A DNA stretch of 64,000 nucleotides, taken from NCBI GenBank assembly GCA_000196815.1, contig FP929003.1, positions 2,255,501 to 2,319,500 of the forward strand. The letters are read 5' to 3'. The position numbers and the translations under genes are program-made. This stretch comes from Nitrospira defluvii (GTDB taxonomy: Bacteria; Nitrospirota; Nitrospiria; Nitrospirales; Nitrospiraceae). The notes beneath the pieces are model-generated. The model saw only the letters and a program-made list of their open reading frames with translations, was not told where the DNA came from and did no database searches. This document shows, piece by piece, positions 1 through 64,000 of this stretch (the first letter of the stretch is position 1; every line of letters begins with the position of its first letter).

Positions 1-2
1 TG

Positions 3-605
3 GTATCAGGAGGCCTCTCCTCCGCCATTTCGACCAGACCGGCCGGTCCCAGCGAACGGGTATTTGCCGAGGTGCATGGAGTTCGAACGGCCTTTGAGCC
101 GGGGCGGATCCGCATTACGGGTAATCCGCTGGATGTCGCCATACAGAGCGATGGGTTTTTTGAGGTCAAGACTCCTGACGGCGTTCGCTACACACGCAAC
201 GGCATCTTTTCTCTCGACAGCCAACGACGCCTGGTCACCAATCTCGGGCATCCGGTCATGGGCACCAAAGGAGAGATCAAGGTGCCGCCCGGCAATATCC
301 AGATCAATGCGGAGGGGGCGATTCAGGTGGACGGGACTCCGATCGGCAGCATCAAGGTGGTCGAGTTTCCTGAGAACGGGATGCCGCAGAAGTTTGCCGA
401 AGGACTGTTTGTCGGCGGGAAACCGGCAGTGTCGACAAGGCCGCAGGTGCAGTCGGGACACATCGAGGAGTCCAACGTGAATTCGTTGAGTGAAATGGTG
501 AAGATGATGCAAGGCATGCGCAGTTACGAGTCGGCGCAGAAATTGATCCAAACGATGGATCGCATGACCGAAACGGCCATTCAGGATCTGGGCCGGGTGC
601 AATAG
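3..605 (+). CDS. flgF: flagellar basal-body rod protein FlgF (5' end cut by window)
   Basis: The frame is open from the first base of the window, so the N-terminus lies upstream; about 200 residues remain. The visible part has the FlgE/F/G hook-basal core (GNPLDVAIQSDGFFEV, then TPDGVRYTRNGIF) and ends with the flagellar C-terminal helix pattern (EESNVNSLSEMVKMMQGMRSYESAQKLI). This family forms the proximal rod that crosses the periplasm. It ends 9 bases before flgG, which has a strong AGGAGG Shine-Dalgarno, so the two are co-transcribed. FlgF rather than a second FlgG is chosen from gene order and the shorter insert between core and tail. Confidence 0.9.
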   Translation, partial: VSGGLSSAISTRPAGPSERVFAEVHGVRTAFEPGRIRITGNPLDVAIQSDGFFEVKTPDGVRYTRNGIFSLDSQRRLVTNLGHPVMGTKGEIKVPPGNIQINAEGAIQVDGTPIGSIKVVEFPENGMPQKFAEGLFVGGKPAVSTRPQVQSGHIEESNVNSLSEMVKMMQGMRSYESAQKLIQTMDRMTETAIQDLGRVQ

Positions 606-614
606 GAGGAGCGT

Positions 615-1406
615 ATGATTCGCGCAATGTGGACGGCCGCGACGGGCATGACGGCCCAGCAACTGAACGTGGATACCATCGCCAACAATCTGGCGAACGT
701 GAACACGAACGCGTTCAAACGCAGCCGTGCGGAATTCGGCGATCTGCTCTATCAGATTCAACGCTTGCCGGGCACGAACGCGTCGAACGTGGGCGTCTTT
801 CCTGTCGGCGTGCAGGTCGGAGGCGGTGTGCGTCCCATTACCGTGGCCAAGGAATGGGTGCAAGGTAACATGCGGCAGACCGGAAACGATCTCGACCTGG
901 CCATCGACGGCGCCGGATTTTTCCAAGTGACCCGGCCCGACGGGACCATCATGTATACCCGCAACGGATCCTTCAAGCGCGACAACGTCGGCAATCTCGT
1001 GACCGGCGACGGCGACCAGCTCAACCCGGTGATTACGATTCCGTCGGGGGCATTGAAAATCGATGTGGGCCAGGACGGCACCGTCTCCGTGCTGCTTCCC
1101 GGCGTCACACAAGCGTCGCAGGTGGGGCAGATTCAGCTGGTCCGCTTCGACAACCCTTCGGGCCTGGTGGCGATGGGCGGCAACCTGTTCCTGGACAGCT
1201 TTGCCTCCGGGCCCGCGCAACAGGGCACAGGCGGATTCTCGACCGGCTTCGGCACCTTGCAGCAGGGGTTCCTGGAAAGTTCGAACGTCAACCTGGCGGA
1301 GGAGATGGTCAACATGATCATCGCCCAACGGAGTTACGAAATTAACTCCAAGACCATTCAGGCATCCGATGAAATGATGCAGATTGCCAACAACCTGCGC
1401 CGGTAA
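615..1406 (+). CDS. flgG: flagellar distal rod protein FlgG
   Basis: The 263-aa product has the normal FlgG length. It opens with MIRAMWTAATGMTAQQ and the rod-protein signature NNLANVNTNAFKRSRAEF (about residues 24-41), has the core GNDLDLAIDGAGFF, and ends with ESSNVNLAEEMVNMIIAQRS followed by a terminal helix. FlgG polymerises into the distal rod inside the P and L rings. The ATG at 615 is preceded by AGGAGG. It sits between flgF and flgA in the common rod/ring operon order. Confidence 0.97.
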   Translation: MIRAMWTAATGMTAQQLNVDTIANNLANVNTNAFKRSRAEFGDLLYQIQRLPGTNASNVGVFPVGVQVGGGVRPITVAKEWVQGNMRQTGNDLDLAIDGAGFFQVTRPDGTIMYTRNGSFKRDNVGNLVTGDGDQLNPVITIPSGALKIDVGQDGTVSVLLPGVTQASQVGQIQLVRFDNPSGLVAMGGNLFLDSFASGPAQQGTGGFSTGFGTLQQGFLESSNVNLAEEMVNMIIAQRSYEINSKTIQASDEMMQIANNLRR

Positions 1407-1439
1407 TCGGCGCCGCACCTTCAACCAAGGGTGACACCT

Positions 1440-2237
1440 GTGACTCGACTCAGCCTCCTGTCAGTTGCGACCATCAGCCTGGTCACGAGCGCGGTCCTAC
1501 CGGCCATGGCAGGGGAGCGGGCTCCGGTGCGGCCGCTCTTTCAGGTGCAGGGGGCTGTTGCGCACAATACGCAGGGTTTCCCGCAGTCCCGTGGAAAACG
1601 GCTCATCTATCCGGAGCAGATCCACGGCGTGATCCACGATTTCGTCAAACGGGAACTGGCCGGCCGCGCGGTCGATTGCCAGGTGGCGATCGGCGATCCT
1701 CAGCAGCCGATCGTCGTGCCCTCCGGAGCGGTCGATCTGCAAGTCAGCGCCGGTCGATCGGACGAACCGCTCGGTCGTCGAGTGTTCCAGATTCATCTGG
1801 CTGTGAACGGGCGATTCATCAAGACCATCGATGCCACGGCCGATGTGGCCGCCATTGTCGAGGTGGTGGTGCCGGTGCGGTCGATCAAGGTCGACGAGGA
1901 GATCGCGGCCGACGACGTCACCACGGAACGGATCGTCCTGTACGACCTGAAGCAACCGTTTGTGACCAGTCCTGCCGAAGTCATCGGTAAAGCGGCCATT
2001 CGTCCGCTTCCGCCTCAAAATGCCATACGTACGACCTCGGTCCGGCGCCCCTTCGCCGTGCACAAGGGTGATCGGGTGACGATTGAAGCCCGGCAGGGCG
2101 GGCTCTCGATTCAAACCGTGGGAGTCACGAAATCGCATGGTGAATTGGGCCAAACCATCACGGTCTCCAATGTCGATTCCGGCAAGGAATTGCGGGCGAC
2201 CGTCGTTGCCCCGGGGGTGGTCCGTGTCACTTTTTAA
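1440..2237 (+). CDS. flgA: P-ring assembly chaperone FlgA
   Basis: A 265-aa periplasmic protein. It begins with a cleavable signal peptide (hydrophobic LSLLSVATISLVTSAVLPAMA, split before GERAP) and carries a SAF-type domain in the second half (VPVRSIKVDEEIAADDVTTE, then the C-terminal NVDSGKELRATVVAPGVVRV typical of FlgA). FlgA chaperones FlgI during P-ring assembly. The in-frame GTG at 1431 touches the AAGGGTGA ribosome-binding region, so GTG 1440 is preferred. The stop overlaps the flgH start by 14 bases, suggesting translational coupling. Confidence 0.9.
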   Translation: MTRLSLLSVATISLVTSAVLPAMAGERAPVRPLFQVQGAVAHNTQGFPQSRGKRLIYPEQIHGVIHDFVKRELAGRAVDCQVAIGDPQQPIVVPSGAVDLQVSAGRSDEPLGRRVFQIHLAVNGRFIKTIDATADVAAIVEVVVPVRSIKVDEEIAADDVTTERIVLYDLKQPFVTSPAEVIGKAAIRPLPPQNAIRTTSVRRPFAVHKGDRVTIEARQGGLSIQTVGVTKSHGELGQTITVSNVDSGKELRATVVAPGVVRVTF

Positions 2238-2940
2238 CCGGTCTCTCACACACGATCACCGCACTCGGTTCATCTGGTTCGGCCTGGCGCTGTGCGCGAT
2301 GGTCGGTTGTTCGGCCTCGCCCAGCACGAAGCAACAAAAGGTGGAGATGGCCAAATTGCCTCCCCCCAAGACGATGGGATCGCTGTGGCAGGAAGAGAAC
2401 GGGCGGGCCTATCTCTATGAAGATCTTCGAGCCATGCGCATCGGCGACATCATCACGATTCTGATCGTGGAAAAACACAAGGGCTCGAAGAGCGCCGACA
2501 CGAATGCAGAGCGGGATTCCACCATTTCGAACGGGATCGGCGGGACGGGGATGGGCTATCTGGGCATTCCGGGGATCCGTCTGGGCGGAGAAGCCAAGCG
2601 AGGGTTCGGCGTCGATGCCACCGCCAAGAGCAAGTTCGGCGGCAAAGGCGCAACCAACCGGGAAGACACGTTGACAGGCACGATTTCGGCCATCGTGACG
2701 GAAGTGTTGCCGAACGGCGATTTACGGGTCGAGGGGCGTCGTGAGGTGACCGTCAATTCGGAACGCCAGATCATGACCATCGGGGGCATCGTCAGGCGCG
2801 TGGATGTGAATACGAAAAATACGGTGCAGTCGAGCGCCATTGCCGACGCCAAGATCGAATATTCCGGCCTGGGAGTCGTCGACGATGTGCAGCGGCCCGG
2901 CTGGCTCGTCAGAATTCTGGATTGGGTCTATCCGTTTTAA
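2224..2940 (+). CDS. flgH: flagellar L-ring lipoprotein FlgH
   Basis: The product has 238 aa. The start is the GTG at 2224, inside the end of flgA and after GGGGGTGG; an upstream in-frame ATG at 2083 would bury 47 codons in flgA. The N-terminus is a lipoprotein signal with Cys29 after MVG. The mature part has the FlgH blocks GSLWQEENGRAYLYEDLRAM, GDIITILIVE and the C-terminal EYSGLGVVDD before a final WVYPF. FlgH forms the outer-membrane L ring around the rod. It follows flgA and precedes flgI. Confidence 0.95.
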   Translation: MSLFNRSLTHDHRTRFIWFGLALCAMVGCSASPSTKQQKVEMAKLPPPKTMGSLWQEENGRAYLYEDLRAMRIGDIITILIVEKHKGSKSADTNAERDSTISNGIGGTGMGYLGIPGIRLGGEAKRGFGVDATAKSKFGGKGATNREDTLTGTISAIVTEVLPNGDLRVEGRREVTVNSERQIMTIGGIVRRVDVNTKNTVQSSAIADAKIEYSGLGVVDDVQRPGWLVRILDWVYPF

Positions 2941-2983
2941 TCGCACGTCCGTCGGGAAGAATCGACCAGCCACAGGAGTCATC

Positions 2984-4294
2984 ATGACGAGGCCGCGCAA
3001 ACAACAACGGGCGATGATTACGCAATGCTTTCGTCTCATGCTTTCAAGCGGGGTGCTGCGACCGGCCTCAATGGATCCCGGCCTTCTCGCGCGCCCCTGG
3101 TCCCCTCCGCCGCCGAAACCGGCCCCTGTTCCTGAAAGACAGCCACAAGGAGCGGCCTGGTTTCGGCGCACCGCGGTGGGCATGCTGGCCTTCCTCACGA
3201 TCACGCTATTTACGGCCTCATTGGCGCAGGCCGTTCGAGTCAAGGATGTGGCCACGATCGAAGGCGTGCGTGAAAACCAGCTGATCGGGTATGGATTGGT
3301 CGTCGGTCTCGACCGGACGGGTGATCAGGTCATCGGTGGCCAGTTCACGATTCAAGCCATGATGTCCATGTTGAACAAGATGGGCATCAATCTGGTGATC
3401 GATCCCATCCAGTTGCTCACCCGCAATATTGCGTCGGTGATGGTGACGGCGAAGCTCCCGCCGTTCGTGAAACCGGGCATGACGCTGGACGCGGTTGTCT
3501 CTTCCATGGCTAATGCGAAAAGTCTCCAAGGCGGCACGTTGCTCTCCACGCCGCTGAAGGCGCCGAACCAACAGGTGTTTGCGGTGGCTCAGGGGCCGGT
3601 CTCCATCGGTGGATTCCTCGGCGGGACCGGCGGCGCCGGCGGCGCGACGATCACCAAAAATCATCAGGCAGCGGGGGTGGTTCCTGCCGGAGCTATCGTG
3701 GAAAAAGAGCTGGTGGTGGATATCGAGAACTGGGACAGCGTGTCCGTGTTGCTGCGACACCCTGATTTCACCACCGCCATTCGCACGGCGGAGGCGATCG
3801 ACGGGACCTTCGGGAAGGGCACGGCGGTTCCGGTGAATGCGGGCCTCGTGAAAACGTCGCTTCCCGCAACCTTTCACGGACGGGTCGTGGAATACATCGC
3901 CACCATGGAAGGATTGGACGTGACCGTCGATGTCGCCGCCAAGGTGGTGGTGAACGAACGGACCGGCACGGTGGTCCTGGGGGAACATGTTCGACTCTCC
4001 ACCTGCGCGATCTCCCACGGCAACCTGACGATCTCCGTCAAGAACACACTCAACGTCTCGCAGCCTCCGGCTCCGTTGATCGGCTCGACCCAAGGGCAAA
4101 CGACGGTCACTCCCGATGTGCAGACGGAAGTCACCGAACAGGAGTCGCGACTGATCGTGGTCGATCAGACTGTGACGCTTGGAGAAGTGGTACGGGCACT
4201 CAACGCGGTGGGTGTGACTCCACGAGACCTCGTGGCCATCCTCTCGGCCCTGCGTTCCGCGGGAGCACTTCAAGCTAATCTCGAGATTGTCTAA
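2984..4294 (+). CDS. flgI: flagellar P-ring protein FlgI
   Basis: FlgI polymerises in the periplasm into the peptidoglycan P ring. Core blocks are VRVKDVATIEGVRENQLIGY, GLVVGLDRTGDQV and the glycine-rich GGFLGGTGGAGGATITKNH. From the ATG at 2984 (good CAGGAG at 2972) the protein has 436 aa, about 65 more than usual. The extra N-terminus is basic and proline-rich and lies ahead of a conventional signal peptide (MLAFLTITLFTASLAQA). An alternative start, ATG 3182, would give 370 aa, the usual family size, after a weaker GGTGG. Function is certain; the start is not. Confidence 0.93.
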   Translation: MTRPRKQQRAMITQCFRLMLSSGVLRPASMDPGLLARPWSPPPPKPAPVPERQPQGAAWFRRTAVGMLAFLTITLFTASLAQAVRVKDVATIEGVRENQLIGYGLVVGLDRTGDQVIGGQFTIQAMMSMLNKMGINLVIDPIQLLTRNIASVMVTAKLPPFVKPGMTLDAVVSSMANAKSLQGGTLLSTPLKAPNQQVFAVAQGPVSIGGFLGGTGGAGGATITKNHQAAGVVPAGAIVEKELVVDIENWDSVSVLLRHPDFTTAIRTAEAIDGTFGKGTAVPVNAGLVKTSLPATFHGRVVEYIATMEGLDVTVDVAAKVVVNERTGTVVLGEHVRLSTCAISHGNLTISVKNTLNVSQPPAPLIGSTQGQTTVTPDVQTEVTEQESRLIVVDQTVTLGEVVRALNAVGVTPRDLVAILSALRSAGALQANLEIV

Positions 4295-4312
4295 GAAAGG
4301 GGCACGTCTCCA

Positions 4313-4642
4313 ATGGAAATACAGCACCTGATGTCAGGGCAACTCGATCTGGCCCAAATGGCGACTCCACAGCCGCTGGGATTTCGCGGCCCTGTAGAGC
4401 AGGCGCAGGGAGGGGATAAGGCCCGTGCGGCGCTCCATAAAGCCGGACAGGAGTTTGAATCATATTTCATCTCCTATCTTATTAAGAATATGAGGGAAAC
4501 CGTTCCGAAGGGACTCCTGGACCGGAAAAACGAGCAAGTCTGGTACTCCTTTTACGATCAAGAAATAGCCAAGTTATCCACAGAAGCAGGGGGGATCGGC
4601 ATTACGGCATTCGTGGATGCCTATGCAGAAAAACTTCCTTAA
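4313..4642 (+). CDS. flgJ: FlgJ-type rod-binding protein, rod domain only
   Basis: A 109-aa protein matching the N-terminal rod-binding domain of FlgJ: KAGQEFESYFISYLIKNMRE, a central WYSFYDQEIAKLSTEAGGIG and an amphipathic C-terminus. In enteric FlgJ a muramidase domain follows. Here it is absent, as in many bacteria where a separate lytic enzyme opens the peptidoglycan. The protein is expected to cap rod assembly in the periplasm. It begins 18 bases after flgI and is the last gene before a sigma-28-type promoter. Confidence 0.88.
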   Translation: MEIQHLMSGQLDLAQMATPQPLGFRGPVEQAQGGDKARAALHKAGQEFESYFISYLIKNMRETVPKGLLDRKNEQVWYSFYDQEIAKLSTEAGGIGITAFVDAYAEKLP

Positions 4643-4657
4643 TTCGATCGCTTTTCC

Positions 4658-4685
4658 TAAAGTTCCCGACCGGTCCCGCCGATAG
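4658..4685 (+). promoter_or_regulatory. sigma-28 (FliA) promoter for flgM-flgN-flgK-flgL
   Basis: TAAAG at 4658-4662, 15 bases, then GCCGATAG at 4678-4685. This fits the FliA consensus TAAA-N15-GCCGATAA and lies 62 bases before flgM. The same TNAAG-N15-RCCGATA layout recurs at eight other sites in the window. Confidence 0.85.
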
Positions 4686-4746
4686 AGTACTCGACTAGGG
4701 GAAAGGCCTTTCGGAACACCCTGGCAATGGGGGAGGAGAAGCAGTC

Positions 4747-5052
4747 ATGGAGATCTCACATAACGGCCGGGCGGCAGATCTCGCGAAAATCCTGTTGGGA
4801 GTTCAGGACACTGAACGGACACACAACAAGAAGACCGCGTCTCAAGGGTCGCAGTCTCAGGATCGTGTCCAGATTTCCGAACAGGCCAAAGAACTCCAGC
4901 GTCTGAGGGCGTCAGCGGAACAGCCGGATGCGGAGCGTGATGCCAGAGTCGGTCAAATTCGTCAGTCCGTCGAAGGGGGCACGTACAACGTGGACGGGAA
5001 GAAGGTTGCGGATGCCATCATTCGCAACGTCCTGACCGACGCGGTCCTGTAA
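4747..5052 (+). CDS. flgM: anti-sigma-28 factor FlgM
   Basis: A 101-aa protein with the FlgM layout: a short disordered N-terminus, then DRVQISEQAKELQRL and the sigma-binding C-terminal helices (RVGQIRQSVEGGTYNVDGKK, then VADAIIRN). FlgM binds FliA in the cytoplasm and is exported through the completed hook-basal body, which releases late-gene transcription. The start follows GGGGGAGGAGAAG. It is headed by its own sigma-28 promoter, giving the usual feedback arrangement. The fliA gene itself is not in the window. Confidence 0.93.
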   Translation: MEISHNGRAADLAKILLGVQDTERTHNKKTASQGSQSQDRVQISEQAKELQRLRASAEQPDAERDARVGQIRQSVEGGTYNVDGKKVADAIIRNVLTDAVL

Positions 5053-5125
5053 CGCCCTTCGCGTACGGCTCGACGCTTCGATCACGCGGCCTCGCATGGC
5101 GGAACCGTTCGCTTGAAGGGGAGAC

Positions 5126-5569
5126 ATGGTGTCGACCGTACAGCAACCACTTTCCACAGCCTCCGCCCCCCTTCTGTGCCGCATGCTCGACAAACTCACG
5201 GCCTTTCAGGCTCTGCTGACTGAAGAGCAGGACGCCATTCGCTCCCTTTCCTTCGGACAATTCACATCCGTGACCGTACGGAAAACTCACCTATTGGATG
5301 AGATTCGAGAATTGGAACAGCAACGCCGGAACGCGTCGACGCTGCCCGATTCGTATGGCTCGCCGTCCGCGCAAGAGGCCGATCTTGTCGCGGCAATCGA
5401 GCAGACGGATCGGCTGAACCGGTTCAACGCCGCCCTGATCGGGCAGTCGCTCGAGTTCTTGCAAGGCACGCTCCGCCTCTGGCAACGGTCACCGCAGTCG
5501 GCGGCACTGTATTCATCCTCAGGCGCCGCGGTCGCAGGAAGCGGCGGCAGAGTACGAGCCAAGGGATAA
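5126..5569 (+). CDS. flgN: FlgN-family export chaperone
   Basis: A 147-aa, mostly helical cytosolic protein with the FlgN pattern: an N-terminal helix around LDKLTAFQALLTEEQDAIRS, a charged middle helix (VRKTHLLDEIRELEQQRR) and an amphipathic C-terminal helix (NALIG-type NAALIGQSLEFLQG). FlgN keeps the hook-filament junction proteins FlgK and FlgL export-competent. The position between flgM and flgK is the standard one and is the main support, because the family is divergent. It ends 11 bases before flgK. Confidence 0.85.
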   Translation: MVSTVQQPLSTASAPLLCRMLDKLTAFQALLTEEQDAIRSLSFGQFTSVTVRKTHLLDEIRELEQQRRNASTLPDSYGSPSAQEADLVAAIEQTDRLNRFNAALIGQSLEFLQGTLRLWQRSPQSAALYSSSGAAVAGSGGRVRAKG

Positions 5570-5580
5570 CGGGTGGTCGT

Positions 5581-6975
5581 ATGTCGGGACTCAATGGATT
5601 ATTCGGCATCGGTTCGAATGCGCTGGCTACCTTCCAGCGCGCCCTGTCCGTGACCGGGCAGAATATCGCCAACGTCAGCACCCCAGGCTACTCCCGGCAA
5701 GAGATCACCCTCAGCGAAAGCCTGCCCGAGAATGGTCAGCCGGGTCAGATCGGTACCGGCGTCACGGCCACCGAAATCCGGCGCTCCGTCGATAGCTTTG
5801 TGGAACAACAATTGTTGAGTTCCAACGAGCGGGTGGGGCAGTTCGGAGCATCGCACAAAGCACTCTCGCAAATTCAACTGGTCTTCAACGATGCGAACGA
5901 CCAGGGCATCGCGGCGGGACTCAATGAATTCTTCAAGGCCTGGCAGGATGTCGCCACCAATCCCGCGGATCTCACGGCCCGCACGGTGCTGCTGACCAAG
6001 GCCGATGGATTGACCAAACTCTTGAACCAGGCCGACGCACAACTCTCGGCCCAGCGCACGTCCCTCGACGGCCAGGTGCAGAGCGGCATTAACGACGTCA
6101 ATGCCCTGGCGAGTAAGATTGCCGATCTCAACAGCCAGATCAAGCTCACAGAAATCAGCGGTCAGCAGGCCAATGATTTGCGCGACCAACGCGGTCGCTT
6201 TCTCAACGACCTTGCCGGCCTGGTCGACATCTCCTCGATTGAAGACGCAACCGGACAGGTGACGGTATTCGTGGGAATCGGGCAGGTATTGGTCGCTGAG
6301 AAGACAGCCTACAGACTGACCGGTGTTGCAAACATCGCCAACAACGGGCTCCTGGATGTGCGCTACGATGGGGGAACCGGACCCAATACGGACATCACGT
6401 CGGCGATCAGCGGCGGTCGCCTCAAGGGATTGATCGACGCGCGTGACACGACCGCTGCCGGTCTGCAGACGTCGCTCAATACCCTCACGGCTCAACTCGT
6501 CTCGCAGGTCAACACCCAGCATCGCCTGGGGTACGGTCTGGATGGATCCACCACGCAGGATTTCTTCACGGCCTCAGGGACCACGGCCGGCACGATCAGC
6601 ATGGCCCTGACCGATCGACAGAAGATCGCGGCCTCATCGACCGCCGCCGGCGTCCCCGGCAACAATGTGAACGCCCTGGCGTTAAGCAATCTGCAAACGG
6701 CCTCGGTGGCGGGATTAGGTAATACGACCTTTCAGGGATACTACAGCGCCATGGCCGGCAGCTTCGGCGGGACCCTGCAGGGGGCCACGCGCGATCTGCA
6801 AGGGCAGGAAATCCTGCACGATCAGCTGCTGGCGCACCGGGCGGAAGTATCCGGGGTGTCGATGGATGAAGAGCTCATCAATCTGTTGAAGTATCAGCGC
6901 GCATTCGAGGCAGCCTCGAAACTCATCACCACCAGCGATGAGATGCTGCAGACAATTCTGACTCTGAAACGGTAA
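5581..6975 (+). CDS. flgK: hook-filament junction protein FlgK (HAP1)
   Basis: The 464-aa product begins with GIGSNALATFQRALSVTGQN and the flagellar rod signature NIANVSTPGYSRQEI. It has the FlgK coiled region (LNEFFKAWQDVATNPADLTA) and closes with EELINLLKYQRAFEAASKLI, the helix that packs against the FlgE/F/G-type D0 domain. FlgK is the first of two junction proteins joining hook and filament. It is a little shorter than the enteric protein, meaning a reduced surface domain. It is followed by flgL after 30 bases. Confidence 0.96.
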   Translation: MSGLNGLFGIGSNALATFQRALSVTGQNIANVSTPGYSRQEITLSESLPENGQPGQIGTGVTATEIRRSVDSFVEQQLLSSNERVGQFGASHKALSQIQLVFNDANDQGIAAGLNEFFKAWQDVATNPADLTARTVLLTKADGLTKLLNQADAQLSAQRTSLDGQVQSGINDVNALASKIADLNSQIKLTEISGQQANDLRDQRGRFLNDLAGLVDISSIEDATGQVTVFVGIGQVLVAEKTAYRLTGVANIANNGLLDVRYDGGTGPNTDITSAISGGRLKGLIDARDTTAAGLQTSLNTLTAQLVSQVNTQHRLGYGLDGSTTQDFFTASGTTAGTISMALTDRQKIAASSTAAGVPGNNVNALALSNLQTASVAGLGNTTFQGYYSAMAGSFGGTLQGATRDLQGQEILHDQLLAHRAEVSGVSMDEELINLLKYQRAFEAASKLITTSDEMLQTILTLKR

Positions 6976-7005
6976 CGCCTTCTCATCTCACAGGGAGCCG
7001 CCATT

Positions 7006-7896
7006 ATGAGAGTCGCCGACCAACAAATGTACGGAATCCTGCTCGGCAATCTTCAGCGCTCCCGATTGCAGATGCTCACCTCGCAAGAACAGATTTCCAG
7101 CCAGAAACGGGTCACCAATCCATCGGACGATCCGAGCGCGTTCGGACAGATCGTGCTCGACAAGTCCGCGCTCTCGCAAACGACGCAGTGGGTTCGGAAT
7201 ATTAATTTCGGAACCGCACGCGTGAATGCCGCCGATCAGGCATTGGGACAGGTTCAGAACCTGATCACCAGAGTGCGGGAGCTGACCATTCAGGCAAGCA
7301 GCGACACGACGTCAGCAGAAGGGCGTCAGAGCATCGCCAAAGAGGTCCGGCAGCTTCAGCGGCAACTGGTTCAACTGGGCAACACGGAAGTGGCCGGGCA
7401 GGCGATCTTCGGAGGGACGAAAACGGATGTGCAGCCCTTCACGATCACCTCAGGGGATACGGTGGCCTATCAGGGCAACAGCGAGACCCAATCGATCGCG
7501 GTCGGTGAAAATCAAACCGTGCAGATCCTCGTGCCGGGAAGCAGCATCTTCACCGGATCGACGACCAACATGTTCGATTCGCTGCGTGACCTCCTGACGG
7601 CTCTGGAAAGCAACAATCGCTCCGGTATTCAAGCCGGACTGGGGAACCTGGACTTGGCGACGGCTCAAATCAGCGATGTGCAGGGCACCGTCGGCGCGCT
7701 GGCCAACCGCCTCCAGGTCACACACGACGCCTTGGATACGGCCACCTTGACCATCACAAAATCCATCTCGGACAATCAGGATGCGGACCTCGCAACAGCC
7801 ATTACCCAACTCCGTCTCCAGGAAGTTGCCGTGCAGGCCGCCAGTGAAACCTTCACCAAAATTTTTGACTCGTCGTTGATCAACTATCTCCGCTGA
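7006..7896 (+). CDS. flgL: hook-filament junction protein FlgL (HAP3)
   Basis: A flagellin-like 296-aa protein. The N-terminus (MRVADQQMYGILLGNLQRSR) is followed by the FlgL hallmark KRVTNPSDDPSAFGQIV, coiled-coil D1 helices (RVRELTIQASSDTTSAEGRQ) and a C-terminal D0 helix ending FTKIFDSSLINYLR. FlgL links FlgK to the filament. The SD is AGGGAGCC. A separate sigma-28 promoter lies immediately after its stop and serves csrA. Confidence 0.96.
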   Translation: MRVADQQMYGILLGNLQRSRLQMLTSQEQISSQKRVTNPSDDPSAFGQIVLDKSALSQTTQWVRNINFGTARVNAADQALGQVQNLITRVRELTIQASSDTTSAEGRQSIAKEVRQLQRQLVQLGNTEVAGQAIFGGTKTDVQPFTITSGDTVAYQGNSETQSIAVGENQTVQILVPGSSIFTGSTTNMFDSLRDLLTALESNNRSGIQAGLGNLDLATAQISDVQGTVGALANRLQVTHDALDTATLTITKSISDNQDADLATAITQLRLQEVAVQAASETFTKIFDSSLINYLR

Positions 7897-7903
7897 TCGA
7901 CGC

Positions 7904-7931
7904 TCAAGTTCACCTTTATCGAAACCGATAT
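7904..7931 (+). promoter_or_regulatory. sigma-28 promoter for csrA-fliW
   Basis: TCAAG at 7904-7908, 15 bases, ACCGATAT at 7924-7931. It lies in the 73-base gap between flgL and csrA, 38 bases before the csrA ATG. Same spacing as the flgM and fliC promoters. Confidence 0.75.
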
Positions 7932-7969
7932 ATCCATGTACTTGTATTCACACGCCAAGGAAGGCTTGT

Positions 7970-8215
7970 ATGCTGGTCTTAACACGACGCCGGGGAGAAG
8001 GCGTGACCATCGGGCCCGATGTTCGCATCGTGGTGCTCGGCATCAAAGGCGGCCAGGTTCGGCTCGGGATCGAAGCCCCGCCCAATGTGCAAGTGCATCG
8101 CGATGAGGTGCATGCGAGGATCCAGGACGAAAATCGCATTGCCGCCGGGCCTGGGGTTATTCCGTTGGAGGCCTTTCGTCAATTGTCGAACAAAACAGGG
8201 CGCCGGGGAGGTTGA
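7970..8215 (+). CDS. csrA: carbon storage regulator CsrA
   Basis: An 81-aa RNA-binding protein with the CsrA core: MLVLTRRRGEGVTIG, then VVLGIKGGQVRLGIEAPPNV and VHRDEVHARIQDENR. CsrA dimers bind GGA in hairpin loops and block or stabilise mRNAs. The tail after residue 60 is somewhat longer than in E. coli. AAGGAAGG precedes the start. It is followed 9 bases later by fliW, the protein that sequesters CsrA until flagellin is exported, so a flagellin-homeostasis circuit is expected. A candidate CsrA hairpin exists at fliC (35445-35457). Confidence 0.95.
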   Translation: MLVLTRRRGEGVTIGPDVRIVVLGIKGGQVRLGIEAPPNVQVHRDEVHARIQDENRIAAGPGVIPLEAFRQLSNKTGRRGG

Positions 8216-8224
8216 GGAAGCGTC

Positions 8225-8701
8225 ATGAAGTGTCGGTCGACCAGATTCGGGAATTTTGAGGTACATGACGACACGCTCCTGGTATTTCCATCGGGCATCC
8301 TCGGCTTTCCGGAGTGGAGCAAGTACGTGCTGCTCGACCACGATACCGAGGCCCCGTTCAAGTGGCTGCAATGTGTCGAAGAACCGCAACTGGCTTTCGT
8401 CATCCTGGACCCGGCCTTCTTCAAGCCCGATTACCAGATCGAGGTCTCACTGGATGCGCTCATCGAAATTCAAAAGCAGGACAGCGATGAACTGTCCGTC
8501 GTCACTATCTTGACCATTCCCTCAGACGATCCCACTGCCGTGACGGCCAATTTACGGGGACCGCTGGTCATGAATCACCGGACCAGGCTCTGCAAGCAAT
8601 TGGTCCTCTCGGAGGAATGGCCGACTCGATATCCTCTCTTTTCCGCCGCACCCGCACAACGCCCGTCTCCGGCGGCTCCGCTTCAGGCGACAGCCCGCTA
8701 A
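8225..8701 (+). CDS. fliW: flagellar assembly factor FliW
   Basis: A 158-aa protein with the FliW blocks FPSGILGFPEWSKYVLLDHD, PFKWLQCVEEPQLAFVILDP and LRGPLVMNHRTRLCKQLVL. In Bacillus and Campylobacter FliW binds either flagellin or CsrA, so free FliW relieves CsrA repression of flagellin translation. The genetic pairing with csrA here is the canonical one. The last 20 residues are alanine/proline-rich and probably disordered. A 270-base convergent spacer follows. Confidence 0.93.
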   Translation: MKCRSTRFGNFEVHDDTLLVFPSGILGFPEWSKYVLLDHDTEAPFKWLQCVEEPQLAFVILDPAFFKPDYQIEVSLDALIEIQKQDSDELSVVTILTIPSDDPTAVTANLRGPLVMNHRTRLCKQLVLSEEWPTRYPLFSAAPAQRPSPAAPLQATAR

Positions 8702-8741
8702 ATCACACATCACTCATTTGCACACCAGGCTCAGCGTGCCG

Positions 8742-8766
8742 CTGCCGGTATGACAATAACCGGCAG
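8742..8766. terminator. hairpin between convergent fliW and kinase genes
   Basis: CTGCCGGT (8742-8749) pairs perfectly with ACCGGCAG (8759-8766) across a 9-base loop. There is no T-run on either side, so intrinsic termination is uncertain. Its place in the 270-base convergent spacer is suggestive. Nothing else recognisable was seen in 8702-8971. Confidence 0.35.
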
Positions 8767-8971
8767 AACGTGCACAAAGGCCTTCCTCCCGGTCCGTCGT
8801 CCGTGAAACGTCCTTCGTCTCTCATCCGTATAAAAGTGTGTCTGACATAGAGCTCATCGCGGCTGGTCAGAAATCGAGAGTGGGGGGATCTATATCGAGA
8901 ACGCCGCTGCCGGACTGTTTTCGCAGCCTGCCGGCAAACGCACTGCGGTTTTCCGACGTACGGTGAATCGA

Positions 8972-11824
8972 CTAACGGGACTGAGCCGGGTCGGTAGGGG
9001 CAATTTGACGCTCGAGTACGGCAACGAGTTGCTGAACCGTACGTTCGAGCTGGGAGAATAGGGCAGGGGCTTCGGCGAGCGTCCCGAGACGTCCGTTGGC
9101 CTCCAACTGACTTGCCAGGAGCACTACTTCCGGTGCGCATAAGTTGGCTGCCGTGCCTTTGAGGCTATGAGCCGCCCGCTCAAGAGCGACGCCGTCGGCC
9201 TGCTTGACGGCCGCTTCGATCTCCTGGACCATTATCCGGTGTCGCTCCAAGAACAGACGAATCAACTGATCGAACAGATCCACATCGCCGCCGATATTGA
9301 CGAGCATCGTGCTCGCGTCGAACACGCGGGCATCGGTCTTCGACATTTCACGGGGAGGCGTCGGGGCCGGCGCATGGTCCGGTGTCGCGAGGGGAGCCCA
9401 TCGCTGCAAGAGTCGACCGAGATCGTCCGTCTTCACCGGTTTGGAGAGATAGTCATCCATACCGGCGGCTTTGCAGCGCTCGCGGTCTCCCGGCATGGCG
9501 TTCGCCGTCAGCGCAATGATGGGAATATGGGCGCGGGTGCCGGATGCGGCAGGCTTCTGCTCCTGTTCGCGAATGCGGCGGGTCGCCTCATAGCCATCCA
9601 TTGTCGGCATCTGACAGTCCATCACGATCGCGGCATAGAGACCCCGTTCAAATGCCGCCACGGCTTCCTGACCGTTGGATACGATGTCCGGCTGATATCC
9701 GAGGCGGTCCAGCATACGCACGGCCAGCTTCTGGTTCACCACATTGTCTTCTGCAACGAGGATACGCGGGCGGGCACGCTGTTCAGCCAAGGTGTGGCGG
9801 GTGATCAATGTCGGGACAATTGTCGGTCCCGTCGCCACCCCCGGAGCGTTGGTGGTGGCCGGTCCTTGCAGGCCAAACACGACGCGGAGACAGCCCTGAA
9901 GCTGGTCATGGCGTACAGGCTTCGTCAGGTAGGCCGTAAAGCCTGCGCGCCGTGCTCGTTCGGCATGCCCGGGCTGGATCAGGGAGGTCAAGACGATCAA
10001 GCGAACCCCGGCACCCTGAGGGTGGGCTCTGATCTCCTGGGCCAGTTGAAGTCCATCTTTCCCCGGCATCAGCATATCGAGCACCGCCGCATCGTAGGGC
10101 CGGCCTTGTGCCGCAGCCTGTTCGAGCATGAGAATGGCTTCATCGGCATGACGCGCCTGGCCGTCCTGCATCCCCCAGCCTGATACCAGATGATGAAGAA
10201 TGGTGCGATTCGATTCGTTGTCGTCCACGATCAGAATGCGGCGACCGCTCAACTCGACCGAAGGAACGATCGCCGGCGCACAGACCGCCTGCTTCTGAAA
10301 TCTCGCCGTGCACCAGAACGTGGTGCCCTGGCCCGGTTGGCTGCGTAGCCCGACCTGACCGCCCATGAGTTCCACCAATTGTTTGGAGATGGCGAGCCCC
10401 AGTCCCGTTCCCCCGTATTTTCTGGTGGTGGAACTGTCGGCTTGGGTGAAGGCCTGGAACAGCCGCGACTGCACGTCTTCGCTGATGCCGATGCCGGAGT
10501 CCGTCACCTCGAACTTGATGATGACCTCGGACGGGGAGTCGCGCTCCAGAAAGGCCTGCAACGTCACTTCTCCACGCTCGGTAAACTTGATGGCGTTGCC
10601 TACGAAGTTCGTCAGCACCTGACGCAGCCGTCCGGGGTCGCCTCGCAACGCGTTCGGCACGGCGGCATGCACGAGGCCCGTAATCTCCAGGCCCTTACGC
10701 TGAGCCCGTTCCGCGAACTGAGACAACACGTCTTCAACGGTCGTACGCAGATAAAAATCAAGGTGCTCCAATTCCAGCTTGCCCGCCTCGATCTTGCTGC
10801 ATTCAAGCACATCGTTAATCAGTGAGAGTTGCGCTTCTCCGCATTGCTGAATGGTATTCGTGAATGACCGTTGCTCTTCGGTCAACGGAGTCTCCAGCAA
10901 CAAGCTCGCCATCCCGATCACGCCGTTCATCGGCGTGCGCAATTCGTGCGTGATCATCGCTAGAAAAGACGACTTCGCCCGTGCTGCGGTCTGCGCCTGC
11001 TGAAGTGCCTGGTCCAACTGGCGGTTGCTCTCGCGGAGGCGATCGGCGGTTTCGTTGAGCGCCCGGTGAGTCGCATGCACTTCACTCAGATCGATGGCAA
11101 ACGCCCGCACGAGGCCGTGTCCGGGGACCGGACAGAGAGTCCAGCTATAACAGGCCTCGCCTCTCACGACATCTTGGGACGTCAGGGTTCGTCCTTCCAA
11201 TAAGCAGGTCGCGACAAGAGCGGGGAGGTTGTCCGGAAGAATCTCCGGCTTTCCTGCAAGGTCGTATCCGAAGCGACCGAGTACGTCTGCCATGGCCGGA
11301 TTCGCATAGACCAGATTTCCGTGCCGATCGATTTCCACGATCGGATAGGGACTCTCCTCGGCCACCTCGGCCAGACGGTCACGGTCTTTCTCCAATTCGA
11401 CTTCGCGTGACACATCGCGCAGGGTCATCAACGTAGCGACCGAAGGAATTCCGGAGATGCGAAGATGTTGCCATTCGATCACAGTGGAATGGCCCGTGTC
11501 GCTTTCATCGTCACTGGCGGTCTGGCCGGCGGGGGAAAACCGCCCGTCCGGCAGTTTCACGATCCCCGTGGCTCGAAGCGAGTCGCTCAGATCCAGCCGC
11601 TGACCGAGGAGATCCGATAGCGCGTGTCCGGCACAGGCCGCCGGAGACCGCGCGAACAGACGAGCAGCGGTCCGATTCGCGAAAATAACGGTTTGCTCGG
11701 CACCCAGAAGAAAGATTCCGAGCGGTACCGCATCCCACAGCAGGGTTAAGACCTCCGGTGGGACGGACAAGCCGGCTGCGTGTTGGGGGTGCGGGGTGCG
11801 TGGATGCTGCGGATGGTTCGTCAC
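8972..11824 (-). CDS. hybrid sensor histidine kinase, PAS-PAS-HisKA-HATPase-REC-REC-Hpt
   Basis: A 950-aa phosphorelay protein without an evident transmembrane segment. Domains: two PAS domains (about residues 25-120 and 140-240; second with YPIVEIDRHGNLVYANPAM), HisKA with His293 (FLAMITHELRTPMNGVIGM), HATPase_c with GTGLGLAISKQLVELMGG, a first receiver with Asp583 (VLDMLMPGKDG), a second with Asp736 (MDCQMPTMDGYEATRRIREQ) and a C-terminal Hpt with His886 (AAHSLKGTAAN). This is BarA-like in its output half. The GTG start overlaps the TGA of the upstream HD-GYP gene by four bases, so the two are translationally coupled under a sigma-28 promoter. The signal and the downstream response regulator are unknown. 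Confidence 0.93.
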   Translation of the reverse strand: MTNHPQHPRTPHPQHAAGLSVPPEVLTLLWDAVPLGIFLLGAEQTVIFANRTAARLFARSPAACAGHALSDLLGQRLDLSDSLRATGIVKLPDGRFSPAGQTASDDESDTGHSTVIEWQHLRISGIPSVATLMTLRDVSREVELEKDRDRLAEVAEESPYPIVEIDRHGNLVYANPAMADVLGRFGYDLAGKPEILPDNLPALVATCLLEGRTLTSQDVVRGEACYSWTLCPVPGHGLVRAFAIDLSEVHATHRALNETADRLRESNRQLDQALQQAQTAARAKSSFLAMITHELRTPMNGVIGMASLLLETPLTEEQRSFTNTIQQCGEAQLSLINDVLECSKIEAGKLELEHLDFYLRTTVEDVLSQFAERAQRKGLEITGLVHAAVPNALRGDPGRLRQVLTNFVGNAIKFTERGEVTLQAFLERDSPSEVIIKFEVTDSGIGISEDVQSRLFQAFTQADSSTTRKYGGTGLGLAISKQLVELMGGQVGLRSQPGQGTTFWCTARFQKQAVCAPAIVPSVELSGRRILIVDDNESNRTILHHLVSGWGMQDGQARHADEAILMLEQAAAQGRPYDAAVLDMLMPGKDGLQLAQEIRAHPQGAGVRLIVLTSLIQPGHAERARRAGFTAYLTKPVRHDQLQGCLRVVFGLQGPATTNAPGVATGPTIVPTLITRHTLAEQRARPRILVAEDNVVNQKLAVRMLDRLGYQPDIVSNGQEAVAAFERGLYAAIVMDCQMPTMDGYEATRRIREQEQKPAASGTRAHIPIIALTANAMPGDRERCKAAGMDDYLSKPVKTDDLGRLLQRWAPLATPDHAPAPTPPREMSKTDARVFDASTMLVNIGGDVDLFDQLIRLFLERHRIMVQEIEAAVKQADGVALERAAHSLKGTAANLCAPEVVLLASQLEANGRLGTLAEAPALFSQLERTVQQLVAVLERQIAPTDPAQSR

Positions 11825-13074
11825 GAGCGAGCACCCACGGCAGGTTCAAGGTAGTGCGGGAGATCGACCTGTTCCAGCTTTGGATCCAATGCCCGAAGAA
11901 TGGTACGGGTCGGTTGGTCGGGCGGTTGGTTTTGCAGGTCGACTTCGAAGGGGTCCTGCTGACTCTGCCCTTCCGCTCCCTTGATTATCCGGATACGTGG
12001 TCTCAATCGGTCTTCATGATTCAGACCCACGACCAATGCGCATTCATTGGTATTCAGCTTGATGAGACTCCCGAGAGGGTAGACGCCCAAGGCCTTGATG
12101 GCGACCTCCACCAGCGTCTTCTCATACCGGCCTTTCGCCCCCAGCACGAAGAGCTGCCGGATCGCATCGTGCGGCAGCAGGGGCGGACGCCCATGTCGCG
12201 CGCTGACTAAATCGTCGTAGCTGTCCGCCAAACCCACCAGTTGCGCCAGGGCGGAAAGACCCTCCTGCTTCAGGCGTTGAGGAAACCCGCTCCCGTCTTG
12301 ATATTCATGATGTTGCAAGATAATGCGGGAGACCGCATCGGGGACCGCGCCCACTTGAGCGAGTACGGTAGCCGCCAATTGCGGGTGCTGTTTCATGAGG
12401 ACCTGCTCCTGATCGGTCAGCGGAGTGGTTTTTCGATACAGGTTGCGCGGGAGCCGCACATAACCGATGTCGTGAAGCAACGCTCCCAACCCCAGGGCTT
12501 CCAGATCGGATTCCGCGCAGCCGTTTTCCACCGCCAGAATGAGAGTGAGGACGCAGACATCCATGCCATGGCTGGCGAGGGTGGCGTCAAATCGGCGGAC
12601 TTTATCCAGACAGAACTGGATCAGCATCGCTTCCGGCTGTGCCACAATCTGTTCCAGGAGCCGGCTCACGATCGGCTTCAGGGCCGCGATCTTTGGCGGG
12701 TTACCCGCTTCGAGGTCACTGAAGACGCGTTCCACGGCGGCCATGCTTTCCCGATAGGCCGCGGCAGCTACTGCGGCCTGTGGGACTTGCTCGCTTTCCT
12801 GCGGCACGACGGCTTCATCGCTGACCGGCGGCGGTTCATCCGGAGGAGGCACCGTGGGCGGCGCAGGCGGGGTGGCAGCCCCGACGTCCAACCCGCGGTC
12901 AGTATCGATGGTGACGACGAGGATGCCATGGCGTTTGAGTTGCACGATGTCGTCGGGATTTGAAACCAACCACTTATGGAGGAGAAACGGGGTGCGGTAC
13001 CAAGGCTGATCCAAACCGGCGATAAACATGCCGACGGTGAGTTGATCGATGGAGATGTGCTTTGTCGAAGCCAT
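11821..13074 (-). CDS. DUF3391 + HD-GYP c-di-GMP phosphodiesterase-like protein
   Basis: From the ATG at 13074 the protein has 417 aa. An N-terminal DUF3391-type domain (STKHISIDQLTVGMFIAGLD, then WYRTPFLLHKW) is followed by a proline-rich linker and an HD-GYP domain: LGLGALLHDIGY (HD pair), KQHPQLAATVLAQ and HHEYQDGSGFPQRL. The GYP triplet reads GFP, which is a tolerated variant. HD-GYP enzymes hydrolyse cyclic-di-GMP. Longer upstream starts exist to 13197 but would run over the promoter. It is coupled to the hybrid kinase downstream, so it probably acts in the same sigma-28-timed circuit. Confidence 0.9.
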   Translation of the reverse strand: MASTKHISIDQLTVGMFIAGLDQPWYRTPFLLHKWLVSNPDDIVQLKRHGILVVTIDTDRGLDVGAATPPAPPTVPPPDEPPPVSDEAVVPQESEQVPQAAVAAAAYRESMAAVERVFSDLEAGNPPKIAALKPIVSRLLEQIVAQPEAMLIQFCLDKVRRFDATLASHGMDVCVLTLILAVENGCAESDLEALGLGALLHDIGYVRLPRNLYRKTTPLTDQEQVLMKQHPQLAATVLAQVGAVPDAVSRIILQHHEYQDGSGFPQRLKQEGLSALAQLVGLADSYDDLVSARHGRPPLLPHDAIRQLFVLGAKGRYEKTLVEVAIKALGVYPLGSLIKLNTNECALVVGLNHEDRLRPRIRIIKGAEGQSQQDPFEVDLQNQPPDQPTRTILRALDPKLEQVDLPHYLEPAVGARS

Positions 13075-13152
13075 ATCAGAGCTGTACCTACTGCTTAGCA
13101 CGCCTTGAATTGAGCGCAGTGTTTCCGGTGTTTCATCTATGCCGTAGAGTAC

Positions 13153-13180
13153 ATATCGGTTGATCAGAGGCCGGTCTTTA
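13153..13180 (-). promoter_or_regulatory. sigma-28 promoter for the HD-GYP/hybrid-kinase operon
   Basis: Read on the minus strand: TAAAG (13180-13176), 15 bases, ACCGATAT (13160-13153), about 79 bases before the ATG at 13074. Same layout and spacing as the flgM site. Confidence 0.75.
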
Positions 13181-13212
13181 CCTCTGTGCGACAACACAGA
13201 TCCACCGGTTCC

Positions 13213-13240
13213 TTCAGGTCTTGCAGAAGGCGACCGATAG
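13213..13240 (+). promoter_or_regulatory. possible sigma-28 promoter for the PilZ gene
   Basis: TTCAG at 13213-13217, 15 bases, ACCGATAG at 13233-13240. The -10 element is good. The -35 element differs at one position from the TNAAG seen at the other sites. It is divergent from the minus-strand promoter 33 bases away. Confidence 0.45.
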
Positions 13241-13288
13241 AGCTGACGAGGGTGCGTCTACGGGCCGGCAGGCGGGAGGGAAGAGCCC

Positions 13289-14002
13289 ATGAGCGAACTG
13301 GTCATTCATCGTCATCCGTCCTCGTTTCTGTCGGTCGGACTTTCGCTTCAGCTCAGCGTGCCGCAGGACGACACGCGCGGGCAATACGGCTCATCAGTCC
13401 TGGGGTGGAAACACCGGAGCTGGATCGTCTGTGAATGGCCCTTTCATTTGGGGCAGCCGATTCCCTGCGTGAGAGGAACGCTCTGCCTGTTGCGGTACAT
13501 CCATGAAGGAAACATGATCGGATATCGCACGGAGGTCCTGGAAGCGCAGATGCAGCCTTTCCCGTTTCTACTGCTCGCATTTCCCTCCGAGTTGGAAGAG
13601 GTGCCGCTCCGGAAGCACGGGCGGGTATCGGCCCGGGAGCCGATTGTCCTGTCTGTCGTGCAGGAGTTCGCATCCAACCAGCCAAATGAACCCCCGATCC
13701 GCATCGGCGGGCTGCTGAAGGATTTGAGTGCCTCCGGCTGCGCCGTGCTTATTCAACGCCCGGTGCAGGACTTTTACCCCGGGATGGCTCTGCGGGTTGA
13801 GTTTGAAATCACCGGCACCGGACACGTCAACAATCTGACAGGGGTTGTCCGAAACCTGTCACCGCTGGCCGATGGGACGCATCTTGGCCTGGAGTTCCGG
13901 TTCGACGGCAAAGAAACGATCGAGTACCGGGGCTGGGGAGGATCGGTGCGGAACGCGCTTGAATCCTTCGTGCATCGAAAACATGCCTTCGAGTCCGCCT
14001 AG
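13289..14002 (+). CDS. YcgR-like PilZ domain protein (c-di-GMP effector, probable flagellar brake)
   Basis: A 237-aa protein with a YcgR-type N-terminal beta domain (about residues 5-105) and a C-terminal PilZ domain. The c-di-GMP motifs are visible: the RxxxR-type RKHGRVSAR near residue 108-116 and DLSASGC (DxSxxG) near 146. YcgR binds c-di-GMP and slows the motor by contacting MotA or FliG. The family and neighbourhood support that role, but it is inferred. GGGAGGGAAG precedes the ATG. It is divergent from the HD-GYP operon, so c-di-GMP breakdown and sensing are adjacent. Confidence 0.85.
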   Translation: MSELVIHRHPSSFLSVGLSLQLSVPQDDTRGQYGSSVLGWKHRSWIVCEWPFHLGQPIPCVRGTLCLLRYIHEGNMIGYRTEVLEAQMQPFPFLLLAFPSELEEVPLRKHGRVSAREPIVLSVVQEFASNQPNEPPIRIGGLLKDLSASGCAVLIQRPVQDFYPGMALRVEFEITGTGHVNNLTGVVRNLSPLADGTHLGLEFRFDGKETIEYRGWGGSVRNALESFVHRKHAFESA

Positions 14003-14198
14003 ACTGCAGCGGTTGCCGATGACTGGGAAGTTTTTGCCCGGTCCGGTGCCGCCACTCCTTCTCAAAGTCCGAAAATCCCGTCCTTTCAATTCCTCCCGCA
14101 ATAGACGTCAGTGGCATACATCTTGATTGGTATTCCGTTGCCACACCTCGTCTCGTGAGGGACGCAGGCCATGTTCGGGAGCAAGAGGGACGACAATC

Positions 14199-15392
14199 AT
14201 GACGCTTCATGCACAGAGTGCCAAGCTCAATCCTCGCTGGTGTCTCGCGCAGGATACGATCGACCGGCAGGATATCGACCATTTGATCGAGTGGCTGCGG
14301 ACTTATCCTCGCCTCACCAAAGGCGCGGTGACCCTCGACTTTGAACGCCAATGGTCGGAATGGTTGGGGCGTCCCTATTCGGTACACTGCAACTCCGGTT
14401 CGTCGGCCAATCTGTTGATGTATTACGCACTGCTGCGCTCCGGCAAACTGCGCAACACGAACGTGATCGTCCCGAGTGTCGGATGGGTGACGTCGATCGC
14501 CCCGGCGATTCAATTCGGCTTCACACCCATCATGTGCGAGGCCGATCCTGACACCTTCGGCCTCGACCTGAATCATCTGGAAGACCTCCTACAACGCCAT
14601 CACGCGCAGACGGTGTTACTCGTTCAAGTTCTCGGCGTCCCGCATCGCATGCAGGAACTGCAGACCCTGAAGGACCGGTACGGGTTTTACCTGCTCGAAG
14701 ATGCCTGTGCCGCCATCGGGGCGGAATATGGCGGTAAGAAGATCGGGACATTCGGTGATATGGCGAGCTTCTCCTTCTATTTCGGCCATCAGATGTCCAC
14801 GATCGAAGGCGGCATGGTGTCGACCAGCGACAAGCAGCTGGCGGACATGCTCCTGATGCTGCGCAGCCACGGGTGGAGCAAGGACCTTGACCAGACCAGC
14901 CATCAGACATTGGTGACACAATACCAGGTCGACGATTTCCACTCGCCCTTCGTGTTTTACGAGCCGGGCTTCAATCTCCGCTCGACGGATCTCAATGCCT
15001 TTATCGGCATCGAGCAACTGCACAAACTGGATTGGATGACCGGGCAACGGCAGGCCAATCATGAACGGTACCTGCAGCACTTGGGTGGGCGGTTCTATAC
15101 ACAGCGCCCGCCGAATGGGAGCAAGGTCGCCAGCATCTCCTTCGGGTTGCTGGCGGATTCGACGGAGCAACGTCGTCGAATTGTCCGGGCGTTGGTCGCA
15201 GAAGGAGTGGAAACGAGAATCTTCTCCGCCGGCAATCTAGGGCTCCATCCTTTCTGGATGAACCGCTACGGGAAGACCAGCTTCCCTGTGGCGGACCGCG
15301 TCCATCATTGCGGCTTCTTCCTGCCCAATCACGCCTCCATGAACGAACAGGATGTGGCTCACATCGCACGGATTGTCCTGGAGGCCGCGTGA
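14199..15392 (+). CDS. ColD/RfbH-type PLP-dependent sugar 3-dehydratase (DegT fold)
   Basis: A 397-aa DegT/DnrJ/EryC1-fold protein with CNSGSSANLLMYYAL near residue 66 and the PLP-binding LLEDACAAIGAEYGG. Where aminotransferases have the Schiff-base Lys (SF...K...EGG), this protein has His197 in SFYFGHQMSTIEGGMVST. That Lys-to-His change is the signature of PMP-dependent dehydratases such as ColD (GDP-4-keto-6-deoxymannose 3-dehydratase) and RfbH, and the surrounding residues resemble ColD. It should therefore remove the C3 hydroxyl of a 4-keto-6-deoxy nucleotide sugar and not transaminate. The true substrate is unknown. The start is the ATG at 14199 after GAGGG. First gene of the glycan island. 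Confidence 0.85.
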   Translation: MTLHAQSAKLNPRWCLAQDTIDRQDIDHLIEWLRTYPRLTKGAVTLDFERQWSEWLGRPYSVHCNSGSSANLLMYYALLRSGKLRNTNVIVPSVGWVTSIAPAIQFGFTPIMCEADPDTFGLDLNHLEDLLQRHHAQTVLLVQVLGVPHRMQELQTLKDRYGFYLLEDACAAIGAEYGGKKIGTFGDMASFSFYFGHQMSTIEGGMVSTSDKQLADMLLMLRSHGWSKDLDQTSHQTLVTQYQVDDFHSPFVFYEPGFNLRSTDLNAFIGIEQLHKLDWMTGQRQANHERYLQHLGGRFYTQRPPNGSKVASISFGLLADSTEQRRRIVRALVAEGVETRIFSAGNLGLHPFWMNRYGKTSFPVADRVHHCGFFLPNHASMNEQDVAHIARIVLEAA

Positions 15393-15444
15393 CGGCATTG
15401 TTGTATTTCAGCAGCTACGTATTCATAGGGGAGCTTGTTCGATC

Positions 15445-16392
15445 ATGACGACAGCCTCGACCCATGTGCTTGTGACCGGCGGCGCCGGTTATCTCGGCTC
15501 CGTGCTCAGCAAACGTTTATTGGATCGTGGTTACAAGGTCACCGTGCTGGACAATTTCATGTATCGCCAAAACAGTTTGATGGATTGTTGCGGCGAGGAG
15601 GGTTTCCAGGTGGTGCGGGGCGACTGCCGGGACGAACGCGTGTTGACCGATCTCCTGCGAACGGCCGACATCATCATTCCGCTTGCCGCGCTGGTCGGGG
15701 CACCGCTCTGTGACCGTGATCGCGTCGGAGCCTATACGGTGAATTTCGAGGCCGTTCAGCTCTTGTGCAAGCTCTCCTCTCCACGGCAGCGGATCATTTT
15801 TCCCGTCACGAACAGCGGCTATGGCATCGGGCAACCGGGAGTGCCCTGCACGGAGGAGTCGCCGCTACGCCCCATCAGCCTCTATGGCGAAACGAAAGTC
15901 AAAGCCGAGCGGGTGGTGCTGGATCGGGGAAACGCCATCACGTTGCGTCTGGCCACGGTGTTCGGCGTGTCGCCGAGAATGCGCATGGATCTGCTGGTCA
16001 ACGATTTCGTCTGGCGCGCCGTGCAGGATCGCGCCGTCGTCGTCTTCGAAGGGCATTGCAAACGCAACTACATCCATATCCGGGACGTCGTCCGGACGTT
16101 TCTGCATGCCATCGATCACTTCGACGAGATGAAAGATCGTCCGTACAACGTGGGCCTGGACGATGCCAACCTCTCGAAACTCGAACTCTGCCGAGTCATC
16201 CAGACGCTCATTCCGCATTTCGTGTCGTTCGAGGCGCCGATCGGCGAGGACCCCGACAAGCGCGACTATATCGTATCGAATCAGCGTTTATCGGCAACCG
16301 GGTTCAAGCCGGAGTGGTCCTTGGAACGCGGCATTCGTGAGTTGATGAAGTGTTACACGATCATCAAAGCCGGGCAGTATGCCAATGTCTGA
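15445..16392 (+). CDS. extended SDR nucleotide-sugar epimerase/dehydratase
   Basis: A 315-aa extended short-chain dehydrogenase with the Rossmann motif TGGAGYLGS (residues ~10-18), the acidic VLDNFMY that selects NAD, and a YxxxK pair in SLYGETK after PVTNSGYG. These enzymes perform 4,6-dehydration, epimerisation or reduction of nucleotide sugars. Working with the ColD-like dehydratase before it and the heptose-activating genes after it, it could supply the 4-keto intermediate or reduce the product. The sequence alone does not say which. The ATG follows AGGGGAG. Confidence 0.85.
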   Translation: MTTASTHVLVTGGAGYLGSVLSKRLLDRGYKVTVLDNFMYRQNSLMDCCGEEGFQVVRGDCRDERVLTDLLRTADIIIPLAALVGAPLCDRDRVGAYTVNFEAVQLLCKLSSPRQRIIFPVTNSGYGIGQPGVPCTEESPLRPISLYGETKVKAERVVLDRGNAITLRLATVFGVSPRMRMDLLVNDFVWRAVQDRAVVVFEGHCKRNYIHIRDVVRTFLHAIDHFDEMKDRPYNVGLDDANLSKLELCRVIQTLIPHFVSFEAPIGEDPDKRDYIVSNQRLSATGFKPEWSLERGIRELMKCYTIIKAGQYANV

Positions 16393-16422
16393 TTCGGGAT
16401 CGGGTGGACGGGGAGGGCATCG

Positions 16423-17493
16423 ATGATTATCAGTCGAACACCGTTCCGGATGTCCTTCTTCGGCGGCGGCACCGATTATCCCGTGTGGTTCCGTGAACAT
16501 GGCGGCGCGGTCCTTGCCACGACCATCGATAAGTATTGCTACATCAGCTGCCGCCGCCTGCCGCCGTTTTTCGAGCACCGGACGCGCATTGCTTATTCAC
16601 GCATCGAGCTGGTGAAGAACCATGAAGACATCGAACATCCAGCCGTGCGCGGAGTCCTGAAGTATCTCAACATCCACGACGGTCTGGAGATTCACCACGA
16701 CGGAGACCTGCCGGCACGCACGGGACTGGGATCGAGCTCGTCGTTCACAGTCGGCCTGCTCCATACGCTGTACGCGCTTCAGCACATCATGCCCAGCAAG
16801 GACCAGCTGGCCCAAGCGGCCATTCACGTCGAGCAGAACGTGCTGGGCGAGGCCGTCGGGTGTCAGGATCAGGTCCTCGCGGCGCATGGCAGTCTCTGCA
16901 AGGCCACGTTTTTTCCGAACGGAGAGATCGGCCATACCCCCATCATCATGCAGCCCGACCGGCTTGCCGCCTTCCAGAGCCACCTGCAACTCTACTTCAC
17001 GGGCTTCTCCCGAATTGCCTCGGAAGTGGCGCGCGAGCAGATCGATCGCACGAAACAACGCACAGCCGAACTGTTTGCCATGCTGCAGATGGTCGAGGAG
17101 GGCATCGCAATCCTCACCGGCGGCGGAGATCTGGATGCGTTTGGAACCTTGCTCCATGAAGCCTGGATGCTCAAGCGCCGCCTGACGTCACGGATCACGA
17201 CTCCGGCCATCGACGAGATTTACACGGCGGCGAGAGCGGCCGGCGCACTGGGCGGAAAGTTGTTGGGCGCCGGAGGCGGGGGGTTCATGCTCCTCTTTGC
17301 CAAGCCCGAGGACCATGAGCGGATTCGCCTGGCCCTGCCCGGATTGTTACAGGTTCCGTTTAAGTTTGAAGGTCTTGGGACACAGATCGTGTTTTATCAG
17401 GAAGATCATCTCATGCTCGACGACGTGTGGGCGCAACACTCGGCTGATACGGCCTCCCAATTAAAGGCCGCGTTACTCGGAAAGGCGGCGTGA
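16423..17493 (+). CDS. GHMP-family sugar kinase, D-glycero-D-manno-heptose 7-phosphate kinase-like
   Basis: A 356-aa GHMP kinase. The N-terminus (MIISRTPFRMSFFGGGTDYP) is characteristic of the HddA/sugar-kinase branch, motif 2 is GDLPARTGLGSSSSFTVGLL (about residues 92-111), and the C-terminal motif 3 is GKLLGAGGGGFMLLF. HddA phosphorylates heptose 7-phosphate at C1 on the way to GDP-D-glycero-alpha-D-manno-heptose. The next gene encodes the matching nucleotidyltransferase. The isomerase (GmhA) and phosphatase (GmhB) needed for that route are not in the window. The stop overlaps the next start. Confidence 0.85.
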   Translation: MIISRTPFRMSFFGGGTDYPVWFREHGGAVLATTIDKYCYISCRRLPPFFEHRTRIAYSRIELVKNHEDIEHPAVRGVLKYLNIHDGLEIHHDGDLPARTGLGSSSSFTVGLLHTLYALQHIMPSKDQLAQAAIHVEQNVLGEAVGCQDQVLAAHGSLCKATFFPNGEIGHTPIIMQPDRLAAFQSHLQLYFTGFSRIASEVAREQIDRTKQRTAELFAMLQMVEEGIAILTGGGDLDAFGTLLHEAWMLKRRLTSRITTPAIDEIYTAARAAGALGGKLLGAGGGGFMLLFAKPEDHERIRLALPGLLQVPFKFEGLGTQIVFYQEDHLMLDDVWAQHSADTASQLKAALLGKAA

Positions 17494-18257
17494 CAATGGG
17501 CCGGTTCGCGGGCTGCGATGTGGTCGTTCTATGCGGGGGACTCGGTACACGCCTGCAATCGGTCGTGGCGGATCGCCCGAAATCGATGGCGGAGATTCAT
17601 GGCCGCCCGTTTGTGGCGTGTCTCGTCGAACATTTCCTGCGGCACGGCGCCCGTCGATTCATTTTCAGCACTGGATATAAGGGCGACATGATCGAGGACT
17701 GGTTCGGGCGCCATCGCGGCGGGTATGAAACGCTGTTCGTCCGCGACCCCACTCCGCTGGGAACGGGCGGAGCGGTCGCACAAGCCATGAAACTCGTTCG
17801 CAGCACTCCTTTTTTGGTGCTGAACGGTGACTCCCTCTGTGAGCTCGATCCGGAGCGACTCCTGCGGTTCCATACCCGTAAACGCGCTCGCGTGACGATC
17901 GCGGTCACGCAAGCCGACACCCGGGACGATACCGGAGCCGTCACGTTAGGGGAGGACGACCGCCTCCTGTCCATGGTGGAGAAGCCGCGCCGCAGAATGA
18001 CGGGCTATCACAACGCCGGCATCTACTTGTTCGATCGAACCGTCGAAGCGTTGTTTCCGAAGCGTCATTCCTGGTCTCTGGAGCGCGAGTTACTTCCGCT
18101 GCTGATCACCGAACCGTGTTATGGATTCGTCACCGCCAGCCCCCTGTACGACATCGGCACCCCCGAACGTCTCGCGCATTTTCGCGAAGTCTGGAAAGAT
18201 CCGTCGGTCCATTATCCGGTCATGTCCATGAATCAGGAACAAGGATCGCTGCTGTAA
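17490..18257 (+). CDS. HddC-like sugar-1-phosphate nucleotidyltransferase
   Basis: A 255-aa nucleotidyltransferase with the signature VVVLCGGLGTRLQSVVADRP, GHMP-pathway features FIFSTGYKGDMIEDWFG, the metal-binding LVLNGDSLCELD and the product loop YHNAGIYLFDR. HddC enzymes make GDP-D-glycero-D-manno-heptose; a related group uses other sugar 1-phosphates. Coupling to the HddA-like kinase (GTGA overlap; an ATG six bases further in is an alternative start) favours the heptose reading. It ends in TAATG with the aminotransferase. Confidence 0.83.
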   Translation: MTMGRFAGCDVVVLCGGLGTRLQSVVADRPKSMAEIHGRPFVACLVEHFLRHGARRFIFSTGYKGDMIEDWFGRHRGGYETLFVRDPTPLGTGGAVAQAMKLVRSTPFLVLNGDSLCELDPERLLRFHTRKRARVTIAVTQADTRDDTGAVTLGEDDRLLSMVEKPRRRMTGYHNAGIYLFDRTVEALFPKRHSWSLERELLPLLITEPCYGFVTASPLYDIGTPERLAHFREVWKDPSVHYPVMSMNQEQGSLL

Positions 18258-19477
18258 TGGCTCATCAGACAGTCCCGGCGTCACAGATACCGAGCCGATT
18301 GGCATTTTCAGCGCGGGGTGAGCGCCTGATCGGGCAGGAGATGTTTCGGGTCATGGATCGAGCTCAAGCGCTGGAGCGGCAGGGGCACCGCATCTATCAC
18401 CTGGAACTCGGTAGTCCCCGCATGGCTCCGCCCGATGAGATCGTCGACGGCACCGTCCAGGCGCTTCGCGAGAAACAACTGGGATACGCGCCGATGGCCG
18501 GCGTGAAGGAATTACGCGTCGCCTTGGCGGCTCGATACACCTCGTTGACGGGCCAGGCGTTGACGGACTCCCAAGTCGTGATCAGCCCGGCGAATCTCCT
18601 GATTCACCAGTTTCTGGACATCACCTGCAACCCCGACGACCGCGTGGTGCTGTTCACGCCGGCGTTCCCCTCCTACTGGGCCGCTGCAGCGCATCAGGGA
18701 CTTCAGGTCACGCCGGTGCCGCTTTCTGAGCGCGATGGATTTCATCTGACCCGACAGGCTATCGATGACGCGCTGGCTGCCCAGCCAAGGGCGATCGTCG
18801 TCAACAATGCCAACAACCCAACGGGGGCCCTCTACGATCCGATGATCTTGCGCGCGCTTGCGGAGCGTTGTGAAGAGGCGGGGATCTGGCTGTTGAGCGA
18901 TGAAACCTACGCCGATCTGACCTTCGATGGCTCGTTCTGTACCCTCGCCTCGGCGCAAGCCGGATATGTCGTGGCGATGTCGTCCTTTTCAAAAGTATGC
19001 TCGATCCCGGGATTTCGCACCGGATATGCCTGCGCCCATGAGGCCGTGGCGGCAAAACTCGCGCTCTCTAATTCGACCCTCTATTCCTGTCTCCCCCTGT
19101 TCACTCAACTGGGTTGCCTCGCCGGCATGAAGGTGCTCGATACCTATGCGAGCGAGGTTCGAACACGGGGCGCCAGGCTGATCGGATCCTGCCACAATCG
19201 CATCAATCGATCCGGCATCCTGCATTGCCACAAGCCGGAGTCCGGATTCTATCTCTTTGTAGATATCGCGCGCACCGGGCTCGATGACCTGACCTTTTGC
19301 CGGCGACTGCTGGACGATCATCAGACGGCGGTCACCCCGGGACGTAGCTTCGGCGACTCCTATGCGTCGTTCATTCGCATTGCCGTGTGCGGGCAGGAAG
19401 AGGATGTGGACGAAGGTCTGTCTCGCACGATCGCCTTTGCGCAACAACTGGGAGGTTGCCGTGTCCAAGCCGCTTGA
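18257..19477 (+). CDS. class I/II (fold type I) PLP aminotransferase
   Basis: A 406-aa AspC-fold enzyme. Visible motifs: YAPMAGVKELRVALAARY, NNPTGALYD, the PLP phosphate region SDETYADLTF and the Schiff-base Lys246 in SSFSKVCSIPGFRTGYA. Class I enzymes act on amino and keto acids and rarely on nucleotide sugars, so in this island it may make an acyl or amino-acid substituent for a glycan, possibly with the ThDP enzyme two genes on. That role is inference. Starts at the TAATG overlap; its last 17 bases overlap the next gene. Confidence 0.8.
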   Translation: MAHQTVPASQIPSRLAFSARGERLIGQEMFRVMDRAQALERQGHRIYHLELGSPRMAPPDEIVDGTVQALREKQLGYAPMAGVKELRVALAARYTSLTGQALTDSQVVISPANLLIHQFLDITCNPDDRVVLFTPAFPSYWAAAAHQGLQVTPVPLSERDGFHLTRQAIDDALAAQPRAIVVNNANNPTGALYDPMILRALAERCEEAGIWLLSDETYADLTFDGSFCTLASAQAGYVVAMSSFSKVCSIPGFRTGYACAHEAVAAKLALSNSTLYSCLPLFTQLGCLAGMKVLDTYASEVRTRGARLIGSCHNRINRSGILHCHKPESGFYLFVDIARTGLDDLTFCRRLLDDHQTAVTPGRSFGDSYASFIRIAVCGQEEDVDEGLSRTIAFAQQLGGCRVQAA

Positions 19478-20969
19478 CGTGTTGCTGGTCACTCCGCCCA
19501 GCCGGGTGCAGGTCTATCAGGACCTGAGCCGCGATCTGGCCGCCATTGAACCGCCGGTCTGGTCGGGTTTGATCGCGACGTTCTTGCGACAACACAGCTG
19601 CTCCGTTGCCATTCTGGATGCCGAGGCAGAAGGGTTGAACCACCAGCAGACGGCGGAGCGGATCGCCGTCATCGCGCCGAGACTGGCAGTCTTCGTGATC
19701 TATGGGCAGCAGCCATCCGCCTCCACACAATGTATGCCCGCCGGCCGGACGGTGTGCGAAATCCTGAATACGCTGGCCGATATTCCCACGCTCGTCATGG
19801 GCACGCACCCCTCGGCACTGCCGAAACGGACCCTGCTGGAAGAGCCGTATACCTATGTCTGCCAGGGAGAAGGCCCGTCCACGATTCTCGGCCTGGTGAT
19901 TGCCTTACGCGCGCCGCAACATTCGCTTCGCGAAGTTCCCGGCCTCTGGCACATGGAGAAGGGGGAGCCGGTCGGGAATGCCCCGGCCCAACTGCTGACG
20001 AATCTGGATCGCGAGTTGCCGGGGCAGGCCTGGGATCTCCTCGATATGACCCGGTATCGCGCGCACAACTGGCACTGTTTTGGGAACCTGGAGGCGCGCA
20101 CACCGTATGCGTCGCTCCAGACCAGTTTGGGCTGCCCGTTTACCTGCTCTTTCTGCTGCATCAATTCGCCGTTTGGAACTCCGATGTTACGGACCTGGAG
20201 CCCGGACAACGTCATTGGTCAGATCGACCGGCTGGTCAGGGACTATGGCATCAGCAATATCAAGATCCCCGATGAAATGTTCGTGCTGAATCGACGGCAT
20301 GTGATCGGCATCTGCGATCGCATCATCGAGCGGGGGTACCGCCTCAATATCTGGGCCTACGCCCGTGTGGACACGGTCCAGGATGAAGTGCTGGCGAAAC
20401 TCGCGCGGGCGGGATTTACCTGGCTGGGGCTCGGCATCGAATCCGGAAGCCAGCATGTCCGCGACGGCGTCGAAAAAGGCCGCTTCGGCGAACGGGACAT
20501 TGTGGCCACGGTCGACAAGATCCGCTCGTACGGCATTCATGTGGCGGCCAACTATATCTTCGGCCTGCCCGACGACACGATGGAGAGCATGCGCGCCACG
20601 TTGGACCTGGCCCTCACGCTCAATACGGAGTGGGCCAACTTCTACTGTGCAATGGCCTACCCCGGTTCACCGCTCTACACACAGGCGAAGCAGAAACAGT
20701 GGGCTTTGCCCGATGACCAGGGGGGCCCCGGATGGATCGGGTACGCACAGCATGCCTACGACTGCCGTCCCTTACCGACCGACCATCTCACGGCGACGCA
20801 GGTCCTGGCATTCCGCGATCGGGCCTTTATCGAGTATTTCACGCATCCGCAGTATCTGAACATGTTGCACCGCACGTTCGGACCGCACGTCGCTACACAC
20901 GTGGCAGACATGTGCCGACGCCAGGTCCGGCGCCGGTATCAGGATGAGGCCACGAATGCAGCTGCCTAG
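19461..20969 (+). CDS. B12-binding radical SAM protein
   Basis: The product has 502 aa. An N-terminal cobalamin-binding-like Rossmann domain (KPLDVLLVTPPSR, residues 1-140) precedes a radical SAM domain with Cys225, Cys229 and Cys232 in CPFTCSFCC, followed by LGLGIESGSQHVRDGVEKG and NYIFGLPDDTMESMRATLD. Class B members typically methylate unactivated carbon or phosphorus or rearrange carbon skeletons using methylcobalamin. The GTG start (SD GGGAGGT) lies inside the end of the aminotransferase gene. Likely a glycan- or precursor-modifying methylase; the substrate cannot be read from sequence. Confidence 0.87.
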   Translation: MSKPLDVLLVTPPSRVQVYQDLSRDLAAIEPPVWSGLIATFLRQHSCSVAILDAEAEGLNHQQTAERIAVIAPRLAVFVIYGQQPSASTQCMPAGRTVCEILNTLADIPTLVMGTHPSALPKRTLLEEPYTYVCQGEGPSTILGLVIALRAPQHSLREVPGLWHMEKGEPVGNAPAQLLTNLDRELPGQAWDLLDMTRYRAHNWHCFGNLEARTPYASLQTSLGCPFTCSFCCINSPFGTPMLRTWSPDNVIGQIDRLVRDYGISNIKIPDEMFVLNRRHVIGICDRIIERGYRLNIWAYARVDTVQDEVLAKLARAGFTWLGLGIESGSQHVRDGVEKGRFGERDIVATVDKIRSYGIHVAANYIFGLPDDTMESMRATLDLALTLNTEWANFYCAMAYPGSPLYTQAKQKQWALPDDQGGPGWIGYAQHAYDCRPLPTDHLTATQVLAFRDRAFIEYFTHPQYLNMLHRTFGPHVATHVADMCRRQVRRRYQDEATNAAA

Positions 20970-20994
20970 GGGGCAAGAGGGGAAAGGAACGGTC

Positions 20995-22833
20995 ATGATC
21001 AAGGTTGCGGATTTCATCATCCATACATTAGCGGAACGGGGAATCGACAAGATGTTTGTGGTCTATGGCGCCGCAAACGGCGACCTCATCGATGCGTTCA
21101 CCCGCACCGCCGCCACGGAATACGTCGCCGTCATGCATGAGCAGGCCGGCGGGTTCGCCGCCGAGGCCTATGCCAAGGTGAAGGGTGTCCCCGGTGTGGC
21201 CATCGCCACGAGCGGACCGGGCGGGATGAATCTTCTCACGGCAATGGGTAACTGCTTTTACGACTCCGTGCCCTGCGTGTTTCTGACCGGCCAGATCAAC
21301 TCCCGGTTTCTCCGGCCCGATCCTGCCATTCGCCAGATCGGATTCCAGGAGACCGACATCGTCGCCATGGCGGCTCCGGTCACAAAGTACGCCAAGATGA
21401 TCGTCAAGCCTGAAGACGTGCGATATGAATTGGAGAAGGCGCTGTGGCTTTGTCAGGAAGGACGTCCGGGACCGGTGCTGCTGGATATTCCCCTTGATGT
21501 CCAAAAGACACTGATCGATGCCAAGCAGCTCATCGGGTTTGAGCCTCCCGCCGCCGCAGGCTTCGACCTTACCGTGGTCGATGAGCAGATCGCCCGTTTC
21601 ATCGCAGAACTCCAACATGCTGAACGACCGGTCATTCTCGTCGGCGGCGGCGCGCGGCTCGCGAATGCCCAGGATGATGTACGCGCCTTGGGGCGGCGGC
21701 TGAACGTGCCCTGCTTTCCGACCTGGAACGCCTTGGACGTGATCAGCTCGGACTACGAAAATTACGGCGGACGGGTCGGGACGTACGGGGGAGCCGGCCG
21801 CAATTTCGGCATTCAAAACAGTGACTTGCTGCTGTCGATCGGCAGCCGTATCTCCGGCCGCATCACCGGTGGCAACGTCCAAAGCTTTGCGCGCCAGGCC
21901 AAGAAGTATCTCGTCGAAATTGACCCGGCGATGGTGCAGCGGAAGTTTCAGCAGGTGCCGTTCGATGTGAACATTCTCTGCGATGCGAAGGTGTTCACTC
22001 AGCGCCTCTTGATCGCCCTGGATCGTCGCAGTAAACCGTTGCCTGATTATTCGGGGTGGACAGAACGGGTAATGGAGTGGAAACGCCAGTACGACCCGGT
22101 CCGGCCCGAGTTCTTCGACCAGCGAGAGCGGGTCCACCCCTATGCCTTCATGCGTCGCCTTTCCGAAAAAATGGGTGCCACGGATATTCTGGTCGGGGAC
22201 TGCGGCGGGAATATCGTCGTCAGCAACCATGCGTTTGAAACGAAGTATGGACAGAGAAACCTGACCAACAACGGCAACTCGCCGATGGGGTTCTCGTTTG
22301 CCGGAGCGATGGGCGCCTGGTTTGCCGCGCCGAGCCGTCAAGTCGTCTGCACGATCGGTGACGGCGGATTCAACATGAATCCGCAGGAACTGCAGACATT
22401 CATCAATTACGCCGTGAAGGTGAAGACCTTCATTCTCAATAACCACATCTATGGAATCACCAAGGCCTATCAAGAGACGAACTTTCAGGGCCGCGCAGAA
22501 GCCTGCGGACCGAAAGGGTACAACCCGCCGGATTTTCTCAAGATCGTGCACGCCTACGGCATCAAGACGGTCGCCATCGCGAACCATGCCGAGATGGACG
22601 CCAAGATCGACGAGGTGCTTCGGTTCGACGGCCCCGTGGTCTGTGATGTGGACATGCATGAATTCCACACCTACGAGCCAAGAATCTTCGGATGGAAGAC
22701 GCCGATTGAAGACATGTATCCCTATCTGCCTCGTGAAGAATTCCGCGCCAACATGGTCATCGAGCCGGCCGAAGGGTGGATGAACCCGGAATACCCAGAC
22801 GTCGTTCGCCGGAACGATCGGGCACAGCCGTAA
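20995..22833 (+). CDS. thiamine-diphosphate enzyme, acetolactate-synthase/YerE-like
   Basis: A 612-aa ThDP enzyme. The catalytic Glu49 is in MHEQAGGFAAEAYAKVKG. The central domain has the AHAS-type TYGGAGRNFGIQNSDLLLSIGS and the ThDP motif begins GDGGFNMN at residue 455 and runs to the NNHIYG end. No separate branched-chain amino-acid genes accompany it. Within a sugar cluster the nearest known parallel is YerE, which adds a two-carbon unit to a 3,6-dideoxy-4-keto sugar, exactly the kind of product a ColD-like enzyme gives. A conventional carboligase or decarboxylase is the alternative. ATG at 20995 after GGAAAGGA. Confidence 0.82.
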   Translation: MIKVADFIIHTLAERGIDKMFVVYGAANGDLIDAFTRTAATEYVAVMHEQAGGFAAEAYAKVKGVPGVAIATSGPGGMNLLTAMGNCFYDSVPCVFLTGQINSRFLRPDPAIRQIGFQETDIVAMAAPVTKYAKMIVKPEDVRYELEKALWLCQEGRPGPVLLDIPLDVQKTLIDAKQLIGFEPPAAAGFDLTVVDEQIARFIAELQHAERPVILVGGGARLANAQDDVRALGRRLNVPCFPTWNALDVISSDYENYGGRVGTYGGAGRNFGIQNSDLLLSIGSRISGRITGGNVQSFARQAKKYLVEIDPAMVQRKFQQVPFDVNILCDAKVFTQRLLIALDRRSKPLPDYSGWTERVMEWKRQYDPVRPEFFDQRERVHPYAFMRRLSEKMGATDILVGDCGGNIVVSNHAFETKYGQRNLTNNGNSPMGFSFAGAMGAWFAAPSRQVVCTIGDGGFNMNPQELQTFINYAVKVKTFILNNHIYGITKAYQETNFQGRAEACGPKGYNPPDFLKIVHAYGIKTVAIANHAEMDAKIDEVLRFDGPVVCDVDMHEFHTYEPRIFGWKTPIEDMYPYLPREEFRANMVIEPAEGWMNPEYPDVVRRNDRAQP

Positions 22834-22906
22834 CGGGTGGACCGTCAAAGTGCGCTGGGTCTGTTGAGTCGATGATGGATCAGTGGTCGCTCACGTGAGG
22901 TGATGT

Positions 22907-24532
22907 ATGAACGTCTTGTTGTTGTATCCCACATGGACCGGGGCCTACGGACTGTTCGGCCATTTCGCCCGCCGGAATTCGACCTGGCCGCCGTTGAACC
23001 TCGCGCTGTTGGCCGCGATTGCGGAACGCCACGGCCACAACGTCACGATCCTCGACGGCGAATCCGAGCAGGTTTCGCTGGACGACATGGTGCAGCGGGC
23101 GGTCGCGATGAAGCCGGATCTCATCGGCTTCACGGCGACGAGCCCGTTTTTTCACCTGAGCAAAACCGTGGCCGAAGGCATCAAGCGCCTGGCTCCGGAC
23201 ATTCCCATCGCCGTGGGGGGCCCTCATATCACCATCATGAAGGAGCAGGCGCTGTTGAGCTGCTTCGACTATGCCTTCATCGGGGAGGCGGAGGAGTCCT
23301 GGCCCCAATTCCTGAACGCCTGTGAACAGGGCAAGGACCTGTCGTCGGTCGCCGGGATCATCTATCGGCGTGACGCTGAGGTGGTCTCCACCGGTCAGCC
23401 GGAGGACATCACGAATCTCGACGCCTTGCCGATTCCTGCGCGACATCGACTGCCGATGTCCCGGTACAAACTCGGTACGCTACGCGGCCGTCTGCCGTTC
23501 ACATCGATTCAGACCATGCGCGGCTGTCCCTGGAAATGTATCTTCTGCGCCTCCGAAGCGTTGAAAACCACTGAGATGCGCGTGCGCTCTCCGCGATCGG
23601 TCGTGAATGAAATGAAGCAGGTCGTGGAGACATTCGGCACCCGGCATTTTTACATCGTCGACGATGTCATGACGCTCTGGAAGGACCACATTCTGGAGAT
23701 CTGCGACTTGATCGACCGGGAAGGCCTGCAGATCACATTCGAAGGCAGTACCAGGGCAAACCTCGTCGAGGAAGACGTAATCGCCCGGTTGGTTAAGAGC
23801 GGCCTCATCCGCCTGTCGTTCGGGCTCGAAACGGTCGACCCCGAAATACGGAAGACGATGAAAAAGCAGGTCCCGCTGGAGCACTACGTGAAAGCGAACG
23901 GCATCTGCAACAAATACGGAGTCGAGGCGTTGAACTCCGTGATGATCGGATTGCCGGGAGAGACCCGAGAGACGGTCCGGGCAACGTTGAAATTCTTGCG
24001 ACAAGCCAGAGAAGTCAAACAAGCGAATTTTGCCATCGCCGTGCCCTATCCGGGGACCGAGTTCCACAAGCTGGCGGTGAACGGCGAGAAGGGCGTGAAG
24101 CTGATGACCCAGGACTTCTCCGAATATCGCCGCTATGGATCGGCGGTCACTACGGTCGGGGAACTGACGCCGCATGACCTGATCGACCTGCAGAACGAAG
24201 GATTTGTGAGTATCTACTCCGCCCCCTGGCGCTGGATACCCATGCTGCAAAAACACGGGGTCATCGGGGGCTCGCTCATGCTGGTCCGCGTGGCACGCCT
24301 TCTTTCTAAAAAGCTGTTCGCGGCTTCGGGGCGGGCATCGCAGGAGCAGCTCATCAGCCTGGGAGACGGGGCCTTCAGCCGTATACAGGAACCCGCCCTG
24401 AGCGCGCAGCCTGCGGGGGCCGGTCCGACCGGATCGAGCAGCACGGGTCCGTTGTTGACCATCGCCTCCGCATCACGAGCGGCAGCCGCGCCGGCTGGTC
24501 ATTTCGGCCATCCCACGAACCCGAACGGCTAA
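22907..24532 (+). CDS. B12-binding radical SAM protein (second copy)
   Basis: The product has 541 aa. The N-terminal B12-binding domain (MNVLLLYPTWTGAYGLFG, then VGGPHITIMKEQAL) leads to a radical SAM core with Cys207, Cys211 and Cys214 in RGCPWKCIFC, then FGLETVDPEIRKTMKK and LNSVMIGLPGETRETV. The architecture matches the P-methylase/hopanoid-C-methylase-like class B group. It is not a close duplicate of the copy at 19461. The last ~60 residues are low-complexity Ala/Gly/Ser/Pro. GAGGTGAT precedes the ATG. It may modify a sugar or its acyl decoration. Confidence 0.86.
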   Translation: MNVLLLYPTWTGAYGLFGHFARRNSTWPPLNLALLAAIAERHGHNVTILDGESEQVSLDDMVQRAVAMKPDLIGFTATSPFFHLSKTVAEGIKRLAPDIPIAVGGPHITIMKEQALLSCFDYAFIGEAEESWPQFLNACEQGKDLSSVAGIIYRRDAEVVSTGQPEDITNLDALPIPARHRLPMSRYKLGTLRGRLPFTSIQTMRGCPWKCIFCASEALKTTEMRVRSPRSVVNEMKQVVETFGTRHFYIVDDVMTLWKDHILEICDLIDREGLQITFEGSTRANLVEEDVIARLVKSGLIRLSFGLETVDPEIRKTMKKQVPLEHYVKANGICNKYGVEALNSVMIGLPGETRETVRATLKFLRQAREVKQANFAIAVPYPGTEFHKLAVNGEKGVKLMTQDFSEYRRYGSAVTTVGELTPHDLIDLQNEGFVSIYSAPWRWIPMLQKHGVIGGSLMLVRVARLLSKKLFAASGRASQEQLISLGDGAFSRIQEPALSAQPAGAGPTGSSSTGPLLTIASASRAAAAPAGHFGHPTNPNG

Positions 24533-24561
24533 CTATCGGGTAGAAAGGCATTCTACGTATC

Positions 24562-27500
24562 ATGGCACCACGCTCAACCAAGCATGCGCTCCTCTTGCAG
24601 TTGGAGTTTCCAACGTGGAAGCAAGCTCGCGCTTGGACGTATCCAGCGCATTTTGCGATTCAAGAAGGACTTGAGGCAAATGGGTGTGAGTGCCTGACGA
24701 TTCCGGCTATCCCGCCATCGTCCTCGCCGGCCGACGCGAACTGGTTGCAGTATGCTGAGCGATTGTGTCGTGGTAAGCAGTTCGACCTAGTGTGGGTATG
24801 GTTAGTCCATTCTGAGTATGATCGTCGGCTTCTCGAATGGATTGCGTCGCTGGCTCCGGTTCGTGTGGGGTTCGTGATGGAATCGCTCTCATATACTCAA
24901 GATGAGCAGCGCTTTTCACCGATCACGGCCAAGCGGGCGGCGGTGGCCGAAGCCCAACTCGCATATATGACTCATGCGGTTGTGGTTGATGAGGTCGATG
25001 CCGCTTCAATCAATGCGAAGGGGAAAATACCCGCGTTCTGGTGCCCTGCATTTGTTCCGGAACGCTTTATCGATCCTCCGGACGAGCATCCAGTACATGG
25101 CGTGGCGGCGTTTCACGGCACACCCTACGGCCATCGCCAAGCATGGCTCGATCATCCCGGGCTGAATGGTGTGTTGGTTTCCCCGAGCTCTTCGCCGTCT
25201 ACGATTCAGCAGCTCTTTGATCAGTTGCAGTTGACGGCGGCTGAGCTGTTAGCGTGCGACCCTGATGCCGTAGAGGCCCTATTGCCAAAATATGTATCCG
25301 ATCTGCAACGCGTGCGATTGGCTGAATTTACCCAATGGATGAAGAACCTGAGGACATGGGCGTGCATCGTCAATTTACCTGGGTTTCAAAAGGGATATGG
25401 CGGCCGTGTATATGAGGCGATGGCAGCGGGAAGGCCGGTCATTTCCTGGGATATTACGAATCGTCCCCGTAATCGCGCCCTGTTTGAAGAAGGCAAAGAC
25501 ATATTACTCTTTCCTAAAGATGATCCGGGAACGTTGGCTCAGCGCATCGTATCGGTACTCGGGCAGAAAGAGTACGCGTACGAGTTGGCCCGGAACGCGA
25601 ATCGAAAAATGCTCTGCCATCATACGGCTGAAAAGCGCATACAACAGATTCTCGCATGGATTGCCACGGGTTTCGTCCCGTCATTTTCAGACAACGAGCA
25701 ATCGACCATCCAGGGAGAACCAACGTTCGCTGACTTGCAACTCAGCGCTGTATTGAAGGTACGTCGTCACATAGACGTCGCGACCGCAAACGAGCCGAGT
25801 AGTGAGCCGACTCTGTTGGGTAACGGACGACTCCCGAACACGTCTCACGTATTGACCAGGAACCACTCTTCAGAAGTGCGGCATTCTGAGATCGACGGTG
25901 AGAGGCCCCGAGCTGTCCCAAAGGTTTCGATCATCATTCCTTGTTATCAGCAAGCGCATTTTCTCGCGGATGCCGTGACAAGCGTCATCGCGCAATCTTA
26001 TGGCGATTGGGAATGCTTGATCGTCGACGATGGAAGTCCTGACGACACGGCAGCAGTTGCGGCTCAACTGATCGAACAATATTCGACTTATCGTATTCGC
26101 CTCATTCGTAAGACGAACGGCGGTCTCGCGGATGCAAGAAATGCCGGAATCCGAGCCGCTCGAGGACCATATCTGCTTCCGCTCGATGCCGACGATCGAT
26201 TGCATCCCGACTACCTGAACGAAACTGTGTCAATTCTCGATCATCATGCGGAAATTGCCGTCGTCTATGTAGACGAACAGAACTTCGGCGAAGCGTCGCA
26301 TATCCATCGCAAGGATAGCTCCACATTAGCGCGACTGCTTCAGAGTAATGTGCACGATTATTGTTCTCTCTATCGACGTACGGTGTGGGAGACGGTCGGC
26401 GGATATTCCCCGGCCATGTATCTTGGCGCAGAAGATTGGAGTTTCTGGCTCTCTGCAGCCAAGAAGGGGTTCCGCTCTCACCATCTGGGGAAGCCGTTGT
26501 TCTTGTATCGCAACCGTCCCGGGACCATGGTTGCGCAAGTACACGCCAATCAGGAGCTCGTGAAGGCTCACTTGGTGATGCATCATCCAAATGTATTCAG
26601 TAAGGACCTACAGATCTCTGCGAGGGCACGTCTTTCACAATTGAACCCGGCGCACACCGAGAAGCTGGCACGAGTCTGTGCACTCCATCCTACGAATGAA
26701 ATTCTGCAACTATTTCAGCAACTCGCCAAGATATCGACGGCCGTCCCGAGCTCTCTACTAAAAGAACAACAAGGAGTGCTGATGCATAGTCAAACGTCCG
26801 GTATGGATGAGCACGCACATGAAGCGGCCTATTATGCCGAGTTGTTCATCAAGAATCCGGAATGGTCGACTCCTGAGCCGAACAATGATGAAACGGCTCG
26901 GTGGGTCAAGATTGCTGCCTACCTGGAACACATTGTAAGACTGCGTGTTCGAAAAGGGGAGACCTCGCGTCTCCGGATTCTGGATCTCGGCTGCGGCCGA
27001 GGGTGGTTGACGAACATGGCATCAGCATATGGTGATTGCACAGGCGTCGAACCGGTTGCCGCTGTGGTGACACATGGTCGAAAACTCTATCCTCATTTGC
27101 GGTTCCATGCTGGAGATGCGGAGACGCTGTTGCAACGCGCCGATTTCCAGCCGTTTGATGTGGTGCTCAGCTCGGAGGTTATCGAGCATGTGCCTCGACC
27201 CGGTCAGGCTCAATTCGTAGCCATGATTCGCCGCTTGGTGAAACCTGGCGGGCATGTTATTGTCACGACGCCGCGAGCGGAAGTCTTCGATCTGTGGAAG
27301 AAGCTTGCACCGCCAAATCAGCCGATTGAAGATTGGCTAACGGAAGCTGACCTCAAGCGTCTGTTCATCGGCAATCAGTTCGTTCGTCTCGGCAATGATC
27401 GCGTCAGCATTGAGTTGCCAAGTTTCAGATTCCTTCCTGCGCCCACTTCTGCCGAGTGTTACCAGCGAAAACTCATTCCCTTTTATCAAGTGTGGGCATG

Positions 27501-29964
27501 GCAAGCGCCGGATGAACAGGGGCAGGCTATCTCGGCCGTTCCCTTCGATGTCCGACCACTGGTCAGCGTGATCATTCCAACCTACAACCGCCCTGATCGT
27601 CTTCGAGAAGCGATTCAGAGTGTGCTTGCACAGACGTGCCAGGACTTCGAGATCGTCGTCGTCAATGACGGCGGGCAGGATGTCACCTCCGTCATCGACG
27701 GCTTCCATGCCGGTGCGCGGCTTATAGCTATTCAACATGCACACAATTGCGGTCTGGCCGCTGCACGCAATTCGGGGCTGCGAGCCGCGCAGGGTACATA
27801 CATCGCCTACCTCGACGATGATGATCGTTATTGTAGCGATCACCTAGAGACGTTGCTCGCGGCATTGCAGCGAGGCGAGCACAAAATCGCCTATACAGAT
27901 GCGTGGAGAATCCATGAAAGTCGGCAAGGGGAGCACTACGTGGCGACCGGACGAGACCTCCCGTATTCACGTGATTTTGATCCGCGAGAGCTGTTGATTC
28001 GCAATTATATTCCGGTGCTGACAGTCATGCATGAACGTAGTTGCCTCGATCAAGGAGGATATTTTGATGAATCCCTCTTTGCTCACGAAGACTGGGATCT
28101 CTGGATTCGTATGGCGCTTCATTATCCCTTTTGCCATATCAAGAAGACTACGGCCGAGTTCACGTGGCGTAGGGATGGCTCTTCGATGAGCAGCAGCATG
28201 AGTGATACCTATCGACGGACGATGGACCTGATTTATCACAAATATCGACCCTGCGCGGAGCGGCTGTCTGGCGTGTTGGAAGCTCAGAAGAAGAGTCTTT
28301 TGGCGTTTGAGGGTTCGATCACCAAGAAGACTCCTGCCGCTCGTGCCTATGACTGCTCGATCGTCATCCCAGTCTGGAACAACGCTGCGTTAACTGAGCA
28401 GTGTCTGAGAGCATTGGCCGAGGTAACGGATGGCGTGAGTTATGAAGTCGTGGTGGTCGACAATGGCTCGACGGATGGGGTGGAGACATTTCTTCAGAGC
28501 CTGGGCGGCGATGTCAAGGTCATCAGAAATGAGCAGAATCTCGGATTTTCTAAGGCCTGCAATCAAGGCGCACACGCTGCACGCGGTGAATTCCTGGTGT
28601 TTCTCAACAACGACACGATTCCACTCAAGGGATGGCTGTCGGCCATGGTCGAGGAGGTCCGCGCCTATTCCGATGTGGCGGTGGTGGGAAGCAAACTGTT
28701 GTACGAGGACGGCACGATTCAACATGCCGGAGTTGCGTTTTCGAGAGAGTGGTTTATGCCCTACCATCTTTATCGCGGCGGTAACGCCCAAGCGGCCTGT
28801 GTATCCCACCGGCGTGAGCTCCAATGTCTCACGGCCGCCTGCATGCTTGTCCGTCGAAACGTCTTCGAACAGGTCGGGGGGTTCGATGAAGGCTACCGCA
28901 ACGGATTTGAAGACGTCGACCTCTGCCTGAAGATCAGGAAACTGCAGTGGAAAATCGTCTACCAACCGAAGAGTGTGCTGTATCACTTGGAAAGTAAAAC
29001 CCCGGGACGGAAGACCCATGATCTAGAGAACGGTCGACGACTCCAGGAGCGTTGGGGCGCCTGTTGGTGGTTGGCTGACGAAGACCTCCTGCATTTTGAA
29101 GACGGCTATGCGATCCACAGCTACGTCCAAGACGACCTGCTCCGCTACAAGTTAGAACTGATTGCGGATTCGAAGACCAGCACGCAGCGAGCGATGCTGG
29201 CAGATACTCAACGTGCGGCGTTGCGTCAGGAGAACGACGTAGTCGCCGCGTACCTACGACGCGTGCAGGAATGGCCAGCCGATGTCTGGATTTTGCGCTG
29301 GGGGGGCTTACTCTGTAGTGGAGTTGGGCAACCGAAACTGGCGATCCCCTTCTGGGAACGCATCCTGACCTTGGAGGAAGATTCCTACGCCAGGGTCGGA
29401 TTGGCGAAGCACGCGTTGGAGATCGGGAAGTTCGACGACGCTGACCGTCATTTGACGGCATTGCTCGAACATGAACCATCACACGGGGAAGGCTGGCTCT
29501 TGCGCGGGATCGTCGCGATGCAACGGCTGGCCTATGCGGAAGCAGAACGGGCATTTGAGGAAGCCAAACGCGGGGGAGCCGATCAGCGAAAAGCGGCGAT
29601 GGGGCTGGTGATGGCCGCGATCGGCAACAACCGGCCGGAGAGAGCCTGGTCGGAAATTACCGCAGTCTGCGCGCAGCAACCGGACGACGAAGAGTGCATG
29701 CACTGGATGCTCAAATGCGGCACGATGCTCCAAAGCTGGGATGTGCTCGCATCACGCCTCTCCTCATTTGTCGCCCGCAATCCGGGCAATATTGCTATGC
29801 GATTTGCCCTCGCCGGAGTATTGTTGAGAGCAGGACGTCGAGCGGATGCGCAGCGGGAATATGACTGGCTGCGTGCCATGGCGCCGACCTTCGAAGGCAT
29901 GGACGAGTTGGCAAGACAACTGGCCGAATCCGAACGCCATCTGGTGCCGAACCATGCCGCATGA
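24562..29964 (+). CDS. 1800-aa fusion: glycosyltransferase, GT2, methyltransferase, GT2, GT2, TPR
   Basis: One uninterrupted frame. Domains: a group-1/CgeB-like glycosyltransferase (~1-370, with GYGGRVYEAMAAGRPVISWD); GT2 no.1 (~454-690, KVSIIIPCYQQAHFL, DADD); a SAM methyltransferase (~804-950, RILDLGCGRGWL); GT2 no.2 (~999-1230, VSVIIPTYNRPDRL, YLDDDD); GT2 no.3 (~1263-1500, SIVIPVWNN, rhamnosyltransferase-like FLNNDT); and TPR-like repeats (~1560-1800). Such fusions assemble and cap oligosaccharides. Proximity to fliC suggests flagellin glycosylation, with TPRs docking substrate or partners. An internal in-frame ATG at 26782 follows AAGGAG. GC is lower in the first two thirds. The SD of the main start is weak. 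Confidence 0.9.
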   Translation: MAPRSTKHALLLQLEFPTWKQARAWTYPAHFAIQEGLEANGCECLTIPAIPPSSSPADANWLQYAERLCRGKQFDLVWVWLVHSEYDRRLLEWIASLAPVRVGFVMESLSYTQDEQRFSPITAKRAAVAEAQLAYMTHAVVVDEVDAASINAKGKIPAFWCPAFVPERFIDPPDEHPVHGVAAFHGTPYGHRQAWLDHPGLNGVLVSPSSSPSTIQQLFDQLQLTAAELLACDPDAVEALLPKYVSDLQRVRLAEFTQWMKNLRTWACIVNLPGFQKGYGGRVYEAMAAGRPVISWDITNRPRNRALFEEGKDILLFPKDDPGTLAQRIVSVLGQKEYAYELARNANRKMLCHHTAEKRIQQILAWIATGFVPSFSDNEQSTIQGEPTFADLQLSAVLKVRRHIDVATANEPSSEPTLLGNGRLPNTSHVLTRNHSSEVRHSEIDGERPRAVPKVSIIIPCYQQAHFLADAVTSVIAQSYGDWECLIVDDGSPDDTAAVAAQLIEQYSTYRIRLIRKTNGGLADARNAGIRAARGPYLLPLDADDRLHPDYLNETVSILDHHAEIAVVYVDEQNFGEASHIHRKDSSTLARLLQSNVHDYCSLYRRTVWETVGGYSPAMYLGAEDWSFWLSAAKKGFRSHHLGKPLFLYRNRPGTMVAQVHANQELVKAHLVMHHPNVFSKDLQISARARLSQLNPAHTEKLARVCALHPTNEILQLFQQLAKISTAVPSSLLKEQQGVLMHSQTSGMDEHAHEAAYYAELFIKNPEWSTPEPNNDETARWVKIAAYLEHIVRLRVRKGETSRLRILDLGCGRGWLTNMASAYGDCTGVEPVAAVVTHGRKLYPHLRFHAGDAETLLQRADFQPFDVVLSSEVIEHVPRPGQAQFVAMIRRLVKPGGHVIVTTPRAEVFDLWKKLAPPNQPIEDWLTEADLKRLFIGNQFVRLGNDRVSIELPSFRFLPAPTSAECYQRKLIPFYQVWAWQAPDEQGQAISAVPFDVRPLVSVIIPTYNRPDRLREAIQSVLAQTCQDFEIVVVNDGGQDVTSVIDGFHAGARLIAIQHAHNCGLAAARNSGLRAAQGTYIAYLDDDDRYCSDHLETLLAALQRGEHKIAYTDAWRIHESRQGEHYVATGRDLPYSRDFDPRELLIRNYIPVLTVMHERSCLDQGGYFDESLFAHEDWDLWIRMALHYPFCHIKKTTAEFTWRRDGSSMSSSMSDTYRRTMDLIYHKYRPCAERLSGVLEAQKKSLLAFEGSITKKTPAARAYDCSIVIPVWNNAALTEQCLRALAEVTDGVSYEVVVVDNGSTDGVETFLQSLGGDVKVIRNEQNLGFSKACNQGAHAARGEFLVFLNNDTIPLKGWLSAMVEEVRAYSDVAVVGSKLLYEDGTIQHAGVAFSREWFMPYHLYRGGNAQAACVSHRRELQCLTAACMLVRRNVFEQVGGFDEGYRNGFEDVDLCLKIRKLQWKIVYQPKSVLYHLESKTPGRKTHDLENGRRLQERWGACWWLADEDLLHFEDGYAIHSYVQDDLLRYKLELIADSKTSTQRAMLADTQRAALRQENDVVAAYLRRVQEWPADVWILRWGGLLCSGVGQPKLAIPFWERILTLEEDSYARVGLAKHALEIGKFDDADRHLTALLEHEPSHGEGWLLRGIVAMQRLAYAEAERAFEEAKRGGADQRKAAMGLVMAAIGNNRPERAWSEITAVCAQQPDDEECMHWMLKCGTMLQSWDVLASRLSSFVARNPGNIAMRFALAGVLLRAGRRADAQREYDWLRAMAPTFEGMDELARQLAESERHLVPNHAA

Positions 29965-31150
29965 GCCCTCACCGGAATGCCGCGACCTGGTGATTCAACT
30001 GGCGCGCTTGGGCGACTTGGTTCAAACGCTTCCCGCCATCGAGGCGTTGCAGGAAGTGTATCCGGAACGAACACTGGATGTCCTGTGTGCCGCTCCCTTG
30101 ACGAGCGTCCTCTCCGGAGCCCGTCGTCTGGGCCGTGTCATTCCCTGGGACGGGGCACAATGGCATGCCTGGACCCATCAGTGGAAAGAGAACCCACGTC
30201 AGACCTTGCAGGCCATGCAGGCCTACGTCGCGTCTCTCGGCAACATGGCGTACGAGCATGTGTATGCGTTGAATCGGCATGCACGGAGCTGTCTCATGAC
30301 GCAGCTCTTTACAGGCCCTTTCTCGCGTGAGGACCAGCAGGACCGCACAGAGGCGCGCGCACGTCCATGGACCGAGTATCTCCGGCATATCGCGACACGA
30401 CGCGGGAACAATCGGGTTCATTTGGCTGATGCCTGGTGCGGCATGAGCGGAGTCAAGCCACGTGGCCGGGCGCCGCGCTTCCAGCCTCCGGCCGTCGAGC
30501 TGCCTGATGACCTCGCTTCCATCGGTGAGCGGCAGGGGCTCTGGGTTGCGCTGGTGACCGGGGCGGGCGAGGCGGATCGTTGCATCCCGGCGGCCACATG
30601 GGGCCGGTGGACCCAAGAGTTTCTGACACGGACAGACGAAGGACAGGTCGTGCTGATCGGAAGCGGGCGCGAGCGTGAAACCGGACAGGCCATTCTCGAA
30701 TCGATTCCCGCCTTGCTCCAAGGACGTGTCTGGGACGCGACCGGCCGCACAAGCATCCCTCAGTTGATGAAGCTCCTCCATGCATGCCGCTGGGTGATCG
30801 GTGCCGATACCGGCCCGCTCCATCTGGGCACGTTGATGGGCAGTCGGGCCATCGGACTCTATTTTTCTCATGCCCGGGTGCACGAAACCGGCCCCTACGG
30901 TGAAGGGCATTGGGTGTATCAACATGCGACGCAAGCCCAGCCGGAGTGCTGGCCTATCATGGAAAGTATCGCGTTGATCTGCGATGACCAACGTCGTGCC
31001 GCCTCCGATTGGATCCTCTGGAGGAATCGCATGGACCAATGGGGGACGAGTTTTGAGGACGGATCCGGACAAGAGGAGGGCGTCGAGGACGCCCGCGCGA
31101 CTGTCTGGCGCGCGCTCTCTCCAACCTTGTGCGAATCGGTTGCCGCATGA
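29954..31150 (+). CDS. glycosyltransferase family 9 (heptosyltransferase-like)
   Basis: A 398-aa GT-B protein. The N-terminus DLVIQLARLGDLVQTLPAIE is the GT9 hallmark (acceptor-side loop), and the donor-side block CRWVIGADTGPLHLGTLMGS carries the conserved DTGxxH. GT9 enzymes usually transfer ADP- or GDP-heptose. With a heptose kinase and nucleotidyltransferase in the same cluster, heptosylation of a flagellar or surface glycan is the reasonable guess. It overlaps the giant fusion gene by 11 bases and the next gene by four (ATGA). Confidence 0.87.
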   Translation: MPHEPSPECRDLVIQLARLGDLVQTLPAIEALQEVYPERTLDVLCAAPLTSVLSGARRLGRVIPWDGAQWHAWTHQWKENPRQTLQAMQAYVASLGNMAYEHVYALNRHARSCLMTQLFTGPFSREDQQDRTEARARPWTEYLRHIATRRGNNRVHLADAWCGMSGVKPRGRAPRFQPPAVELPDDLASIGERQGLWVALVTGAGEADRCIPAATWGRWTQEFLTRTDEGQVVLIGSGRERETGQAILESIPALLQGRVWDATGRTSIPQLMKLLHACRWVIGADTGPLHLGTLMGSRAIGLYFSHARVHETGPYGEGHWVYQHATQAQPECWPIMESIALICDDQRRAASDWILWRNRMDQWGTSFEDGSGQEEGVEDARATVWRALSPTLCESVAA

Positions 31151-32964
31151 CGCTCTTCAAGGACAACATTGCCTGGTTGGCCGCAAGGGATACATCCCTC
31201 GCCGCGGCCGTGACGACTTCGGCCGGCGGTGTCCTTACAATCGAGCCGGCACGGAGCGGCGTCCCTTCGGCTCGGCGATCCGGGCGGTGGATTCACAGCG
31301 CCTATGATCCGATCCGCGAAGCGGAATCATGGGCCGACACCCATGCGCCCGCCTGTCGGGCAGGCGAGACCGTCGTCGTGGCCGGCGTCGGGCTGCTGTA
31401 CCACGTTGCGGCTCTTCGGAAACGAGTGGCGCCGGAGATTGCGGTTGCGGTGCTGATCTCCGACCTCGACGAATTCCATGACGCGCTCGTCGCGCGGCCC
31501 CTCGCATCATGGGCCGAGCACATCCTCTGGCTCTCCGGTACGCCGGTCGAGATCGCTGATCGGCTGAGCAAGACGGGCCGCCCCCTGCGCTGTCTGTCCT
31601 ATGCTCCGGCCACACACAGTGATGCGAACTTCCGCAGCACGTTCGAGCAGGCCTTGCGGCGCGGAGTAGCGCGCCAGACCGGCGGGCAGCTCACGATCGC
31701 ACTGGTAGGGCCCATTTACGGCGGTTCGCTGCCGATTGCACGATATGTGAGACGGGCACTGGAAACGATCGGGCACAAGGTGCAATGGATCGATCACAGT
31801 GTACATGCGTCAAGTTACGAGGCCATGGGGGCGCTGAAAGATGCGCGCAATCGCCAACTGATGCAAGGTCGCTTGGCCGAAGTGTTGAGCCAATGGACCC
31901 TGGCCTCCCTGGCCGAGTCACCTCCCGACCTCGTCTTGTCCCTGGCTCAGGCGCCGTTGACCTTGCCGGTGCTCGAACATCTCCGGAGGAAGAAGCTGCT
32001 GACCGCCATGTGGTTCGTCGAGAACTATCGCCACCTGACCTATTGGCAACAGATGGCACCGGGGTATGACTACTGGTTCGTGTTCCAGCAGGGGGCCTGT
32101 CTCGATGCGTTCCGGCAGGCGGGTGCGCGGCATGTCGGCTTTCTGCCCATGGCGGCAGACCCTGAGTTGCATCGCCCGATGGATCTGTCTGATGAAGAAC
32201 GGCGCATCTATGGTGCGGATGTCTCCTTCGTCGGCGCGGGATATGCCAATCGCCGGCGCCTGTTCCCGGCACTGCTACGCCGACCCTGGTCGTTCAAACT
32301 CTGGGGAAATGAGTGGGACGGGGCCGACGAGCTTGACTCGGTGCTGCAGCTCAACGGCGCGCGAATCGATACCGACACCTGCATGAAGGTGTTCAACGCC
32401 ACAGCGATCAATTTAAATGTCCATTCCACGACCGGCGCGGGCCTCGACCCGCAAGCCGATTTCGTCAATCCACGGACCTTTGAACTGGCAGCCTGCGGCG
32501 CGTTTCAGCTGGTCGATTCCCGCTCCCAGTTGCCGGACTTTTTCACCGACCGGGAGATGCTCTCGTTCGGGAACTTCGATGAAGTCCCCGGACTCGTGGA
32601 TCGATGGCTCGGAGATCCTGCCGCTCGACAGGCTATGGCCGCTGCAGCCCGCGCACGTGTCCTGGGTGCGCATACCTATGTGCATCGAATGCGGGACTTG
32701 TTGGGACATATCGGATTGTCTCAGCCCGATCGAGTCGGAGCCGTGCTGCGGGGAGACCGGCAGCAGGAATCCCTGCTGTCGCGTTGCGCCGGGGATGTTC
32801 CGCTGGAATCGTTGCTCAAGGACTTTCCTGCCGGACAGCGGGTCGAGCTGAAGGATGTCGCCGCACGAATCCGCAGCAAAGGCTCGACCGCGACGCTCAA
32901 GCGGGAAGAATTGATGGTGTTGATGTTGGATGAATACCGGAGCGAGACACGCGATCTGTTATGA
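31147..32964 (+). CDS. CgeB-like glycosyltransferase
   Basis: The product has 605 aa. The C-terminal half shows the CgeB/'spore maturation' glycosyltransferase pattern: GFLPMAADPELHRPMDL, SFVGAGYANRRRLFPALL, LWGNEWDG and the nucleotide-sugar-binding FVNPRTFELAACGAFQLVDS. The middle (TIALVGPIYGGSLPIARYV) begins the N-terminal Rossmann half. About 150 residues ahead of that are unassigned. CgeB-like genes are common in flagellin or O-antigen loci. ATGA overlaps on both sides place it in a tightly coupled GT9-CgeB-GT9 trio. Confidence 0.84.
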   Translation: MTLFKDNIAWLAARDTSLAAAVTTSAGGVLTIEPARSGVPSARRSGRWIHSAYDPIREAESWADTHAPACRAGETVVVAGVGLLYHVAALRKRVAPEIAVAVLISDLDEFHDALVARPLASWAEHILWLSGTPVEIADRLSKTGRPLRCLSYAPATHSDANFRSTFEQALRRGVARQTGGQLTIALVGPIYGGSLPIARYVRRALETIGHKVQWIDHSVHASSYEAMGALKDARNRQLMQGRLAEVLSQWTLASLAESPPDLVLSLAQAPLTLPVLEHLRRKKLLTAMWFVENYRHLTYWQQMAPGYDYWFVFQQGACLDAFRQAGARHVGFLPMAADPELHRPMDLSDEERRIYGADVSFVGAGYANRRRLFPALLRRPWSFKLWGNEWDGADELDSVLQLNGARIDTDTCMKVFNATAINLNVHSTTGAGLDPQADFVNPRTFELAACGAFQLVDSRSQLPDFFTDREMLSFGNFDEVPGLVDRWLGDPAARQAMAAAARARVLGAHTYVHRMRDLLGHIGLSQPDRVGAVLRGDRQQESLLSRCAGDVPLESLLKDFPAGQRVELKDVAARIRSKGSTATLKREELMVLMLDEYRSETRDLL

Positions 32965-34637
32965 ATAAGCAAGTGCTTCTCATCAATATCACCCGGATGG
33001 GCGATCTCGTCCAAATGGGCACCCTGCTGCAGCGCCTCCAGCATGAGTGGCCGGGGGTCGCCGTCGATCTGGTCGTGGATGAACGGTTTGCTCCGATCGC
33101 GAAACTCCTGCCTCATCTCCGGCACATCATCGATTATGACTTTCATCGCCTGGTCGACGAGAGTCGGGCGCAAACGAAGGATGTCGTCACGCTCTACCGT
33201 GAGATGACTGACTGGGCAGCGCCGTTAATCGAGGCCGGCTACGACCGCGTCGTCAATTTGACCTTCAATCGCCGGAGCGGACTGCTGGCCTCCTACGTCG
33301 GGGCCAAAGAAATTCGAGGCATCGCGTCTCCGAAAGACGGGGACGTGGTCATCCATAACCCGTGGATGGCCTATTTGACCGATGTGCACAGTCAACGGCA
33401 GTTCAATCACTTCAATCTGGTGGATATCTACGCCTTGGGCGGAAGCGGGACCGGACCGTTTGCGCCCTTGTCGCTCGACATTCCTCCGGGCACGGCGCAA
33501 TGGGCGCGTGACTTTTTTGAACCGCACGGCGGGCAACAGATGCCTTGGATGGCGGTGCAAGTCGGGGCCAGCGATCCGATGAAGGCCTGGCGGCCGGAAC
33601 TCTTCGGTCAGACCCTGGCGGTGCTGAGTCGGCAGACACGGGTCGGGTATGTCTTCATCGGGACGGAGAGCGAGCGGAAGGCGATTGAAACCGCCCAGAT
33701 GGCCTATCGGAAAGCCGGCGGATCCGCGCCTCTCTGCGACGCGGTGGGGCGGACGACACTGCCTCAGCTCGCTGCGGTGCTGGCCCAGTGCCGACTCCTG
33801 CTGACCAACGACACCGGCCCGATGCACCTCGCAGTCGGAGCGGGCATTCCGGTGATCGATCTCTCGGTCGGGCATGTCGACTTTCGCGAGACGGGCCCCT
33901 ATGGACCGGGGCATTGGATCGTTCAGCCGGATATGGGCTGCGCGCCTTGTGGATTTGATCAGGTCTGTCTGCACCACGCCTGTAAAGACCGGCTGGTGCC
34001 GGATCAAATTGCCTCGCTGTGCCTGCATGTACTCACTGGAGCCGCATTTCCGGCAACATTGACCGGTATCAAGATCTTTCGCTCCCGCGTGGATGAGGAC
34101 GGGCTGGGCGGTGCCGATATTTGCGCGGGACGGGAAGATCCGACGATCGGCTGGTATGGCCGCTTCTGGCGTCGGTTCTGGTTCGAACAATTTACGGGCC
34201 GTCCCAGTCTGGTCCCCATGGTTTCGGAGCCTCCGCCCGACTGGAAGGAGAGTATGGCGATCCTGGATCGGGTTCTCCCTCTCGCAGCCGGGTTGGTCTC
34301 AAGAGCGAAGGAAATGGTGCGATTAACCGCCAGACGGCCGTTGCCGGTCAGTGCCTTGCAGCAGATGCAACTCGAGGAGAACAGGGCGCGTCAGACCATT
34401 GTGGCGCTCAGTCTCCAATTCCCGGCCACCGCATCCCTGGCCGTAGCCCTGGTGCGGGATACCCACAATGACGACAGCCACGAACTGACCGGCATGGCAG
34501 AAGCCCGTCTTGCAACCTATCGACGCTGGCAGAACCGGCTGCATGCGGTCGCGGCCGGTTTCCGTGCTTTCAAGACACCGCAAGGTTTCGCACCGCGTGG
34601 AACCAGGATGGCTCTTCCCATGGCGCCTATCGGATAG
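32961..34637 (+). CDS. glycosyltransferase family 9 with C-terminal extension
   Basis: The product has 558 aa. The GT9 domain (~1-370) opens VLLINITRMGDLVQMGTLLQ and has the donor block CRLLLTNDTGPMHLAVGAGI, followed by a Cys-rich stretch (DMGCAPCGFDQVCLHHACKD) as in several heptosyltransferases. The last ~190 residues match nothing I recognise; they are helical and may be a docking domain. Start overlaps the CgeB-like gene by ATGA. It is the last gene of the coupled glycosyltransferase run, 45 bases before an unknown gene and 0.8 kb before fliC. Confidence 0.86.
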   Translation: MNKQVLLINITRMGDLVQMGTLLQRLQHEWPGVAVDLVVDERFAPIAKLLPHLRHIIDYDFHRLVDESRAQTKDVVTLYREMTDWAAPLIEAGYDRVVNLTFNRRSGLLASYVGAKEIRGIASPKDGDVVIHNPWMAYLTDVHSQRQFNHFNLVDIYALGGSGTGPFAPLSLDIPPGTAQWARDFFEPHGGQQMPWMAVQVGASDPMKAWRPELFGQTLAVLSRQTRVGYVFIGTESERKAIETAQMAYRKAGGSAPLCDAVGRTTLPQLAAVLAQCRLLLTNDTGPMHLAVGAGIPVIDLSVGHVDFRETGPYGPGHWIVQPDMGCAPCGFDQVCLHHACKDRLVPDQIASLCLHVLTGAAFPATLTGIKIFRSRVDEDGLGGADICAGREDPTIGWYGRFWRRFWFEQFTGRPSLVPMVSEPPPDWKESMAILDRVLPLAAGLVSRAKEMVRLTARRPLPVSALQQMQLEENRARQTIVALSLQFPATASLAVALVRDTHNDDSHELTGMAEARLATYRRWQNRLHAVAAGFRAFKTPQGFAPRGTRMALPMAPIG

Positions 34638-34682
34638 CGACAGCAGACGTACGTTTGACACTCGGCCAAAGGAGTCCTGATC

Positions 34683-35225
34683 ATGCATATCACGCTCGAC
34701 GGCGAACAGTGGCAACTGCCGGATGACACGTCTCTCATGAACGCCCTGGCGTTTCTCAGCGACAAAGCCCATGCCCAACATCGGATTGTGACGTCGTTGA
34801 CGGTCGGCGGGAAGAGCATCAACGATAGGGATTTGGATCCGGCCTTTTTGAATCAACGGGGACAAGATGTGGGCGAGGTGGCCGGACGATCTCAATCGCT
34901 GCACGCCATCATCACAGATGCGAAACAGGCCATCGATCGGTTTGCCGCGCAGTTGCGAGCCGATGGCCTGGGCCTGCTCGGCCCGCTACGTTCGGGAACC
35001 GGGCAGGTGGGAACCATCGATTCCTGGTTGGGCCGTCTTGCAGACTATACGGAAATGTTGGAGGCCGGACAAACGCAGGGTGTGGCAGGACTCTCATCCG
35101 CTCCTCTCCTTCCATGGATACAGGAACTCCTGGGTGCGCGAACCTTCGCCGATCCCATCCGTGTCGCGGATCTGTTGGAGTATGAATTATTACCCCTGCT
35201 CGCTGAGTCCAGTCAGGCTGCTTAG
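34683..35225 (+). CDS. protein of unknown function upstream of fliC
   Basis: A 180-aa protein I do not recognise. The first 65 residues look like a small beta-rich module (MHITLDGEQWQLPDDTSLMN, then IVTSLTVGGKSINDRDLDP). The rest is helical (LHAIITDAKQAIDRFAAQLR). No signal peptide or membrane segment is visible. A clean AAGGAG lies 7 bases before the ATG, and codon use resembles its neighbours, so it is a real gene. It probably belongs to the end of the glycosyltransferase operon; a role in flagellin modification or export is conjecture. Confidence 0.7.
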   Translation: MHITLDGEQWQLPDDTSLMNALAFLSDKAHAQHRIVTSLTVGGKSINDRDLDPAFLNQRGQDVGEVAGRSQSLHAIITDAKQAIDRFAAQLRADGLGLLGPLRSGTGQVGTIDSWLGRLADYTEMLEAGQTQGVAGLSSAPLLPWIQELLGARTFADPIRVADLLEYELLPLLAESSQAA

Positions 35226-35302
35226 TGCCCGTTGTTCTCCGATGAGCCACTTCAACGAATGATGCCTCCCATTGCACCCGTTTCCTGCCTGGCACGGCGC
35301 TC

Positions 35303-35330
35303 TTAAGTCTTCCCGACAGCCTACCGATAA
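35303..35330 (+). promoter_or_regulatory. sigma-28 promoter of fliC
   Basis: TTAAG at 35303-35307, 15 bases, ACCGATAA at 35323-35330. The predicted start near 35337 leaves a leader of about 125 bases before fliC. Confidence 0.85.
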
Positions 35331-35444
35331 GGGGCACAGCAATACGGTAGCAAGGCGCAGCGGGGATGTGGCCACATCTCCACCAAACCTGGCTACCATC
35401 TCGTCGGCACGGACGCTGGCGACGTTCCGGTAGTAGTGCGGAAG

Positions 35445-35457
35445 CTTCAGGAGGAAG
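35445..35457 (+). promoter_or_regulatory. possible CsrA-binding hairpin over the fliC Shine-Dalgarno
   Basis: CTTC (35445-35448) and GAAG (35454-35457) can pair, leaving AGGAG in the loop. GGA in a short hairpin loop at the ribosome-binding site is the classic CsrA target. Further GGA triplets occur at 35411 and 35440. The fliC ATG is at 35463. csrA-fliW lies in the same locus. Confidence 0.5.
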
Positions 35458-35462
35458 TAGTC

Positions 35463-36290
35463 ATGGCATTAGTCGTCAATACCAACGTTTCATCTCTGGC
35501 AGCCCAGCGTAACCTGTCGATCAACCAAGCCCAATTGGGGCGTTCAGTTGAACGATTGTCCTCGGGCTTGCGAATCACCCGTGCGGCGGATGACGCCGCG
35601 GGATTGGGCGTGTCCGAAACATTGCGGGCGCAGATCCGCAGTATCAATCAGGCCAATCGAAACGCCGGTGACGGCATCAGCTTGACTCAGGTCGCCGACG
35701 GCGCCGCGGCCACGGTCGGCAGCTTGTTGTCTCGTATGCGTGAGCTGGCGACTCAGTCTGCCAGCGGGACGCTCGGGGCGACCGAGCGTTCCTACCTGGA
35801 CCAGGAGTTTGTGGCGTTACGTTCGGAAATCGATCGAATTGCAACAACGACCGAATATAACGGTCAGCCGCTCCTGAGCGGAAGCAGCAACACTTTTGAA
35901 GTCTTCATTGGTTTCAAGAGTGGATCGGGCAATTCGTTGAATGTGGCATTGGCCGATCTCGACGTCGCGGCGGTCGGATTGACCGGCGCGAGTGTGTCGA
36001 CGGCAGCAGCCGCACAGACCATGCTTTCCAATATCGACAGCGCGATCAGCGCGGTGGCAACCGCCCGCGCGAATTATGGATCGATTCAAAGCCGGTTCGA
36101 AGTCGCGATCCAGAATTTGACGGTCACGGCGGAGAACTTTACCGCGGCGGAATCTCGGATTCGAGACGCGGATATTGCCCAAGAGACATCTGTGTTCACG
36201 AAGAACCAGATCCTCACCCAATCCGGCATCGCAATTTTGGCGCAAGCCAATTCGTTGCCACAGCAAGCCTTGGCGCTGCTGCGAGGATAA
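35463..36290 (+). CDS. fliC: flagellin FliC
   Basis: A 275-aa flagellin with only the conserved D0/D1 domains. The N-terminus is MALVVNTNVSSLAAQRNLSI and GLRITRAADDAAGLGVSE; the D1 region has RMRELATQSASGTLG; the C-terminal half is ESRIRDADIAQETSVFTKNQ, then LPQQALALLRG. The central surface region is very short (about residues 140-190) and Ser/Thr-rich, giving O-glycosylation sites for the neighbouring island. The 35436 in-frame start is rejected because it would bury the AGGAGGAAG at 35450. It has its own sigma-28 promoter and is followed by a strong hairpin. Confidence 0.97.
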   Translation: MALVVNTNVSSLAAQRNLSINQAQLGRSVERLSSGLRITRAADDAAGLGVSETLRAQIRSINQANRNAGDGISLTQVADGAAATVGSLLSRMRELATQSASGTLGATERSYLDQEFVALRSEIDRIATTTEYNGQPLLSGSSNTFEVFIGFKSGSGNSLNVALADLDVAAVGLTGASVSTAAAAQTMLSNIDSAISAVATARANYGSIQSRFEVAIQNLTVTAENFTAAESRIRDADIAQETSVFTKNQILTQSGIAILAQANSLPQQALALLRG

Positions 36291-36303
36291 GGCATCAGCC
36301 GCC

Positions 36304-36333
36304 GGATAGCCCTCCCTTCGGGGAGGGCTATCC
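36304..36333 (+). terminator. perfect 13-bp hairpin with TTCG tetraloop after fliC
   Basis: GGATAGCCCTCCC (36304-36316) pairs without mismatch to GGGAGGGCTATCC (36321-36333) around the very stable TTCG loop, 14 bases after the fliC stop. No T-run follows. It may terminate, attenuate into flaG-fliD, or protect the abundant fliC mRNA 3' end. Confidence 0.75.
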
Positions 36334-36357
36334 ACGGATTGACCCTAGGAGGGTAAT

Positions 36358-36717
36358 ATGGTCCACCAGGTTTCGAATCATAAGGACCTCCCCGCAGCCG
36401 CCACCCATGCGAGCCAGAGCGGACCTCAACATGCCGTTGAAAAGAAGGTTGAGGCCCAGCTCCCTGAACCTGAAGCGTCCACGCCTGAAGTCAAAGGGAA
36501 GGATCTGGAACAGGCCCTGTCGCGAGTACGCGAGGTGTTCCAGAAGGCAGACTCCAGATTGGAGTTTACTGTCGATCCGGATCTTGATCGGGTGGTGGTG
36601 AAGGTCATGGACGGGGAGTCAGGAACCGTGATCCGCCAGATTCCGCAGCAGGAAGTCATCGATCTTGCGAAGAGGTTGGAGACGCCGACCGGGCTGCTCC
36701 TGCACCATAAGGTGTAA
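36358..36717 (+). CDS. flaG: FlaG-family flagellar protein
   Basis: A 119-aa protein. The N-terminal half is a disordered Pro/Ala/Glu stretch. The C-terminal half carries the FlaG domain: SRLEFTVDPDLDRVVVKVMD, then GTVIRQIPQQEVIDLAKRLE. FlaG proteins sit between fliC and fliD in many genomes and influence filament length by an unclear mechanism. AGGAGG precedes the ATG. It is separated from fliC by the TTCG hairpin and lies 27 bases before fliD. Confidence 0.88.
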   Translation: MVHQVSNHKDLPAAATHASQSGPQHAVEKKVEAQLPEPEASTPEVKGKDLEQALSRVREVFQKADSRLEFTVDPDLDRVVVKVMDGESGTVIRQIPQQEVIDLAKRLETPTGLLLHHKV

Positions 36718-36744
36718 CCTGCTTCACGGCATGAAAGGGATGTC

Positions 36745-38136
36745 ATGGCGATTAGTTTCGGCGGGTTAGGAAATGGTGTGGACTTTGGTCAAGTCGTCTC
36801 CGAGTTGGCCAAAGTCCAACGCCTGCCCATCGACGCATTGACGGCGAAGAAGAAAGATCTCCAGACCAAACTCACCGATTATGGCGCGCTCGGCAACAAG
36901 CTCCTCGCGCTTCAGAGCGCCGCGAATGCGCTCCGGCTTCCCAGCAGCTTCAATCGATCGACCAGCACCGTCAGCGACGATACTATTCTCACGGCTCAAG
37001 CCGGGGCAGGAGCTGCGACCGGCAGTTATACGGTACAGGTCACTCAGCTGGCCAAAGCCAACCAAGTTACGAACAAAGCCGCCAAGGCTGTCTCCGGCAC
37101 GACTGAGGTAATCTCGAGCGGCGCCGGGACCTTTACCTTTCGGGTCGGCAGCGGAACGAATCAAACGGTCAGCCTCAGCGCAGGCGCCACGCTCGACGAT
37201 CTCCGTTCGGCGATCAACGATCTGGGAGCCGGTGTCACCGCCTCCGTGATCAATACCGGAACAGAAGCGAGCCCGGCTTACCGGCTAACCTTGAGCGCCA
37301 CCTCATCGGGCGCGGACAATACCATCACGGTTGTGGCCGATACGACCACTCTCGACCTCACGAACACGAGCGGGACAGGCGGTACCGATACGTTGCAGGC
37401 CGGGCAGAACGCCATCGTGGTGATCGGCGATCCCGACCAAACCACGATTTCCATCGAGCGCGCCTCCAACGTCATCACCGATGCGATTCCGGACGTCACG
37501 CTCACGCTCAAGTCGAAAACCGTCACGACTCCCGATCCGGAACCGGTCACGGTGAATATCAGCACGGATCCGGAGAGCGTCAAGACCAATATCAAAACCC
37601 TGGTGACCGCCTACAACGACATCGTGAAGTTCGTCAACGAGCGGACCACGTACGACATCACCACGAAGACCGGCGGGATCTTCTTCAACGAGAGCACGGC
37701 GAAAAACGTCTTGAGCCAGTTGCGCACGGCCATCTCGGGGGAGGTCAGCGGACTCTCCACCTACAAGACGCTCGGCGCGGTCGGATTTAAAACGGAACGC
37801 GACGGGACCCTCACCGTCGAAGACGCGAAGTTGGACTCGGCGATGGCGAGCAACTATGCCGCCACACGGGCCTTGTTCGTGACGCAGTCGAGCTCCAGCG
37901 GCATTGCCGACCGTCTGGTGAACGCAGTCGATGTCCTCGACAGCGTCGACAGCGGCGCTTTCACCGTTCGAAAAAATTCCATCACCAGCCAGATCAGCCG
38001 GCTGACCGATGAAATCGGCCGTAAGGAAGACGTGGCTGCGGCATACGAGGAGCGCCTGCGACTTCAATTCGCCTCGTTGGATGCGTTGTTACAGAAACTA
38101 CAATCACAAACCAGCGCCCTTCAGGCGCTCAGCTAA
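36745..38136 (+). CDS. fliD: filament cap protein FliD (HAP2)
   Basis: The 463-aa product has the FliD N-terminus (GGLGNGVDFGQVVSELAKVQ, then LPIDALTAKKKDLQTKLTDY), the FliD_N/FliD_C halves with Ser/Thr/Ala-rich middle, TAYNDIVKFVNERTTYD and a C-terminal coiled coil ending in YEERLRLQFASLDALLQKLQ. FliD caps the growing filament and folds exported flagellin. The protein lacks cysteines in the stretches inspected, as usual for exported flagellar proteins. fliS follows after 14 bases. Confidence 0.95.
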   Translation: MAISFGGLGNGVDFGQVVSELAKVQRLPIDALTAKKKDLQTKLTDYGALGNKLLALQSAANALRLPSSFNRSTSTVSDDTILTAQAGAGAATGSYTVQVTQLAKANQVTNKAAKAVSGTTEVISSGAGTFTFRVGSGTNQTVSLSAGATLDDLRSAINDLGAGVTASVINTGTEASPAYRLTLSATSSGADNTITVVADTTTLDLTNTSGTGGTDTLQAGQNAIVVIGDPDQTTISIERASNVITDAIPDVTLTLKSKTVTTPDPEPVTVNISTDPESVKTNIKTLVTAYNDIVKFVNERTTYDITTKTGGIFFNESTAKNVLSQLRTAISGEVSGLSTYKTLGAVGFKTERDGTLTVEDAKLDSAMASNYAATRALFVTQSSSSGIADRLVNAVDVLDSVDSGAFTVRKNSITSQISRLTDEIGRKEDVAAAYEERLRLQFASLDALLQKLQSQTSALQALS

Positions 38137-38150
38137 GTTATAAGGTCACT

Positions 38151-38543
38151 ATGATCGCCACTGCCGCGAACGCCTATCAACAGACTCAAGTCATGACCGC
38201 CAACCGGGTGCAACTGATCGTGTTGCTGTACGACTCCGCGATTCAATCGATGGAGCTAGCCCGGGAAGCCATTCTCACGAACAACTACAAGGACAAGGCC
38301 CGTTTTCTCGATCGCAGTATCGCGATTGTCGGAGAACTGTCCAGCGTCCTGGACTTCGAGCGAGGCGGGGAGATCGCGGTCTCGTTGCACCGGTTGTATG
38401 ACTACATGGTGCAGCAATGTATCCAGGCCAATCTTCGACACAACGGCAAGCACCTGGACGGACCGGTTCGCTGCCTCACGACGTTACGAGAAGGCTGGCA
38501 GGTTGTCGCACGGCAGGAAGCGGTGGCCCATGTCGGCAGCTAG
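38151..38543 (+). CDS. fliS: flagellin chaperone FliS
   Basis: A 130-aa helical protein with the FliS start (AYQQTQVMTANRVQLIVLLY DS split by the reading line) and the motif LDRSIAIVGELSSVLDF followed by LHRLYDYMVQQCIQANL. FliS binds the C-terminal helix of flagellin in the cytoplasm and delivers it to the export gate. The stop lies 14 bases inside the following FliT-like gene, so they are probably coupled. Confidence 0.94.
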   Translation: MIATAANAYQQTQVMTANRVQLIVLLYDSAIQSMELAREAILTNNYKDKARFLDRSIAIVGELSSVLDFERGGEIAVSLHRLYDYMVQQCIQANLRHNGKHLDGPVRCLTTLREGWQVVARQEAVAHVGS

Positions 38544-38874
38544 TTCCCGAGATACCGGTTCTCTCCACGATCGCCGCTCCATCGAACGGCTCACCATCCA
38601 AGCTCTGGAGGCCGCTCGGGCCGGCGATTGGGATCAGGTCGACGCCTGCTATAGCGCGCGCGGACTCAGCCTTGCCGCTTGCGAACTCGATCGCACAGTC
38701 GCACAACGACTGGTGAGCATGGATGAAGAAGTTCGCGCGGCCATCCTGGTGGCGCAAGCAGGGATATCCGCGCAACTCACCGATGCCGCTCAAGTGAAAC
38801 GACACCTGCGCCAATTACGTGAAAGTAGCGGACAAGTTGCCTCCGAACGTGTCACGATACATCGTGCAGCTTGA
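38530..38874 (+). CDS. FliT-like small helical protein
   Basis: A 114-aa, fully helical protein (LTIQALEAARAGDWDQVDAC, then LVSMDEEVRAAILVAQAGIS and DAAQVKRHLRQLRESSGQ). Position directly after fliS, with overlap, is where fliT is usually found; FliT is the FliD chaperone. Sequence resemblance is only in size and helical pattern, so the name is not assigned. The ATG at 38530 is chosen because the longer frame from 38326 would lie inside fliS. Confidence 0.6.
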   Translation: MSAASSRDTGSLHDRRSIERLTIQALEAARAGDWDQVDACYSARGLSLAACELDRTVAQRLVSMDEEVRAAILVAQAGISAQLTDAAQVKRHLRQLRESSGQVASERVTIHRAA

Positions 38875-38931
38875 CGGGCGCGAGCCCAAGCCACATGCCT
38901 CGGTCGTTCTCCTCCACCGCAGAGGTTCGGT

Positions 38932-39543
38932 ATGACTCCGTCACATGACCGGTTTCGTCAGAGCCCCTACACCGACATCAACAATGAAGAGCGACGCGAA
39001 TGGCTGCGCATCGAAGATCGATTGCTCCTCGAATACCGTCGTTCCGACGAACCGGCCGAAGCCATGAACGCCCATCTCCCTCCGGCAACGGAAGATACGA
39101 TCGCCACCGCTGTCTCAAAACCGACCATTGATCTGCTGGTCCGGGCAGGGGAGACCTTTGCCGGATCGCCGTTATTACCCTGGGTCTCCAAAATCGACTG
39201 GATGTTGGAGACGATTCTCAAGTCCCTCGTGAAAAGTCATCCGGGAAGCGTCGCCATCGCACGGCTGACCGATGTCGATATCAGCGCGGGAGGACTGGGA
39301 TTCGATACCCCGCGTCAGTTTCAGGCGGAGGATCTCTTGGTGCTGAAGGTGATCCTGCCTCCATTCAGCATGATCGAAGCGACGGCGCGCATCATCCGGG
39401 TGACTCCGGCCGAGCGGGACTCGACGGGCTACCATGTTGCCACACAGTTTGTGGAGTTGGGCGGGGACGAGCAGGAGCTGATTATCCGGCATATTCTGCA
39501 GGTGCAAGCCGAACGCCTGCGGGCGAGAAAAGCCGCGCACTGA
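38932..39543 (+). CDS. PilZ domain protein
   Basis: The product has 203 aa. An N-terminal basic-acidic segment holds ERREWLRIEDRLLLEYRR, an RxxxR-like element, and the PilZ DxSxxG motif is DVDISAGGLGFDTPRQF near residue 119. The distance between the two (about 85 residues) is longer than in most PilZ domains, with a helical insert between (IDWMLETILKSLVKS). This resembles the DUF1631/PilZ-type c-di-GMP receptors with an inserted helix. Second PilZ protein in the locus. It converges on flhG, with only 18 bases between the stops. Confidence 0.75.
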   Translation: MTPSHDRFRQSPYTDINNEERREWLRIEDRLLLEYRRSDEPAEAMNAHLPPATEDTIATAVSKPTIDLLVRAGETFAGSPLLPWVSKIDWMLETILKSLVKSHPGSVAIARLTDVDISAGGLGFDTPRQFQAEDLLVLKVILPPFSMIEATARIIRVTPAERDSTGYHVATQFVELGGDEQELIIRHILQVQAERLRARKAAH

Positions 39544-39561
39544 ATCCGGTCGTACCCCCGG

Positions 39562-40509
39562 TCAGGAAGGAATGGGACTGTGCGTAGCCTGTTCCGACTC
39601 AGGGAAAGGCTCGGCGAGTGTCTCTATGCAGCGGGCCATCGCAGCAAGCAACGCGTCGGCCGCCTGAGTGAGGGCAAGGGAAGCCGGTGCTGTCGGCTCG
39701 CATTCGACGACGGGTAGGAAGCTGCGGACCGCGCGCGTAACGGCCGGATCATCAGGAATCTCCCCCAGCGTCTTCAGGTCACCCCCGACATACTCCTGCA
39801 GCAGTTTTTTCAAGTGCAACACGTTGACACGCGACTTGCCTGAGACCCGATTAACGATCAGGTGCGGCTGGAACCCTTCCAGGGTGCGGCTGGCCACCTC
39901 GCGCGCGTTGGGATCCGTCTCGCCGACTGCCTGAATCACTTCATCGATGCTTGAAAAATCGCGTTCAGAGAGGGCCTCACTCACGGCATCCCGCGACAGA
40001 AAAGCCGACAGGACACGGCGGATGGCCGCGAGCTTGATGAAACGGTACAGGTCAAGAACCGAGGTAGGGTCGGGAGTCGCAACCGTCACGTAATGGTCGG
40101 CCATAAGAAAAAAATCGAGTGCGTGATAACTGGTGCCGGCCCCGATGTCGACCACTATCACATCGGCCTGTAACTGTGTGAAGTGGCGAATCAGCCGCTT
40201 TTTCTTGGCATAGGGGAGGTTCGCCGTCGTCAGCGTATCTCCGGTACCCGGCAACAATTGGAGAAAAGGATGCGCCGAGATCGGTTGCAGCACCTCGTCC
40301 AACCTGTCTACCCGGCGATCGATGAAATCCGTCAACGTGCGAGGCGGGTTCAACATGCCGAACAGGATGTGTGCGTCGGCGCCCCCCACGTCCAGGTCGG
40401 CGAGGACGACGCGTTTCCCCCGTTTCGCCATCAACATGGATAAATTAGCGGCGATAATGCTTTTCCCGACACCGCCTTTGCCAGACCCGATCGAAACAAT
40501 CGTAGCCAT
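39562..40509 (-). CDS. flhG: FlhG/FleN-like MinD-family ATPase
   Basis: The product has 315 aa from the ATG at 40509. A deviant Walker A GSGKGGVGKSIIAANLS at residues 7-23, switch region LADLDVGGADAHILFG, and Walker B VIVVDIGAGTSYHALDFFL identify a ParA/MinD ATPase. The family member that fits flagellar loci is FlhG (YlxH/FleN), which sets flagellar number and place with FlhF. FlhF is not in the window. A GTG 36 bases further upstream is a possible alternative start. Opposite strand to its neighbours, so separately transcribed. Confidence 0.85.
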   Translation of the reverse strand: MATIVSIGSGKGGVGKSIIAANLSMLMAKRGKRVVLADLDVGGADAHILFGMLNPPRTLTDFIDRRVDRLDEVLQPISAHPFLQLLPGTGDTLTTANLPYAKKKRLIRHFTQLQADVIVVDIGAGTSYHALDFFLMADHYVTVATPDPTSVLDLYRFIKLAAIRRVLSAFLSRDAVSEALSERDFSSIDEVIQAVGETDPNAREVASRTLEGFQPHLIVNRVSGKSRVNVLHLKKLLQEYVGGDLKTLGEIPDDPAVTRAVRSFLPVVECEPTAPASLALTQAADALLAAMARCIETLAEPFPESEQATHSPIPS

Positions 40510-40668
40510 TCGAATTAGTCTCTCACCATTGGTTGTGGGTGCCACTCACGCCGTCAGCCATTGAGATCACCAGCCTGAGCAGAATGGGCCAGGGGGACGA
40601 AGGACTATCCGGACCGATGGCCTCACCTCATGTGCTCTATTAAACCTCATCACACACGAACGGGCAAC

Positions 40669-40696
40669 TAAAGTTTAAGACGGCGCCCACCGATAT
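40669..40696 (+). promoter_or_regulatory. sigma-28 promoter just upstream of the HTH gene
   Basis: TAAAG at 40669-40673 (with the fuller TAAAGTTTAA), 15 bases, ACCGATAT at 40689-40696. The annotated ATG at 40707 is only 10 bases after the -10 element, which would leave almost no leader. Confidence 0.75.
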
Positions 40697-40706
40697 CGTA
40701 TCCGTC

Positions 40707-40937
40707 ATGAATGATGCCATCACAGCAACAACCAAAGTGAACCTCGACGGTGCATCGTCTTCGGATAGCGAAATTCTAACCGTGCTGGATGTGGCGCGCT
40801 TTCTGCGCGTGCCGAAATCCACGGTCTATAAGCTCGCGCGCCTCGGACAACTGCCGGCGTCCAAAATCGGAAAGCATTGGCGGTTTCTTCGACGCGATAT
40901 TCACGACTGGATGCACAACCGGACCCAGCAGGGCTGA
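40707..40937 (+). CDS. small excisionase-type helix-turn-helix protein
   Basis: A 76-aa protein. After about 22 polar residues comes a MerR/excisionase-family winged HTH: LTVLDVARFLRVPKSTVYKL, then GQLPASKIGKHWRFLRRDIH. Such proteins bind DNA as single-domain regulators. No phage or integrase genes are nearby, so a chromosomal regulatory role is more likely than excision. A perfect sigma-28 motif stands immediately upstream, which would make it a late-class flagellar regulator. It is followed 110 bases on by cheR. Confidence 0.78.
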   Translation: MNDAITATTKVNLDGASSSDSEILTVLDVARFLRVPKSTVYKLARLGQLPASKIGKHWRFLRRDIHDWMHNRTQQG

Positions 40938-41047
40938 TCTCTTTCCGAGAGCGCATCTGCCGGGGTTCCAGAAGCATGAGCGACCCGGACGGCTTTGTCG
41001 TCCGATGCTCGGGCCTATCATCACGGACGAGTTAAACGAGGGAATTG

Positions 41048-41911
41048 ATGGCCGACACCAACACAGTAAGAAAAACGGATCTCCCCGCGCCCAAGCTGTC
41101 TTCCGACACGTTCAAACAGCTGAGGGATCTGGTCTATGAAAAGACCGGCATATTCTTCCAGGACAATAAAACCTACCTGCTGGAGAGCCGGTTACTGCCT
41201 CGCTTACAGGCCTGCCGCTGCCAGACGTTCGAGAGTTATCTCAACTTCCTGCGGTTCGATGCATACCGGGACCGTGAAGTCACCGAACTCTATACGGTCA
41301 TCACCACCAATGAGACCTATTTCTTCCGCGACGAGGCTCAGCTCGACAGCTTTATGAAGGTCATGATCCCGGAAGTGATGAAGACGAACGCCGGCACAAA
41401 ACAGATCCGTATTTGGAGCGCCGCCTGCTCCACCGGTGATGAGCCCTATACCCTTGCCTTGCTGCTGCGGGACTATGCTCCGCTCTCAGGCTGGACCATC
41501 GACATCCTGGCAACTGATATCAGTGAAAATGTCCTGAACATCGCGCGGACCGCGACGTACAGTTCCCACTCCCTGCGCAAAGTACCTCCAGCCATGCTGA
41601 GCAAATATTTCACCGGCAAGAAGGAGCAGCAGACGCTCGTGCCTCAGGTGAAGGACATGGTGCGGTTCATGAACGTAAACCTCTACGACCGTCCCAGACT
41701 CAAGCTGATCCGCGGCATCGACATCGTGTTCTGTCGCAACTGCCTGATCTATTTCGACGACAAAGCTAAAGCGCAGATTGTGTCGGACCTACGTGATGCC
41801 TTACGCCCCAAGGGATATTTGATGATCGGATTTTCCGAGACGTTGCACGATACCACCGGGCATTTCAAGACCATTCATGCAGGCCGTTCCGTCATTCATG
41901 AGAAACAGTAA
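41048..41911 (+). CDS. cheR: chemotaxis methyltransferase CheR (cluster 1)
   Basis: A 287-aa SAM-dependent methyltransferase. The N-terminal helical domain (FKQLRDLVYEKTGIFFQDNK) precedes the SAM-binding core: VITTNETYFFRDEAQLDSFM, IRIWSAACSTGDEPYTLALL and DIVFCRNCLIYFDDKAKAQI. CheR methylates receptor glutamates. The ATG at 41048 is used; the TTG three bases upstream is rejected. It opens cluster 1 and is 12 bases before cheY. A second cheR is at 59236. Confidence 0.95.
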   Translation: MADTNTVRKTDLPAPKLSSDTFKQLRDLVYEKTGIFFQDNKTYLLESRLLPRLQACRCQTFESYLNFLRFDAYRDREVTELYTVITTNETYFFRDEAQLDSFMKVMIPEVMKTNAGTKQIRIWSAACSTGDEPYTLALLLRDYAPLSGWTIDILATDISENVLNIARTATYSSHSLRKVPPAMLSKYFTGKKEQQTLVPQVKDMVRFMNVNLYDRPRLKLIRGIDIVFCRNCLIYFDDKAKAQIVSDLRDALRPKGYLMIGFSETLHDTTGHFKTIHAGRSVIHEKQ

Positions 41912-41923
41912 GGAGGATGATTC

Positions 41924-42304
41924 ATGCCAGCCGATCCAAATATGAAGATTCTCGTCGTCGATGACATGTCCACCATGCGCCGCATCGTCAAGAACATCCT
42001 GAAGCAGCTGGGTTTCAACAATTTGGAAGAAGCTGAAAACGGACAGGACGCGCTGACCAAGCTGAAGGCGGATACCTATGGGTTCGTGGTGTCCGATTGG
42101 AACATGCCGGTCATGATGGGCATCGATATGCTGCGCGCTATTCGTGCGGACGAAAAACTTAAGAAGATCCCAGTACTGATGGTCACAGCCGAAGCGCAAA
42201 AAGAGAATCTGATGGAGGCCGTCCAGGCCGGCGTCAGCAACTATGTCGTCAAGCCGTTCACCGCCGAGACGATGCAGGAAAAGATCAACAAGATTTTCAA
42301 GTAA
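41924..42304 (+). CDS. cheY: chemotaxis response regulator CheY (cluster 1)
   Basis: A 126-aa single-domain receiver very close to enteric Che[21 protein letters not shown], the phospho-Asp motif [19 protein letters not shown], the conserved Thr in [15 protein letters not shown] and the Lys in [15 protein letters not shown]. Phospho-CheY binds FliM and switches rotation. AAGGAGGATG precedes the start. cheZ follows directly, which suggests this is the motor-binding CheY. Confidence 0.96.
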
Positions 42305-42330
42305 TCGGCTCTTAACCGGTGAGGGGCACG

Positions 42331-42981
42331 ATGGCACAACCACAGGCGGCAGCTAAACAGCAGAGTGCGGTCAATGACGATGAGCAGGTGGAAAAGGCGC
42401 CTGACACGAAACTCTACGAGGAGTTGGGAGAACTGGCACGGTTCATCGATACCACGATGAAGACCCTCTCCGAATTCAGCGCCCCGGTCAATGCATCGAC
42501 GGAACAGTTGCCGCAAGCGCAGACTCACCTTCTCAATCTGAAAACCCAGACCGAACAGGGAACGCACAGGGTCATGCTTGAAGTGGAGGCCATCCAGGAC
42601 AACCATGCCCAGATCAGCAAGATGCTGAAGGAGATGACACAGACGCTCCAGCAAGCGAAGGTTTCCCCCGCACTCATACAACAGATGCAAACACTGGGGC
42701 AAACACTCGGGCAGGACGACAAGCGACTGCTCGATATTATGACGGCGCTGTCCTTCCAGGACCTGGTGGCGCAGAGCGTCAACAAACTCGTCACGATTCT
42801 GGATGAAGTCGAGCATAAACTGCTTCAACTCGTGGTGGTCTTCGGTCCTTATCAGAAACAGGCCGCGAAGACCGATCAGGGCAAAGCCAGCGAAATGTTG
42901 AAGCAACTCGAAGCGACGAAGAATACGTCGATGGATCAGGATCTCGCGGACGAAATCTTGAAGCAATTCGGTTTTAACTGA
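42331..42981 (+). CDS. cheZ: CheY-P phosphatase CheZ
   Basis: A 216-aa helical protein with the CheZ catalytic segment ALSFQDLVAQSVNKLVTIL: Asp144 and Gln148 align with Asp143 and Gln147 of E. coli CheZ. The C-terminal peptide DQDLADEILKQFGFN fits the amphipathic CheY-binding tail. CheZ dephosphorylates CheY-P. Outside Proteobacteria CheZ is less common and supports the proteobacterial-like signalling of this locus. The ATG at 42331 follows GAGGGG. cheA begins 8 bases after the stop. Confidence 0.92.
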   Translation: MAQPQAAAKQQSAVNDDEQVEKAPDTKLYEELGELARFIDTTMKTLSEFSAPVNASTEQLPQAQTHLLNLKTQTEQGTHRVMLEVEAIQDNHAQISKMLKEMTQTLQQAKVSPALIQQMQTLGQTLGQDDKRLLDIMTALSFQDLVAQSVNKLVTILDEVEHKLLQLVVVFGPYQKQAAKTDQGKASEMLKQLEATKNTSMDQDLADEILKQFGFN

Positions 42982-42989
42982 GGTGGGTT

Positions 42990-44882
42990 ATGAGCGATGA
43001 AATGCAGGAAATACTGAACGACTTCCTGACCGAATCCAATGAAATGCTGGAAGTCTTGGATCAGCGATTCGTCACCCTGGAATCCGATCCCACTAACACG
43101 GACCTTCTGAACGAAATCTTTCGTGCGATGCATAGCATGAAGGGATCCGCCGGCTTTCTCGGCTTTAATCACCTGGTGGACGTCGCGCATCGCGGAGAGA
43201 ACATTCTCAACAAGCTGCGCCAGGCCGAAATGGCCGTCAGCCCGGCGATCATCAGCGTGATTCTTGAAACCATCGATGTCATCAAAGCGATCATGGCCGA
43301 CATTCGCGAGTCGGGTACCGATAACCATGTTGTCACGGCCGCCATTGCGTCCAAACTGGACGATATCCTCAACGGCACAGCACAGAGCGCGCCTCCGGCC
43401 TCGGCACATGTTGAACCAACGCCGGCTGCGACGAAGGTCGAAGCCTCCACACCCGCTCAGGAGGCCCCGGCGGCCGCGCCGCCGACGTTGGGTGAAATTC
43501 TGGTGAACGACGGCCTGGCCTCCAAAGAACAGGTCTTCGATGCGCTGACCGCCCAACAACATCAGCCGGAGCCCAAGACTCCGCTGGGCGAAATTCTCCT
43601 TCAGGCGAAGGCCATTACCGAGCGGGCGCTGGATCAGGCGCTTCACAAGCAGGAAAAAACACCGAAGCCGGCGGAAGAAGACGCCACCATCCGAGTAGAA
43701 ACCAAACGTCTCGACAGCGTGATGAACTTGGTCGGAGAGCTGGTCCTGGGACGCAATCGTCTCATCAAGATCGGCACCCAACTGGAGCAACACCATGAGT
43801 CGGATCCGCAGGTTCGCGTCTTGAGCGAAACGCTCGCGCAACTCAATCTGGTGACCACCGACTTGCAGCTGGCCGTCATGAAGACGCGCATGCTGCCGAT
43901 CAAAAAGGTGTTCGCGAAGTTACCTCGCATGGTGCGGGACCTTTCGCAAAAGCTCAACAAACAGGTCCATCTGGAAATGCGCGGCGAGGAAACGGAGCTC
44001 GACAAGTCGGTCGCCGACGAAATCGGTGACCCGCTCGTGCACTTGGTGCGCAATGCGATCGACCATGGGATCGAAACCCCGGCCGAACGTCAAGCGAAAG
44101 GAAAGGCGGGGGAAGGCCATTTGACCATTGCTGCGAGCCAGGAAGGCAACAGCATCGTCATTCGCATCAACGACGACGGGCGCGGGATTCAGGTTGAAAA
44201 GGTCAAGGAAAAAGCCCTGGCCAAAGGCCTGATCAGCGAGGCGGAACTCGCGACGATGGAGCACCGTGAAATTCTCAATCTGATTTTCCTGCCGGGATTC
44301 AGCACGGCCGAAAAAGTGACGGATGTATCCGGCCGCGGCGTCGGTATGGACGTGGTCCGCACGAACATACGAAAAATCAACGGCAGCGTGGATCTGGAGT
44401 CCGAGCCGGGCAAGGGCAGTCAGATCATTATCAAGCTGCCTCTGACAATCGCGATTATTCAGGCCTTGATGGTAGAAGTCGAGCGTTCCATTTTCGCCAT
44501 TCCTTTGAGCACCGTTATCGAAGCCGTGCGCATCTCGCGCTCCGAGATCAAGACGATCAATGGGCGTGAAGTGCTTCACCTGCGTGATCGCGTGCTGCCG
44601 CTCATTCGCTTAGCACAGGAATTTGATATCCCGACGGATGCCGATCGCGAGCGGTTTTATGTGGTCGTCGCGGCATTGGGAGATCGTCGAGTCGGGGTGG
44701 TCGTCGATGAGCTTCGATCCCAGGAGGAAGTGGTGATTAAGTCGATCTGGGATTATCTGGAAACCGTCAAAGGCGTATCCGGCGCCACGATCACCGGCGA
44801 AGGCAAGGTGGTGCTCATTCTGGATACCTCGGAGTTGGTTCAAAATGCTCAAGCTTGGCATAACCCGGGTATCGCCGCCTGA
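42990..44882 (+). CDS. cheA: chemotaxis histidine kinase CheA (cluster 1) with MshEN-like repeats
   Basis: The product has 630 aa. P1/Hpt: His48 in AMHSMKGSAGFLGF. A Pro/Ala linker then leads to two ~25-residue repeats at ~166-190 and ~198-222 (LGEILVNDGLASKEQVFDAL and LGEILLQAKAITERALDQAL) in the place of a P2 domain. P3 dimerisation (TKRLDSVMNLVGELVLGRNR), P4 HATPase (HLVRNAIDHGIETP, INDDGRGIQ, GRGVGMDVV) and P5 CheW-like domain follow. The repeats resemble the N-terminal c-di-GMP-binding MshEN/GspE motif but lack the leading Arg. It is the kinase for cluster 1. Confidence 0.95.
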   Translation: MSDEMQEILNDFLTESNEMLEVLDQRFVTLESDPTNTDLLNEIFRAMHSMKGSAGFLGFNHLVDVAHRGENILNKLRQAEMAVSPAIISVILETIDVIKAIMADIRESGTDNHVVTAAIASKLDDILNGTAQSAPPASAHVEPTPAATKVEASTPAQEAPAAAPPTLGEILVNDGLASKEQVFDALTAQQHQPEPKTPLGEILLQAKAITERALDQALHKQEKTPKPAEEDATIRVETKRLDSVMNLVGELVLGRNRLIKIGTQLEQHHESDPQVRVLSETLAQLNLVTTDLQLAVMKTRMLPIKKVFAKLPRMVRDLSQKLNKQVHLEMRGEETELDKSVADEIGDPLVHLVRNAIDHGIETPAERQAKGKAGEGHLTIAASQEGNSIVIRINDDGRGIQVEKVKEKALAKGLISEAELATMEHREILNLIFLPGFSTAEKVTDVSGRGVGMDVVRTNIRKINGSVDLESEPGKGSQIIIKLPLTIAIIQALMVEVERSIFAIPLSTVIEAVRISRSEIKTINGREVLHLRDRVLPLIRLAQEFDIPTDADRERFYVVVAALGDRRVGVVVDELRSQEEVVIKSIWDYLETVKGVSGATITGEGKVVLILDTSELVQNAQAWHNPGIAA

Positions 44883-44969
44883 CCCAAGAGGCGCACGCCA
44901 CGGCAGGGAAACAGGAAACGGGTGCTCAAAAACAGTCGATGAACAGGGGCCCGCGAGATCGGAGGAAGT

Positions 44970-45953
44970 ATGTCCACACTGATTAATGAAATCGATGCCA
45001 GGACCCGGCTGGCCGGCGCAAACCAGATGGAGTTGCTGCTGTTCAAGCTCGGCACGAATGAAATTTTCGGCATCAATGTCTTCAAAGTTCGTGAGGTGAT
45101 GAAGCTGCCCGAGCTCACCCAGATTCCGGAAGCCGATAGCCGCATTGTCGGCATGGCGAATATCCGGGGAATCATGGTTCCTGTCGTAGGCCTCAAGCGC
45201 AGTTTGGGACTTGGCATGGAAACAGACGGGCAGGGCAATGGGTCTCCCGGGGGAAACCCGTATCTGATCGTGTCCGAATATAACGGTAGCTTGCAAGGAT
45301 TTCTCGTGGCCGGTGTGGATCGCATTATTCGCTTCTCCTGGTCGGCCATTAAGACGCCTCCGGCGATTGTCCGGGAAAACAACAAAGGAGCCGTCACCGC
45401 CGTCACTATGCTTGAAGATGGTCGGATGGTCCTGATCCTCGACGTGGAAAAGGTCTTGAACGATATCTGCCCCCGCACGGACGACGATGTCTTCGCGAGT
45501 ATGACCATCGCTCCGGAATTGAGATCGAAATGCGTTCTGTACGCCGATGATTCGTCCGTGGCCAGAATGCAGATTCGCAAAGCGCTCGACCGCCTCTCCA
45601 TGTCGTATGTGATCGCGACGACCGGCGGAGAAGCCTGGCACAAGCTGCAGGCCCTGGCTGATCAGGCAACGGCTGAGGGGAAAGAGCGGGTGGATCAGAT
45701 CCAGTGCATCCTGAGCGACATCGAGATGCCGGAGATGGATGGATTCACCTTGACCAAACACATCCGTGCCGACCCGAGACTGGCACACCTGCCGGTGATG
45801 CTCCACTCTTCCCTGACCGGAGCCTGCAACATGGAAAAGGGACGGACCGTCGGCGCGACGGATTACATCACGAAGTTTGACGCGAAGATGCTGGCCGAGA
45901 AACTGGCGCTCTACATTCAAAACCCGAATGCCAATGTGAAAAAAACGGCCTGA
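44970..45953 (+). CDS. cheV: CheV (CheW-receiver fusion)
   Basis: A 327-aa coupling protein. The CheW-like N-terminal half (NQMELLLFKLGTNEIFGINV, then GMANIRGIMVPVVGL) is joined to a receiver domain with ADDSSVARMQIRKALDRL, phospho-Asp in ILSDIEMPEMDGFTLTKHIR and the Lys in TKFDAKMLAEKL. CheV couples receptors to CheA and damps kinase activity when phosphorylated. GGAGGAAG precedes the start. It lies between cheA and cheB. Confidence 0.95.
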   Translation: MSTLINEIDARTRLAGANQMELLLFKLGTNEIFGINVFKVREVMKLPELTQIPEADSRIVGMANIRGIMVPVVGLKRSLGLGMETDGQGNGSPGGNPYLIVSEYNGSLQGFLVAGVDRIIRFSWSAIKTPPAIVRENNKGAVTAVTMLEDGRMVLILDVEKVLNDICPRTDDDVFASMTIAPELRSKCVLYADDSSVARMQIRKALDRLSMSYVIATTGGEAWHKLQALADQATAEGKERVDQIQCILSDIEMPEMDGFTLTKHIRADPRLAHLPVMLHSSLTGACNMEKGRTVGATDYITKFDAKMLAEKLALYIQNPNANVKKTA

Positions 45954-45990
45954 TCTGGCCGCAGACCCTGTCGTCATCGTGAGAGCTGAT

Positions 45991-46018
45991 TCAAGCTTTT
46001 GTCAGAGACGGCCGATGT
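45991..46018 (+). promoter_or_regulatory. sigma-28 promoter upstream of cheB
   Basis: TCAAG at 45991-45995, 15 bases, GCCGATGT at 46011-46018, 15 bases before the cheB ATG. One mismatch in the -10 (GATG for GATA). It could drive cheB-mcp-cheW separately from the cheR operon. Confidence 0.55.
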
Positions 46019-46033
46019 ATCGGTAAAGACCCT

Positions 46034-47131
46034 ATGGCACTCCCACTCACACAGCCCCAGAGCGTCGCAAACCCGGTTCGCGTCTTGGTCGTCGACGATT
46101 CCGCATTCATGCGGAAAAGCCTGACCACGATGTTGGAAGAAGGGAAGCAGATTCAGGTGGTGGGAGTGGCACGTAACGGCGAGGAAGCGGTCCAACAGGT
46201 GCAACAGCTCAAGCCCGACGTCGTCACGATGGATGTGGAAATGCCCGGCATGACGGGGCTGCAGGCACTTCAGCAGATCATGACCAAGAATCCCGTCCCG
46301 GTCATCATGGTGAGCTCGGTGACAGTCGAAGGCGCACAAGAGACGTTGCAGGCCTTGGAGTGGGGAGCGGTTGATTTCATCCCCAAGCAGTTGGACGGCG
46401 TCGCCTCCAAAATTTCCGAGATCCAAAAAATTCTGGTTCCCAAAGTTCTTGCCGCCCGATACGCAGGCAGCAAACTGAAACGGCTGAACGTCACGGGAAC
46501 ACCAAGGGCCGCCGTACCTGTGGCCAAGGCGTTGAGCAGTCGATCCGTCTCCGTGACGCGCGGTACCAAACTGATTGCGATTGGATGCTCCACGGGTGGA
46601 CCGCAGGCCTTGTTTGAAATTGTCCCGACTCTCCCCGCCGACTGCCCGGCCGGCATCGTCATCGTGCAACACATGCCCAGCTCATTCACCAAACCCTTTG
46701 CCGAGCGCTTGAATAACCTCTGTGCGCTGGAAGTGCGAGAAGCCGTCGACGGCGACGAAGTGAAACCAGGCCGCGTCTTGGTAGCTCCAGGCGGAATGCA
46801 GTTCCGGATCGTGAAGAAAACGATCACCACCTCGGTGGTCAAATTGTCGCCCAACTATGAAAAGCATCCCCACGCGCCCTCGGTCGACATCATGCTGCAA
46901 TCCGTCGCGGCCTTGTTCGGGGAACGAAGCATCGGGGTCATTCTCACCGGAATGGGACATGACGGACTGGAGGGCATGAAGGCCATCAAAGCAGCAGGAG
47001 GTCGAACCGTGGCGCAGGACGAAGCATCAAGTGTCGTATACGGCATGCCAAAAGCCGTGGTCGAAGCCGGCTGTGCAGAGAAAGTGGTAGCGCTGTCAAA
47101 AGTCATCGGCGAAATCATGAATATGGTGTGA
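46034..47131 (+). CDS. cheB: protein-glutamate methylesterase CheB (cluster 1)
   Basis: A 365-aa receiver-methylesterase. Receiver: RVLVVDDSAFMRKSLTTMLE with Asp67 in TMDVEMPGMTGLQAL. Effector domain: catalytic Ser in IAIGCSTGGPQALFEI, His in VIVQHMPSSFTKPFAERL and Asp in ILTGMGHDGLEGMKAIKAAG. It demethylates and deamidates receptors when phosphorylated by CheA. The N-terminus extends about 14 residues before the receiver. It pairs with cheR1; a second cheB is at 60740. Confidence 0.95.
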   Translation: MALPLTQPQSVANPVRVLVVDDSAFMRKSLTTMLEEGKQIQVVGVARNGEEAVQQVQQLKPDVVTMDVEMPGMTGLQALQQIMTKNPVPVIMVSSVTVEGAQETLQALEWGAVDFIPKQLDGVASKISEIQKILVPKVLAARYAGSKLKRLNVTGTPRAAVPVAKALSSRSVSVTRGTKLIAIGCSTGGPQALFEIVPTLPADCPAGIVIVQHMPSSFTKPFAERLNNLCALEVREAVDGDEVKPGRVLVAPGGMQFRIVKKTITTSVVKLSPNYEKHPHAPSVDIMLQSVAALFGERSIGVILTGMGHDGLEGMKAIKAAGGRTVAQDEASSVVYGMPKAVVEAGCAEKVVALSKVIGEIMNMV

Positions 47132-47182
47132 GAGGAATCGTCAATTCAACCGTTCACGCATGGAGAGGGAAGAGGAGGAGTT

Positions 47183-48868
47183 ATGGGGAGCATGATGAAG
47201 CATATGTCGATCGGGCCTAAATTCATTTTATCGATTTCCTTGGTGGCATTGATTGTTATCGGGATCGGCCTCGCCGTGTTGTACCAGCAAGAAGAATCCA
47301 AGATGGACACGATGCTGAGCGGGCGTGCCAACGTCGTTGCCACTCAAATCATGATCAGCCGCGCCTACATCACGCAGAATTATGTCGCCAAGATCAAAAA
47401 ATCCAAGGCCGGTAACGAAATTCAGGTGGTCAAAGACCATGCGAGCATGGCCGATGCTATCCCGTTCCCCGCGACAGCCGTTCGGGAAATGGGTGAAGAG
47501 GCGAATCGAACCGGGCTGTACAACGCTCGCCTCATCAGCCAAAACCCAATGAATCAGTCCAATTCACCGAAAGATAATTTTGAGAACGAAGCCATCCGGG
47601 CGATCATGGCCGGAGCCGAATCGTATGCTCGCCGGGACGAAATCAACGGAGTGCCGACATTTCGTCGCGCGACTGTGGACAAAGCGACTTCAACAGCCTG
47701 CTTGAGCTGTCATACCAATAACCAGGTCGGCGATGTGTTGGGCATGCTGAGCATGTCGGTGCCGATGACCGAGGCGATTGCATTGTCGAACCGCTCCATG
47801 TGGCAGACCGGCGGCTTAATGGGCGCCATCGTTGTCATTATCCTTGCCGTCACCTATATGCTCCTCCGCAACATCGTCCTGCAGCCGATGGCCAAAATGA
47901 GCGAGATCTCCCGCGACATCGCCAAGGGCGAAGGCGATCTCACCAAGCGCGTGCCGGCCGATGGCCATGACGAAATCGCGCAGATGGGCCAATACTTCAA
48001 CGAATTCATCGAGAAGTTGCAGCACATGATCAAGAAGGTGGCTCACGTGACGGATAAGGTCGCGTCCGCCTCGGTCGAGCTGTCGGCCACCGCCGAAGAA
48101 ATTTCGAAGGGCACCGATACCCTGACGTCTCGTGCCTCCCAAACCGCAGCCGCGGTGGAAGAGATGAACGCCACTGTCGGACAGGTCGCGCAGAATTCCG
48201 GGAAGGCAGCCAGCCTGGCGCAAGATACCGTGAAAACCGCTCAAGAGGGTGGAACGGTGGTCTCGAGCACCATCTCCGGAATGCAACAGCTGTCCGAGGC
48301 GGTGTCGAACTCAGCGACCATCATTTCTGATCTTGGCAAGTCTTCCGATCAAATTGGCGAAATTGTCCGAACGATCGAAGACATCGCCGACCAGACCAAC
48401 TTGCTGGCCTTGAACGCCGCCATCGAAGCGGCACGAGCCGGCGAACAGGGGCGTGGATTCGCAGTCGTGGCCGATGAAGTCCGGAAGCTCGCAGAACGGA
48501 CGACCAAAGCCACGAAGGAAATCGGCGATATGATCCGCCAGATCCAGCAGGATACGCGGGGAGCCGTCGATTCGATGCAGCAAGGCACGCAGAAAGTCAC
48601 GGCGGGCGTGGACCTGGTCAACAAGACCGGCGAAGCCCTCTCCCAGATCGTACGGATGGTCTCGGAAAGCGCCGATATGATCCGACAGATTGCCGTGGCC
48701 TCGGAAGAGCAGTCGGTCGCGACGCAACAGATCGCGAGCGATATCGAAAACGTGGCGAAGGTCACCAAAGAGTCCTCGTCCGGCGCACATGAGTCGGCGA
48801 AGGCCAGTCAGGACCTGAGCCAGTTGGCGGTCGAACTGCAGGGAATCGTGGGTGGATTCAAGCTCTAA
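47183..48868 (+). CDS. methyl-accepting chemotaxis protein with periplasmic heme-c (DUF3365-like) sensor
   Basis: A 561-aa receptor. TM1 is at ~12-32 and TM2 at ~213-235. The periplasmic domain between them resembles the Tll0287/DUF3365 sensor ([20 protein letters not shown]) and contains CxxCH at Cys173-Cys176-His177 (ACLSCHTNN), a covalent heme c site. HAMP ([20 protein letters not shown]) and the signalling domain with the tip [20 protein letters not shown] follow. A heme c there would sense redox state, NO or a small gas. No CheR-docking pentapeptide is visible at the end (GIVGGFKL). It sits between cheB and cheW. Confidence 0.92.
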
Positions 48869-48894
48869 GCAGCAACCACGAGAAGGAGCCCAGC

Positions 48895-49413
48895 ATGAGT
48901 GCGACTGAACAACAGGTGCAACCTCACATCCAGGCGGCCGCAGACAACTCTGCGGACCGTCTGGCCGAGAAGTCCGCTGATGATCTGCTGCAGTTCGTGA
49001 TTTGTCTGATCGGGAGCGAAGAGTTCGCGGTGGATGTCCTGAGTGTGCAGGAAATCAACCGGATCGTGGAAGTGACGCGCGTCCCAAAGACGCCTCCCTA
49101 TGTTGAGGGAGTCATCAATCTGCGGGGCCGCATCATTCCCGTACTGGATCTCAGAAAACTCTTCGGCCTGACCGGGGCCCAACAGACCACTCAGACACGT
49201 ATCGTGGTGGTCTCGGTGCAGGCACGACTGGTCGGATTGATTGTGGATTCCGTGGAAGAGGTCTTGCGGGTGCCGAGAAGCGCCATTGAGCCGCCGCCTT
49301 CGGTCGGCACAATGGCCGGGGCCGAATTCACCCAGGGCGTCGGGCGGATCGATGACCGCCTGCTGATCCTGGTGGATCTGAGCCGACTGCTCTTAGCCCG
49401 GGAAGCAGCGTAG
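48895..49413 (+). CDS. cheW: chemotaxis coupling protein CheW (cluster 1)
   Basis: A 172-aa CheW. After a 35-residue Gln/Ala-rich lead-in comes the CheW fold: LLQFVICLIGSEEFAVDVLS, VPKTPPYVEGVINLRGRII, LRKLFGLTG and GLIVDSVEEVLRVPRSAIEP. It bridges receptors and CheA. AGAAGGAGC precedes the ATG. Last gene of cluster 1, 27 bases behind the heme receptor, so likely its dedicated partner. Confidence 0.94.
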   Translation: MSATEQQVQPHIQAAADNSADRLAEKSADDLLQFVICLIGSEEFAVDVLSVQEINRIVEVTRVPKTPPYVEGVINLRGRIIPVLDLRKLFGLTGAQQTTQTRIVVVSVQARLVGLIVDSVEEVLRVPRSAIEPPPSVGTMAGAEFTQGVGRIDDRLLILVDLSRLLLAREAA

Positions 49414-49471
49414 GAAGCTGCCTGACCATGATGGGTGTGCGGCAGGGGCGTTGTGATCATCCAGGAATGCG

Positions 49472-49714
49472 TTAGGAACTCTGGGGGTCGGAAGAGGGTG
49501 GCTGGGAGGGTCCGCGACGGCTTCGGGCGTCAAGGACCCTCTCCAGCAACTGCAAGGACTCCGTCAACACATCCGATGCGCAACACAAGGTGACATGAAA
49601 CTGTTGCATGGCTTCCGGCCAACGCCCTTCTTTCTGCAGGACCTGAAACTTCCGATGTTGCTCATCGAGAATGGCTTGTTTGGCATCGAGCATCAAGCTA
49701 TCGGCAGGACCCAC
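49472..49714 (-). CDS. small hypothetical protein between cheW and motA
   Basis: An 80-aa minus-strand frame beginning at GTG 49714 with GGAGGT six bases upstream. The product is helical and charged (LDAKQAILDEQHRKFQVLQK, then VLTESLQLLERVLDARSRR) with a Ser/Pro tail. I do not recognise it; size and pattern recall small FliT/FlgN-like or CheY-partner proteins, but nothing specific. It fills most of the 430-base interval 49414-49843, in which no other gene or hairpin was seen. Confidence 0.5.
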   Translation of the reverse strand: MGPADSLMLDAKQAILDEQHRKFQVLQKEGRWPEAMQQFHVTLCCASDVLTESLQLLERVLDARSRRGPSQPPSSDPQSS

Positions 49715-49843
49715 AAGAGCACCTCCATACAAGACAATTGTGACTCGATCGCACGCTATCAGAGTGCTTCCGAACGACGCAAGCCCACCATTCTGGGTAC
49801 GGCGATGCGCTGCGTCCGGAAGCCGTGGTGAGGTAATCGCCCC

Positions 49844-50614
49844 GTGGATATCGCAACAATCTTAGGTGTCGTCATCGCGATCGGCTCCATCCTGGGCGGC
49901 CAGGCGCTCGAAGGCGGCCATGTCGGATCAGTCCTCCAGCTGACGGCGTTTATCATCGTCATGGGTGGAACGATCGGAGCCTGTTGCGTGCAGAACCCGC
50001 TGTCCGTTGTCTTGAAATCCATCAGCATGGTCTCGCTGGCGCTGACCAATCCGCCTCACGACGTGAAAGGGACGATTACCCAGATCCTCGACCTGGCCAA
50101 CGTGTCACGCAAGCAGGGATTGCTCGCGTTGGAAGGGAAAATAAAGGACCTGCACGATCCGTTTTTCAAAAAAGGTATCCAGCTGATCGTGGATGGCACC
50201 GATCCGAAACTCCTTCAGGAAATCCTGGAGATCGAGGTCGAACACCATGAAGAGGAAGGAGTCCATGCGGCCAAGGTTTGGGAAGCCGCCGGCGGTTATG
50301 CGCCCACCGTCGGAATTCTTGGCGCCGTACTCGGGTTGATTCACGTAATGGAAAACCTGGCCGACCCGTCAAAACTCGGCGGCGGTATCGCCGTAGCGTT
50401 CGTTGCAACGGTCTATGGCGTCGGCGCCGCGAATCTGTTCTTCCTGCCGATCGGCAACAAGATGAAGTTCAAACTGAAGGAAGAAGCCGGGTTGCGGACC
50501 ATGGTCATTATGGGGCTCGTCGGCCTGGCTCAGGGCGAAAATCCCCGGCTCTTACAGGAAAAGCTCGAGAGTTTCCTGCCTCCGCATGAGCGGAGTAAAG
50601 AAGACAAGAAATAA
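49844..50614 (+). CDS. motA: flagellar motor stator protein MotA
   Basis: A 256-aa membrane protein with four hydrophobic segments (first TILGVVIAIGSILGGQALEG; last pair around VGILGAVLGLIHVMENL and GGIAVAFVATVYGVGAANLF). The cytoplasmic loop (SRKQGLLALEGKIKDLHDPF) carries the charged residues that contact FliG. The conserved Pro-containing TM3/TM4 region is present. GTG start after GAGGTAA. MotA5MotB2 is the ion-driven stator. motB follows after 81 bases. Confidence 0.94.
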   Translation: MDIATILGVVIAIGSILGGQALEGGHVGSVLQLTAFIIVMGGTIGACCVQNPLSVVLKSISMVSLALTNPPHDVKGTITQILDLANVSRKQGLLALEGKIKDLHDPFFKKGIQLIVDGTDPKLLQEILEIEVEHHEEEGVHAAKVWEAAGGYAPTVGILGAVLGLIHVMENLADPSKLGGGIAVAFVATVYGVGAANLFFLPIGNKMKFKLKEEAGLRTMVIMGLVGLAQGENPRLLQEKLESFLPPHERSKEDKK

Positions 50615-50695
50615 CGTCACTCGTCGTGCGGAATCCTATCTCGTAGCCTTGATCCAACACTTCACGTTTCACCTGAAACGAGTCACGGGCATTCG

Positions 50696-51475
50696 ATGGC
50701 GAAGAAGAAACACGAAGAACACGAAAACCATGAACGCTGGCTGGTGTCCTATGCGGACTTCATTACGCTGCTGTTCGCCTTTTTCGTCGTCATGTATTCC
50801 GTCTCGTCCGTCAACGAAGGCAAGTATCGAACGGTGAGCGACTCGATCAAAGCGGCATTGAATCCGGTGAACAGCACGCCGTCTAGCCGCTTGCCTTTCG
50901 CCGTCGGCGACGCGAAGCCGAAGATGATCAATCCCGACATGTCCAGCGCCAACGAGCCGGTCATCCGGCGGATGAAAGAGATCATGAAAAAGATTCATCC
51001 GTCGCTCGCGCTGGAAATGCCGGATATCAAAATCATTGAAACCGGCAACGGGACCATCATGATTTCCCTGCCCGAATCGATTCTCTTTACCAGCGGAGAA
51101 GCACGGGTGCGTCCTGAGGCCTTACCGTTTCTGAAATCCCTGGCTCAGATTCTGATCGAGATGGATCGGCATGTCCGCATCCTCGGTCATACCGACAATG
51201 TGCCGATCAGGACCGCCCAATTCCCATCGAACTGGGAACTGTCGGCGGTCCGTGCCGTCATGGTCGTCCGGATTTTTTCCGAACTCTATGAAGTGCCGAT
51301 TTCACACCTCTCCGCCACTGGATTCGCTGACTCAAAGCCCGTCGCCACCAACGACACACCTGAAGGCCGGACGAAAAACCGTCGGGTTGAAATTATTATT
51401 CTGGAGAAGAGCCTGACCGAAGAGACGCTCGATTCCATGTTGCCGGGCAATACCCCCCCGGCTCAACCGCTCTGA
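50696..51475 (+). CDS. motB: flagellar motor stator protein MotB
   Basis: The product has 259 aa. The N-terminus HERWLVSYADFITLLFAFFV contains the ion-binding Asp21 at the start of the single TM helix. The periplasmic OmpA-like domain (ILFTSGEARVRPEALPFLKS, then RILGHTDNVPIRTAQFPSNW and GRTKNRRVEIIIL) anchors the stator to peptidoglycan. The YADF/FFVVMYS type is usual for proton-driven MotB, but the coupling ion cannot be settled here. Confidence 0.95.
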   Translation: MAKKKHEEHENHERWLVSYADFITLLFAFFVVMYSVSSVNEGKYRTVSDSIKAALNPVNSTPSSRLPFAVGDAKPKMINPDMSSANEPVIRRMKEIMKKIHPSLALEMPDIKIIETGNGTIMISLPESILFTSGEARVRPEALPFLKSLAQILIEMDRHVRILGHTDNVPIRTAQFPSNWELSAVRAVMVVRIFSELYEVPISHLSATGFADSKPVATNDTPEGRTKNRRVEIIILEKSLTEETLDSMLPGNTPPAQPL

Positions 51476-51547
51476 GAACGGTCGGCATCTCCAGCATCCG
51501 TGGTGATCGACCGGTACCCTGGGCGTCTACAGTAACACCCTTAAGTG

Positions 51548-51575
51548 TTAAGAATTGTCCGACAGCGACCGATAC
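51548..51575 (+). promoter_or_regulatory. sigma-28 promoter for STAS-receptor-cheY operon
   Basis: TTAAG at 51548-51552, 15 bases, ACCGATAC at 51568-51575, 41 bases before the STAS gene, in the 140-base gap after motB. Confidence 0.75.
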
Positions 51576-51615
51576 GTACCTGAGGCGGAGTTCACCTCTC
51601 GAAAGGAAGACGTTC

Positions 51616-51846
51616 ATGATCCTCAAGCCGGCTGGTGATTTAACAATATTTGAAGTCGGTGCGTTGTACGAGGAGATCAAACAGGCGGTCACAGTCCACC
51701 CTCAAGTTGAACTGGACCTGTCCGAAGTGGACAAACTCGATGCCTCAGCGATTCAACTGCTTATTGCCGTCCGTCGGTCCGAACGTATTGTGCTGACAGG
51801 GATGACAGATCCGATGCGATCGCGCATGGCGGAATTAGGCGCGTGA
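51616..51846 (+). CDS. small STAS-domain protein
   Basis: A 76-aa STAS domain: [20 protein letters not shown], then the core [20 protein letters not shown]. The residue normally phosphorylated in anti-sigma antagonists (DSSG) is still Ser here, in a DASAIQ context, so partner switching is possible. Unlike the STAS pair at 61.8-62.5 kb it is truncated after the core helix. It heads a sigma-28 operon with a receptor-like protein and cheY. GAAAGGAAG precedes the ATG. Confidence 0.8.
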
Positions 51847-51886
51847 TCGTTGTCACACTTCGTCACTACGTACGGGAATCAAGCCG

Positions 51887-53002
51887 ATGATGTCATACTT
51901 ATCAGTCTCTCTGGGGGCATTCTTCGCCGGGACCTGCATTGCCTGGATGTGGTGTCAACGCCAAACCGCTTCAGCAAAACGGGCTCTCCAGGCCACCCAT
52001 GACGCCATGCTGAAAGAGCAGGCGGAGCGGACGGCCGCGTGGGAGCAACTCGGACAGTCCACCATTCCCCTGGTCGCGGTCTTAAACGCTCAAATGAAAA
52101 GCGTGATCAGCCAGACCGAGCAGGCTGCCACCGATCTGGGGCAGCGGTTCAGCATGATCGCGTCGCGCGCCACGGTACAGGCCAAGGAATCGACGCATCT
52201 CTTCGGTGACGGCGAGATGAGTCTCGATACGGTCTTGAAGACCACGGACACCATGCTCGAAGGCTTTGTCGGCGACGTCATGAAGTCATCGGAAATGGCG
52301 CTGCAGATCGCGACCATTATGGATGAAGTCGAGCGGAGCACCAAAGCCATCACCGGCATGATCGGCGAAATTGAATTTATTGCAGACCAGACCCGCTTGC
52401 TGGCCCTCAACGCCGCGATCGAAGCCGCACGAGCCGGAGAACATGGTCGCGGGTTCGCCGTCGTCGCCGATGAAGTGACCAAACTGGCGAACCGTTCAGG
52501 ACAGGCTGCCAGCAGCATTAACAGCCTCGTCATGGACGTTCAGAAGAACACCACGTTGGCGATGGGGACAGTGGAAAGCCTGGCGTCTGTGGATCTGAGC
52601 AAAACTTTGTCGATCAAACACCGCCTCGACACGATGACGCGTGATCTCGCCGAACGGAACAATACGCTGAAATCGGCCGTGATGAACTCGAAATCCCATG
52701 CGGATGAACTGGCGCGGGACGTCGGTCAAATCATCATGGCACTCCAGTTCCAGGACATCACCAGACAGAAACTGGAACACGTCATCGAACCACTCACCGA
52801 AGTTCGCGCGGTGATGGATGCCCTGATCCAGGGATTTCCGCAGGAGCAGGTGGCCGCCAAGATGGACTTCCTCACGAAGCTCGACCGCAGCTACACCATG
52901 GAAGACGAGCGCGCGGTGTTCCACCAGGCCGCAACCGGGTATGTTCCCGCGCCATCCCAGGAGAGTGCCCCTTCGGAAGACGCCAATGTCACGTTGTTTT
53001 AG
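51887..53002 (+). CDS. short membrane-anchored MCP-like protein with CheZ-like motif
   Basis: The product has 371 aa. One N-terminal TM (~4-22, [17 protein letters not shown]), no periplasmic sensor, and a short signalling domain whose tip reads [20 protein letters not shown]. Beyond the tip is [20 protein letters not shown]: Asp290 and Gln294 stand in the FQDxxxQ arrangement of the CheZ active site. It ends with DANVTLF, and CheD at 60060 ends with the near-identical SNVTLF. It may link receptor arrays to CheY dephosphorylation, and cheY lies immediately downstream. A conventional transducer for cytoplasmic signals is the alternative. Confidence 0.85.
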
Positions 53003-53039
53003 GTAACGTCGGTTTATCAGAAGAATGAAGGAGTGCGCC

Positions 53040-53411
53040 ATGGCGAAAACAGTGTTGGTGGTCGACGATTCTCCCACGATGCGACAGATGGTGGCGTTCA
53101 CCCTGACCAGCGCGGGCTATCAAGTTGTGGAAGCCGGCAACGGCAAAGAGGCGGTCGGCAAAGTGAACGGCGGGGCGAAGCCGGACCTTGTCGTCACCGA
53201 CCTGAACATGCCCGAGATGGACGGCATCACCCTGATCAAGGAAATCCGGAAGATGCCGGCCCTCAAGTTCACCCCGATCTTGATGCTGACGACCGAAGCC
53301 TCCGACGACAAGAAAAAGGCGGGACAGGCCGCCGGAGCCACCGGATGGATCGTGAAGCCGTTCAATCCCGAGCAGATGATGGCTGTCATTAAGAAGGTGC
53401 TGCCCGGCTGA
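53040..53411 (+). CDS. CheY-like response regulator (cluster 2)
   Basis: A 123-aa single-domain receiver: VLVVDDSPTMRQMVAFTLTS, phospho-Asp in VVTDLNMPEMDGITLIKEIR, Thr in MLTTEASDDKKKAGQAAG and Lys in WIVKPFNPEQMMAVIKKVL. This is the PAS/Frz-type CheY that accompanies the second kinase and is distinct from the enteric-like CheY at 41924. ATG at 53040 after AAGGAG. It is 37 bases behind the MCP-like gene. Confidence 0.93.
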   Translation: MAKTVLVVDDSPTMRQMVAFTLTSAGYQVVEAGNGKEAVGKVNGGAKPDLVVTDLNMPEMDGITLIKEIRKMPALKFTPILMLTTEASDDKKKAGQAAGATGWIVKPFNPEQMMAVIKKVLPG

Positions 53412-53531
53412 ATCGCGTCACCCGTCAATGGTCACGCGTCATCCGCAATCGGAACGTGGTAGCGACCAAGTGGGTGTGACTCTTTCATTTCGATTGACGA
53501 ACGACGATTGACCGATGACGAGGCCCATCAC

Positions 53532-55655
53532 ATGAGCACTGATCTCTCACACTTCAAAGACGCCTTTTTCGAAGAGTCCCAGGAACACCTGACGACGATT
53601 GAAGAAGGATTGCTCCAGCTCGAACAGCGGCCGGGGGACATCGACCTGCTGAATCGAATTTTTCGCGGGGCCCATTCCATCAAGGGCAACAGCGGCATGT
53701 TCGGATTCACCGCCGTCTCCCAATTCACGCACAAGATGGAATCGGTGCTGGACCAACTGCGCAGCAGTCAGATGGTCGTGACGGTCGCCATCACCGACCT
53801 TCTGCTGCAGTCGCTCGATTGTCTCAAGACATTGATCGATTGTGCACGCACCGGTGCCGCTCCCGACGAAGCCCACGTGGCCGCCCTTGGAGGCAGGCTT
53901 GAAGCCTGCCAGGGCACACCGGCTCCCGGCCAAGCGACGGCGGTGCCGGCTGCGGATGAGCGTTCGCTGCCACCGGGCACACATCGTTTCACCATCACGT
54001 GGGCGCCGCCGAGGTATCTGTTTCAGCGTGGGCTCGATCCCGCACAGTTCCTCAAGGAACTGGCCAGCCTGGGTACCGTCACGCATCTCGCCTTGGATGC
54101 CGGACGATTACCGGTCCTGATGGAGTTAGATCCCGAACAGTGTTATCTCGGCTGGACGCTGGAACTCGAAACCGGCAAAGACCTCAAGGTCATCGACGCA
54201 GTCTTTGATTTCGTCCGCGAGGACAGCACCCTGACGATCGTGGACAATCCGGTCGAAACACACCCGACCGCCGCAGTGTCCGACGGGGCGAAGCCATTGG
54301 GCGAAATCCTCGTCGAAACCGGGGTGGTGTCACAGACGCAGTTGAATCAGGCCTTGTCCCAACAGAAGAAGGTCGGGGAAATCCTGGTTGAACAGAAAGT
54401 GGCCACTCCGGAGCAAATCTCCGAGGCGCTCAAGAAGCAATCAGAATGCACCGTACCGGCCAAGAAGGCTGAAACCCCGTCGATCAGGGTCGATACCGTC
54501 AAGATCGATCGCCTCATCAACCTGGTCGGGGAGTTGGTCATTACTCAGTCCATGTTGAGCGATCTGGGGTCTCGTTTCGAAATGAGTCAGCTCCCGGTCC
54601 TGCTCGAACGCGTCGCGCAATTGGAACGCAATACACGGGAAATCCAAGAGCGCGTGATGGGGATTCGCATGGTCCCGATCGGGAATGCGTTCAGCCGGTT
54701 CCCGCGTCTGGTGCGCGACCTGTCCGGCAAAGCCGGAAAGAAAATTCAACTGATCCTCTCCGGAGAAGAAACCGAACTCGACAAGACCGTGATCGAATCG
54801 ATCGGCGATCCGTTGACCCATCTGGTGCGAAACTCAGCGGATCATGGGCTGGAACCGCCGGATGAACGCCTGGCCGCGGGAAAGCCGGAACAGGGCATCA
54901 TCCGCCTCAACGCCTTTCATGAAGGCGGCAGCATCTGCATCACCGTCGAAGACGACGGGCGCGGTCTGAATCGGGACAAGATTCTTGCGAAGGGCATTAA
55001 GCAAGGATTGATCGCGGAGTCCGACAAACTGTCGGACGAGCAAATCTGGATGCTCATCTTCAAACCCGGGTTCTCCACCGCTGAAAAAGTCACGGATGTG
55101 TCCGGCCGCGGTGTCGGCATGGATGTCGTGAAACGCAACATCGAAGGGTTAGGCGGCACGGTCAGTATCAAGACCGTCACCGGCAAAGGCACCACGTTCA
55201 CGCTCAAGCTTCCGCTCACTCTCGCGATCATCGAGGGCATGACGGTCCGGGTCGGTCAGGACACGTACATCGTTCCACTTCTCTCGATCCTGGAATCGAT
55301 TCAGCCGAAGCGCGAAATGCTCAAGAGCATCGTCGGCAAAGGGGAGTTGGTCAATGTTCGGGGCACCTATCTTCCTCTCATGCGCCTGTACGACGTGTTT
55401 CGGCTGGAACCGGAACTCTCGGATCCTACGAAGGCTATCCTGTTGATTCTGGAAACCGAAGGCGAACGCGTCGCCGTCATGGTCGATGAAATTCTCGGCC
55501 AACAGCAGGTGGTGATCAAGAGTATGGAGCAGAACTTCAGGAAAATCGAAGGGGTGGCCGGCGCAACCATTCTGGGCGACGGCACGGTCGGCTTTATTCT
55601 GGATGTGCGCGGATTGCTGAATATCTCTCGGAACGGGACGGCTCAGGCGGCGTAA
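53532..55655 (+). CDS. chemotaxis histidine kinase CheA (cluster 2) with MshEN-like repeats
   Basis: The product has 707 aa. P1 with His48 in GAHSIKGNSGMFGF; a CheA middle domain at ~150-240 (PRYLFQRGLDPAQFLKELAS, YLGWTLELET); then tandem repeats LGEILVETGVVSQTQLNQAL (~255-279) and GEILVEQKVATPEQISEAL (~281-303); P3, P4 (HLVRNSADHGLEPPDERL, EDDGRGLNRD, GRGVGMDVV) and P5 CheW-like. The repeat pair is the same type as in the cluster 1 CheA but better preserved. Start at ATG 53532, which aligns P1 with the other CheA; a TTG at 53508 is rejected. Confidence 0.95.
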   Translation: MSTDLSHFKDAFFEESQEHLTTIEEGLLQLEQRPGDIDLLNRIFRGAHSIKGNSGMFGFTAVSQFTHKMESVLDQLRSSQMVVTVAITDLLLQSLDCLKTLIDCARTGAAPDEAHVAALGGRLEACQGTPAPGQATAVPAADERSLPPGTHRFTITWAPPRYLFQRGLDPAQFLKELASLGTVTHLALDAGRLPVLMELDPEQCYLGWTLELETGKDLKVIDAVFDFVREDSTLTIVDNPVETHPTAAVSDGAKPLGEILVETGVVSQTQLNQALSQQKKVGEILVEQKVATPEQISEALKKQSECTVPAKKAETPSIRVDTVKIDRLINLVGELVITQSMLSDLGSRFEMSQLPVLLERVAQLERNTREIQERVMGIRMVPIGNAFSRFPRLVRDLSGKAGKKIQLILSGEETELDKTVIESIGDPLTHLVRNSADHGLEPPDERLAAGKPEQGIIRLNAFHEGGSICITVEDDGRGLNRDKILAKGIKQGLIAESDKLSDEQIWMLIFKPGFSTAEKVTDVSGRGVGMDVVKRNIEGLGGTVSIKTVTGKGTTFTLKLPLTLAIIEGMTVRVGQDTYIVPLLSILESIQPKREMLKSIVGKGELVNVRGTYLPLMRLYDVFRLEPELSDPTKAILLILETEGERVAVMVDEILGQQQVVIKSMEQNFRKIEGVAGATILGDGTVGFILDVRGLLNISRNGTAQAA

Positions 55656-55710
55656 GGCAGGTGGTCGAACGATAGCGACGACGATTTCACGAACAGGGTG
55701 GGAGGGTACG

Positions 55711-56220
55711 ATGGCAGAACAGGAATTCGCGAACAAAGAATTGAATCATCAAACGGGAATCAGCACCGACGGCAGTCAATTCCTCACCTTCCAGCTGGGG
55801 GAAGAACTGTACGGGGTCGACATTCTCCGGGTGCAAGAGATCAAAGGGTATACGGCCGTCACGCGTATTCCCAATACCCCGGCCCATATTAAGGGCGTGT
55901 TGAACCTCCGTGGAACCATCGTCCCCATTGTGGAGCTTCGCACGAAATTCGGAATGCCGACGATCGAATACACCATGTTCACCGTGATTGTGGTGGTGGT
56001 TGTGAAGGAAAAAATCATGGGACTCGTCGTGGATGCGGTCTCCGACGTGCTCGATATCGATAAGAAAGACATTCAGCCCGCACCGCAATTCGGCGCGCAA
56101 GTCGATGTCAGCTTCCTGAACGGCATCGGCAAAGCCGGGGACAAGCTGGTCGCGTTGCTGGACATGGATCGCTTGTTGACAGACGGAGACATGACGGAAT
56201 CCGAGAAAATCGCAGCTTAA
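55711..56220 (+). CDS. chemotaxis coupling protein CheW (cluster 2)
   Basis: A 169-aa CheW with FQLGEELYGVDILRVQEIKG, RIPNTPAHIKGVLNLRGTIV, LRTKFGMP and GLVVDAVSDVLDIDKKDIQP. It couples the cluster 2 CheA to the globin receptor encoded next. GGGTGGGAGG precedes the ATG. Confidence 0.95.
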   Translation: MAEQEFANKELNHQTGISTDGSQFLTFQLGEELYGVDILRVQEIKGYTAVTRIPNTPAHIKGVLNLRGTIVPIVELRTKFGMPTIEYTMFTVIVVVVVKEKIMGLVVDAVSDVLDIDKKDIQPAPQFGAQVDVSFLNGIGKAGDKLVALLDMDRLLTDGDMTESEKIAA

Positions 56221-56245
56221 CCATCGCACCCAGGGAGACTACGAC

Positions 56246-58564
56246 ATGGGATTACACATCGAATTGTTGGAATCGAGCTTCAAACTTGTGGCGCCCCAGG
56301 GCGACGCGCTGGTGACCCGGTTTTACGAGCGGCTGTTCGAAAAGTACCCGGCCGTGAAGCCGTTGTTCAAGAATGCGTCGATCAGTGAGCAGAAGAAAAA
56401 GCTGCTGGCCTCCCTGGTGTTGGTCATCCAGAACCTGCGTCATCCGGAAAAACTCACCCCGGTCCTGCAGGACATGGGAGCCCGACACGTCGGATACGGC
56501 GCCAAGCCGGCCTACTACGACGCGGTCGGGGAGAATCTGCTGGCCGTGTTGGGCGAATTTGCCGGGGAGGCATGGACGCCTGAGGTCAAACAAGCCTGGA
56601 CAGACGCCTACGCCGCCATCAAGACCATTATGCTCGAAGGCGCAAAACGGGTACACCACACACAAGGAGAGAAGAAGATGAGTAAGGCACCGGCAAAGAC
56701 AAAGACGAAAGCGCCAGCGCAGGCTGATATGAGCGAGTTTTATCTCGGTGCTCTCGAGCAGTCGCAGAACAACATCCTGCTCTGCGACCGTAATTTGGTC
56801 ATCACCTATGCCAACTCGACGGCGAAGAAAACGCTCGTGGCTCTGGAGCCAGAAATTAAGAAGGTGTTACCGAAGTTCAATGTGAATACGGTGGTGGGTA
56901 CCTGTATCGACGATTTCCATCTGGATCCCAGCAAGCAGCGCAGAATCTTGTCCGATCCGGCCAATATGCCGCACAAGGCGGACATCCAGATCGGTCCGTT
57001 GACTCTCAGTTTGCTGGTCACCGCTGTGATGGGTCCAAACAGGGACTATCTCGGGAATGCCTTGGAGTGGGCGGATGTCACTGAGAAGCGAAAAATGGAG
57101 CAGCAGGCTTTGGCGATGAGCAAGTCGCAGGCCGTGATCGAATTCAACTTGGACGGAACGGTCGTCACCGCCAACGACAACTTCCTGGCCTGCCTCGCCT
57201 ACACGCTGGATGAGATCAAGGGAAAACATCACCGGTTGTTTGTCGACCCGACCTATGCCAACAGCCTGGAGTACCAGGCGTTCTGGGCGAAGCTGAATCG
57301 CGGTGAGTTCGACACCGGCTCCTACAAGCGAATCGCCAAGGGTGGCAGGGAGATTTGGATTCAAGCCACCTACAATCCCATCTTCGACGCCAGCGGAAAA
57401 CCGTACAAGGTGGTGAAGTTCGCCACCGACATCACCGCGCAGAAGCAGTCACAATTCGAAATGGAAAAACTTGTCGCCGAAGCCCAGAACGTCCTCGGTT
57501 GCCTTGCAAACAACGACCTCACGCAGGAGATGACCGAGACCTATCGCGGCGATCTGGACAAGGTCAAGACCAGCATCAATGCCGTGGTTCAAAACCTCAG
57601 CCAGACGATCACCACGGTGCGCGAGGCGGTGCAAGCCGTGTCGGCCGGCGCCGAGCAGATCACCAAGGGGAACGAAGATCTGTCTCAACGCACATCGGAG
57701 CAGGCGAGTGCGCTGGAAGAAACCTCGGCGTCCATGGAAGAGATGACCTCGACCGTGAAGCAGAACGCAGACAACGCGAAACAGGCCAACCAATTGGCCA
57801 TCGCGGCGCGCGACATCGCCGACAAGGGTGGGTCCGTCACCGTCCGCGCAGTGGAAGCCATGGGCGAAATCAATAAGAGCAGTAAGAAGATCGCGGACAT
57901 CATCACCGTGATCGACGAGATCGCGTTCCAGACCAATCTGCTGGCTTTGAATGCCGCGGTGGAAGCGGCCAGGGCAGGCGAACATGGTCGCGGCTTTGCA
58001 GTCGTGGCGGCCGAAGTACGCAACCTCGCGCAACGGTCGGCGACGGCCGCCAAAGAGATCAAGGGCTTGATCAACGAATCGATCCAACGCGTGAACGACG
58101 GCAGCGAGTTGGTCAATCAATCCGGCAAAACGCTGGAAGAGATCGTCAGCTCGGTTAAACGTGTGACGGACATCATCGCCGAAATCACGGCTGCCTCGCA
58201 GGAACAGGCCCAGGGCATCGACCAGGTCAACAAGGCCATCATGCAGATGGACGAGACGACCCAGCAGAACGCGGCGTTGGTGGAAGAAACCACGTCGGCC
58301 AGTCAGTCGATGAAGGACCAGGCCAAGGAACTGATGGGTCAGATGGATGTGTTCGTCGTCAATGCCTCCGAAGGCCATGCGCCTGTGCGCACAGCAGTGT
58401 CTTCGGCGAGGACTGCGGCCAAGCCTGCGGTTGCCGCCACGAAGCCGGGCTTGAAGAAAGCGAGCTTCTCGGCGAAGCCGGCGGAGACCAAACAGCCTGT
58501 GGGTGTCGCAGCCGGGAACGGCCACGATCGCCACAAGAAGGATGACGACTTCGAAGAGTTCTAG
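56246..58564 (+). CDS. soluble globin-PAS-PAS methyl-accepting chemotaxis protein
   Basis: A 772-aa receptor with no TM segment. Residues 1-135 are a bacterial globin (FYERLFEKYPAVKPLFKNAS; proximal His81 in MGARHVGYG; then AYYDAVGENLLAVLGEF). Two PAS domains follow (~160-285 and ~290-405, the second ending FATDITAQKQSQFEMEKL), then a HAMP-like segment and the signalling domain with the tip [20 protein letters not shown]. The C-terminus DDDFEEF resembles a CheR-docking pentapeptide, and cheR2 is two genes downstream. Heme globins in this position sense O2, so aerotaxis is likely. PAS cofactors are unknown. Confidence 0.92.
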   Translation: MGLHIELLESSFKLVAPQGDALVTRFYERLFEKYPAVKPLFKNASISEQKKKLLASLVLVIQNLRHPEKLTPVLQDMGARHVGYGAKPAYYDAVGENLLAVLGEFAGEAWTPEVKQAWTDAYAAIKTIMLEGAKRVHHTQGEKKMSKAPAKTKTKAPAQADMSEFYLGALEQSQNNILLCDRNLVITYANSTAKKTLVALEPEIKKVLPKFNVNTVVGTCIDDFHLDPSKQRRILSDPANMPHKADIQIGPLTLSLLVTAVMGPNRDYLGNALEWADVTEKRKMEQQALAMSKSQAVIEFNLDGTVVTANDNFLACLAYTLDEIKGKHHRLFVDPTYANSLEYQAFWAKLNRGEFDTGSYKRIAKGGREIWIQATYNPIFDASGKPYKVVKFATDITAQKQSQFEMEKLVAEAQNVLGCLANNDLTQEMTETYRGDLDKVKTSINAVVQNLSQTITTVREAVQAVSAGAEQITKGNEDLSQRTSEQASALEETSASMEEMTSTVKQNADNAKQANQLAIAARDIADKGGSVTVRAVEAMGEINKSSKKIADIITVIDEIAFQTNLLALNAAVEAARAGEHGRGFAVVAAEVRNLAQRSATAAKEIKGLINESIQRVNDGSELVNQSGKTLEEIVSSVKRVTDIIAEITAASQEQAQGIDQVNKAIMQMDETTQQNAALVEETTSASQSMKDQAKELMGQMDVFVVNASEGHAPVRTAVSSARTAAKPAVAATKPGLKKASFSAKPAETKQPVGVAAGNGHDRHKKDDDFEEF

Positions 58565-58573
58565 CATCCTGAT

Positions 58574-58606
58574 CGCGCGGGTGGGCACATATTACCCACC
58601 CGCGCG
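58574..58606 (+). terminator. strong 12-bp hairpin after the globin MCP
   Basis: CGCGCGGGTGGG (58574-58585) pairs perfectly with CCCACCCGCGCG (58595-58606) across a 9-base loop, 9 bases after the MCP stop. There is no clean T-run. It separates the cheY-cheA-cheW-MCP unit from the next promoter at 58665. Confidence 0.7.
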
Positions 58607-58664
58607 CCTCCCTTACCTGAAACGCTTTCTTCAACTCCCACCCACATTTGCAGCGTGATCCCCC

Positions 58665-58692
58665 TCAAGAAACAGATTCACACAACCGATAA
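58665..58692 (+). promoter_or_regulatory. sigma-28 promoter for DUF420-cheR-cheD-cheB
   Basis: TCAAG at 58665-58669, 15 bases, ACCGATAA at 58685-58692, 77 bases before the DUF420 ATG and just after the hairpin. Confidence 0.75.
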
Positions 58693-58769
58693 GTGACGGT
58701 GCGGGTGTATTCTTGCCGGACCCGATTCGACGGCTCCGGCCGATTTCACCTCTAGCCCAGGGACGGATC

Positions 58770-59231
58770 ATGGACCTTAAAACAATTCTCTGGTACCTCG
58801 TCCTCTCCAGCCTGACTGTTGCCTATCTGGTTGTGTTGGCCGGTGTGCGAGCCGCCAAGTCGCACGATGTCTCGCATCATTCACATCGCATGATCGTAGG
58901 CTGCACGATCGTCGGGATCTGGCTGGTAGCCTACGTCCTCAAACAAGCGATCTTCGGCCGCGAATCGTTCAAAGGCCCTGACAGCGCCTACTGGAGCGTC
59001 TATGTGCCGGTGTTCGTCACGCACATGCTGCTCGCAGTCACGACCATAGGTTTGGGCGCCTATAACCTCTACATGGGCCTCCACCGTCTGCGGTACGGAA
59101 GCGTCGGGGCCATGGTGGCCGGCATGACGACCCACCGGCGGATGGGTAATGCGCTGGTCTGGACATTCAGCGGCACGATGGTCACCGCATATCTCGTCTA
59201 TTTGATGTTGTTTGTCTGGTACCGGAGCTAA
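58770..59231 (+). CDS. DUF420-family membrane protein
   Basis: A 153-aa protein with four hydrophobic segments (ILWYLVLSSLTVAYLVVLA, VGCTIVGIWLVAYVLKQAI, VYVPVFVTHMLLAVTTIGLG and the C-terminal VWTFSGTMVTAYLVYLMLF). Conserved His occur in SHHSHRM, THMLL, LHRLRYG and THRRMGN. This matches DUF420, a family tied to heme-copper oxidase assembly (CtaM) in Firmicutes. Its place in a chemotaxis operon, right after a globin receptor and under a sigma-28 promoter, is unusual. It overlaps nothing and is 4 bases before cheR2. Confidence 0.82.
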   Translation: MDLKTILWYLVLSSLTVAYLVVLAGVRAAKSHDVSHHSHRMIVGCTIVGIWLVAYVLKQAIFGRESFKGPDSAYWSVYVPVFVTHMLLAVTTIGLGAYNLYMGLHRLRYGSVGAMVAGMTTHRRMGNALVWTFSGTMVTAYLVYLMLFVWYRS

Positions 59232-59235
59232 CACG

Positions 59236-60054
59236 ATGGATTATGCCATTACGAAGCAGGAGTATGAGCGGATCCGCACGTTGTTATACGACGAAAGCGG
59301 CATCTCACTGGGGGACAGCAAGCAATCCTTGGTGGTGTCCCGTCTTACCAAACGTTTGCGCGATCTCCAAATGGAGGATTTTTCCTCGTACTACGAGTAC
59401 GTCACTCGAGATGAGAGCGGGGAAGAATTCACGCGGATGCTCGATCTGCTGTCCACAAACAAGACCGACTTTTTCCGCGAACCCAAACATTTCGACTTTC
59501 TTCGCGAGCGCATTCTCCCCACGCTGGAACAGGAGAAACGCATTCGCATCTGGTCTTCCGCCTGCTCGACCGGAGAGGAACCGTACACCATCGCCATGAC
59601 GTTGCACGAGGCCGTGAAGAATCCGGCCTTGTGGAACTTTCAGATCCTCGCATCGGACATCTCCACACGCGTGCTCGCCCATGCCGCGAAAGGGCTGTAC
59701 GCCGAGGAGCGAGTGCGCGAGGTGCCGGCCGACATCGTGAAACGCCATTTCCTACAGGGACGCGGGGACAGCGCCGGGCTCGTCAAGGTGAAGCCGCACC
59801 TCTCCGCCATCATCAAGTTTCGCCGTATGAACCTGATGGACGAGCGTTTCCCCATCAAGGCGCCGCTGGATCTCGTCTTCTGCCGGAATGTGATGATCTA
59901 TTTCGATCGTCCGACGCAGGAACGGCTGGTCAACAAGTTCTATCACCATCTCAAACCGGGCGGGTACCTCTTCATCGGCCATTCAGAGAGCCTGCAGTGG
60001 GTGTCCCACCCGTTCAAGACCATCGCGCCGACCATTTACTGGAAGGAAGCCTGA
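59236..60054 (+). CDS. chemotaxis methyltransferase CheR (cluster 2)
   Basis: A 272-aa CheR: YERIRTLLYDESGISLGDSK in the N-terminal domain, then STNKTDFFREPKHFDFLRER, IRIWSSACSTGEEPYTIAMT and LDLVFCRNVMIYFDRPTQER. It is the methylating partner of cheB2 in the same operon and probably docks on the acidic EEF-type tail of the globin receptor. The ATG at 59236 begins 4 bases after the DUF420 stop; an upstream in-frame start at 59212 would overlap DUF420. Confidence 0.95.
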   Translation: MDYAITKQEYERIRTLLYDESGISLGDSKQSLVVSRLTKRLRDLQMEDFSSYYEYVTRDESGEEFTRMLDLLSTNKTDFFREPKHFDFLRERILPTLEQEKRIRIWSSACSTGEEPYTIAMTLHEAVKNPALWNFQILASDISTRVLAHAAKGLYAEERVREVPADIVKRHFLQGRGDSAGLVKVKPHLSAIIKFRRMNLMDERFPIKAPLDLVFCRNVMIYFDRPTQERLVNKFYHHLKPGGYLFIGHSESLQWVSHPFKTIAPTIYWKEA

Positions 60055-60059
60055 CCTGC

Positions 60060-60677
60060 ATGGCTCGTATCGACACCGACACCTTCTCCCACATCCGGCG
60101 AATGAACGATAACCGTTTCCCGACCGAAGTCGCCTGCATTCTCCCGGGCGAGTTTTTCGTGAGTCGGGAACCCATGGTGGTCTATACCGTGCTCGGTTCC
60201 TGCATCTCGGCCTGTGTCCGGGACCCGATCGCGGGAGTTGGTGGCATGAATCATTTCATGCTCCCGGCGCCGAAAGAGCACCAGTCGGGCGATGCCTGGG
60301 GAGGGGAATCCACACGTTATGGTTCCTTCGCCATGGAGCAGTTGATCAACGAGATCCTCAAGCGCGGTGGAATGAAGCACCGGCTGGAGGTGAAGTTGTT
60401 CGGCGCCGGACGGATTTATGACGGCAATATCGATGTCGGCGCCCGGAATACAGAATGGGTCATCCAGTACCTCAAAACCGAAGGCTACGCACTCGCGAAG
60501 AGTGATCTGGGCGACGTGTTCCCGAGAAAGGTCTACTACTTCACCGATTCGGGCCGCGTGCTGATGAAAAAACTCGAGCGGGTGAAGAATCGGACGATTG
60601 TCGATCGGGAAACCGAATACCAGCATCGGATCGAAGTCGAACCGGTTGCACAAGAGAGCAATGTCACACTGTTCTGA
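60060..60677 (+). CDS. cheD: chemoreceptor glutamine deamidase CheD
   Basis: A 205-aa CheD: catalytic Cys in [15 protein letters not shown], catalytic His in GGMNHFMLP, and [20 protein letters not shown]. CheD deamidates receptor glutamines and interacts with CheC or CheY phosphatases. The tail [20 protein letters not shown] extends past the fold and ends in the same NVTLF as the MCP-like protein at 51887. The start lies 5 bases after cheR2. Confidence 0.95.
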
Positions 60678-60739
60678 GATCAGACGAATGGTGGCGGCAG
60701 GCGGTAGGCCCTCACCAAACAACCAGGAGATTCCTCGCC

Positions 60740-61789
60740 ATGGCTAAGATCCGGGTTCTGACGATCGACGATTCTGCGCTGATGCGGCAGGTGCTGGCCG
60801 AACTGCTTTCCAAGGATCCTGCCATCGAAGTGATCGGCAGCGCGCCGGATCCCTATGTGGCCAGAGAAAAAATCAAGGCGCTCAACCCCGACGTGCTCAC
60901 GCTGGACGTGGAAATGCCGAAGATGGACGGGCTCACGTTTCTCGAAAAGCTCATGCGCGGGCGTCCCATGCCTGTGATTATGGTGAGTTCGCTGACGGAA
61001 TCCGGTTGCCAGACCACACTGCGGGCATTGGAACTGGGAGCCGTCGATTTCATTACCAAACCCAAGATCGATCTCCGTGAGGGGATGGACAATCTCGCCG
61101 ACGATCTGATCGCAAAAGTCAAAGGCGCTGCCACGGCCTGCATTCGGCGAGGAGCCCCGGTGTCCAGCCCGGACGGCGCCCGGCCGTCGGTCTTGAGTTC
61201 GGCCATGATTAAGACCACGGATATGATCATCGCCATCGGCTCTTCGACCGGAGGCACTGAGGCGGTCAAGGAGGTGCTACAAGTCCTACCGCCCAACACT
61301 CCTCCGGTTCTGATCACTCAGCACATGCCGGAGCGGTTCACCAAAACCTGGGCCGACCGGATGAACCAACTCTGCCGCATCTCCGTGAAGGAGGCCGAGG
61401 ACGGAGACAGCGTCCTGCCGGGGCACGCGCTGATTGCTCCCGGCAATTACCACATGACCCTGGTCCGCAGCGGCGCGCGCTATTCGGTCCGCATCAACCA
61501 ACACGAACCGGTCAATCGCCATCGCCCGTCGGTCGACGTCATGTTCGACTCCGTCGCGCAATATGCCGGCGGCAACGCGGTGGGTGTGATCCTGACCGGA
61601 ATGGGCGGAGACGGCGCCAAGGGACTGCTGCGGATGAAGGAAGCCGGCGCCTATACCATCGCGCAAGATGAGGCCTCGTGCGTGGTGTTCGGAATGCCGA
61701 AAGAGGCCATTAAGCTCGGGGCCGCCGAGATCGTCCGGCCGCTCAACGATATTGCGACGACTATTTTGAACCATGTTACCCGTGCCTGA
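60740..61789 (+). CDS. protein-glutamate methylesterase CheB (cluster 2)
   Basis: A 349-aa CheB. Receiver: [20 protein letters not shown], Asp56 in [18 protein letters not shown]. Methylesterase: [18 protein letters not shown] with the catalytic Ser, [19 protein letters not shown] and [20 protein letters not shown]. Not a recent duplicate of cheB1 (only the motifs match). AACCAGGAG precedes the start. It ends 30 bases before the STAS pair. Confidence 0.95.
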
Positions 61790-61819
61790 TCGTTCACCTT
61801 TGCGCATAGAGGAGCCATC

Positions 61820-62158
61820 ATGAAAATTTCACAGGAAACAAGTAATAAGAAAGCGACCCTGAGACTCGAAGGAAACTTTACCTACACGCAGCGCAAAGCG
61901 TTTCAGGAGATGCTGAAGACCGTCTGCACCGATCAAGTGGAAGAAGTCGTGATCGACCTCTCCCAGGTCGCGTTTCTCGACAGCGCGGCATTGGGGTTGC
62001 TGATGATCAGCCACCGGCAATTGGAAGCCGAACGACGCAAACTCTCCCTGGCCTATCCTCAGCCGACGGTTCGCCAGATCATCGAACTGGCGAATTTGCA
62101 CAAGACGATCTCGCTGATCGATGCCGGCGTGTCGAGCCTGGCTAAGAAAAGCGCCTAA
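61820..62158 (+). CDS. STAS-domain anti-sigma factor antagonist (first of a pair)
   Basis: The product has 112 aa. KISQETSNKKATLRLEGNFT, then the core VIDLSQVAFLDSAALGLLMI and LSLAYPQPTVRQIIELANLH. The phosphoacceptor Ser is in FLDSAALG. This resembles SpoIIAA/HsbA-type proteins, which release anti-sigma factors when dephosphorylated. AGAGGAGCC precedes the ATG. The adjacent REC-PP2C phosphatase is the obvious activator. Confidence 0.87.
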   Translation: MKISQETSNKKATLRLEGNFTYTQRKAFQEMLKTVCTDQVEEVVIDLSQVAFLDSAALGLLMISHRQLEAERRKLSLAYPQPTVRQIIELANLHKTISLIDAGVSSLAKKSA

Positions 62159-62190
62159 GATCGGGACTGAGCCCGGGAGAGGAGCCGTGC

Positions 62191-62541
62191 ATGCAGATCA
62201 CTGAACGCCGTATCGGACAGTCCATCATTCTCGATCTGACGGGAGAACTCAGCTACGCCAATCGCACCACGTTCAAAGCGGCGGTGGAGCGGAGTAAGCG
62301 AGCCGGCTGTCGGCATCTGATTTTGAACATGCAAGGGGTTCGCTTTCTGGACAGTTCGGCACTGGGCACATTGGCGCTGTTGGCCCAAAGCTTTCCGGCC
62401 GCGCAAGGCATGGTCAGCCTGCTGAACCCCCAGAGCTATGTCAAAGAAATCATCACCTTGGCGAATCTCCATCAGATCCTGCCGGTTTATAACTCCGAAC
62501 AGGATGCCCTTGCGGGGAGCCGTCTTCCGGCGGCCGGATAA
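62191..62541 (+). CDS. STAS-domain anti-sigma factor antagonist (second of a pair)
   Basis: The product has 116 aa. Same fold as its neighbour: RIGQSIILDLTGELSYANRT, LILNMQGVRFLDSSALGTLA and MVSLLNPQSYVKEIITLANL. The DSSALG sequence is the standard phosphorylatable antagonist motif. The pair shares layout but differs widely in sequence, so it is an old duplication. The next gene begins 23 bases later. Confidence 0.87.
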   Translation: MQITERRIGQSIILDLTGELSYANRTTFKAAVERSKRAGCRHLILNMQGVRFLDSSALGTLALLAQSFPAAQGMVSLLNPQSYVKEIITLANLHQILPVYNSEQDALAGSRLPAAG

Positions 62542-62564
62542 CACCGGGATCAGGAGCAGCAGAC

Positions 62565-63830
62565 GTGGCTGAGCCAGCGCATCGCATCGTGGATGATCCT
62601 CTTGCCGGGAAGGCCGCCAAGCCTATGCCGGTCATCCTCCTCGTCGACGACGACCAGATTACTCGTATCAGTATGGCCGGACGGCTGAAACGACTGGGCT
62701 ACCGTGTCATCGAAGCCGGCGATGGAATCGCCGGCTTGGCTGCCATCCGCGCACAGCGTCCGGATCTGGTGATTCTCGATTGGATGATGCCGGGTCTCGA
62801 CGGCCCCAGCGTCTGCGAGGCGATCCGTGCGGATGGGGAGTTACGGTCCAGCCAAGTCGTACTCATGACCGCGCACGACCAGCCCGAGCAAATTGCGGAG
62901 GGGCTCTCGCGCGGCGCCGACGATTTCCTCAGCAAAGCGGCGAGCAAGCAGGAAGTCCTGGCACGGGTGCAGGCCAGCCTTCGATCCAGTGCGCTGGTCC
63001 GTGAAATCGAACGCACGCGCGACGATCTCGATCGTTCTCATCGGTTACTCTCCGCGAAACAAACTGAATTGGAGAGCGAACTGCAATCGGCCGCCGACTT
63101 TGTCCGTGCACAGCTTCCTCTGCCCGGTATGCCGGCTCCCGGAGTCAGCATGCAGTGGGCCTACCAACCGTCTCTCGCCTTGGGCGGCGACTTGTTTCAG
63201 GTGAGCGTCTGGGGTTCCGAGACACTCGGTCTCTATATTCTCGATGCGTCGGGCCACGGTGTGGCCGCCGCTTTGCGCGCCGTCGCACTGATGACGTTCT
63301 TGCGTGAGGACAATCTCGCGAAAGTCGTCGGAAGTTTCGATCCCGGAGCGATCATCACGGAAGCGAACCATCGGTTTCCGCTGACCCAGGACGGGGAATA
63401 TTTCACCCTGTGGGTCGGGCGTCTGCATCTTCCGTCGCGCACCCTCTCCTATGCAGCAGCGGGGCACTCCGGCGCCTTTCTCCATTCCCTCCAAGGAGTC
63501 TCGCAATGGTTATCGTCGGCGAGCCTGCCCCTCGGGTTCGACCCGACAATCTCGTTCGACAGCGCGACCGCACAATTGCTGCCTCGGGATCGTCTGTATC
63601 TCCTGAGCGATGGGATCTATGAAGCCCCGTCGCCGACCGGGGAGTTGTGGGGGAGGGATCGTTTGCAGGCCACACTGGAAAGCCACCGGGCGCACACCTT
63701 GGCGCACAGCATCGGAGACACCATGACCACCGCTCGACAATGGCTAAAGGGCGACATTTTCCCCGACGATGTGGCGCTCCTCGGCGTCGAAGTGCTCGAC
63801 GGCACGGCACCGGCAAAGGAGAAGTCATAA
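62565..63830 (+). CDS. receiver-PP2C (SpoIIE/RsbU-type) phosphatase
   Basis: The product has 421 aa. N-terminal receiver (VILLVDDDQITRISMAGRLK; phospho-Asp in VILDWMMPGLDGPSVCEAIR; residues ~20-145), a coiled linker (RSHRLLSAKQTELESELQSA) and a PP2C domain with metal-binding SLALGGDLFQVSV, YILDASGHGVAAALRAVALM, YAAAGHSGAFL and FPDDVALLGVEV. This is the RsbU/HsbR plan without the C-terminal kinase of HsbR. It should dephosphorylate the STAS proteins in response to receiver phosphorylation. GTG start; TAATG overlap with the next gene. Confidence 0.9.
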   Translation: MAEPAHRIVDDPLAGKAAKPMPVILLVDDDQITRISMAGRLKRLGYRVIEAGDGIAGLAAIRAQRPDLVILDWMMPGLDGPSVCEAIRADGELRSSQVVLMTAHDQPEQIAEGLSRGADDFLSKAASKQEVLARVQASLRSSALVREIERTRDDLDRSHRLLSAKQTELESELQSAADFVRAQLPLPGMPAPGVSMQWAYQPSLALGGDLFQVSVWGSETLGLYILDASGHGVAAALRAVALMTFLREDNLAKVVGSFDPGAIITEANHRFPLTQDGEYFTLWVGRLHLPSRTLSYAAAGHSGAFLHSLQGVSQWLSSASLPLGFDPTISFDSATAQLLPRDRLYLLSDGIYEAPSPTGELWGRDRLQATLESHRAHTLAHSIGDTMTTARQWLKGDIFPDDVALLGVEVLDGTAPAKEKS

Positions 63831-64000
63831 TGGACGCTCAACCCGTCATGGACCTGGCGGCCGCCATGGAACGGTTCGACGGCGATCAGGACTTATTTCT
63901 GACCTTGGCCGAGATGTTTCTCGAGCGTTCGCCCGCCGCTCTCGCTGCAATCCAGACCGCTCTCGCGGACCAGAATCTTCCGATGCTGGCCAAGGAAGCG
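63830..64000 (+). CDS. Hpt-domain phosphotransfer protein (3' end beyond window)
   Basis: The first 57 residues are visible. MDLAAAMERFDGDQDLFLTL, then LAEMFLERSPAALAAIQTAL fits the opening helices of an Hpt domain, ahead of the phosphorylated His, which lies outside the window. Start in the TAATG overlap with the PP2C gene. It probably feeds phosphate to the REC-PP2C protein. What follows the Hpt part, if anything, cannot be seen. Confidence 0.72.
   Translation, partial: MDAQPVMDLAAAMERFDGDQDLFLTLAEMFLERSPAALAAIQTALADQNLPMLAKEA

Follow-up and report, generated by a model that had tools for sequence, protein, structure and literature searches.

The analysed DNA, referred to as the window, comprises 64,000 nucleotides of the Nitrospira defluvii genome, and carries on its forward strand a giant gene (24562-29964) whose 1800 codons contain no stop, together with sugar-biosynthesis genes on its upstream side and three further glycosyltransferase (GT) genes and a short flagellin gene on its downstream side. 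The features are as follows, with amino acid (aa) numbers referring to the giant protein:

14199..24532, + strand, putative sugar-supply genes (predicted roles)
24562..29964, + strand, giant multi-module glycosyltransferase gene, 1800 aa in one open frame (Pfam, homologues, dN/dS)
24574..25686, + strand, GT-B module with GT4-like fold, aa 5-375 (Pfam, AlphaFold2 pLDDT ~85, VIA-align Z 21.7)
25894..26661, + strand, GT2a module with DADD and ED motifs, aa 445-700 (Pfam and motifs, no AlphaFold2 fold)
26782..27516, + strand, SAM methyltransferase module, aa 741-985 (Pfam, VIA-align)
27535..28281, + strand, GT2b module with LDDDD and ED motifs, aa 992-1240 (Pfam, AlphaFold2, VIA-align)
28333..29151, + strand, GT2c module with LNNDT and ED motifs, near-invariant in the family, aa 1258-1530 (AlphaFold2, VIA-align)
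29188..29946, + strand, C-terminal TPR superhelix, invariant in the family, aa 1543-1795 (Pfam TPR 1589-1713, AlphaFold2)
29954..31150, + strand, GT9-family glycosyltransferase (GT9a), its start overlapping the stop of the giant gene
31147..32964, + strand, DUF3880 / Glyco_trans_1_2 glycosyltransferase
32961..34637, + strand, GT9-family glycosyltransferase (GT9b)
34683..35225, + strand, conserved protein of 180 aa (u180) without a Pfam or NCBIfam match, between GT9b and fliC
35463..36290, + strand, short flagellin of 275 aa, the probable acceptor (predicted role)

Pfam placed the modules in the order GT-B, GT2, methyltransferase, GT2, GT2, TPR, which together with the motifs and AlphaFold2 models bore out the preliminary description of four glycosyltransferases, a methyltransferase and TPRs in one chain. 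The Pfam group-1 GT match (aa 244-365) covers the C-terminal half of the GT-B module, whose best VIA-align match was sucrose-phosphate synthase 6kih (Z 21.7 over 318 residues, 3.9 A), with PimA at Z 21.5. The three GT2 modules have distinct and intact motifs, as had been described (DADD, LDDDD, FLNNDT), each followed by an ED catalytic-base motif: GT2a (Pfam GT2 456-601) has DADD at 542 and ED at 624, GT2b (1002-1226) has DDDD at 1085 and ED at 1176, and GT2c (1265-1498) has LNNDT at 1348 and ED at 1450. The methyltransferase likewise lies where it had been placed, between the first and second GT2 (Pfam 800-938, DLGCG motif at 808), and its model matched 4htf at Z 18.7.

Modelling of aa 985-1800 with AlphaFold2 from 45 sequences gave a mean pLDDT of 90.6 and showed two GT-A domains and a helical-repeat tail, while in aa 1-984 the GT-B (1-375) and the methyltransferase were modelled and GT2a, where the alignment is gapped, was left without a model; statements on GT2a are based on Pfam and motifs. 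GT2b matched AvpGT (VIA-align Z 27.8) and GT2c matched polypeptide GalNAc-transferase 2 (Z 23.2, 241 residues, 3.1 A). The structural match tables of the C-terminal model were filled by GT2-like domains and contained neither GmaR nor O-GlcNAc transferase (OGT). No membrane segment was found in the giant protein, the highest 19-residue hydropathy mean being 1.34. Single domains matched many NCBIfam GT2 equivalogs, none of them shown above its cut-off, so that donor and product cannot be named; only the domain model TIGR04440 passed. Matches in PHROGs were limited to GtrB-like, generic GT and methyltransferase families.

The genome is assembled as one contig of 4,317,083 bases, and two genomes of the same genus carry full-length homologues of the giant at 83-84% aa identity with frames free of stops. 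Against these two homologues, every module had a dN/dS of 0.06-0.17 and the two (short) linkers tested had 0.47-1.16, values which indicate that each module is under purifying selection. The uninterrupted single frame claimed in the preliminary description is thereby upheld by 1800 open codons, unbroken homologues and purifying selection throughout the modules. Compared with L038 and L039, synonymous divergence was 0.84-1.29 in GT2c and TPR (28333-29946) and 0.43-0.62 in the front modules, and this excess in the tail suggests that the window's own giant is itself a mosaic.

From GT9a onwards the downstream GT genes form a chain of overlapping frames, and u180 separates GT9b from fliC in nearly all loci with a giant. 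The flagellin gene is followed by a FlaG-like protein (assigned by position and sequence), FliD and FliS (by position). No attachment sites could be singled out among the conserved Ser/Thr residues of the flagellin. The upstream genes encode a DegT aminotransferase, an epimerase, an HddA-like kinase, an HddC-like nucleotidyltransferase, a class I/II aminotransferase, a B12-radical SAM protein, an acetolactate-synthase-like (ALS-like) TPP enzyme and a second B12-radical SAM protein, and look like a supply set for at least one unusual sugar. The last two adjoin each other (20989-24532, + strand): the best solved relative of the TPP enzyme is 8rph, and that of the second B12-radical SAM protein is AprD4 (6fd2, 1.4e-26), a sugar diol-dehydratase; the pair hints at a branched or deoxy sugar. 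The GC content is 54-57% over the giant and ~58-64% in the genes on both sides. No transporter, flippase, polymerase or ligase was found among the neighbours scanned (~14-36 kb of the window). GT and sugar-biosynthesis genes adjoin the flagellin gene, the arrangement of a flagellin glycosylation island, and judged by its gene content the locus is a flagellin glycosylation locus, with the glycan presumably carried on flagellin.

Homologues were compared in 40 genome regions and 80 named loci (GT2c-TPR profile), with some DNA occurring in both sets, and the named relatives were overwhelmingly Nitrospira and Nitrospirales. Across ~100 relatives, mostly Nitrospirales, the C-terminal GT2-TPR and the GT9-DUF3880-GT9-fliC neighbourhood were nearly invariant: the giant was present in all 40 regions and ended in GT2c-TPR in 39, and the order giant-GT9-DUF3880-GT9-u180-FliC-FlaG-FliD-FliS was found in nearly all loci with enough contig flank. 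At L077 a GT-B precedes the TPR in place of GT2c, and the same replacement is probable in two related genomes detected only through their TPR, so GT2c is not indispensable. Beyond Nitrospirales, flagellar genes lie near the giant in other arrangements at L149 and L155 (FliC), L150 (FliD, FliS) and L154 (FliS). These four loci (Deltaproteobacteria, Polyangiaceae bins) also have relatives of DUF3880 and GT9b near the giant, with the genes arranged differently.

The front of the giant, on the other hand, is replaced wholesale among relatives, giving more than 20 architectures and proteins of up to 3496 aa, a rough count based on home-made HMMs that includes contig-truncated proteins and some loci shared between the two collections. 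Fronts include GTB-GT2-MT (the window type, MT being the methyltransferase), Methyltransf_24-GTB-MT, GTB-X-GTB4-MT, GTB-MT, radical SAM-GT2, GT8-FkbM and others. The giants of L067, L069, L088, L089, L090 and L100 have a radical SAM domain fused ahead of the glycosyltransferases, and the 3496-aa giant (L152:1163-11653) has five GT2, one methyltransferase and three GT2-TPR units, which appears to be tandem growth of the tail unit. The comparison of domain order in related genomes, proposed in the preliminary description, showed tail and downstream genes kept and fronts that differ widely.

Comparing sister species localised these differences, as flanking DNA is ~90-97% identical while the giant is unalignable or at 60-76%. 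The window's two nearest relatives by downstream genes are L050 and L046 (94-95% aa identity). Upstream DNA is mostly 88-96% identical to theirs, the giant front is unalignable, the rear is at 60-76% and downstream DNA is at ~90-97%, with identity switching at ~24.5 and 29.7 kb for L050 and at ~22.8 and 30.3 kb for L046. Shared modules are far more diverged than the flanks, which points clearly to replacement by a foreign allele and not to simple domain loss; the closest homologues of the window's giant are the two genomes at 83-84%, not these nearest relatives. The pairs L128/L142, L103/L107, L100/L115 and L041/L042 also differ in their fronts and are 84-94% identical over the rear and downstream genes. 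In L113/L140 an X-GTB4 block is present or absent in frame, between the GTB end (aa 375/377) and the pre-methyltransferase region (aa 1072/432). Breakpoints fall near the GT2c start in L100/L115 (860/888 vs 857/885) and near the methyltransferase start in L041/L042 (756/403 vs 775/422), and others lie off module edges, inside the TPR (L128/L142 and L050) or in GT9a.

Mapping 12 architecture classes onto a DUF3880 and GT9b tree of 67 distinct rows, with rare or truncated types left out, required at least 33 changes (the minimum possible being 11), a count that is indicative given a quick-method tree and tree genes that may recombine too. Architecture differed in 10 of the 24 closest pairs (>=90% identity). 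The locus is thus variable between close relatives through horizontal exchange, and these alignments indicate that recombination between related species swaps the front modules and leaves the GT2-TPR end in place.

The distribution of the giant was then set against flagellin size in 236 genomes of the order, 147 of which had a strong flagellin, either short (~275 aa; open frames of ~280-320 aa) or long (frames of 612-787 aa). Profile search found the giant in 127 of 131 short-flagellin genomes and in none of the 16 long-flagellin genomes (Fisher 5e-18, a p-value inflated by kinship among genomes). The four short-flagellin exceptions match the TPR at 2e-28 or better and have a DUF3880 partner that is 49-59% identical, while the 16 long-flagellin genomes have neither the TPR end nor the DUF3880 partner, save for weak paralogue-level matches in two. 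DUF3880 tracks short flagellin as well as the giant does. Within genus g10 (G055, G183-G208) the giant is present in 11 of 11 short-flagellin genomes and in 0 of 8 long-flagellin genomes (>600 aa), and because short and long forms alternate within one genus, the partition does not reflect only one deep split. The fliC gene and the assembler may travel together. That flagellin is the target, as suggested earlier, is well supported in an indirect manner by conserved synteny and this all-or-none match.

Among characterised systems, GmaR of Listeria monocytogenes is a cytoplasmic flagellin GlcNAc-transferase with a GT2 followed by TPRs (PMC9638930), and the giant also has a GT2 directly before its TPR; the GT2c profile matched the GmaR GT domain in PDB at 2.6e-6. 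GmaR differs in having 637 aa, one GT, no fused methyltransferase or further GTs, and a C-terminal antirepressor domain that binds MogR, where the giant's chain ends shortly after the TPR block. FlmG of Caulobacter crescentus is a cytoplasmic flagellin GT whose TPR binds flagellin and gives specificity (PMC7591256). It has 596 aa, an N-terminal TPR, a single GT-B and a pseudaminic acid donor; membership of the giant in the FlmG family was rejected, its TPR being C-terminal behind a GT2 instead of N-terminal before a GT-B. GT41/O-GlcNAc transferase membership was rejected as well, the GT41 model being absent among Pfam families at E <= 0.01, and the earlier analogy with acceptor docking by O-GlcNAc transferases did not hold up, since the TPR follows a GT2 as in GmaR. 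GmaR and FlmG are better parallels than O-GlcNAc transferase.

Flagellin glycosylation islands of Enterobacteriaceae and Geobacillus have GT and sugar genes beside fliC, are highly variable and horizontally exchanged, and in some cases contain GT-methyltransferase fusions (PMC4875605, PMC5109656). They vary by separate gene sets, whereas here it is mostly the front modules of one giant gene that vary, the GT2-TPR tail and the downstream GTs being fixed. WsaE of Geobacillus stearothermophilus is a soluble single-chain protein with a methyltransferase and two GT domains that caps a glycan (PMC2943079), but this S-layer glycan is lipid-linked and exported by an ABC transporter, and WsaE is smaller than the giant and has no TPR. 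A WsaE-type enzyme was discarded on account of the giant's internal, not N-terminal, methyltransferase and its four GTs and TPR, and a WsaE-type ABC-transporter cluster on account of the absence of transporter genes among the neighbours scanned. K4 chondroitin polymerase and heparosan synthase 2 (2z86, 8vh7) resemble the giant in having two GT-A domains per chain; unlike it, they are non-flagellar polymerases without TPR or methyltransferase.

The reading favoured here, with a probability of roughly 0.7, is that the giant is a soluble cytoplasmic modular assembler of a flagellin glycan, with GT2c-TPR at the acceptor-proximal end and the gene exchanged as a cassette in the manner of O-antigen genes. 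The TPR superhelix would hold unexported flagellin, GT2c-TPR would act at the acceptor-proximal end as in Listeria GmaR, the front GT modules would add distal sugars supplied by the upstream genes, and the methyltransferase would methylate a sugar, such that a methylated oligosaccharide would be assembled on flagellin in the cytoplasm before export. If front GTs add distal sugars, the front would decide which glycan is built, and cassette replacement would alter the flagellar surface as O-antigen cassettes alter LPS. I infer the acceptor role of flagellin, GT2c-TPR as the proximal unit, the number, identity and order of the sugars, the order of action and the methylation target from this arrangement. 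A programmed oligosaccharide bearing a methyl group is plausible, but domains and sugars need not correspond one to one, and the giant's operon contains three more GT genes.

The first sugar might equally well be attached by one of these invariant downstream GTs. The main rival is accordingly that GT9a, the DUF3880-GT or GT9b adds it and the giant only extends the glycan, its TPR docking those enzymes or glycosylated flagellin. The three positions are as conserved as GT2c-TPR, DUF3880 follows short flagellin equally well, and the TPR is retained where GT2c is replaced (L077). Set against this, GmaR shares the GT2-TPR arrangement and has flagellin itself as its substrate (PMC9638930), and the best structural matches of GT2c are polypeptide GalNAc-transferases, though the GT-A fold is widespread; extension alone is possible but rather doubtful. 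It is considerably less probable that the giant produces a surface polysaccharide, lipid-linked or free (O-antigen, EPS), and lies beside fliC incidentally. Its individual domains have close sequence relatives among polysaccharide enzymes, K4 chondroitin polymerase for example, and the S-layer glycan on which WsaE acts with its methyltransferase and two GTs is lipid-linked (PMC2943079), but the fliC synteny holds across genera, the giant is missing from 16 of 16 long-flagellin genomes, and the scanned neighbours (~14-36 kb) include no transporter, flippase, polymerase or ligase. The view that separate genes were joined into this long frame by an assembly or fusion artefact was rejected as wholly improbable, since only the frame's unusual size speaks for this, against a one-contig genome, unbroken frames in two relatives that match at 83-84% from end to end, unbroken giants across many independent assemblies, and dN/dS values pointing to purifying selection in all modules.

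The assembler reading may be taken further, to an assembly line whose fused modules determine the flagellar glycan by their kind and order, and in which GT2-TPR docks or loads, front swaps change the surface, and short flagellin and assembler are obligate partners, with the glycan replacing the outer domains of flagellin; this fuller version is tentative. As fronts change while the tail is mostly kept between relatives, the sugar coats of flagella probably differ between close relatives, and the glycan may substitute for the outer protein domains of long flagellins. A single-gene multi-module assembler with a fixed tail, block exchange across an order and a partition with short flagellin appears to be new; a search of openly licensed PMC papers turned up neither a prior description of such an assembler nor a relevant study of flagellin glycosylation in Nitrospira, and a description may exist elsewhere.

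Nitrospira and their kin include major nitrite oxidisers and complete ammonia oxidisers, and little is known of their surfaces and phage interactions. Flagellar glycan loci are usually separate gene sets, which makes the assignment of genes to sugars hard. At this single locus, a natural module-swap experiment has been repeated dozens of times, while the probable acceptor and the flanks hardly changed. Comparing the flagellin glycans of sister species that differ in their fronts would yield a direct module-to-sugar code and parts that can be reused in glycoengineering, and the near-perfect match with short flagellin makes it testable whether sugars can replace the variable outer domains of flagellin.

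Follow-up and report, generated by a model that had tools for sequence, protein, structure and literature searches.

The analysed window, a 64,000-nucleotide stretch of the Nitrospira defluvii genome (GCA_000196815.1, contig FP929003.1, positions 2,255,501 to 2,319,500 of the forward strand), contains at positions 51887-53002 of its plus strand a gene for a 371-aa sensorless MCP-like protein with a CheZ-like module. The reading frame that the preliminary description placed at 51887 is real, with D290 and Q294 located within FQDITRQ, and the claimed absence of a sensor domain holds as well: Pfam searches down to E 1 show neither a ligand-binding nor a HAMP domain. By far the strongest Pfam match is MCPsignal (PF00015; residues 140-286, 110.2 bits against a cut-off of 34.6, E 1.3e-31). 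The protein consists of a hydrophobic N-terminus, a long helix, the MCP signalling domain, the helix that carries FQDITRQ, the stretch SYTMEDER and the terminal NVTLF. Judging from the hydrophobicity of the translation, residues 4-22 or thereabouts (51896-51952) are a probable membrane anchor. A CheZ-like N-helix (residues about 54-95; 52046-52171), delineated by the structure model, where it is part of the helix 2-105, and by columns conserved in 47 relatives, is separated from a CheZ-like C-helix (residues 238-315; 52598-52831), delineated by the Pfam and NCBIfam CheZ matches and by the model, by an MCP signalling hairpin (residues about 113-233; 52223-52585) that is absent from the tipless relatives described below. 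The putative phosphatase site FQDITRQ lies at 52748-52768 (D290 at 52754-52756, Q294 at 52766-52768), the second conserved stretch, SYTMEDER, which is kept in relatives, at 52889-52912, and the C-terminal tail NVTLF, which is common to CheD, at 52985-52999.

The surrounding cluster is ordered STAS, the 371-aa gene, cheY, cheA, cheW, globin-PAS-MCP, small membrane protein, cheR, cheD, cheB, two STAS and an RsbU-like phosphatase, several of these names resting on our reading of the sequence. The 76-aa STAS-like protein just upstream (51616-51846) was named from its sequence and the cluster order. As the preliminary description had it, cheY follows after 37 bases, with an ATG at 53040 (53040-53411; Response_reg, 2.4e-29); its product is the presumed substrate. 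Then come cheA (53532-55655, start chosen by eye), cheW (55711-56220), the globin-PAS-MCP in the Aer2 slot (56246-58564, ending in DFEEF) and, farther downstream, cheD (60060-60677, ending in NVTLF). By gene order, compared with the published description, the cluster resembles an F7 (Che2/Aer2-type) system. The DFEEF end of the globin-PAS-MCP fits the published CheR-tether pattern of Aer2-like receptors, the globin domain here being N-terminal. The small membrane protein (58713-59231), encoded between the globin-MCP and cheR, is kept in most related Nitrospira loci. A genuine CheZ (42331-42981, plus strand; 72.8 bits) is encoded in the neighbouring flagellar-type cluster; its motif ALSFQDLVAQ, to which the preliminary description had likened that of the 371-aa protein, is confirmed, with the ORF starting at ATG 42331 (the listed ORF begins at 42319). 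The sensor of an MCP in the same flagellar-type cluster (47183-48868) is Tll0287-like (PF11845, 1.4e-16), with a haem-binding stretch of the form CxxCH. Neither CheC nor CheX turned up in the genome.

In CheZ catalysis, the glutamine positions a water molecule and the aspartate contacts a lysine of CheY. The CheZ profile PF04344 matches the 371-aa protein in one stretch, residues 245-321, with 19.2 bits and E 0.0012, below the curated cut-off of 30.7, and NF041271 (NCBIfam Phos_CheZ) matches residues 253-316 at E 0.001, far under its own cut-off. Across the whole genome, which encodes four MCP-domain proteins, the sole PF04344 matches are the real CheZ and the 51887-53002 ORF. Across 61 related genomes, the profile finds, besides genuine CheZs, almost only the family of the 371-aa protein, the single other match being a 1025-aa ORF (E 0.0075); every CheZ match within the family falls below the Pfam cut-off. 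Within the window's six frames (127,996 codons), FQDxxxQ is present at just two places, CheZ and the 371-aa protein, and 558 of 200,000 shuffles of the latter contain it; we judge the observation to be more than chance. The CheZ signature given in the literature, AXXFQ adjoining DXXXQ (PMC7750401), is complete (A285, F288, Q289, D290, Q294); its first position is A in 37 of the best 80 of 137 loci of the family and S in the rest.

One alternative is that the protein is an ordinary receptor that lacks a sensor, or a filler of arrays, in whose stalk FQDxxxQ arose by chance or convergence. The dominance of the MCPsignal match is in line with this possibility, and so is the frequency of bare DxxxQ in MCP stalks: the window's two ordinary MCPs have it three times and once, respectively, after the tip, and the MDETTQQ of the globin-MCP follows the tip by 90 residues, the motif here by 105. 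Ordinary receptors carry the second methylation helix and an MDxxTQQNA stretch near the position of FQDxxxQ. Given how common bare DxxxQ is in ordinary MCP stalks, the motif alone is insufficient, and it is FQD together with the surrounding profile that carries weight. Against the ordinary-receptor explanation, neither of the window's ordinary MCPs has a CheZ match up to E 10 (for the globin-MCP, among the best 25 of 29 families), and the profile link of the family to genuine CheZ and the absence of the tip from relatives that retain D and Q, both presented below, also speak against it; we regard it as unlikely.

Conservation was assessed in searches with and without the motif. A motif-free search with the C-terminal 126 aa against the 61 genomes gave 28 matches in 23 genomes, all 28 of which retain D and Q (27 as FQDxxxQ and one, L029, as SQDxxxQ), and when 15 of these C-termini were aligned, invariance was confined to the Q, F, Q, D, R and Q of the motif and to a V and an L directly behind it. 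A pattern scan of genome contigs yielded 137 confirmed loci, of which the best 80 are mostly from Nitrospirota, with a few from other phyla. Because the selecting pattern contains QFQD, conservation of these residues in L036-L115 holds by construction, but Q294, which lies outside the pattern, is retained in all of the best 80. By a simple text test, the MCP tip is present in 54 of these 80. Among 47 sequences of both forms, with and without the tip, V73 of the N-helix and Q287, F288, Q289, D290 and Q294 are invariant, QFQD partly by selection, and Q69, E78 and A80 of the N-helix are nearly so. A text pattern for the N-helix proved too strict (49 of 80 loci) and was dropped. In Gammaproteobacteria, a profile search, only part of whose matches became loci (30, including L150, the query's own), showed D and Q retained in 29 of 29 loci (L155-L183); L153, with a stop inside the match, was excluded from the counts.

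The genomic context is conserved too: cheY, defined as a tblastn match to the cheY proteins of the window, directly follows the family gene in 74 of the best 80 of 137 loci. The six exceptions are L091, L092, L101 and L114 plus L109 (CheA next), and L102 (cheY on the opposite strand). In L091, L092, L101 and L114, the family occupies a second slot, between cheB and another cheA, and these copies have no C-terminal tail. In a Geobacteraceae genome (L110), a relative lies directly 5' of cheY and cheA. In a relative from the genus to which the window belongs (L023), the same C-terminal module and tail go with a degraded MCP tip sequence. Plasmid searches with the C-terminus of the 371-aa protein and with L203 gave no match; the search with L166 matched Pseudomonas sp. 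HR96 and Aeromonas sp. BC14, whose homologues carry an MCP annotation and precede a response regulator, STAS and CheA. Neither L203 and L160, from the gammaproteobacterial McpA slot, nor the Pseudomonas sp. HR96 homologue has a PF04344 match.

The relatives include 23 complete Nitrospirota proteins of 173-224 aa that occupy the same slot before cheY and are devoid of the MCP hairpin. These tipless forms keep the same type of N-helix, the FQDxxxQ helix, a YTMEEER-like stretch and a VTLF-like tail, and CheZ is their commonest Pfam match (22 of 23, best 4e-5, below the cut-off). That D and Q remain where the tip is missing speaks against an ordinary receptor. Many of the tipless loci are ordered cheY-cheZ-motA-motB-[tipless]-cheY-cheA, so that each cheY has its own CheZ-like neighbour. 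A tree of 91 C-terminal modules does not demonstrate repeated loss of the tip: it implies at least three tip changes, but its well-supported branches force only one. Six gammaproteobacterial tipless proteins of about 180-200 aa (L191-L194, L196, L198), with FQFYDxxxQ and an ELF end, are possible further stand-alone CheY phosphatases; few of them are near recognised che genes.

Profiles connect the family to genuine CheZ. Profile A6, built from 14 C-termini with no CheZ included and run over 276 Gammaproteobacteria, matched 90 of these genomes, and among its matches are genuine CheZs (L184-L189) with E 2.8e-5 to 2.6e-6, located in cheY-X-cheA loci and ending in DDLLSSLGF; L184 scores 242 bits with PF04344. 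In profile-profile comparison, the match of 30 tipless forms to six gammaproteobacterial CheZs extends through both helices (94 columns, E 3.8e-6), against E 0.017-0.21 for reversed-CheZ controls. Both helices of the CheZ hairpin are recognisable at the family level only, and against gammaproteobacterial rather than Nitrospirota CheZs: the Nitrospirota tipless profile A2 compared with Nitrospirota CheZs (A3) by hhalign gave a non-significant E 0.059, and a tipless profile that includes the gammaproteobacterial forms matched Nitrospirota CheZs at E 0.0052. The gammaproteobacterial tipless forms alone matched no CheZ set in these comparisons. Profile searches of the PDB reach the solved E. coli CheZ at E 0.19 and 0.77 only, the latter alignment being in register with the motif. 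In the light of the relatives, we take the similarity to CheZ to be real.

Structure models add helix limits and the geometry of the site. The predicted structure of the whole protein (pLDDT 80, pTM 0.40), which served for helix limits only, has helices at residues 2-105, 113-233 and 238-315, and the model of a tipless form has helices at 23-75, 83-125 and 131-161. With the tipless model, no Foldseek match reached E 0.001, and VIA-align 2 scored many unrelated bundles, MCPs included, at Z 8.6-10.2; the solved CheZ (1kmi) is not among the generic helical bundles listed by either program. Burial of the motif in the coiled-coil core, which the preliminary description had named as grounds against its proposal, is not borne out: as predicted from hydrophobic periodicity (period 3.5), D290 and Q294 point away from the hydrophobic face by 92 and 143 degrees, compared with 109 and 160 degrees in the window's CheZ and 137 and -171 degrees in gammaproteobacterial CheZs, and burial therefore appears unlikely. 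We read the 371-aa protein as a CheZ-type hairpin the turn of which would be extended by an inserted MCP hairpin. With CheZ (PF04344, NF041271), it shares AXXFQ-DXXXQ, a helical hairpin with a similar N-helix (IP..x..V..TE.AA), a site on the outer face and a gene beside cheY; it differs by the membrane anchor, the MCP hairpin between the helices, the NVTLF instead of an LSSLGF-type tail and the sub-cut-off score.

The tail connects the protein to CheD. The window's CheD (last five codons at 60663-60677) and the 371-aa protein have the same last five residues, and the window has two occurrences of the DNA pattern for VTLF-stop where 0.02 would be expected. Among 26 additional loci in which CheD is complete, 18 have the same tail type in CheD and the relative, namely [VI]TLF in 15 of 15 for L223-L237, [VI]ELF in L212 and L215, and ITFF in L220; most of L223-L237 are close relatives, so that these agreements are not independent. 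The tail is absent from both proteins in L115, the two tails disagree in L207, L216 and L218, and in L091, L092, L101 and L114 CheD has a tail and the neighbouring paralogue has none. A docking partner common to the tails of CheD and the 371-aa protein is the simplest explanation and a likely one. CheC, a CheY phosphatase, pairs with the receptor deamidase CheD; the likeness here is that a candidate CheY phosphatase is linked to CheD, and the difference is that neither a CheC fold nor a cheC gene is involved and that the link is a common C-terminal tail, not a known complex. We do not take the tail for a CheR tether, given that its second residue is valine, which is reported to block CheR binding in P. 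aeruginosa McpA (PMC7184735). The C-terminus could, as the preliminary description suggested, be a CheY-binding tail; it is unlike the CheZ-type C-terminal CheY-binding helix, with NVTLF in place of the DDLLSSLGF of gammaproteobacterial CheZs, and CheD has it as well. This different tail and the weak overall similarity to CheZ would suit a platform for CheY binding that descends from CheZ, is no longer catalytic and serves as an array-bound CheY-P sink or scaffold; with the two catalytic residues among the best conserved of the whole protein, we consider such a platform very improbable.

The McpA-like receptors of F7 clusters (PA0180/CttP, VCA1088 and SO_2117; PMC7184735) probably either belong to the family of the 371-aa protein or are near to it. 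Shared with these, as described there, are a single predicted membrane segment, the absence of a ligand domain, an MCP signalling domain, a cluster of cheY, cheA, cheW, an Aer2-slot receptor, cheR, cheD, cheB, STAS and a serine phosphatase, and a C-terminus of the form xVxxF, with valine second in the pentapeptide as in NVTLF (PMC7184735). Relatives in the McpA slot carry QFEDxxxQ as against QFQDxxxQ here, PA0180 and VCA1088 having been compared by description only; the gammaproteobacterial locus L212, with the published order cheR, cheD, cheB, X, STAS, RsbU, has QFEDxxxQ and a VELF end. The sections of the paper used here describe the McpA-like proteins as receptors and give no phosphatase role, note that their C-terminus is strikingly conserved while its role is unclear, and find the McpA-like receptor dispensable for the formation of F7 arrays (PMC7184735). 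In stage 1 and 2 F7 systems, cheZ is reported as confined to the F6 system (Ortega et al. 2020, PMC7184735), and the published McpA-like receptors are located in F6, not F7, arrays (PMC7184735, PMC9855816), that of P. aeruginosa associating with the F6 array (PMC7184735). The latter association, and the report that in Shewanella McpA clusters depend on CheA3 and CheW3 and that overproduction increases swimming (PMC9855816), would fit a phosphatase that acts mainly on the flagellar CheY of the other cluster (41924) and links both systems. That cluster, however, has its own CheZ, and the gene adjoins the other cheY in the large majority of the loci counted above, so that we deem this substrate quite unlikely.

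The membrane-tethered, array-docking CheY phosphatase proposed in the preliminary description emerges as the best-supported reading, to which the CheZ-like profile, the invariant D and Q, the N-helix, the tipless forms, the adjoining cheY and the lack of CheC and CheX all point. It is thus fairly likely, in our judgement, that a CheZ-type CheY phosphatase is built into a chemoreceptor, docks in arrays and acts on the neighbouring CheY. We infer the dimer geometry, array docking, substrate and catalysis as follows. The N-terminal membrane anchor would be followed by the first helix of the CheZ-like hairpin and then by the MCP signalling hairpin, the tip of which could dock with CheA and CheW; the second CheZ-like helix would expose Asp290 and Gln294 outside a dimeric four-helix bundle, where CheY-P produced from the adjoining gene would be hydrolysed as in CheZ. 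In this way, an F7-like chemosensory system otherwise devoid of a dedicated phosphatase would have its signalling cycle closed. More tentatively, and with greater doubt than hope, the protein could be a bifunctional receptor in which one coiled coil sets CheA activity at the tip and opens or closes the CheY phosphatase in the stalk; the McpA-like 'orphan receptors' of non-flagellar systems would then be the missing CheY phosphatases of systems believed to have none, and the shared, mostly co-varying tail would couple the phosphatase and the CheD deamidase to one partner.

Among open-licence PMC papers, we found none that describes an MCP with a CheZ site. A study of Geobacter, whose genomes are reported to lack cheZ, infers a CheZ-independent mechanism (PMC2577667). 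If McpA-like 'receptors' are CheY phosphatases, the puzzle of the missing cheZ and of McpA in F7 systems and the Geobacter puzzle would merge into one testable statement, and phosphatase counts based on CheZ, CheC and CheX models alone would be too low. The finding may explain how the signal is shut off in a large group of sensory systems without a known off-switch.
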